Source of the DNA: a virus
Length of the DNA stretch: 21,175 bases
Reading direction: 5' to 3' (one strand)
Virus record (IMG/VR): IMGVR_UViG_3300035698_008229
Location: 1 to 21,175 of that record
Part shown: piece after piece, positions 1-21,175 of the stretch
Numbering within the stretch: the first letter of the stretch is position 1
Layout of the letters: each line of letters begins with the position of its first letter
The notes under the pieces: model-generated
What the model was told of the DNA's origin: nothing
Databases searched by the model: none
What the model saw: the letters and a program-made list of their open reading frames with translations, nothing else
Translations under genes and position numbers: made by a program

Positions 1-537
1 CATTACCCCGGTGTGTGCGGAAACGTCTACAATAGAATACGTCTTCCCATCGGCGTCACCACCGAATGAAAAACCCTCTGAAACAGTTAGCTCAGTTGCG
101 CTTACAATGGCAGTAACGTATCCGAACTCAGGAGACGCCCCGCTCTTCTCAAGTATTATAGCGTCACCTATGGCAACCGGAGTACCTCCCGAAAAGTCCT
201 TCGTGGTATCTATGATGGAAGTCGTTGATCCACCAGAAGCGGTTCCGCTGAAAATTACCGTCCCGATGTCTTGTGCGTTATCATCCGATGCAACATCAAC
301 GGCTGCTGCTGTTGCTGGAGTATTTATATTCCCAGTCCCTTCCCAAACATCTCTCAGCGCTGTACCTGTTGCCGAGGCATACCCAAGATGGAACCATGGC
401 TGGTGGTCGGCTATGTCACCTTCAGCAAGTGCCTGAAGATAATCCTGTGCGCAGATTTGTGGCGCACCGTCATTGTTGATGTACCCATGAGCTGTCCCGT
501 CAGCATCGGTGTATTTTACTGATGAAAAATAACTCAT
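1..537 (-). CDS. Virion structural protein, C-terminus cut by window edge
   Basis: The reading frame opens with ATG at 537-535, follows a good Shine-Dalgarno (GGAGG six bases upstream), and stays open for 179 codons to the window edge, so the C-terminus is missing. The ATG overlaps the TGA of the preceding gene as ATGA, which indicates translational coupling. The visible protein is rich in Gly, Ala, Ser, Thr and Asp and looks like beta-structure. A stretch around residues 65-110 (starting LRDVWEG, then alternating small and hydrophobic residues) resembles small virion proteins found downstream of tail genes in many siphophages; that resemblance is from memory and family-level only. Its place after the tape measure and the LamG protein suggests a tail-tip or surface protein. 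The exact role is unknown. Confidence 0.65.
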   Translation of the reverse strand, partial: MSYFSSVKYTDADGTAHGYINNDGAPQICAQDYLQALAEGDIADHQPWFHLGYASATGTALRDVWEGTGNINTPATAAAVDVASDDNAQDIGTVIFSGTASGGSTTSIIDTTKDFSGGTPVAIGDAIILEKSGASPEFGYVTAIVSATELTVSEGFSFGGDADGKTYSIVDVSAHTGVM

Positions 538-968
538 TTTATCCTCCAGTTTGTTCCGTTGCTTTTAACGAGCAGATTACTATCAGGCGGCACCGACTGC
601 GATGTCTCGCCTTGGATAGTTCCACCGTTACTATCTACCGTGATATTACCAGCAGATGAATTATCAATCTCATACGGTCGTCCTGCTATTCCAACTGCTG
701 ATGGCAAGGTGATCGTTTTTCCTGTCGCTGTCACCTCAACGGTAAAGTGCGCTGATGTGAGGGTAAGATCGACGGCTGTTATCGTATAATTGGTGTACGG
801 GTAGAAGGCCCGTTCGGTTCCGTCATTGTCGAGAACGATTAGCTCCCCGGTGTCATTCGAGAAGTATAGCTTGAGGTTTTCCCCGCTCGCCGTTACGTTC
901 GCGCGGCTTTGGTTCGCAAGGTATATACTCTTGCTTACCGCACCGGTTTTCGTAAATTCATTATTCAT
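534..968 (-). CDS. Small tail or fibre-like virion protein
   Basis: A 144-residue protein that starts at an ATG overlapping the upstream TGA (ATGA), with GAGGA upstream. The C-terminal half (about residues 80-144) is a beta-rich pattern seen at the ends of many phage tail fibre and tail-spike proteins: KTITLPSA, a Gly-rich turn, then alternating strands built of Asn, Ser, Gly and Thr, and a final NGTNWRIK. Such C-terminal modules often form trimeric receptor-facing heads; that is family knowledge, not shown here. It lies in a chain of three coupled small genes at the distal end of the tail module. A receptor-binding or surface role is likely but inferred; a decoration protein is the alternative. 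Confidence 0.7.
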   Translation of the reverse strand: MNNEFTKTGAVSKSIYLANQSRANVTASGENLKLYFSNDTGELIVLDNDGTERAFYPYTNYTITAVDLTLTSAHFTVEVTATGKTITLPSAVGIAGRPYEIDNSSAGNITVDSNGGTIQGETSQSVPPDSNLLVKSNGTNWRIK

Positions 969-1303
969 GTTTCGGTATCCTCGAATGTGTTTTGGCAGTT
1001 CAAGATAGTCGTAGGCGTTTCGTTAAAAACATCCTGCCACACTTCTTCGTTCGCGTCGGTGAAAAGGTCTTGAACGATCTCAGGTGTCTTTCTTCCGTGG
1101 AGCAGTTCAAGTTCTTCGTTCTGAATCTCGATACCGATTTCTACCAGTTCGGAACCTTCGTCTTCAGCAACACCAAGTTCAACCGCTTGTGTTTTGTTTG
1201 CCGAGATAGATACCGGCATTGCTAAAGAATACGCGACGTTCATGACGCCCGTTTCATTGTTCTCAACGTATTCAAATATTTCTCGAAAGGTCAGGTCTGC
1301 CAT
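965..1303 (-). CDS. Hypothetical protein in tail module
   Basis: A 112-residue acidic protein that I do not recognise. The start ATG follows GGAG with good spacing and comes directly after the tandem TAA TAA that ends the LamG-tube gene. The stop TGA overlaps the next start (ATGA). There is no signal peptide, membrane segment or cysteine motif; a single Cys lies near the C-terminus. The middle (about residues 35-70) is rich in Glu and branched aliphatics and may form helix or beta structure. The position between a tail protein and a fibre-like protein, with coupling on both sides, suggests a tail-tip component or assembly factor. This rests on position alone. Confidence 0.6.
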   Translation of the reverse strand: MADLTFREIFEYVENNETGVMNVAYSLAMPVSISANKTQAVELGVAEDEGSELVEIGIEIQNEELELLHGRKTPEIVQDLFTDANEEVWQDVFNETPTTILNCQNTFEDTET

Positions 1304-1306
1304 TTA

Positions 1307-3451
1307 TTACTCCACGCGTATTTTGATTTCGTCAATTATTTGATGGTTACTATCCCCTGCCACTCGGTATTCAAGTTCTGACGATGCTGGTATAATTGTC
1401 GCTGATCCTGTGGCTATTTGCTCGATATCATCTATCCATAGTTGCCATACGCCAATGGTACTTTTTGCTTTAAGTAAATACCTTGTATTGGGAGATACTA
1501 TGCCAGCATATATTATAATCAAATTTGAAACGCCATTATCAACGTAAATATGTATATCATTGCCATTATTCGAGTACTGAATATCAAAGTCTGTTGTCCC
1601 TGGAGCACCACGCCTGAATAGCGATGCCGCGCCGGTCGTCTCCCTCGTAAAATAAAATTCGACGCTCCAAGTATTTATTGCTGTCAACGCTTGTGATGCA
1701 AGATATGATATCGTTAGATAGTTATTATCGGTTGACCAAAAATCAAACGCATACCCTATTGCATCAGCGATATATCTCGCTGTGCCTGTCCAGATAGCCG
1801 TATTATCAGCAATGGAATCATCTGGATTGTTTTCACCTTTCCACCAGCCTTTAATCGTAGCATCAATCGTTTCTTCATCGCACACAGCCGGTGTGACTAT
1901 TTTCCCGGTGATAAGCCTATCCGCTACCCTCGCGCCAGCGTACCCGTGCGAGCGCATGAGGCCGCTGAAAAGATTGACCACTTCGCCACTTGATATTTCC
2001 AATGACAGCGGGTAGATGTCAGATCCGAAAAGTGTTGTAACCATGCTCATTGCCGGGATAGGAATGCCTGCGTCAAATGTCGATGCCGTTATCCTGTCAG
2101 CGTATGCCAGCGTCGTTATCCCTTCAAGCGCACCAATAAAGGAGAACTCAATCGCTATCGGTTTTCCTACCTTGTCAAGGACAAATTTGACATTGCCCAT
2201 TGCTCCGCTTATTTTATAAACCAATTGACGAGGCTCTTCTGATTCATCCTCATAGACTACTTCAATGGTCGCCGGTACGCGGTTCATTATAGAAGATGGT
2301 TTTACCGAGACGCCGGAATTGCCATGCGATGTTTGCGCCCACCCGCACGCGCGAAGCATGTCATAGTATTTCGGCGCGTCGTTGTCGAATAGCTGCGCGT
2401 AGAGATCGACCTTGAAGTTCACAGCGCAAGATCGCTTCCCGCTTATGCTGGTGACGTTGGAGAAGTCGCCGCGCTGTTCCTGTCGAGGTGTTGATTCAAT
2501 ATCAGGGGCCACTTTCAAGTCGTAGGCATGATAGGAATATTCAGCCGTTGTCAACGTCTCTGGTGTATACGGTGTTGATTCGAGTTTGAATCCGAGGAGG
2601 TCTTTGTGCTCGGTTATGTAAATTCCACGAGTGTTAGCGTCTGGTGATGGCGTTGCCCATAATACGCTTCCGGCGCCGGTTGCGCTATTCCATTCAGAGT
2701 AATCAAACCAATCGGCAGCGGGGGTTCCAGCGGCTTTTATTATCTCGATTTCAGCGTCGGTCAGAGCCTCGTTGAAAATCATAAAACCCTTGTAAATACC
2801 GTTTGCTTGTAAAAGATCGGCATTGACAGGAATATTTAACTTTGCCAGTGATCCATCACTCGGCAAGTGGGTTAGAATATCATTCCCGGATGTTTTCTCG
2901 GTGTCACCTATGCGTAATTTTTGGTAGTAATTTGTTGGAGCGATAAATCTACGCATGCAATAAAATCGTTCTACGCCGTCATTGAGTGCCCCGTATCCTG
3001 ACGGGTTAAAAGCATACGGGGTTTGGTTGCCAGATTCATGCCATAGCCGTTGTGCAAATCCAGTCGTTAACCGCGACAACCTATAAAGTGTATTGCTGTC
3101 TGACCCTGCACCAGAACCGCACATACAATAATACAATCGGTATGAGTCAAATTCTGTGAAGGAATGTGTAAAAATAATCGTGATCTCACCGGTTATTTGT
3201 AGTGCCGCTTTCACTGAAGATTCAAGATGTCCGTATCCTGATCCGGCACCGCTCGTGAAATACGCTCGTTCATCCCCGCACGTCTCCCCAGCCCCGAAAT
3301 CAGTTAGAGCAAGCGCGAGGGCCCCGCTGTCAGATTGATCCGCGACGTTCGGAGTGTACCCTGTCGTATGCAGGCCCTCACAAAAAGGGTACCATGCGAC
3401 AAGCGATTCCTTTGAAGCAAGTAAGTCACGAAAGGCTGTTGGAATTGCCAT
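1307..3451 (-). CDS. LamG / tail-tube-like / LamG chimeric tail protein
   Basis: This 714-residue protein has three parts. Residues 1-245 look like a laminin-G/ConA-like jelly roll, opening LVAWYPF and closing with FNEALTDAEIEII, a typical LamG end. Residues about 283-525 are clearly homologous to the tail tube protein encoded at 7208-6231: both share LESTPYT/LEDTAYT, PDIES/PEIES, SISGKR/SISGRR, VDLY, RACG, NRVP-TIEVVY, GAMG and EGITT/DGITT in the same order. Residues 532-714 look like a second LamG-like sandwich, starting IKGWWKGE and ending IIDEIKIRVE. The gene follows the tape measure by two bases and has only a weak Shine-Dalgarno, so coupling is likely. A distal tail or tube-decorating adhesin is the best guess. 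It ends in tandem TAA stops. Confidence 0.85.
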   Translation of the reverse strand: MAIPTAFRDLLASKESLVAWYPFCEGLHTTGYTPNVADQSDSGALALALTDFGAGETCGDERAYFTSGAGSGYGHLESSVKAALQITGEITIIFTHSFTEFDSYRLYYCMCGSGAGSDSNTLYRLSRLTTGFAQRLWHESGNQTPYAFNPSGYGALNDGVERFYCMRRFIAPTNYYQKLRIGDTEKTSGNDILTHLPSDGSLAKLNIPVNADLLQANGIYKGFMIFNEALTDAEIEIIKAAGTPAADWFDYSEWNSATGAGSVLWATPSPDANTRGIYITEHKDLLGFKLESTPYTPETLTTAEYSYHAYDLKVAPDIESTPRQEQRGDFSNVTSISGKRSCAVNFKVDLYAQLFDNDAPKYYDMLRACGWAQTSHGNSGVSVKPSSIMNRVPATIEVVYEDESEEPRQLVYKISGAMGNVKFVLDKVGKPIAIEFSFIGALEGITTLAYADRITASTFDAGIPIPAMSMVTTLFGSDIYPLSLEISSGEVVNLFSGLMRSHGYAGARVADRLITGKIVTPAVCDEETIDATIKGWWKGENNPDDSIADNTAIWTGTARYIADAIGYAFDFWSTDNNYLTISYLASQALTAINTWSVEFYFTRETTGAASLFRRGAPGTTDFDIQYSNNGNDIHIYVDNGVSNLIIIYAGIVSPNTRYLLKAKSTIGVWQLWIDDIEQIATGSATIIPASSELEYRVAGDSNHQIIDEIKIRVE

Positions 3452-3453
3452 AA

Positions 3454-5007
3454 TTATCTCGCGTACTCATAATCGGTGAGGCGGCCTTCGTTCTTCGCCT
3501 GAAGCATGGCCTTGCCGATGATAGGTACAAGTGAGTCAACGGTATATTGCGCCGCAGACTGGTCATAGTTCCCGCCAGCGCCGACGTTGATATGAAGGTT
3601 TACAGCGTCATTTGAACTTCGCGACCTGTTGTCGTTATTCGTGGTAAGCAGATTCCACATCTTCGTCTGCTGCTCCTTATTCAGGATCATCTCCCCGGGA
3701 GTAAGCATGGCCGAGACTGAATCACCTGCGGACGGTGTGCCGCCTACCACGCCGCCGCCAGCGTACTTCTGCTGGCCTATAATGGCAACCTGTGCCATAC
3801 CGGACGCAATGATGAAAGGGATCATCCACGGGGTTGCCAGTGACTTCGTAACGGCAAGGGCTGTATTTGCCGTCGCCTGCGCGATATCAATACCCTTCTG
3901 AACTCCTGCACCGGCCTTCGACGCCTTGGCTATCTGGGAGAATGAGCCGAGTACGACGCTTGTGCCACGATCCCAGTTCTGGATTCTTGCTCTCGTATTA
4001 TCATCGTCTTGTTTTTTCTGTTCTTTTTTTCCATCCGACTCTATTTTGTCCCCGATGATTTTATACTTATCATTGATAAGCGCCTTTGCTTCTTTGTTAG
4101 TTTTGTACTGTTCAAGCTCGCGATCGAGCTTGAGTTGATTCAGCGCGAGTTCTTTTTCGACTCCGCTTTCCATGATCGACAACGTTGTGTCTTCCAGAGA
4201 TTCTTGTGCTGTTTTAATGGCGGCATTGACCGCATCTATTTCTGACACATCACCGAGGAACATTGATAAGGCATCACCCTGATCATTTCCAATATCTTTT
4301 CCAATCGAGTCGAGCAAACTATTTACATCATCAATACTTTTCTTTTGATTATTCTTTGCATCTTCAGCGGCCTTGTTATTAATAACTTTTAACTTCTGCT
4401 GATACAAATCCCATATTGCAAGTTGCTTCGTTGTTGCGTCTTCTTCCTCACCGACGCTTGCCTTCCGCCTTTTCATCTCCTCAAAAAGAAGTTGCTTCTG
4501 CATATTTATTGAAAATGCAGCTCGTTCTTTATTTATAGTTTCCCATGTTATTGCTTCTTCTTTTATAATTTCTGTTGTGCTGTCCACAGTTGTTTCGAAA
4601 TTATCAACGATACTCGCGTTGTTAGAACGAGTCACACCAAGTATCTGCTGCATTCCAGTTGACCAGAGATGAATAATCGTTCCTATACCGTCAACCCATA
4701 ACTTTAATACTGGAAGTAAATCTTTGACGATAATATTGATGAATGGGTTTATCCCTTCGGTTATAGATTTACCAAGCCCTTCTGTAATATCACCGAGGGC
4801 CATTTCAAGTTGAATAGCAGGGCCACTACCAACGGCCCCTATCGATTGAGCAGCTCCGTCAACTTGTTTTGCCATATTTCGCATGGCAGTTTCAATTCTC
4901 TCTGTTGACCCGACTGCTCCAGTAATTTCAATACCATATCTCGTCAATGCGTTAGTTGAAGACCCGATTGATTTTCCAACGAGATCTGCAGCTGCCGCAA
5001 GGTTCAT
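3454..5007 (-). CDS. Tail tape measure protein, C-terminal part
   Basis: This is the main body of a tape measure protein, which sets tail length and leaves through the tube during DNA ejection. The 517 codons begin at an ATG directly behind the TAA of the 5008-5469 frame, in the same frame, with no Shine-Dalgarno. The first residues (NLAAAADLVG, then SSTNALTRYGI) match the interior of intact tape measures rather than an N-terminus. Residues about 150-345 are charged, coiled-coil-like helix; about 370-412 are Ala-rich and hydrophobic, holding likely membrane-active helices. Residues 416-450 carry the common tape measure ending GGGVVGGTPSAGDSV and MLTPGEMILNKEQQ. If the stop is a nonsense change or is read through, the full product is about 671 residues. 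Confidence 0.88.
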   Translation of the reverse strand: MNLAAAADLVGKSIGSSTNALTRYGIEITGAVGSTERIETAMRNMAKQVDGAAQSIGAVGSGPAIQLEMALGDITEGLGKSITEGINPFINIIVKDLLPVLKLWVDGIGTIIHLWSTGMQQILGVTRSNNASIVDNFETTVDSTTEIIKEEAITWETINKERAAFSINMQKQLLFEEMKRRKASVGEEEDATTKQLAIWDLYQQKLKVINNKAAEDAKNNQKKSIDDVNSLLDSIGKDIGNDQGDALSMFLGDVSEIDAVNAAIKTAQESLEDTTLSIMESGVEKELALNQLKLDRELEQYKTNKEAKALINDKYKIIGDKIESDGKKEQKKQDDDNTRARIQNWDRGTSVVLGSFSQIAKASKAGAGVQKGIDIAQATANTALAVTKSLATPWMIPFIIASGMAQVAIIGQQKYAGGGVVGGTPSAGDSVSAMLTPGEMILNKEQQTKMWNLLTTNNDNRSRSSNDAVNLHINVGAGGNYDQSAAQYTVDSLVPIIGKAMLQAKNEGRLTDYEYAR

Positions 5008-5469
5008 TTATTTGGCGGCAGCAAAATCTACTATCAAAGGCGTTAATTTTCTGATTTGATCTTCTTCTTTTACGAACTGCGCGAGGCGAGCCTGTGCCTG
5101 AATAATCTCTTCATCGCCATATCTTGTCTTCGTCTGAATGGCAGAGGCCTGATCGAGAAGCGCTTGACTGGTAAACCCAAGTGCGTTGCGAAGTAATTCC
5201 TGAGCCGTTATCTGTTTATCGTAAGCAGCTATACTCTCAGATATAGTCCCTGACATTGCCTGCCATGCGCCGCGTAACGCCCCAAGCGCAACCTGTGCGG
5301 TCGCGAACCCACCCATCGTCGTGAGAAACTGCTTTGTCCCGCTGCTCGCTTTTGCCATCGACTCGGTAGATGTATTTTTGAATTCACCGAGTGACTTGTT
5401 TATATTACCAATCTCTCCGCTGATAAAATTCTTCATCCGCGCTTCGAGCTGCAATACTTCGTTTGCCAT
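5008..5469 (-). CDS. Tail tape measure protein, N-terminal part ending at in-frame TAA
   Basis: These 153 codons start at ATG 5469-5467 behind a strong GGAGG, one base after the chaperone stop. The product is helical and Ala-rich with a hydrophobic stretch near residues 50-70, followed by YDKQITAQELLRNALG and an IQTKTRYGDEEI segment, both typical of tape measure N-terminal regions. The frame ends at TAA (5010-5008), and the very next codon is the ATG of the C-terminal part in the same frame. The conserved segment (LIVDFAAAK, stop, MNLAAAADLVG) runs straight across the stop. So this is most likely one ancestral gene interrupted by a nonsense codon, though an expressed split by reinitiation or readthrough is possible. 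Confidence 0.85.
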   Translation of the reverse strand: MANEVLQLEARMKNFISGEIGNINKSLGEFKNTSTESMAKASSGTKQFLTTMGGFATAQVALGALRGAWQAMSGTISESIAAYDKQITAQELLRNALGFTSQALLDQASAIQTKTRYGDEEIIQAQARLAQFVKEEDQIRKLTPLIVDFAAAK

Positions 5470-5470
5470 G

Positions 5471-5806
5471 TCAGGCCTCCATCAAACAGGAGTTAAATTC
5501 TGTATCGTAAATGCGTTCAGCAGCGAGATACCTCGGACTGACTTCATCAATTCCGGGGAACTTCGCCGACGGGTGCTTCTCAAAAAATGACTGGCACTTC
5601 AGAAACTCCCAAACTGACGAAGGAATGAATTGAACGGGACACGACCAGAAATTGGTTCGCACCCCGCCCTCTTCATCAACCATAGTCGGATTTGCCATAA
5701 TAGTACGCCCTTCGCAACCCCACACTTTTTTGCGGCTTGGATCGTCTCGGCATACGTCACATCTGAAATTGCGCCCCGCCTTGCCGCTTTTTAAGCGTGC
5801 GCTTAT
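5471..5806 (-). CDS. Tail assembly chaperone, -1 frameshift extension (T-like)
   Basis: A -1 frame opens where the chaperone frame 6231-5803 ends and runs 111 codons to TGA at 5473-5471. A GTG at 5725 could start a shorter 84-residue form, but no good Shine-Dalgarno precedes it. The frame is open and protein-like upstream of that GTG, including Cys-x2-Cys (residues 158 and 161 of the fusion), then WGC at 171-173 and SCPV near 197. These four cysteines suggest a small zinc-binding fold. This is the arrangement of the lambda G/GT pair, in which frameshifting makes a longer chaperone that binds the tape measure; the tape measure gene follows directly. The fused protein would have 253 residues. 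Confidence 0.75.
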   Translation of the reverse strand: MSARLKSGKAGRNFRCDVCRDDPSRKKVWGCEGRTIMANPTMVDEEGGVRTNFWSCPVQFIPSSVWEFLKCQSFFEKHPSAKFPGIDEVSPRYLAAERIYDTEFNSCLMEA

Positions 5807-6231
5807 TTTAAACCGAGCACCTCTTCCTGTGATAAAGATGCCCTGCTCAAAATTGCTTCACAAAGCTCTTCGAGAATCGTGATTGGAAGATTCGTTGCTG
5901 TGCCTATGAAGTCTACTATGCGGCCTTCACCGTCATAGTAGTTGTCCCAGCGCACAAGCCCTTTTGCAACAACATTGATCGTGAACTCGCCCCGCTTTAC
6001 CGCGATGGTTGCCTTCCCATTTTCGACCTGAACTTCACCGCGCATCGAGTCTGAGAACCGCAGAGCGTCTTCGCCAGAGATAGGCCGAAGCGTGAACTTC
6101 GGCTTTATCTCTTCCGGCAAGTCACGAAACGCTATCGGGACGTACACGAACTGTTCCTCTGGCCGGATCGCCGCAAAGCGACGAATCCGGTCAAGATACT
6201 CTTTGCTGATGGTCACGTTTTTTGTTTCCAT
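5803..6231 (-). CDS. Tail assembly chaperone (G-like)
   Basis: A 142-residue protein between the tail tube and tape measure genes, the standard place for the tail assembly chaperone of siphophages. The start ATG overlaps the tube gene stop as TAATG. The sequence shows a chaperone-like pattern: RPISGEDALRFSD at about 51-63, a VRWDNYYDGEGR segment at about 112-123, then LPITILEELCEAI and a charged SQEEVL end. Chaperones of this kind coat the tape measure and help tube polymerisation in the host cytoplasm. The gene ends GGT TTA AAA TAA, so a T TTA AAA slippery heptamer touches the stop and could send some ribosomes into the -1 extension. Confidence 0.82.
   Translation of the reverse strand: METKNVTISKEYLDRIRRFAAIRPEEQFVYVPIAFRDLPEEIKPKFTLRPISGEDALRFSDSMRGEVQVENGKATIAVKRGEFTINVVAKGLVRWDNYYDGEGRIVDFIGTATNLPITILEELCEAILSRASLSQEEVLGLK
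5806..5812 (-). promoter_or_regulatory. Probable -1 ribosomal frameshift site (T TTA AAA)
   Basis: Read on the minus strand, the end of the chaperone frame is GGT TTA AAA TAA. This contains T TTA AAA in the correct phase for the X XXY YYZ slip rule, directly before the zero-frame stop. A -1 slip gives ATA AGC GCA and an open frame of 111 codons. Eight bases past the heptamer lies a small hairpin (CGCTT, AAA loop, AAGCG; plus-strand 5785-5797), weak but at a usual stimulator distance. Confidence 0.72.
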
Positions 6232-7208
6232 TAAGTCTTGCTCCCTTGAAGAATTTCATACTCGTCATTTCCTGACGTGCTTCGCTTGAGTTCGATTTTG
6301 AGCGGGTTTGCCATGTGTCCTTCACGGGCCTCCGGTTTGTACGAATCAACAATCTGAGCGACAGGAGCAGAGATATAAAACGGGACTGAGCCGCCGACAG
6401 TAACCGAGAGAGCCCCGGTAGTGTTGTTGATCTGTGACGTGAGATAGTCTTTATCGTCTGTCACAACCATGTCAGGGTCGCATTCCATCACGGCGTTACG
6501 GTCAACCACGCGTGCTCCTTCGTATCCCTGCGCCTTCGATATGTCGCTGAACATCTGTACATCCTCGCCACCGTCAATCATGAACTTCGACGGGAACTGC
6601 CATGTGCCGAAGAATGAAAATGTCGCAGCAAGGATGGCAGGGGGAAGGGCGGTGTCGAATGCGGTAGGGGTGAGCAGGCTTGCGTTGGCTCTGGTCGTGA
6701 TGCCATCGAGCACGCCCTGAAACTCGAATGTGATCTTGATAGGCTGTCCTATCTGCGGGCTTTCAATCTTGAGCTTTCCCATTGCTCCGCGAACCTTGAC
6801 AACTATCTGCCGAGGGGTTGCGCCCTCTTCTGGGTAAACTACTTCGATGGTTCCAGGCACCCGATTGTAGTCGGCGTTCGGCGTGAGCGAGATCCCGGTT
6901 GAGCCGTGGGCGAGCTGCTTGTACCCGCAGGCACGAATCATTGCAAAATATTGCGGTGCGACCGCTACGCCTGAACCTGGGTATAGATCGACCGCGCAGG
7001 TGACGGTGCATTTGCGCCTGCCGCTGATTGATACGTCCCGGGAGTAGTCGCCACGCGCGAGCTTACGGGCATACGATTCAATCTCCGGCGAAACCTTCAC
7101 TTCGTAAATCCGCTGATTGTAATCTGCCGCCGTGAGAGTCTCTGCTGTATACGCAGTATCCTCAAGCGAGAACCCCATCGTAACCTTGTTTTCCATAAGT
7201 CTCAACAT
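6231..7208 (-). CDS. Major tail tube protein
   Basis: A 325-residue protein between the tail terminator and the chaperone, the usual place for the tail tube subunit that polymerises into the DNA conduit. The ATG at 7208 follows AGGAGGT with seven bases between, so this start is preferred over the internal ATG at codon 5. The sequence is beta-rich with no membrane segment. Its core (about residues 8-260) is repeated as the central domain of the LamG protein at 3451-1307, with shared SISGRR/SISGKR, NRVP-TIEVVY, RGAMG/SGAMG and DGITT/EGITT blocks. The C-terminal 65 residues have no counterpart there and might be a projecting domain. The identification rests on position, size and paralogy; I did not recognise a named family. 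Confidence 0.8.
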   Translation of the reverse strand: MLRLMENKVTMGFSLEDTAYTAETLTAADYNQRIYEVKVSPEIESYARKLARGDYSRDVSISGRRKCTVTCAVDLYPGSGVAVAPQYFAMIRACGYKQLAHGSTGISLTPNADYNRVPGTIEVVYPEEGATPRQIVVKVRGAMGKLKIESPQIGQPIKITFEFQGVLDGITTRANASLLTPTAFDTALPPAILAATFSFFGTWQFPSKFMIDGGEDVQMFSDISKAQGYEGARVVDRNAVMECDPDMVVTDDKDYLTSQINNTTGALSVTVGGSVPFYISAPVAQIVDSYKPEAREGHMANPLKIELKRSTSGNDEYEILQGSKT

Positions 7209-7229
7209 AATAACTACCTCCTGTGAAAG

Positions 7230-7706
7230 TTAAACCATCGAGTCTGGATCGTTCAGTTTTATAGAATAAAATACTTCGAAATCAACAGATACACCGCAGT
7301 TCGGAGTCTCGCGCTCAGTACCCCAGATCGTGCTCGCCAGCCAGATACAATTGAAAGCAGTTCGATCGCTGGCACTCGGCTTGATGTAATAATTAGCACC
7401 GAAGTATTTTTGTAAGTCAGCGATTGCCTTGTCCTGCGCCAGCGACGTATCGTTTTGGCTATTCAGGAACACGTCGAATTGTACCGGCATGAGAATATCA
7501 AGCGTCGGGTTGTTCCCACTGTGCCTATCACCGAGTCGATCTTCACGGCCAAGTAGGATATTTACAGTCGGGTATTGCACCATCGCTTCCATATTGATCG
7601 GCGGCTCGAACACGTCAGCATAGGTATAGTTATACCCTGCTGCAACAGTCATCTCTTCGACACAAGCCTTAAGTGCCAACCTTAGGTTCGTTCTTACAGA
7701 GCTCAT
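7230..7706 (-). CDS. Tail terminator / tail completion protein
   Basis: A 158-residue protein just upstream of the tail tube gene. Size, position and pattern fit the tail terminator (gpU/gp17-like), which caps the growing tube and meets the head-neck complex. Visible features are an N-terminal helix (NLRLALKACVEEM), an MVQYPTVNILLG strand pair, an MPVQFDVFL strand and a helix AQDKAIADLQKYFG, as in small mixed alpha/beta terminators. The start lies inside the 3' end of the upstream glycosyltransferase (38-base overlap) but has a strong GGAGGAA five bases ahead, so it can start independently. It is the first tail gene after the glycosyltransferase island. Confidence 0.72.
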   Translation of the reverse strand: MSSVRTNLRLALKACVEEMTVAAGYNYTYADVFEPPINMEAMVQYPTVNILLGREDRLGDRHSGNNPTLDILMPVQFDVFLNSQNDTSLAQDKAIADLQKYFGANYYIKPSASDRTAFNCIWLASTIWGTERETPNCGVSVDFEVFYSIKLNDPDSMV

Positions 7707-8871
7707 TAAATTCCTCCGTCATTTTCTTGACGATGTTTCGCTGATGTGCAACGTACTCAACACCACTATGATTACTGAGTGCAATTTGATTGTAATGCGA
7801 CGCCATGCCGTACATTCCGAGTGTTGAATAAACGCGGGCAAGATGGTACGCCGGGACTTCCTCGTAAAAAGGAACGGTCTGGAACTTGCCCTTACCGAGT
7901 TTCTTTTTCAATGCTGTCTTGTAAAGGCGCATTGCCGCGTCCATGTCGCCACGCTTGAAGTACACGTCTCCTAGAACAACATACGGTTCAGCATAGTCGA
8001 ATGAGAACGCAGTAGCCATGCGGCACCAGTCTTCAATCTTCTCGATGTTTTCTTCCTTCAGCTGCTCGATTACCGGTCTCTGATGCTGGCACCCGAAAGC
8101 GTAGAACCAGACAAGTTCCATCGATATTGCGTATAACATTTCATACGACGTTTCGAGTTCCTGAACAATACCCTCAAGAATCCCTATTCCTTTTTCATGC
8201 TTGCCGATGTACAGGTAGTCGCGTCCGAGAAAATATCTGGTTTGAATGTCGTTATCACCGATAGTGTAATGCTCGTGTTCGAGTATAGCTATGTTCCGCA
8301 GAGCACTTGCATACGTTGGTTTTGACGGAAGGTGCGTGATGAACATATTATTGATCGACGCGTTCTTCACCATATCCCATTCAGGAGTAAGCAGCTCGTG
8401 AATAGGGCGTGTCCATTTAATCCTGTTGCGCTTGAATACCCGCTCCCGCTTAAACCACATCGAAGGTGAGCCATCCTCATTGACGATGATTGCATACGGC
8501 ATTGACCACATATCAACATCCGCATACTTGTCATCTTTCAGTAGGGCTACGGCACGCGTCCATTGTTCCTTATATTGATCGAGGCAGACGTCATCAGAAT
8601 CTAGCCACATGATCATATCAGAGGAGGTGTTGTCGAGAGCGCAGTTCCGTGCCCCGCCGAAATTACCATGAGGATGCCGTTCACTTTCCCATGCGAACGT
8701 GACAACCTTTTCAGTATACTGTTTGGCAACTGCTTCGACTTCCGTATCGTTGGAAGTATTGACGATTACTATTTCATCGAATGATTCCTTCGCAGAAAAC
8801 GTGCGAAGGCACCTACTCAAAAGACCGGCCTCACCGGGGCCAACAATTACATTGAGCGCGAGTGTGGTCAT
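7669..8871 (-). CDS. GT2-family glycosyltransferase with C-terminal TPR-like helices
   Basis: A 400-residue protein with an N-terminal GT-A domain of the GT2 type. It shows an NVIVGPGEAGLLSRCL start strand and loop, DEIVIVNTSND at about 32-42, FGGARNCAL at about 71-79, and the metal- and sugar-nucleotide-binding WLDSDD at 89-94. The C-terminal half (about 205-370) is helical repeats with TPR-like spacing, such as YFLGRDYLYIGKHEKGIGIL, VLGDVYFKRGDMDAAMRLY and YHLARVYSTLGMYGMASHY. GT2 domains joined to TPRs occur in protein glycosyltransferases such as the peptide S-glycosyltransferase SunS; that comparison is by architecture only. It is the last gene of the island, starts by TAATG overlap with the radical SAM gene and overlaps the tail terminator by 38 bases. 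The substrate is unknown. Confidence 0.85.
   Translation of the reverse strand: MTTLALNVIVGPGEAGLLSRCLRTFSAKESFDEIVIVNTSNDTEVEAVAKQYTEKVVTFAWESERHPHGNFGGARNCALDNTSSDMIMWLDSDDVCLDQYKEQWTRAVALLKDDKYADVDMWSMPYAIIVNEDGSPSMWFKRERVFKRNRIKWTRPIHELLTPEWDMVKNASINNMFITHLPSKPTYASALRNIAILEHEHYTIGDNDIQTRYFLGRDYLYIGKHEKGIGILEGIVQELETSYEMLYAISMELVWFYAFGCQHQRPVIEQLKEENIEKIEDWCRMATAFSFDYAEPYVVLGDVYFKRGDMDAAMRLYKTALKKKLGKGKFQTVPFYEEVPAYHLARVYSTLGMYGMASHYNQIALSNHSGVEYVAHQRNIVKKMTEEFNELCKNEPKVGT
7711..7717 (-). promoter_or_regulatory. Strong ribosome binding site of tail terminator inside upstream gene
   Basis: On the minus strand GGAGGAA lies four bases before the ATG at 7706-7704, within the coding sequence of the TPR glycosyltransferase that ends at 7669. 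It fixes the terminator start and allows it to be translated whether or not ribosomes arrive from the island. Confidence 0.7.
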
Positions 8872-9611
8872 TATTTAGAAGTCCTTTCCGTGTAGTATTT
8901 ATCGAATGCCGCTTCCCATGTCGGCGTTGACTTCTGCTCAATGACTCGCGGTCTGCCCGGCGCTGAAAATCCGCAGTGCCCGCAATGCTTCGCAAACTCT
9001 TTATCGCAATGCTCAACGGTGAGATCGGCTATTGATTGCACGCTTTCAATGTAATCGAAAACGCGGGCCGCTGCCGCCATTGGCGAGCAGGGATAATAGC
9101 CTTTCGTGTTATAGCAGATGCCGCAGTCATGCGTCTGGAAACAGTTGAAGTCATGTTCTTCGCCGAGGTCGACGGGGCTCTCGTTGACCGGGACATACTG
9201 CATAAGGTTCCCGCCTCCATCGACGCCCTTGCCTGTCTTCGCGCTTATGCCGAGGGGAACACCGTACTTGACGCTTATCGAAACAGCCGTGTTTCTCACA
9301 CGAGCATCACCGTTGTTTGTTAGCAGCCAGAACTTGCACTCAGGGTTGTGCGTGTCCCGGTAGTCGATGAGCTTCTGCATTATCTCGTCGATGTGCGGGT
9401 TCATCGAAGGTTCCCCGCCGTGCAGTGTAATGAGCCCCCATTTATGGTTATTGTGAACCGCGTCTGCTATGAAATTCTCTACCGTCTCGACGCTCATTGT
9501 ACGCGCCGCCGGTGCTTGTGTACAGAGATTCGAGCAGTTCGCACAGCGGACATTGCATGCGTAGGTCAAACACAGTTCACAGATGCCATAGTTAGGTTCA
9601 AACCTTTTCAT
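8871..9611 (-). CDS. Radical SAM enzyme with SPASM-like Cys-rich C-terminus
   Basis: A 246-residue radical SAM protein. The ATG at 9611 overlaps the upstream TGA (ATGA) and has AAAGGAG eight bases ahead, so I prefer it to the ATG 78 bases further upstream. The [4Fe-4S] motif is Cys19-x3-Cys23-x2-Cys26 in CNVRCANC, with extra cysteines at 11, 14 and 30. SAM binding is marked by HGGEPSMNP at 64-72, and LLTNNGD at 96-102 is a typical strand. The C-terminal part has cysteines at 157, 163, 166, 175, 202, 210 and 213, suggesting an auxiliary iron-sulfur site as in SPASM or Twitch peptide-modifying enzymes. It sits between two glycosyltransferases. The reaction is unknown; modification of a peptide, protein or sugar is possible. 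Confidence 0.88.
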   Translation of the reverse strand: MKRFEPNYGICELCLTYACNVRCANCSNLCTQAPAARTMSVETVENFIADAVHNNHKWGLITLHGGEPSMNPHIDEIMQKLIDYRDTHNPECKFWLLTNNGDARVRNTAVSISVKYGVPLGISAKTGKGVDGGGNLMQYVPVNESPVDLGEEHDFNCFQTHDCGICYNTKGYYPCSPMAAAARVFDYIESVQSIADLTVEHCDKEFAKHCGHCGFSAPGRPRVIEQKSTPTWEAAFDKYYTERTSK

Positions 9612-10237
9612 TCCAGCATCTCCTTTGGATGGTGTTTCAATATGTATTCCCGCTTCCTCGGCGTTGCCATGAAGTTCGTATAATGGCAAAACGCGAGCTT
9701 GTTCATATCGAGGGTAGGATTGAAAAACCAGTTGAATATCTGCGGCAGTTCATTAACGAAGATGTGGTGCTCGCCGATATGTTCGTTCAAATAATACTGA
9801 TCATACGTATGCCAGTTGTGTGGATCGGAGACGCCGATTTCAAAAACCTTCTTCATCAGTTCTGAATGCCGTTTTGGAATTACCGATAACCCAGCATTGT
9901 ACCTGAAGTACGGGAACGACGCCGACCCGACGCGCTGGCCTACCATAGTGGTATCTACCGCGAAGGAGAACTCGTCCTTGATAAGAAAATCCTCGATGTT
10001 GTACTTCAGGTTGCACGGCAGGATGTCGAGGTCTTGCGCGATGATCATGTCAGCATCAAACATATCGTGTAAAAACGACTTCATCCAGACTGGCGACGTG
10101 TTCTTTGTCTGCTCGATATGTTCAGTGACGACGTGCATCTCGATGCCAAAATGGTTATAATATTTCTCATTGGCCTTTAGCGCGAGGTCTGCGAACGGCA
10201 TGTTTCCGACATTGATGATCACAGCAATTGTTTTCAT
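9608..10237 (-). CDS. GT-A fold glycosyltransferase (GT8-like)
   Basis: A 209-residue protein with a single-domain nucleotide-sugar transferase pattern: strand TIAVIINVG, then a VWMKSFLHDMF helix, IIAQDLDILP at about 66-74 with the DxD metal site (Asp69, Asp71), FRYNAGLSVI near 112-121, and late FCHYTNF. The DxD followed by YNAGL is seen in GT8-like (glycogenin-type) and related enzymes. The family call is tentative, but the transferase fold is well supported. Start and stop each overlap neighbours by ATGA. There is no signal peptide or membrane segment, so it should act in the cytoplasm on host NDP-sugars. Donor and acceptor are unknown. Confidence 0.75.
   Translation of the reverse strand: MKTIAVIINVGNMPFADLALKANEKYYNHFGIEMHVVTEHIEQTKNTSPVWMKSFLHDMFDADMIIAQDLDILPCNLKYNIEDFLIKDEFSFAVDTTMVGQRVGSASFPYFRYNAGLSVIPKRHSELMKKVFEIGVSDPHNWHTYDQYYLNEHIGEHHIFVNELPQIFNWFFNPTLDMNKLAFCHYTNFMATPRKREYILKHHPKEMLE
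9620..9626 (-). promoter_or_regulatory. Ribosome binding site fixing the radical SAM start
   Basis: AAAGGAG on the minus strand ends eight bases before the ATG at 9611. It lies in the 3' end of the upstream glycosyltransferase gene and supports the 246-residue start over a 272-residue alternative. Confidence 0.65.
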
Positions 10238-10521
10238 TTTGTCAGCCTTTCAAGAGCGATCCCCGCGCGTTCATCACTGCCGATTTTGTACGAATGATTC
10301 GTTCGATAAACGTGCTCACGAAGTTTGCTGTTATCACGCCAGAAGCCAGCATCATAGTTTTCATTGTACTCGTGCAACTTTGCCGACATTTTCTTCCCCA
10401 TGCGTTCAGCCAGCGCAAGCATGTCTCTGATGTTCTGTGAGTTCACATCGTCGTCTTGCACAACGTCATTGATCTGCCGAAGCACTTCACAGAGCGTCAG
10501 CTTATAGTTGCAGTCACGCAT
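10234..10521 (-). CDS. Small hypothetical protein in glycosyltransferase island
   Basis: A 95-residue protein counted from the ATG at 10521-10519, which overlaps the methyltransferase stop by eight bases. An in-frame ATG at 10539 would add six residues but has a weaker ribosome site. It looks soluble and helical: LTLCEVLRQINDVV, then NIRDMLALAERMGKKMSAKLHEY, then a charged region ending GIALERLTK. I do not recognise a family; small helical proteins of this kind can be adaptors for enzymes. It overlaps the next glycosyltransferase by ATGA, so it is co-translated with the island. Confidence 0.6.
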   Translation of the reverse strand: MRDCNYKLTLCEVLRQINDVVQDDDVNSQNIRDMLALAERMGKKMSAKLHEYNENYDAGFWRDNSKLREHVYRTNHSYKIGSDERAGIALERLTK

Positions 10522-11113
10522 TGTCACGAAGCACCTCATCGAGTTCTTGAAAGGTGAATACTTGGTTCAAAATATACTTACGATGCTCCTCAAGAAACGG
10601 CCAGTCAAGTATCGCTTGCGGATATGTGATCTGCCTCCCCCACTTTATTATACCACATCCGCAGTCATCTTGCATTGATACCATGAACAACATTGGATTT
10701 GACATGCGCATCGAAGCGAAGACTTTCCACGCTTCGCCATACCACGCCTCACCAACTCGTTCTGTTAATTGAAGATCCTCGTGCTTCGGGCACATATCGT
10801 GCATCACGAGAACACCTTTTTCGGAGAGCACATTCATTCCGTTCAATACATCCGCGTAACATTGTGCGTAGTCGTGATCACCGTCGATGAAAATTAGATC
10901 GAACTTTCTGATATTGTCTTTGAAAAAAGAATCCGATGTCATTTCCAGAAGACCAGGCCGTTGCGATAGAACTTTTATATCCACGCCGGTCTTGTCTTCT
11001 ATTCTGATATTATCGTAGTTCACATCCGGTTTATTAACGCCGACTTCGAGATAATTTCTCGCGCTAATTAATTCAGCTATATGGTTCAGGATGTCTGTAC
11101 GGTTAATTCCCAT
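10514..11113 (-). CDS. Class I SAM-dependent methyltransferase
   Basis: A 199-residue Rossmann-fold methyltransferase. Motif I is YLEVGV at 21-26, an acidic strand end GVDI follows near 43-46, and the post-motif FDLIFIDGDHDY at 71-82 with a downstream KGVLVMHDM strand is typical of the Methyltransf_24 group. Enzymes of this group methylate sugars, small molecules or other substrates. In a glycosyltransferase cluster, capping or decorating a sugar is the simplest reading, but that is inference. The start follows GGAGG six bases upstream and overlaps the preceding gene by 11 bases. A Cys pair (CGCG) near residue 153 is unexplained. Confidence 0.82.
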   Translation of the reverse strand: MGINRTDILNHIAELISARNYLEVGVNKPDVNYDNIRIEDKTGVDIKVLSQRPGLLEMTSDSFFKDNIRKFDLIFIDGDHDYAQCYADVLNGMNVLSEKGVLVMHDMCPKHEDLQLTERVGEAWYGEAWKVFASMRMSNPMLFMVSMQDDCGCGIIKWGRQITYPQAILDWPFLEEHRKYILNQVFTFQELDEVLRDNA

Positions 11114-11969
11114 GGCACGCCTCCACTATATCAACAAGGATCTGCGCCGTTTTTTCAACGGTATATCCTTCTTCGACGAACGAATGCGGGTCGTACGCAT
11201 TCGCTTCAATGCGAGCAATAAAGTCGTCAAACTCTTTGCCCATTGCGTCACCTACTATCCCACACCTATCATCGAAGTGCGGTGCTGAAGTGCATCGGTC
11301 AAATTTATCATCACCAATCCATCGCTTGCTATCAACAACATATACCGGCACCCCGCAAGCGAGTATTTCCATGAGCGCATTACTTGATTTTTCACAGCAT
11401 GAATTGTATATACAGAACTTCGCTTTCGAGCAAGCGGCCTTAAGCTGGTCTATGGTATACTCGCCGTACTTTATTGTCTCAATGGCATTGCCGCGACTCT
11501 CTGCTATTATGCTGGCGGCATTGTAATTGTCTTTATTTTGGTACTTTGTATATATCAACCCAGTATCAGCCGGTTGCCTGTTCTTTGCAATATTACGGTA
11601 TCCATCTTCAACGTCAACAGCCGCCGGGAATATGTGAAAGGTAAAGTCCTTTGTCTCCTCCGGGAATTGCCATCTCCAATAATCAGCAACCCAGTCTGAT
11701 TGAACGATGAAGTTCTTAAACTTTGCAGCCACCCCTGTATGATCCCCCGCGTTGTGCATCACGTTCGGGCCGATAGGTGTGTTATCTGGGATCTCTTCCC
11801 ATCTCTTGAAAACCTGACCTGCCTGCATCCCGACGGCATATTCATAGTTTTCAGAACACACTTCATAGGCAATGCCGAGGCGGTCGAGACCGAGCGTGAG
11901 GTTATACGCGCGGCGTCCCGGCCCCTTGGCAAGGCTCTCGGCAGGATTCATCAAAAGGTTTAGCTTCAC
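11103..11969 (-). CDS. GT-B fold glycosyltransferase (GT4-like)
   Basis: A 288-residue protein that starts at GTG (GTGA overlap with the upstream stop) with GAAGGG ahead. The C-terminal Rossmann domain carries the GT4-like donor-site pattern: YTIDQLKAACSKAKFCIYNS followed by SSNALMEILACGVPVYVV, where the Glu before the ILA helix is the usual ribose contact. The N-terminal half has an acceptor-domain start (LNLLMNPAESLAKGPGRRAYNL, shortened from the usual GG loop). It is shorter than most GT4 enzymes (350-400 residues). No membrane anchor is visible. Substrates are unknown. Confidence 0.82.
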   Translation of the reverse strand: MKLNLLMNPAESLAKGPGRRAYNLTLGLDRLGIAYEVCSENYEYAVGMQAGQVFKRWEEIPDNTPIGPNVMHNAGDHTGVAAKFKNFIVQSDWVADYWRWQFPEETKDFTFHIFPAAVDVEDGYRNIAKNRQPADTGLIYTKYQNKDNYNAASIIAESRGNAIETIKYGEYTIDQLKAACSKAKFCIYNSCCEKSSNALMEILACGVPVYVVDSKRWIGDDKFDRCTSAPHFDDRCGIVGDAMGKEFDDFIARIEANAYDPHSFVEEGYTVEKTAQILVDIVEACHGN

Positions 11970-13033
11970 AGTATCCCTTCGATCACTTCAGCCCATGCCT
12001 TGTGAACCCGCACACGTCGTTCAGAGTGGTCTTGCCTGATAAGCCTGCTGATGTCCTGCAGCTTATCTAGGCTGTACCCGAGGATTTCATGTCGCTCTTC
12101 TGCATTGTCGAAATACTGGATATGCTTCATGTCCCCAGCATAGAAGTCTGCACTATCGAGCCAGTGTGATACGACGTTGAAGTCAAGATAGTTGTTCGGG
12201 TCAAACTCATGCTTGTGCGGAATGAGTGAGTGAACGGCTTTCTTGAAATGGCACTGCCATGAAATGTGATTCAGTACCGGCACCCCGGCGAGGAACATTT
12301 CGAGCAGGTATCTTTTTGTCGGGAAGAAGACAGGCATGCCAGCCGCGTACTGCTCGAAGATCGTCATGGTCGATGTGTTGTACGGGTAGTGGATCGCGCC
12401 CTTGAAGTCAGCAACAGTCTGCCACGCGTGCCCCGCCTTCAGCGCGTCATGTTTCTTTATCATCCGACCAGATGGATCTTTGATGTCGAATGACGCGTAG
12501 TACAGGAACTGATCGTACACCGGGTTGTAATTCATTCCGGTATACTCACATAGTGAGGGAATATATTTCACCTCGCGTTCGATGAATCCCTCGGCGTACC
12601 GCTTGTCGTACAGCGAGTTCGCACAGAGGATGATCTTGCCACTGTCAACGCCGACGCGCAGGTACTCGTTGAACTTTGTCCAGTTCTCCGGGTCACAGTC
12701 AAAGCCGTTCTCATATCTGATAGGGATTTGAATTATGATCGGCTTGTCGAAGTACTCCCACAGCAGAGAGAACGCTGGCGGGTAGCAACATAGGAACGCG
12801 TCATAATCTTTGAACGCGTCCTTGTACGTTTCATAAAACTCCTTGGTCTTACGCTCACGAACGACGTGGCACCAGTTGTCACCTTCAAGTTCAGGGATGT
12901 GCCCTTGCGGGCGATTGATTACAGCAGCGTGCCCGCTTAAGGATATTTCCCGAACGGTATGCCCGAGGGTATTGAAGATGTGCCGGATGTCAGCGCTAAC
13001 GGCAATGTGCTGGTCAATCGATAGTACGCGCAT
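11966..13033 (-). CDS. GT-B fold glycosyltransferase-like protein
   Basis: A 355-residue protein with two Rossmann-like halves. It begins MRVLSIDQHIAVSADIRHIF, with a hinge region near residues 135-175. The late segment IHYPYNTSTMTIFEQYAAGMPVFFP is a divergent form of the GT-B donor-site helix with its conserved Glu and Gly-Pro turn. A helix-rich tail with basic residues (LIRQDHSERRVRVH) closes the protein. It overlaps the preceding GT2 gene by 20 bases and the next by GTGA, and AAAGGA lies seven bases before the ATG. The CAZy family is not clear; the fold assignment is more secure than the function. Confidence 0.72.
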   Translation of the reverse strand: MRVLSIDQHIAVSADIRHIFNTLGHTVREISLSGHAAVINRPQGHIPELEGDNWCHVVRERKTKEFYETYKDAFKDYDAFLCCYPPAFSLLWEYFDKPIIIQIPIRYENGFDCDPENWTKFNEYLRVGVDSGKIILCANSLYDKRYAEGFIEREVKYIPSLCEYTGMNYNPVYDQFLYYASFDIKDPSGRMIKKHDALKAGHAWQTVADFKGAIHYPYNTSTMTIFEQYAAGMPVFFPTKRYLLEMFLAGVPVLNHISWQCHFKKAVHSLIPHKHEFDPNNYLDFNVVSHWLDSADFYAGDMKHIQYFDNAEERHEILGYSLDKLQDISRLIRQDHSERRVRVHKAWAEVIEGIL

Positions 13034-13589
13034 TGTTATCCTTTTCGTAGAAGTATATGGGATGATCGATGTATACCTCTGTATTAAGCAACCGCCTTAC
13101 TGACTCGGAGAATAACCTGTCTTCCCCGTTGTCTATTTCCGGGAACCCGATCTTTCGAGCGATCGCCGTCTTGATAGGATTGAGGTGGTTCGGCGTCCGG
13201 TAATACGCGTCAACGCCGGTGTACCACCCCTGATACTCTATCGAATGCCTGAATGGAAGCGCTTGACCCTGTATTTTCATTATGCCGTCTATCCCGACAC
13301 AGTCAGGCCCGGTTTTGGTCGCATCATAAATAGATTGAACGTAGTCTTCGGCAATAGTGTCGTCGTCATCGACGAACGCCGAGTACTCGCCAGTCGCCTT
13401 CTCAAGGAGCATGTTTCGTTTCTTCCCGACAGACATATCCCCGTCGTCTCCCTCAACAAGCACCTCAATCTTCTTGTCAAGCGCGCTTACTACCTGGCGC
13501 TGGATAGAGCCAAGCAGCCGCGCGAGAGACTCGCTGCGCCCATTGAGGTGACAGATTAGAATCGACAGCCTTACTGTAGGACGTTCCAT
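13014..13589 (-). CDS. GT2-family glycosyltransferase, compact
   Basis: A 191-residue GT-A enzyme. It begins RLSILICHLNGRSESLARLL, has IEVLVEGDDGDMSVGKKRN near 41-59, and the nucleotide-sugar site FVDDDD at 72-77 following ATGEY. NGEDRLFSE near 155 may be the catalytic acidic (ED) motif of GT2 enzymes. It lacks the C-terminal extension of many GT2 proteins, so it is close to a minimal domain. The start overlaps the previous gene by 19 bases. Soluble and probably cytoplasmic. Confidence 0.85.
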   Translation of the reverse strand: MERPTVRLSILICHLNGRSESLARLLGSIQRQVVSALDKKIEVLVEGDDGDMSVGKKRNMLLEKATGEYSAFVDDDDTIAEDYVQSIYDATKTGPDCVGIDGIMKIQGQALPFRHSIEYQGWYTGVDAYYRTPNHLNPIKTAIARKIGFPEIDNGEDRLFSESVRRLLNTEVYIDHPIYFYEKDNNARTID

Positions 13590-14317
13590 TTTCCGATCCC
13601 TGCATTGATAAGGTTTTTTGCAACGATGGTGGAATATGCTATCGCAAAACGTTTGTTCTGCGGGCTGTTCGCGGACTTCTGGACAGGTGACAATCTCTGG
13701 AATGTCTCATCCCACTCGTCTTCTTTTTTCTTTGTTGAATGGTTATGCTGAATATACACCTCTGGGAGATACCGGAGCGTGCCAGTCATTGCCCCGATCA
13801 TAGTCCAGATTACATCGATCATGTCGGCGTGAAAATGCGCACACATAAACGGCTTTCGTGTTGCCTCGACCAGTTGGCGCGAGACAAAAAGATTGACGCA
13901 GCATTTATCGTGCGCTATGTAATTGTCATTGCAGTACACGATGGCATTCCCGTCTGCCGCGTTCATCTCTTCAAGGATTTTTGTATCCCATCCCTGAGTG
14001 AGGAAAACCATGTCATCCCCTAGTTCGGTGACAAGCGTGCCGGGATCGTTGAACCGCGTCTCGTTGTACATCTTGTTGAAATAGAGGGAGAGGTTCGGCT
14101 GCTTGGTTGTCTCGTCGATAATTTCCCAGCAATCCTTCGACGGGAAAAATCTGTTCTGAACGTACTCTCTCGACACCGTGTCGGTAGTGTTAATGCAGTA
14201 CGAGAACCGCAGGCGCGTCGGGTCATCGGCAAGCCTTAGGGCGCTGTCAGTGATGAGTATGAGCTGGAACATACGCTTGTACGTTGGAACCATCAAACAG
14301 ATTTTGTCGTAGATCAC
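13571..14317 (-). CDS. GT-A fold glycosyltransferase, GT2-like
   Basis: A 248-residue protein starting at GTG (GTGA overlap with the membrane protein stop; AAGGGGG upstream). It shows ICLMVPTYKRMFQL at 6-19, the typical GT2 opening strand and helix, then YFNKMYNETRF and VTELGDDMVFLTQGWD at 96-111, with Asp101-Asp102 in the place of the metal-binding DxD. The region VYIQHNHSTKK near 197-207 has histidines that can bind metal in GT2 folds. It is more divergent than the GT2 gene next to it. Substrates are unknown. Confidence 0.75.
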   Translation of the reverse strand: MIYDKICLMVPTYKRMFQLILITDSALRLADDPTRLRFSYCINTTDTVSREYVQNRFFPSKDCWEIIDETTKQPNLSLYFNKMYNETRFNDPGTLVTELGDDMVFLTQGWDTKILEEMNAADGNAIVYCNDNYIAHDKCCVNLFVSRQLVEATRKPFMCAHFHADMIDVIWTMIGAMTGTLRYLPEVYIQHNHSTKKKEDEWDETFQRLSPVQKSANSPQNKRFAIAYSTIVAKNLINAGIGKWNVLQ

Positions 14318-14532
14318 GAATCCCCCTTGTTTCCCTCAAGTAGTATTTTCATGCCGCTCATGAAATTTACGTAGATTGATTTAATCCCGACCCACAGAAA
14401 ATAGCACATCAGCATAGATTCTATTAAATCAACTGGCTTATAGTAAAGCCTTAAAATGACTACCGTCGTTGTTAAGATCATAGGCGTTATTGCTGTTATT
14501 GCGCATGCCTTTGTGATCGCAAGATTTTTCAT
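14314..14532 (-). CDS. Small two-helix membrane protein
   Basis: A 72-residue protein from the ATG at 14532-14530, which overlaps the upstream TGA as ATGA; a GTG two codons earlier is less likely. It has two hydrophobic segments, about residues 8-29 (ACAITAITPMILTTTVVILR) and 37-58 (LIESMLMCYFLWVGIKSIYV), with a short charged tail. Size and topology could fit a membrane anchor for the glycosyltransferases or a small holin-like protein. No lysis gene is nearby, and coupling inside the island favours a role with the glycosyltransferases. I do not recognise a family. Confidence 0.62.
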   Translation of the reverse strand: MKNLAITKACAITAITPMILTTTVVILRLYYKPVDLIESMLMCYFLWVGIKSIYVNFMSGMKILLEGNKGDS

Positions 14533-15191
14533 CAGCACACCATCCCGATGTAATGCTTATCCTCTGGGTTCGGAACCTCGATCTCATTCCCGGTGTACTT
14601 GAGCTGCGGCATGTTCGCCCGCACATGCGCACAATGCTTTTCTTTAATCACCGGCCACATATATGTTGAAAGGAAAATCTGATCTGAACCATGGAATAAC
14701 CCGCGTGGGTTTTTGTAATCCGGCTTGATGCGTCCCATCCATGCCCCGATCTTCTGGTCGAAATCAGGAACGATCCCAGGAACCGCGCCCCATGTACCGC
14801 CGAGAATATGTGTCGCATGACTTTCACAATCGCGGATAATGTGAAACGGCTTTCCGCTGGCAATCCACTCGTCGACCATTTTTACTTCCCGGACTGAGTA
14901 CTTCGAGTCTGTGTCGCGCACAATAAACCGCTCGACAGTCTCATCGTCATACATTGGATGGAAACGCCAGAACATGCCGAGCACATCGGTTGACCGTCCC
15001 ATCAAAATCATCTCTGCACCGGTCGCGTGTATTCTGTCAAGCGCCTCAACTGGAACCGTGTCGTCATGGTAGAACCGGCATATCCAGTCCGGATAGAACT
15101 CCGCGCGATGTTCAGCATTCCACACAGCACCGTCAATGTACAAAGGGTTCGTTCCCCAGATGGAAAATGAGATGATCTTTTTATTTTGCAT
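14532..15191 (-). CDS. Glycosyltransferase-like protein (GT-A type)
   Basis: A 219-residue protein that opens the island. The pattern is FSIWGTNPLYIDGAVWNAEH near 9-28, EFYPDWICRFYHD at 31-43, MFWRFHPMYDD at 73-83 and FIVRDTDSKYS at 89-99 with a DxD-type site (Asp93, Asp95), then VDEWIASGKPFHIIRD and GGTWGAV. I recall this pattern from phage and bacterial glycosyltransferase-like proteins found in capsule or sugar clusters; the exact family name is not certain. The start overlaps the gp10-like gene by 11 bases, directly coupling the island to the head genes. Confidence 0.72.
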   Translation of the reverse strand: MQNKKIISFSIWGTNPLYIDGAVWNAEHRAEFYPDWICRFYHDDTVPVEALDRIHATGAEMILMGRSTDVLGMFWRFHPMYDDETVERFIVRDTDSKYSVREVKMVDEWIASGKPFHIIRDCESHATHILGGTWGAVPGIVPDFDQKIGAWMGRIKPDYKNPRGLFHGSDQIFLSTYMWPVIKEKHCAHVRANMPQLKYTGNEIEVPNPEDKHYIGMVC

Positions 15192-15681
15192 TTGCCGCCT
15201 TGATAAGATGGTTTTTTATTTCCGACCTAATCATTCGATTTCCATAGGTCTTGAACTCTTCGTAAATAAATAGCCGCTTTGGGATGTATACCTTTTTCGC
15301 GTTCACGTACATTTTCTTCTTCGCGTTAGGTTTGAAGTGGAGGTACTTTTGACTCTTCGGAAAAATCCAGCCGTTGAACCCGTCGTGTTGATGCACCTTG
15401 AGATACCACGCCCTCTTTTCTGCTCCAAGGTATCCGATTAAATCTATGCTGGATCTCCAAGCAACCTGTATTCCCCACGCGTTTCTTGCGTTGCCTGTTC
15501 GCGACTTAAGCCCGTATCCCTGACTTTTTCTTCCGCTAAGCTGCGACTTGATTATTCTTTTTTTCTCAAACTCAAGAAGACCTGCAGCAAGCCCTGACCT
15601 TAAAGCCGCCGCCAGCTTCGCAGGCTTTAACCGCCACGCGTCGATGATCTTATCGATATTGCTTTTCGCTTCGATGGTCAA
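15181..15681 (-). CDS. HK97 gp10-like neck / tail-completion protein
   Basis: A 166-residue basic protein. The start is TTG, overlapping the upstream TGA (TTGA), with AGGAG nine bases ahead. The N-terminal helix (KLAAALRSGLAAGLLEFEKKRI) followed by QLSGRKSQGYGLKSRTGNARNAW is typical of gp10-like virion morphogenesis proteins: a helix, then a loop with SGR and a GL-RTG-R--W motif. The tail part has a basic KPNAKKKMYVNAKKVYIPKR stretch. These proteins close the head after packaging or join head and tail. It is the last head gene before the island. Confidence 0.78.
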   Translation of the reverse strand: MTIEAKSNIDKIIDAWRLKPAKLAAALRSGLAAGLLEFEKKRIIKSQLSGRKSQGYGLKSRTGNARNAWGIQVAWRSSIDLIGYLGAEKRAWYLKVHQHDGFNGWIFPKSQKYLHFKPNAKKKMYVNAKKVYIPKRLFIYEEFKTYGNRMIRSEIKNHLIKAANAK

Positions 15682-16520
15682 GTGTGCAGTCTCCTGTACG
15701 GACGGAGTAGACTCATGGCTTCCGGCGTGAGAACCGCAAGGTCGTTGTACTCGCGCCCGCGCAGATTCGTGCCGTCTTTCGACGTTGAGCTGAGTTCAAA
15801 ATCATCTTTGTGCTTCCAGTAGTGCCGTACCTGTATCTCACATGCTCTCACTATGTCCGGGTATTGCTCAACAAGCGACTGCTGGGTAATAGCCGACAGC
15901 GTGGCTGACGCGTCTCCCGTGGTAGTCAGGGTTTCGTCGGTATACTCTGTGAGCGTTTCTAATGCCTCAAATACCCCGTATAAAACCTCGACGGTAAGAG
16001 TGGTCGCCGTGGATGCTTTGACGATGCCTACGGCCTCTGATGTGCCACCAGCGACTATCTGGCCTGCCGTCCATGTTCCGGCTACGGAAGCGATGGTGAA
16101 TATCGACTTGACCCCGCTGTACGCGAGCCCGCCGGTGTAGATTGTGCGCAAAACCTTGTGGCCTAGGGTAGATGGCCGGATTGGCATGATAATTGAATCG
16201 CCGTTCTTCCCTGTGAAGCAGTCATCTACTTCGCTCTCGCTGCCATCCCATAGTGATGAGCCGTCCTGATAAACGCTGGTGAGCATCGTAATCGGATACC
16301 CTCGCACGAAAAGAACGTAGTCCTTGTTTGTCAGGGCGTCGAAATACTCGGTGTACGCCGCGATCGTTAGATACCTGCCGAGATACGTTTCGATTTGCTT
16401 TGACGCTGATGCAATCCAGCCCACGAACTGCTGTTTTAGCCCCATGCTATCGGTAAGCGCAACGCCCACCTGAGAGCTTACATACCGCCGCATACGTTCG
16501 TATGATGATAGTAAAAGCAT
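15678..16520 (-). CDS. Head-tail connector (gp6-like) with inserted beta module
   Basis: A 280-residue protein. Residues 1-136 and 212-280 form the usual connector: an early helix (QQFVGWIASASKQIETYLGR), strand YTEYFDALTNKDYVLFVRGYPI, and a C-terminal helix (LVEQYPDIVRACEIQVRHYWKHKDDF). Typical gp6-like connectors have 100-200 residues; here about 75 residues (137-211) are inserted, with two Gly/Thr-rich beta stretches (WTAGQIVAGGTSEAVGIV and FEALETLTEYTDETL), a pattern found as an added module in other phage virion proteins. The protein should sit between portal and neck. Three tandem AAGGA-like copies precede the ATG. Confidence 0.8.
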   Translation of the reverse strand: MLLLSSYERMRRYVSSQVGVALTDSMGLKQQFVGWIASASKQIETYLGRYLTIAAYTEYFDALTNKDYVLFVRGYPITMLTSVYQDGSSLWDGSESEVDDCFTGKNGDSIIMPIRPSTLGHKVLRTIYTGGLAYSGVKSIFTIASVAGTWTAGQIVAGGTSEAVGIVKASTATTLTVEVLYGVFEALETLTEYTDETLTTTGDASATLSAITQQSLVEQYPDIVRACEIQVRHYWKHKDDFELSSTSKDGTNLRGREYNDLAVLTPEAMSLLRPYRRLHT

Positions 16521-16521
16521 T

Positions 16522-16539
16522 TCCTTGTCCTTGTCCTTG
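16522..16539 (-). repeat. Triple tandem CAAGGA Shine-Dalgarno-like repeat
   Basis: Three exact copies of CAAGGA end two bases before the connector ATG at 16520 on the minus strand. The middle copy is best spaced for ribosome binding. The repeat may raise start efficiency after the long hairpin upstream; that is inference. Confidence 0.6.
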
Positions 16540-16553
16540 CGTTGTGAATGATG

Positions 16554-16577
16554 GGGACGGAGCTTTCGCCCCGTCCC
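16554..16577 (-). promoter_or_regulatory. Stable hairpin with GAAA tetraloop in intergenic gap
   Basis: The minus strand holds a 10-bp stem (arms GGGACGGGGC and GCTCCGTCCC, one G-U pair) closed by GAAA, a GNRA tetraloop. It lies in the 69-base gap between the stop at 16590 and the connector start at 16520. No U-tract follows, so it is not a standard intrinsic terminator; an mRNA stability or processing element, or a weak pause site, is more likely. Confidence 0.6.
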
Positions 16578-16589
16578 ACATTGCCCTAA

Positions 16590-17054
16590 TTACACGTCGA
16601 ACTGAAGCGTGCCGAGCGTTGCGGACTGCTCGCGAGCCTGTCCACCGATCCACGCCGCGCCGAAATCCACGGTCACCGGCGCACCCTGCGTCTCGGTTCT
16701 GAGGAAAAGAAAGCGCTTCGTGTCCTTGCATGCGATTGAACCGACCTGCAACGTCTCGTCGGTCGCATCGTCAAGCGAGGTAAAGCTGGCGCTTGCAAGT
16801 GCGCTCGCTGCCGAAGGATCATCGGTGTCACTCTCAAGAACAGAGTTCAAAAGAGTAGCAACGGCACCAACGATCCCGCCGACGTTGAGAACGCACATGG
16901 CGTCATCATACGGCTGCGTATCAAAGCCATACCCGGAAGCATTCGTGAACGGCTGACCATTGTAATAAATGGTCGCTGCCCCGATCTGCTCCGACAACAT
17001 TGCCGCAGTAATCGCAATCGACTCTGCGGTTTTTCCGAATCCTTGCGCACTCAT
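16590..17054 (-). CDS. Probable head accessory or decoration protein
   Basis: A 154-residue protein directly after the major capsid gene, where many HK97-type phages keep a capsid accessory protein. AAAGGAA precedes the ATG. It is acidic and rich in small residues: a central helix VGGIVGAVATLLNSVLESD, then GSIACKDTKRFLFLRTETQG and VTVDFGAAWIGG near the end, beta-like strands. I recognise no definite family. Decoration, head completion or scaffold-like roles are all possible; the positional argument is the main support. Confidence 0.62.
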   Translation of the reverse strand: MSAQGFGKTAESIAITAAMLSEQIGAATIYYNGQPFTNASGYGFDTQPYDDAMCVLNVGGIVGAVATLLNSVLESDTDDPSAASALASASFTSLDDATDETLQVGSIACKDTKRFLFLRTETQGAPVTVDFGAAWIGGQAREQSATLGTLQFDV

Positions 17055-17099
17055 GTTTTATTTCCTTTCATTCAGGTTTGTGTACTTCAATTCACTCGA

Positions 17100-18416
17100 C
17101 TACCACTCCGACTCAGTGGTCATTGCTCCGCCGCGACCGCTGAACGCCGTGGGGCGTACACAGTTACAATCGTACTCCAGGAACATGACGAGGAAAATCT
17201 CGTCGTTCAGGAGCGCGGAACGACCGGTCGAGTCACTCGCCACATCGCTGACCCGGAAGATCGGATCACGGAAGGACGCGTAAATGAACTTCGACCAGTC
17301 ACCCGTGATCACCTTTGAACAGGTGCTCGAACTTCCGACAACATCGGTCGCCGGAATCTGGGTGGTTGCACCGATGGAAAGGCGCAGGGATTTCTCGATC
17401 GCTGTCTGATCGATAAGCGACTTGCCGAACTTCGGCTGACCGTTCCTGCTGGCCTGTCCGTTGTACATCTCGGTTTTCTCCCTGAGCATGCCCCAGAGAA
17501 CTGCCGGATGCAGGAGCGTTCCGTTTGTCGCGGTATCGCGCAGCTCATTCGCCACGGCAAGACTCTGCTTCATTGAAGCGAGGTCATCAATCGTGAACCG
17601 CCGCCCGTTTGCGCCGATATCGCTCACGCCGGTCATCTTCGCGTAGCTCCCGAGAATACCGAGACCTTCGGAATCTGTGCCGGTGCCGTTGGTCAGGCCG
17701 CGTGACAGCTCAACCGAGGTGTCGAGCGTCATCTTCTGGCGCACAATGCTCTCGATCGCGTTGTTGGTCTGGTCAAGCAGGCGATTCGACACACGAACGT
17801 AGGTGCCGATTTTCTTGGGCCGCAGCCACTCCAGCTTGAATGAAGAGCTAGTCTTCGTAGGCGCCTCGGTTTCGCTGAGGTGATACGCCGACAGATTCCC
17901 GTTATCAACGGGGATAGGCACGTCACCCTTAAGCCCGGTCAGCTTCATCACCGGCATCTGCATGATGGCAGTGTTCGCGTAGATGGTATCGATGATGTCT
18001 CCCTGATAAATCTGGGGAGGCACAAGGAACGTACCGTCGGAACCGTCGCTAGCATTGTAGTCCTTGAGAACCGCCGCTTCGAATGAGCCCTCGGTCTCCC
18101 AAAACTTCCTTGCATCGCTGTTGTCCCCCATACCCTTCTGCGCCCTGAAATCCTTGGCGAGACCGGTATAGAAACGCGACCATGACCATTTCTGTTTCTC
18201 TGACTCAAGACCGGGAAGGCCGAAAGAGTTGTTCTTCTTGATCTCTTCCTGCAACTTGACGATCGCGCTGTCTGCATCAGCGAGCTTGGTGTGGAGTTCT
18301 GCAATCTCTCCACTTGCCTTGTCGCTCTGCTCCTTGCTCTTATCCTCGATGGTCTTCGCAACATCGTCGCGGAAACCAGTGAGCATTCCTTGGAGGTCTT
18401 CTTTCGTAACGTCCAT
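17100..18416 (-). CDS. HK97-type major capsid protein
   Basis: A 438-residue capsid protein directly after the prohead protease, the classic order. Residues 1-65 are charged helix with coiled-coil heptads (EIAELHTKLADADSAIVKLQ), the scaffolding delta domain that the protease should remove. The mature fold starts around 123-140 with SDGSDGTFLVPPQIYQGDII, followed by KKIGTYVRVSNRLLDQ, VELSRGLTNG and the late RDPIFRVSDV segment typical of HK97 gp5-like proteins. AAAGGAG lies upstream. Several cysteines near the C-terminus (C--C in YDCNC) are unusual and might affect shell stability. It ends in TAG. Confidence 0.92.
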   Translation of the reverse strand: MDVTKEDLQGMLTGFRDDVAKTIEDKSKEQSDKASGEIAELHTKLADADSAIVKLQEEIKKNNSFGLPGLESEKQKWSWSRFYTGLAKDFRAQKGMGDNSDARKFWETEGSFEAAVLKDYNASDGSDGTFLVPPQIYQGDIIDTIYANTAIMQMPVMKLTGLKGDVPIPVDNGNLSAYHLSETEAPTKTSSSFKLEWLRPKKIGTYVRVSNRLLDQTNNAIESIVRQKMTLDTSVELSRGLTNGTGTDSEGLGILGSYAKMTGVSDIGANGRRFTIDDLASMKQSLAVANELRDTATNGTLLHPAVLWGMLREKTEMYNGQASRNGQPKFGKSLIDQTAIEKSLRLSIGATTQIPATDVVGSSSTCSKVITGDWSKFIYASFRDPIFRVSDVASDSTGRSALLNDEIFLVMFLEYDCNCVRPTAFSGRGGAMTTESEW

Positions 18417-18435
18417 AATGCGTGGACTCCTTTGT

Positions 18436-18456
18436 TATAGTTTACAGTTTACAGTT
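18436..18456 (-). repeat. Three tandem heptads between protease and capsid genes
   Basis: On the minus strand the 39-base gap contains AACTGTA, AACTGTA, AACTATA in tandem, beginning in the protease stop region and ending just before the capsid ribosome site. The last copy gives TATAAC, a weak -10-like box, but no convincing -35 sits at the right distance. The function is unknown; chance or a small slippage repeat is possible. Confidence 0.45.
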
Positions 18457-19814
18457 CACTTCTTCAACTTCAACAGGCTCGCGATTTCAGTTCGTTCATC
18501 GTAGAGGCTGGTTGACTTCTTGCGGGTTTCAATTGCTGACAGCGCCCGTTGGGCTGTAGAAATGAAATCCGAAGTCTTCTCCTCAAACGACGCCTTCGTT
18601 TCGTCGAGAGTACTGCTGATATTTTTTACCTCTTGCGCTATTTCACCGATCTCCTTTTGGAGACCCGCGATGTCGAGCGAGAGCGTGATGTTCTGGATGG
18701 TTGACAACGGCACCTTCTCATGCTCAACGGCTTTCCCGTTGCGCGCCGCCTCGAACATGCCGCCTTCGTGCCCCGAACAGTGCTTCTTGGCTTTGTCTTC
18801 AGTCCACACTTCTTTCGCGTACCTATACGCGTGGACTTCCCATTTTTCATCATCTTTCTTCCCCCATACGATTGAATACGTTTTCCCGTCAGACTCGTCA
18901 GAACTACGTTTGAACTCGGTGAAATCCGTCGGGCCATTGAGACGGCAGACATGCTCACCAGTGTTCTGCTTGGTCGCGGCATCTTTCGCGATCGGTTCAC
19001 CATCGGGAATAATAATTTTCGGGATTGCCGAACCAACGAGAATCGTGTCGTTGCCGAGCTCGTCAATGAACGCGTCGAGGATGGACATCTCGAACAACGG
19101 GTATTCACGCAAGAACTGAACGTCCTTTGACTTGAACAGGCCGCTCCTAAGCGACTTCCGCAGCCCGTCATTAAACGACTTCCGCATGCTGTCCGTCAGT
19201 GCGTTCGGGTTCGCAGGCACCGGGACAGGCGAAAACTCCAGGAGATCCCATCCGGTATACAGCACGCCGTACTTCCCCATCCCCATCTTCTTGCGCTCTG
19301 CATCGGTCGGGTCTTCGTATGTGGTCGGCGTGAATCCAACCGAGCAGGCCCGCATTCCATTCGATGAAATAAATCGATAGATGAGGTCAGAGCGCCCGCT
19401 GGTATCAACGCGGTCGTCGAAGAACAGGGCGGTCGACCTCACTGTGTTGGTTGCCTTGTCAACGCCTTCTTTGATCGATATTCCGATAGGTAGCTTTTCG
19501 TAGTCGTGGGCGTACTGAATCACAGGGTTCTTCCGGTAGTTTGTGAAGTCCACGCCCTTGGCACGGACAACATCACCGTACCTGTCAACGGCCTCGTCGC
19601 TGATCGTGTACTGGCGCACGCGGTTTTCATAGCCGCTCAGATACTCGAAGTTATTCCGCGCCTTGCAGAGCTTCTTCAGCTCCGTGACGGTCATCTTCAC
19701 GTCTCCGTCGTTGCCACCAGAGAAAGCGCGGATCTGCTTTTCTGTCGTTTTCTTCTTAAGTATCTCTGCGCGACTTTTTGTCGCGAAGAGCAGCTCGCAT
19801 GCTTCGATGTCCAT
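18456..19814 (-). CDS. HK97-type prohead protease with long C-terminal extension
   Basis: A 452-residue protein, about twice the usual length of 200-230. The protease domain lies at about 65-210: DRYGDVVRAKGVDF, then NPVIQYAHDYEKLPIG with His103, MRACSVGFTP with Ser158, and LLEFSPVPVPANPNA with Glu193, the expected His-Ser-acid set of the U35/HK97 protease family. Residues about 285-365 hold a second domain (HVCRLNGPTDF, YSIVWGKK, AYRYAKEVWTEDKAKKHC, GGMFEAA), a module I recall as a common appendage in phage head proteins. Residues 375-440 are coiled coil and could be scaffold. GGGAGAAG precedes the ATG. The next gene is its main substrate, the capsid protein. Confidence 0.9.
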   Translation of the reverse strand: MDIEACELLFATKSRAEILKKKTTEKQIRAFSGGNDGDVKMTVTELKKLCKARNNFEYLSGYENRVRQYTISDEAVDRYGDVVRAKGVDFTNYRKNPVIQYAHDYEKLPIGISIKEGVDKATNTVRSTALFFDDRVDTSGRSDLIYRFISSNGMRACSVGFTPTTYEDPTDAERKKMGMGKYGVLYTGWDLLEFSPVPVPANPNALTDSMRKSFNDGLRKSLRSGLFKSKDVQFLREYPLFEMSILDAFIDELGNDTILVGSAIPKIIIPDGEPIAKDAATKQNTGEHVCRLNGPTDFTEFKRSSDESDGKTYSIVWGKKDDEKWEVHAYRYAKEVWTEDKAKKHCSGHEGGMFEAARNGKAVEHEKVPLSTIQNITLSLDIAGLQKEIGEIAQEVKNISSTLDETKASFEEKTSDFISTAQRALSAIETRKKSTSLYDERTEIASLLKLKK

Positions 19815-19851
19815 TGTTCTTCTCCCTTTTTGGAGTGTTCACGTTATTGTC

Positions 19852-19880
19852 ATTATAAAGAATTGCTCGATGCTTCACAC
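19852..19880 (-). promoter_or_regulatory. Possible weak sigma70-type promoter upstream of the protease
   Basis: The minus strand has an exact TATAAT (plus-strand 19852-19857) in the 65-base gap before the protease gene. The six bases 17 upstream, GTGTGA, match TTGACA at only three places. No extended -10 is present. The gap is the longest after that at 16590, so a head-module promoter is conceivable. Confidence 0.25.
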
Positions 19881-20212
19881 TATTTTCCGTCGCCGAAGAA
19901 AAAGAATAATCCGCCGCTTGCTATCGTGATTGCCGACTCGAACGCGGCGCTGACCTCTCCATCGCTTGACGTAACACGAACATCGTATACGCCGCCAAGG
20001 AGCTTCCCTGCGATTGAACCAACCACCTGCGTATCGCTCCATGAGTCTATCGATAGAACGTCGCTCCACCCAACGTCACTCGATAGTTTATACTCGATGT
20101 TTGACGTACCGGCGTATTCGTTTATCCCGAACGCTTCACCGGTAATGGCGATGGTAAGCGCCGTATCATCGTAAACAACAGCAGTAACGAGTGTCCCGAA
20201 TATTACTGGCAT
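19880..20212 (-). CDS. IPT/TIG-like small virion protein
   Basis: A 110-residue beta-rich protein. Strands GTLVTAVVYDDTALTIAITG, then SNIEYKLSS, IDSWSDTQVVGSIAG and GGVYDVRVTSSDGE fit an IPT/TIG immunoglobulin-like fold, often used as surface modules of phage proteins. It ends with LFFFFGDGK. The start overlaps the upstream stop (TAATG) and has a purine-rich GGGGGAGGG ahead. Its place before the prohead protease is unusual for a surface protein. A capsid or tail decoration role is inferred only. Confidence 0.65.
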   Translation of the reverse strand: MPVIFGTLVTAVVYDDTALTIAITGEAFGINEYAGTSNIEYKLSSDVGWSDVLSIDSWSDTQVVGSIAGKLLGGVYDVRVTSSDGEVSAAFESAITIASGGLFFFFGDGK

Positions 20213-21175
20213 TAGAAATTCCCTCCCCCGCTACGGCAACCGTTGCGCCATTGGCAGGTCATGGTGTCTGTTCCCTTGAATCCGCAGTCACGAAAATACA
20301 TATACGAGAACTCTTTATCACTTGGCATATCCAACGTACAAGCATCCGTCGCATTGGAGGAGACAATTGAATCAAGCGCGGATGAAGAAGTTCCTGACCA
20401 TTCCGCCGAATCAATAGCCGTTAATACGAACAGTTTTGCGACCTCGAATATTGCCTTGCTGTCTTTTGTCGCAAAGTCAATCGAAGCAATCGTGCCGCCA
20501 TCATTGAAATGTGTAAGCCGGTTCACCTCCACGGTGGGAAGTGCGGCCCCATTACTGTTGATCGTTGCCGTGCCGAGGCAGATTATCTTCGAGCCTGTTA
20601 AATACCCTATCTTCGTAGCAAGCGCGTTAATGGTAATCGTTGCGCCATCACCGAGCGATACGACAGGAAGCGTTACGGTATCGGTCGTATTAATGGTAAA
20701 GGTTGCACCAGCCTCAATATATACCGTATCATCCACGTCGCTCACGTCGAACTCTCCGTCTGTCAAGATCAATTCTTTCTCAACCCGCATCGGGTCAGCA
20801 AGGGTTATGCCTTCTGTGCCCTTGTTCAGCGTTGCAGAATAGAGAGACTTGCCACCGCACGTTACCGTCCCTGCCGCCGTACCACCGGCGACCTCCGCGA
20901 ATACCACGTTCGTATCGGACGTAAAAAACGCGGTATCAGACATTGTGAGGTTTGACCGAATGGTAAGGATCATGCCGTTCTGCGTTGCTGTTCCACTATC
21001 GAGAACAAGATTTATCAACGGGCAGTCGTCGAGAAACTGCATGACAGCATCATTCGCTTTCCGCATTGTCAGGTGTGCCATGTTCTCACCGCTTGACGTT
21101 ATATCCGATGCCAACGCCCCGGTCGCGATTTTTGCCGAGTCAACAGTTTCATTAGCCCCAGACGCTATGGTATAG
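20212..21175 (-). CDS. Beta-rich virion structural protein, N-terminus cut by window edge
   Basis: An open frame of 320 codons runs from the window edge to TAA at 20214-20212. A TTG at 21114 could serve as start, but no Shine-Dalgarno supports it and the frame continues in protein-like sequence upstream, so the gene very likely begins outside the window. The protein has repeated short Thr, Gly and Val-rich strands (DTVYIEAGATFTINTTDTV, GDGATITINALATK) like a beta-helix or stacked beta-sandwich, and ends FRDCGF, WRNGCRSGGGNF, an ending seen in some phage particle proteins. A tail-spike, fibre or head-surface protein is likely; the family is not certain. Confidence 0.7.
   Translation of the reverse strand, partial: YTIASGANETVDSAKIATGALASDITSSGENMAHLTMRKANDAVMQFLDDCPLINLVLDSGTATQNGMILTIRSNLTMSDTAFFTSDTNVVFAEVAGGTAAGTVTCGGKSLYSATLNKGTEGITLADPMRVEKELILTDGEFDVSDVDDTVYIEAGATFTINTTDTVTLPVVSLGDGATITINALATKIGYLTGSKIICLGTATINSNGAALPTVEVNRLTHFNDGGTIASIDFATKDSKAIFEVAKLFVLTAIDSAEWSGTSSSALDSIVSSNATDACTLDMPSDKEFSYMYFRDCGFKGTDTMTCQWRNGCRSGGGNF

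Follow-up and report, generated by a model that had tools for sequence, protein, structure and literature searches.

The tail genes of this virus raise the question of why a phage that already encodes a major tail-tube protein (MTP) should carry a further tube domain fused to other modules, and where in the tail such a protein would sit. We analysed the whole 21,175-base record, a fragment (IMG/VR record IMGVR_UViG_3300035698_008229; hereafter the window), which contains exactly two tube copies. A preliminary description had reported that its 714-aa open reading frame (ORF) resembles the 325-aa tube protein encoded upstream, and pairwise alignment bore this out: in BLASTP, residues 277-512 of the 714-aa protein match MTP residues 2-237 without gaps, with 108 of 236 residues identical (46%), 64% positives and an E value of 2e-70. 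We consider it about two-thirds probable (roughly 0.68) that the locus encodes a tail-tip ring like T5 p140, derived from the MTP, built from two chains per subunit and carrying adhesins for host glycans. The features discussed below are collected in Table 1.

Table 1 Annotated features of the window, with positions in the 21,175-base record.
Feature	Position	Strand	Basis
112-aa ORF (chain B); residues 10-72 (about 1088-1276) correspond to the missing second half of tube domain 2	965..1303	(-)	hmmsearch
Tube-paralogue main chain (chain A), 714 aa: N-module, tube domain 1, first hairpin of tube domain 2, LamG	1307..3451	(-)	
GGAG, Shine-Dalgarno-like, in the final codons of the 714-aa ORF and separated from the following ATG by six bases (TAATAA)	1310..1313	(-)	
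C-terminal LamG (Laminin_G_3-like), about residues 533-711, at the break in tube domain 2	1319..1855	(-)	Homology to L022 and L003 N-modules
First hairpin alone of tube domain 2 (about residues 458-517)	1901..2080	(-)	MTP alignment and MTP strands 215-221, 229-243
Tube domain 1, about residues 277-457	2081..2623	(-)	46% identity to MTP, MTP-model secondary structure, Foldseek
N-terminal module, residues 1-276	2624..3451	(-)	LamG-like by eye only
Tape-measure gene, directly upstream of the paralogue, with in-frame TAA at 5008-5010	3454..5469	(-)	
Tail assembly chaperone-like protein, between MTP and tape measure	5803..6231	(-)	Same place in L003, L004, L007, L009, L022 and others
MTP, 325 aa, two fused tube domains	6231..7208	(-)	AF2 model and Foldseek

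The MTP was modelled with AF2 from a 30-row alignment of relatives (mean pLDDT 85.4). The best PDB match of this model in Foldseek was the SH-Ab15497 major tail protein (4.6e-11), and the other top PDB matches were T5 pb6, the P74-26 TTP and tail-tip chains of about 298 residues from T5/DT57C. The tubes of T5 and P74-26 are built of trimeric rings whose subunit holds two fused tube domains. Since the best fold matches are two-domain tubes of this kind, and since the MTP of a distant family member, L013, lies above the gathering cut-off of Pfam PF18906 (Phage_tube_2; 1.4e-8), which neither the window MTP nor the window paralogue passes, the 325-aa protein is a two-domain tail-tube protein. Because its two tube domains are fused, its rings are probably trimers with pseudo-sixfold symmetry. 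The second domain spans about residues 195 to 322 of the model, where strands 215-221 and 229-243 form its first hairpin. An internal duplication of the MTP is suggested by the predicted fold; profile comparison detects none.

The AF2 model of the full 714-aa protein was poor (pLDDT 40), and neither terminal module is seen folded in it. This quality outside the tube part follows from modules that have almost no relatives and from LamG rows that MAFFT misplaced in the input alignment. The central part still matched tubes in Foldseek (E 2.6e-4), so that the tube fold proposed earlier for this region has a structural match, albeit within a poor model. Sequence searches of the PDB with the paralogue and with the tube profile gave no match, T5 p140 included. 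With the full 714-aa protein as query, no relative was found in IMG/VR or INPHARED, and the tube profiles gave zero matches in 84,980 bacterial and archaeal genomes; these genomes thus yielded no prophage relative and no clue to the host.

Closer inspection of the alignment revealed that the paralogue holds less than a whole tube protein. Its match to the MTP ends after strand 229-243, and the C-terminal LamG interrupts tube domain 2 after the first hairpin, rather than simply being appended. We searched 4299 translated segments of the window and the related loci by hmmsearch with a profile that covers the C-terminal part of the MTP from residue 244 on and was derived solely from MTP sequences. 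Only two non-MTP matches fell below E = 1, one at 968-1303 of the window (E 5e-6; 24.4 bits, against at most 11.4 among 2000 shuffles) and one at 13581-13778 of the related contig L003, which is weak alone (E 0.029 with the profile of MTPs alone, improving to 0.0045 when the window sequence is included). Both small ORFs directly follow their own truncated paralogue, and, aligned with the MTP, they preserve the helix, the N-[TVE]-TG turn and the closing strand (NDEYEILQGSKT in the MTP, NEELELLHGRKT in the window, DDDFELLIGAK in L003); chain B of the window has about 40 extra C-terminal residues. The preliminary placement of a tube domain between two modules is therefore right as to the tube similarity, but the remainder of the tube protein lies in the next ORF, at 965-1303.

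The 714-aa ORF ends in GAG TAA TAA, with an ATG following at once, and the small ORF of L003 begins at an ATG within GAGGAATTATG and likewise has a Shine-Dalgarno-like site. Joining of the two chains by stop-codon readthrough was rejected in view of the double TAA in the window and the separate Shine-Dalgarno-like site and ATG in both phages, and recoding of a stop was rejected since TAA, TAG and TGA all terminate genes here. The paralogue of L003 is split in the same way but has another module inserted, and those of two further relatives, L022 and L007, contain the second half of domain 2 inside one ORF. In the MTP tree, L003 is the sister of the window (moderate support, 75-79), so that a single ancestral split followed by module exchange is the simplest history.

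The terminal modules differ in how far they can be assigned. The C-terminal module of the window is homologous to the N-terminal modules of L022 (33% identity, 1e-14) and L003 (28% identity, 2e-10), and the latter exceeds the Pfam cut-off for Laminin_G_3 (PF13385; 5.8e-7). The window module has no direct match to PF13385 and joins the family through these two homologues, so that residues from about 533 to 711 are indirectly confirmed as a LamG (ConA-like) domain. The 276-residue N-module has no relative in Pfam (E up to 10), PHROG, phage, INPHARED or IMG/VR searches, its hhalign profile comparison was negative, and it is unfolded in the AF2 model (pLDDT 20-30). A motif picked by eye, KGFMIFNEALTDAEIEIIKAAG, is the sole point favouring LamG there; Foldseek matches of the 714-aa model to LamG and pentraxin were sub-threshold and were left out as evidence. 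The earlier proposal of LamG domains at both ends accordingly holds for the C-terminus, through homology, and could not be confirmed at the N-terminus, where every profile search was negative.

Elsewhere, the N-modules of the paralogues are LamG in L003 and L022 and, judged by eye, beta-helix-like in L004 and L007, the last two being 73% identical to each other. The C-terminal module of L003 is homologous to part of a free-standing gene of L009. The homology of the window's C-terminal LamG to N-terminal LamG domains implies that LamG has switched ends, and sequence comparison indicates that the modules fused to the paralogues (LamG, beta-helix-like and other) have been shuffled. The double-LamG form would be specific to the window; its relatives are arranged as LamG-tube, LamG-tube-other or beta-helix-like-tube.

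Relatives were collected by IMG/VR searches, and the paralogue is carried by five phages: the window, L003, L004, L007 and L022. Exactly two tube copies are present in all five and one in each of eight other relatives checked. The carriers share one gene order, namely MTP, chaperone-like gene, tape measure and tube paralogue, and in the three contigs that are long enough (L003, L007, L022) the paralogue is succeeded by a Dit-position gene and, beyond it, by one for a hub-like protein. The window stops short of a Dit-position gene, with three small ORFs after the paralogue. L050 and L034, which are more distantly related, share the gene order but have no paralogue, and their Dit-position gene directly follows the tape measure. 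The label Dit reflects gene position and an internal repeat; homology to established Dits is not its basis. Comparison by hhalign shows the protein to be internally duplicated (E 1e-11; L003:13783-14616, L007:9410-10228, L022:10957-11787 and relatives), and it has no similarity to the tube profile. Given this duplication, it may form a trimeric ring of pseudo-sixfold symmetry, whereas the T5 Dit is hexameric. One candidate for a second tube copy outside this group, gp17 of Rhodobacter phage RcTitan (737 aa, found by fold), was rejected, because its gene precedes the tail chaperone genes and it is thus an enlarged MTP.

Several further features of this neighbourhood were recorded. The TAA at 5008-5010 divides the window tape-measure gene into ORFs 5008-5469 and 3454-5007; L050 has Gln at this position, L003, L004 and L007 read through, and the next ATG has no preceding Shine-Dalgarno-like site. 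The codon is a sequencing error, a nonsense mutation or a true split. Window ORFs 534-968 and 1-537 (-), after the split paralogue, have no counterpart there in L003, L007 or L022, and ORF 534-968 matches PHROG 15797 (6e-8). A large block of glycosyltransferase-, methyltransferase- and radical-SAM-like genes (7669-15191, minus strand) separates the tail terminator from an HK97 gp10-like gene (15181-15681). L003, L004, L007 and L022 have homologous genes, and the block suggests that the virion, the host surface or another target undergoes glycan modification. Long N-terminal repeat extensions are found on the tail-terminator-like proteins L004:6918-7988 and L010:6730-9957 (QSQSA.. and TSTLAI..).

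We then considered the history of the two tube copies. The five paralogues form one clade in the trees (UFBoot 97-100), and five independent duplications were rejected (AU p 0.0004), which supports, from sequence, derivation of the paralogues from one duplication; for the timing of this event relative to the split from L009-type phages, AU p was 0.38. The paralogues evolve faster than the MTPs, with identities between phages of 44-52% (77% for the L004/L007 pair) against 69-86%. Residues A47, K49, R52 and D58 of the beta2-beta3 loop (47-58) and T182, L188, V192 and T196 of the inter-domain linker (182-196) are conserved in nine MTPs but absent from most or all paralogues. Barrel strands 61-72, 133-144 and 157-168, by contrast, are 65-73% identical among paralogues. 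In T5, contacts between rings run through the beta2-beta3 loop and the domain linker (PMC10038345). Since the residues lost lie at the predicted inter-ring contacts, the paralogue probably misfits MTP rings on at least one face, as would be expected of an end ring. Among the placements put forward in the preliminary description, a tail-tip protein derived from the tube by duplication is the one favoured by the shared position in five of five phages, the monophyly, the lost contacts and the T5 p140 precedent.

The same description had also offered a rare decorated ring, which now appears less likely. A decorated tube subunit inserted at random positions, spreading adhesins along the tail, would agree with the closeness of the paralogue to the MTP in sequence and with the adhesin-bearing MTP variants known along the tails of 936 phages and SPP1. 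We nevertheless regard it as unlikely: the paralogue is a separate gene after the tape measure and no frameshift extension of the MTP gene, the loss of MTP-conserved loop and linker residues makes it improbable that both of its faces suit MTP rings, and a split second domain would be odd in an interchangeable subunit. It is also unlikely that the paralogue took over the role of Dit, as a ring under the hub with glycan-binding modules like those of evolved Dits. The gene neighbourhood is the same, and in two phages without the paralogue the Dit-position protein itself bears N-terminal modules instead, LamG-like/PKD in L009:15049-17466 and beta-helix-like/TIG in L029:8480-10816; yet the separate Dit-position protein that follows the paralogue in L003, L007 and L022 also exists in paralogue-free phages and shows no tube-profile similarity.

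The split itself could be read in two other ways. The roughly 40 additional C-terminal residues of chain B in the window would suit a separate protein of tube-like character, such as a further ring or a plug, but we judge this improbable, as the match of chain B is confined to the half missing from chain A, its ORF comes directly after that of chain A in both phages, and the intact relatives L022 and L007 hold this half within one ORF. Degeneration of a decaying duplicate, with chain B as a relic, seems very improbable. The in-frame stop in the window tape-measure gene does indicate that some damage or sequencing error is present here, but two phages whose inserted modules differ are split at one and the same point, each small ORF retains the domain-2 pattern, an ATG and a Shine-Dalgarno-like site, and the paralogue is kept in five of five phages with its barrel strands conserved.

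The tail-tip ring that we favour would have arisen as follows. One duplication of the MTP would have given rise to a single specialised, pseudo-hexameric tube ring, presumably trimeric, between the last MTP ring and the Dit-position protein. Chain A would supply the N-module, tube domain 1, the first hairpin of domain 2 and the LamG, and chain B the remainder of tube domain 2; the two would be translated successively, and strand pairing in the ring would complete the domain. The LamG would stay free at the break, presumably outside the tube, and the modules would bind host surface glycans, an activity assumed from the LamG fold, thereby increasing adsorption in the role that evolved Dits and tail fibres play in other phages. 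The two-chain subunit, in which the sandwich is cut in the loop ahead of the helix, an adhesin sits at the C-terminus so created and another, small protein supplies the rest of the fold, is the newest element, and we lean only slightly towards it; nothing relevant to a split tube protein or a LamG-bearing tube paralogue was found in the open-access literature searched. Different adhesins at the same cut site in sister phages suggest that the split may serve as a swap-in socket at a fixed tail-tip ring.

Tube-like tail-tip rings have usually diverged so far (T5 p140 retains 9% identity) that duplication is argued from the fold alone. Here the duplication is still readable in sequence and unduplicated relatives exist, which allows an order to be given to the events that lead from a tube subunit to a tip ring, namely copying, loss of the contacts between rings, acquisition of adhesins and splitting. 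If the two-chain subunit is real, the tube domain can withstand being opened at one defined loop, where binding modules would find a natural site of insertion.

Like the window paralogue, T5 p140 has the tube fold with two fused tube domains, is paralogous to the tube protein of its own phage and is encoded among the tail-tip genes; it forms a trimer between pb6 and pb9 and has been ascribed to duplication of pb6 (PMC10038345). p140 is a single undecorated chain that holds the p132 collar (PMC10038345), whereas the window paralogue is 46% identical to its MTP, brings its own adhesin modules and occupies two ORFs. As to homology with p140, there was no sequence match, only fold similarity of the MTP model. 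T4 gp48 and gp54 are, like the proposed ring, TTP-like proteins between the baseplate and the first true tube ring (PMC10038345, PMC8718954), but they belong to a myovirus and have no adhesin modules. Evolved Dits of lactococcal and other siphophages likewise form a tail-tip ring that displays carbohydrate-binding modules; here, in contrast, the carrier is a tube-protein duplicate, and a separate Dit-position protein remains (L003, L007, L022). SPP1 gp17.1* and the MTP-TpeX of 936 phages share with the paralogue a tube protein bearing an extra surface-binding domain, and TpeX has been shown to bind host cells (PMC6669499, PMC8718954). Those forms arise by a frameshift in the MTP gene and are spread along the tail, whereas the window paralogue has diverged and is encoded on its own, about 2.8 kb downstream of the MTP gene. 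Tube paralogues at the tail tip (p140, gp54/gp48) and tube or Dit proteins that bear adhesins were thus already known; what the proposed locus would add is a self-decorated, p140-like ring whose ancestry can still be read.

Follow-up and report, generated by a model that had tools for sequence, protein, structure and literature searches.

A glycosyltransferase gene set with a constant SunS-like enzyme in the head-to-tail operon of an uncultured siphophage lineage

The locus described here raises the question of why a tailed phage should carry a long series of putative glycan enzymes between its neck and tail genes. The DNA analyzed (the window) is the complete 21,175-base virus record IMGVR_UViG_3300035698_008229, in which eleven minus-strand genes, g1 to g11, are flanked by a gp10-like gene (15681–15181) and a tail terminator gene (7706–7230). 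A preliminary description of this sequence had noted eleven co-directional genes in the interval, joined by overlaps of 1 to 38 bases. Both observations hold, as the minus strand contains 11 of 11 ORFs and 12 of 12 junctions overlap. The features considered are as follows, the labels of the two border genes being derived from matches of their orthologues.

17100–18416, minus strand: HK97-type major capsid protein, candidate acceptor (PF05065, E 6e-22)
15181–15681, minus strand: gp10-like neck/head-closure gene, 5' border (ORF; orthologues match PF05069 and PF04883)
14532–15191, minus strand: g1, GT-A glycosyltransferase with an invariant RDxD motif (AF2 model and Foldseek)
14314–14538, minus strand: g2, small membrane protein of 74 aa, described as two-helix in the first reading (ORF)
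13571–14317, minus strand: g3, GT-A-like glycosyltransferase (PHROG 14945 glycosyltransferase, E 6e-14)
13014–13589, minus strand: g4, GT2 glycosyltransferase of the Che8 gp108/LittleE gp15 family (PF00535, E 2e-8; PHROG 14775, E 3e-36)
11966–13033, minus strand: g5, GT-B glycosyltransferase (AF2 model and Foldseek)
11103–11969, minus strand: g6, probable GT-B glycosyltransferase, variable gene (sub-threshold PF00534/PF13692 in 4 of 5 orthologues)
10514–11113, minus strand: g7, SAM-dependent methyltransferase, variable gene (PF13578, E 9e-10)
10234–10539, minus strand: g8, small protein, function unassigned (45–55% identity in several relatives; no family match)
9608–10237, minus strand: g9, probable GT-A-like glycosyltransferase (conserved QxLD/DxD-like motif, QDLD)
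8871–9611, minus strand: g10, radical SAM enzyme (PF04055)
7669–8871, minus strand: g11, SunS/GmaR-like GT2 and TPR glycosyltransferase preceding the tail terminator (PF00535 and TPR; profile matches)
7230–7706, minus strand: tail terminator, 3' border (orthologues match PHROG tail terminators 3907, 5078 and 4204)
6231–7208, minus strand: labeled here as major tail tube protein, candidate acceptor (position, and conservation with the terminator in relatives; no family match)

Read from gp10 through g11 to the terminator, the overlaps measure 11, 7, 4, 19, 20, 4, 11, 26, 4, 4, 1 and 38 nt. The junction that follows, between the terminator and the tube gene, is a 21-nt gap, unlike the twelve before it. 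Overlap at all twelve junctions fits a single translationally coupled transcript. Both promoter-like sites (19 in the region versus 13.4, sd 3.2, in shuffled sequence) and terminator-like sites (9 versus 10.4) occur at close to the expected number.

Seven glycosyltransferase-like proteins had been proposed for the interval. Pfam, PHROGs and structure models support five of them firmly (g1, g3, g4, g5 and g11), while g6 and g9 are probable glycosyltransferases. The Foldseek comparison recommended earlier settled g1 as GT-A and g5 as GT-B, the only two genes whose identity is settled by a structure model. The model of g1 (pLDDT 94.7) retrieves glycogenin and Skp1 GalT (prob 1.00), and that of g5 (pLDDT 92) retrieves SnogD, BshA and PglA (prob about 1.00). 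Orthologues of g1 are 49–78% identical, and the gene adjoins gp10 in most relatives. A second copy of g1 is fused to g3 in some relatives (the 33483 and 9091_50 contigs). The g4 protein is 35% identical to Che8 gp108 over 91% of its length and 35% identical to LittleE gp15, and Gordonia phage Ronaldo gp122 is a further homologue. Among solved structures, carbohydrate polymer glycosyltransferases such as heparosan synthase are among the closest to g4, and one of the matched chains is presumably TarS. PDB sequence profiles gave no credible match for g1, g3, g5, g6 or g9, and g9 has no family match. Profile comparison within the island detected no shared ancestry between g1 and g9, g1 and g3, or g5 and g6.

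The methyltransferase and the radical SAM enzyme reported earlier are both confirmed by family matches. In alignment g10 displays a CX3CX2C motif and six conserved C-terminal cysteines resembling a SPASM or twitch domain; its solved relatives, YydG and BtrN, are weak matches. An ATG start at 9611, which gives a 4-nt overlap, is preferable to the TTG at 9689. The g2 gene is confined to the window, with no relatives found by tblastn. A 97-aa gene in the island of one relative (L117:1928-2221) resembled an RcGTA spike-base protein on visual inspection, and this assignment was dropped as Pfam and PHROGs gave nothing.

The reported lack of sugar-nucleotide enzymes is correct for the window, where none was found, but does not extend to the relatives. 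A DegT-type sugar aminotransferase lies inside the island in 3 of 15 related contigs and an NAD epimerase occurs in 4 of 15, in one case (G003) directly upstream of a portal-like gene. The nucleotidyltransferase family NTP_transferase (PF00483) is absent from the 15 related contigs searched, so the earlier proposal that host NDP-sugars serve as feedstock is still likely, and the gene content is consistent with enzymes that modify them.

Scans of viral contigs with profiles of the capsid, g1, radical SAM, tube and g11 proteins yielded about 20 related contigs, all from uncultured siphophages. The interval had been described as an island within the head-to-tail operon, separating genes that are normally close neighbours, and a comparison with island-free relatives had been suggested. 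This picture is not borne out. Glycosyltransferase genes separate gp10 from the terminator in every relative in which the interval is visible, and the viral-contig scans yielded no relative whose interval is empty. In 16 of the 17 contigs in which the gp10 side is visible, gp10 is followed by g1, g3 and g4, usually together with g5. The genes in the middle vary among radical SAM enzymes (present in 7 of 12 tabulated intervals, and thus not constant), methyltransferases and sugar aminotransferases, and in contig 5917 this part consists of a radical SAM gene alone, while at the other extreme it comprises eight or more enzymes. Since divergent relatives repeat the gene order, the gene content of the island is far beyond chance.

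Pairwise identities of the island proteins track those of the structural proteins closely. Against neck gene K the correlations are r 0.88 for g1, 0.83 for g4 and 0.95 for g11 (Mantel, permutation p 2e-4), and against the tube protein they are 0.88 for g1 and 0.92 for g11 (Mantel, p 2e-4); because the distances compared all come from one shared phylogeny, they establish common descent and not function. As judged from these comparisons, the glycosyltransferase set at the gp10-terminator position is an inherited trait of the whole lineage. A recent horizontal insertion was rejected given this strong co-inheritance and the failure to find an empty site anywhere in the viral-contig scans. The same evidence bears on the idea that the genes are moron-like cargo, accessory insertions into the late operon with a role not tied to the virion. 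The highly variable gene content of the middle part would suit such cargo. However, the borders and core genes show conservation and are inherited together with the structural genes, conservation of g1 exceeds that of neck gene K in 78 of 78 pairs, and the GC content of the island (0.487) is similar to that of the rest (0.503). We regard this explanation as very improbable.

The constant member of the set is g11. It occurs in 18 of the 18 contigs in which its place is visible, some of them closely related, and is the last glycosyltransferase in each. Profile scans of viral contigs found no relatives lacking it. In contig 3300002052_000035 (L182) g11 is present and the upstream enzymes are different. 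Contig 3300023220_000168 (L139) carries related capsid, neck, terminator and tube genes with g11 as its sole recognised glycosyltransferase, which indicates that g11 does not need the others in order to function. By profile, the solved structures closest to g11 are SunS (E 5e-23), from the SPbeta prophage, and GmaR (E 9e-23). All three share the GT2 fold, and g11 aligns with the other two at the DxD, FxxARN and HE motifs. SunS is a peptide S-glycosyltransferase whose target is a bacteriocin, and GmaR is a flagellin glycosyltransferase; proteins combining GT2 and TPR domains also occur in other pathways. The resemblance of g11 to SunS is remote at the sequence level. The SunS family TIGR04195 matches 11 of 14 g11 members far below its curated cut-off (21.4 bits versus 350, E 1e-4, for the window protein alone), and we therefore describe g11 as SunS-like and not as a SunS orthologue. 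Unlike SunS and GmaR, g11 has in addition a conserved TPR-like C-terminal part and is located in a virion operon.

The closest functional parallel is found in mycobacteriophages, where virion glycosylation was reportedly described for Che8, Rita and cluster O phages by Freeman et al. 2023. As in those phages, the glycosyltransferases here are phage-encoded and g4 is homologous to Che8 gp108. Among the mycobacteriophage glycosyltransferases compared, only the g4 family provides a clear homologue; comparison with proteins of Che8, LittleE and Ronaldo gave no recognisable counterpart of g11, g1, g3, g5 or the radical SAM enzyme. The glycosyltransferases of Che8 are also located at the end of its genome. 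In Omegavirus LittleE, by contrast, gp15 (the g4 homologue), gp17, gp18 and gp21 lie within the structural operon, between the capsid gene gp13 and the connector genes gp22–26. That cluster is on the capsid side of the connectors, whereas the genes here are between gp10 and the terminator, and it includes a kinase and no g11-like or radical SAM gene. The phages described here are also different and uncultured, and their enzyme set is much larger and varies more. Capsids of Che8 and Rita are reported to be glycosylated (PMC11256854), and PMC12619734 places mycobacteriophage glycans on the C-termini of capsid and tail-tube proteins. A methyltransferase beside glycosyltransferases, as seen here, also has a parallel in cluster O phages, for which PMC11600133 describes three tandem glycosyltransferases downstream of an O-methyltransferase.

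What is observed in the present lineage is a gene content with recognizable glycosyltransferase folds and families, which keeps one position and is inherited together with the structural genes; within it g11 is constant and the remaining enzymes turn over. Based on the SunS/GmaR profile of g11, the homology of g4 to proteins of Che8, LittleE and Ronaldo, the reported capsid and tube glycans, and the position of the LittleE genes, we infer a protein glycan started by g11. The locus thus probably encodes a phage protein-glycosylation pathway made alongside the virion, in which g11 starts a glycan that is then extended and tailored by the remaining enzymes, and the acceptor is likely a virion protein. 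A glycan built directly on a protein, possibly a virion protein, had been suggested in the preliminary description and stands as the best-supported reading in view of the g11 profile and the g4–Che8 homology, with the target itself being a prediction.

In the predicted order of sugar addition, g11 would transfer the first sugar from an NDP-sugar directly to a Ser, Thr or Cys residue in the protein acceptor. Extension would be carried out by g1, g3, g4 and g5, with g6 and g9 taking part in this phage. The methyltransferase and the radical SAM enzyme may tailor the sugars, as may aminotransferases and epimerases in the relatives. The predicted acceptor would most likely be a virion protein such as the capsid or tail tube protein. 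Comparison of capsid C-termini among the relatives revealed a near-conserved E-T-x-E-x-x-W, which is a candidate only for the glycan site. The role of the radical SAM enzyme is tentative, and we offer as speculation that it acts on a virion glycopeptide or its sugars, within a virus-specific particle glycan begun by the SunS-like enzyme. If true, this would mean that a radical SAM enzyme modifies a virion and that the phage bears a glycan coat that evolves fast.

Phage glycosyltransferases have often been interpreted differently, as enzymes that modify the host envelope, including those of pelagimyophages, which are interpreted as modifying host LPS (PMC7029224). In such a scheme the late glycosyltransferases would alter LPS or another surface glycan, thereby blocking superinfection or freeing progeny from receptors. 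The pelagimyophage host recognition clusters resemble this locus in having several glycosyltransferases, sometimes a radical SAM gene, and a hypervariable region in uncultured phages, but they are sited with the tail-fibre genes of T4-like myophages (PMC7029224). The carbohydrate polymer enzymes among the best solved-structure matches of g4, and the rapid turnover of the middle enzymes, which suits antigen-like surface sugars, would be consistent with an envelope role. However, the window shows no flippase, polymerase or phosphoglycosyl transferase. Within the eleven island ORFs, none is a component of O-antigen seroconversion (a GtrA-like flippase, a polytopic membrane glycosyltransferase or a lipid-linked sugar glycosyltransferase). 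The sole membrane protein, g2, is small and lacks conserved counterparts. Scans of genome contigs with the capsid and tube proteins found no related prophage, so lysogenic conversion is not favoured. With the glycosyltransferase genes locked within the virion morphogenesis operon in every relative, and g11 resembling protein glycosyltransferases, envelope modification seems unlikely, although it is the principal rival to the preferred reading.

Decoration of DNA is a further reported use of virus-encoded glycosyltransferases, by which DNA is hypermodified with a diversity of glycans (Pyle 2024, as cited in PMC12619734). The enzymes here would then act on hydroxymethylated bases, as in phages containing TET enzymes or hydroxymethylases. 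The TET/JBP (PF12851) and thymidylate synthase (PF00303) families are absent from 15 related contigs, several of them longer than 50 kb and possibly partial, making DNA modification less likely. The genes also accompany head-tail genes in every case, and the resemblance of g11 to protein glycosyltransferases again points elsewhere. We consider this explanation improbable, and glycosylation of a virion protein remains the preferred reading.

Phage virion glycosylation is a known kind of system; what is new is the lineage, the constant SunS-like enzyme and the variable tailoring set. Its documentation comes mainly from actinobacteriophages, and the lineage described here is unrelated and uncultured, yet appears to depend on it. 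The combination of a SunS-like enzyme in a fixed place with sugar enzymes that are swapped makes the role of virion sugars in host range, evasion of predators or antibodies, and stability testable by comparison. The lineage could also supply protein glycosyltransferases and tailoring enzymes. The organization of these loci suggests that the phages of this lineage decorate their own particles with a custom-made and fast-changing sugar coat.

The major capsid protein, of HK97 type (window 17100-18416, minus strand), was compared with those of related uncultured phage contigs, and in most relatives a near-conserved E-T-x-E-x-x-W closes its C-terminus. Two further observations concern tail genes of the window:

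window 3454-5469, minus strand: tape-measure gene, interrupted by an in-frame TAA at 5008-5010
window 1307-3451, minus strand: 714-aa tail protein that includes a second tail-tube domain copy

The counterpart of the divided tape-measure gene in relative L007 is a single 740-aa ORF, and the interruption may reflect a broken gene or a sequencing error. Residues 277-529 of the 714-aa protein share 43% identity with the tube protein of relative L002. The terminator or tube gene of some relatives carries a long N-terminal extension of up to about 890 aa (L012:7662-8732, which contains short repeats within the extension, L103:13043-16180 and L013:839-3475).

The relatives also encode the following proteins:

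L063:14803-15516: island protein judged sulfotransferase-like by eye
L117:1928-2221, L112:5984-6352, L139:573-881, L182:9107-9436: small look-alike proteins, 97-122 aa, near glycosyltransferase genes or portal
L009:4925-6391, L011:18619-20088: fused g1-g3 proteins, about 489 aa

Pfam gave no match for the sulfotransferase-like protein. Neither of the two small proteins tested for family (of four) was matched; all four are possibly virion decoration or spike proteins. In the fused proteins a second copy of g1, the GT-A glycosyltransferase encoded beside gp10, is joined to the GT-A-like g3 in a single polypeptide, hinting that g1 and g3 work together.
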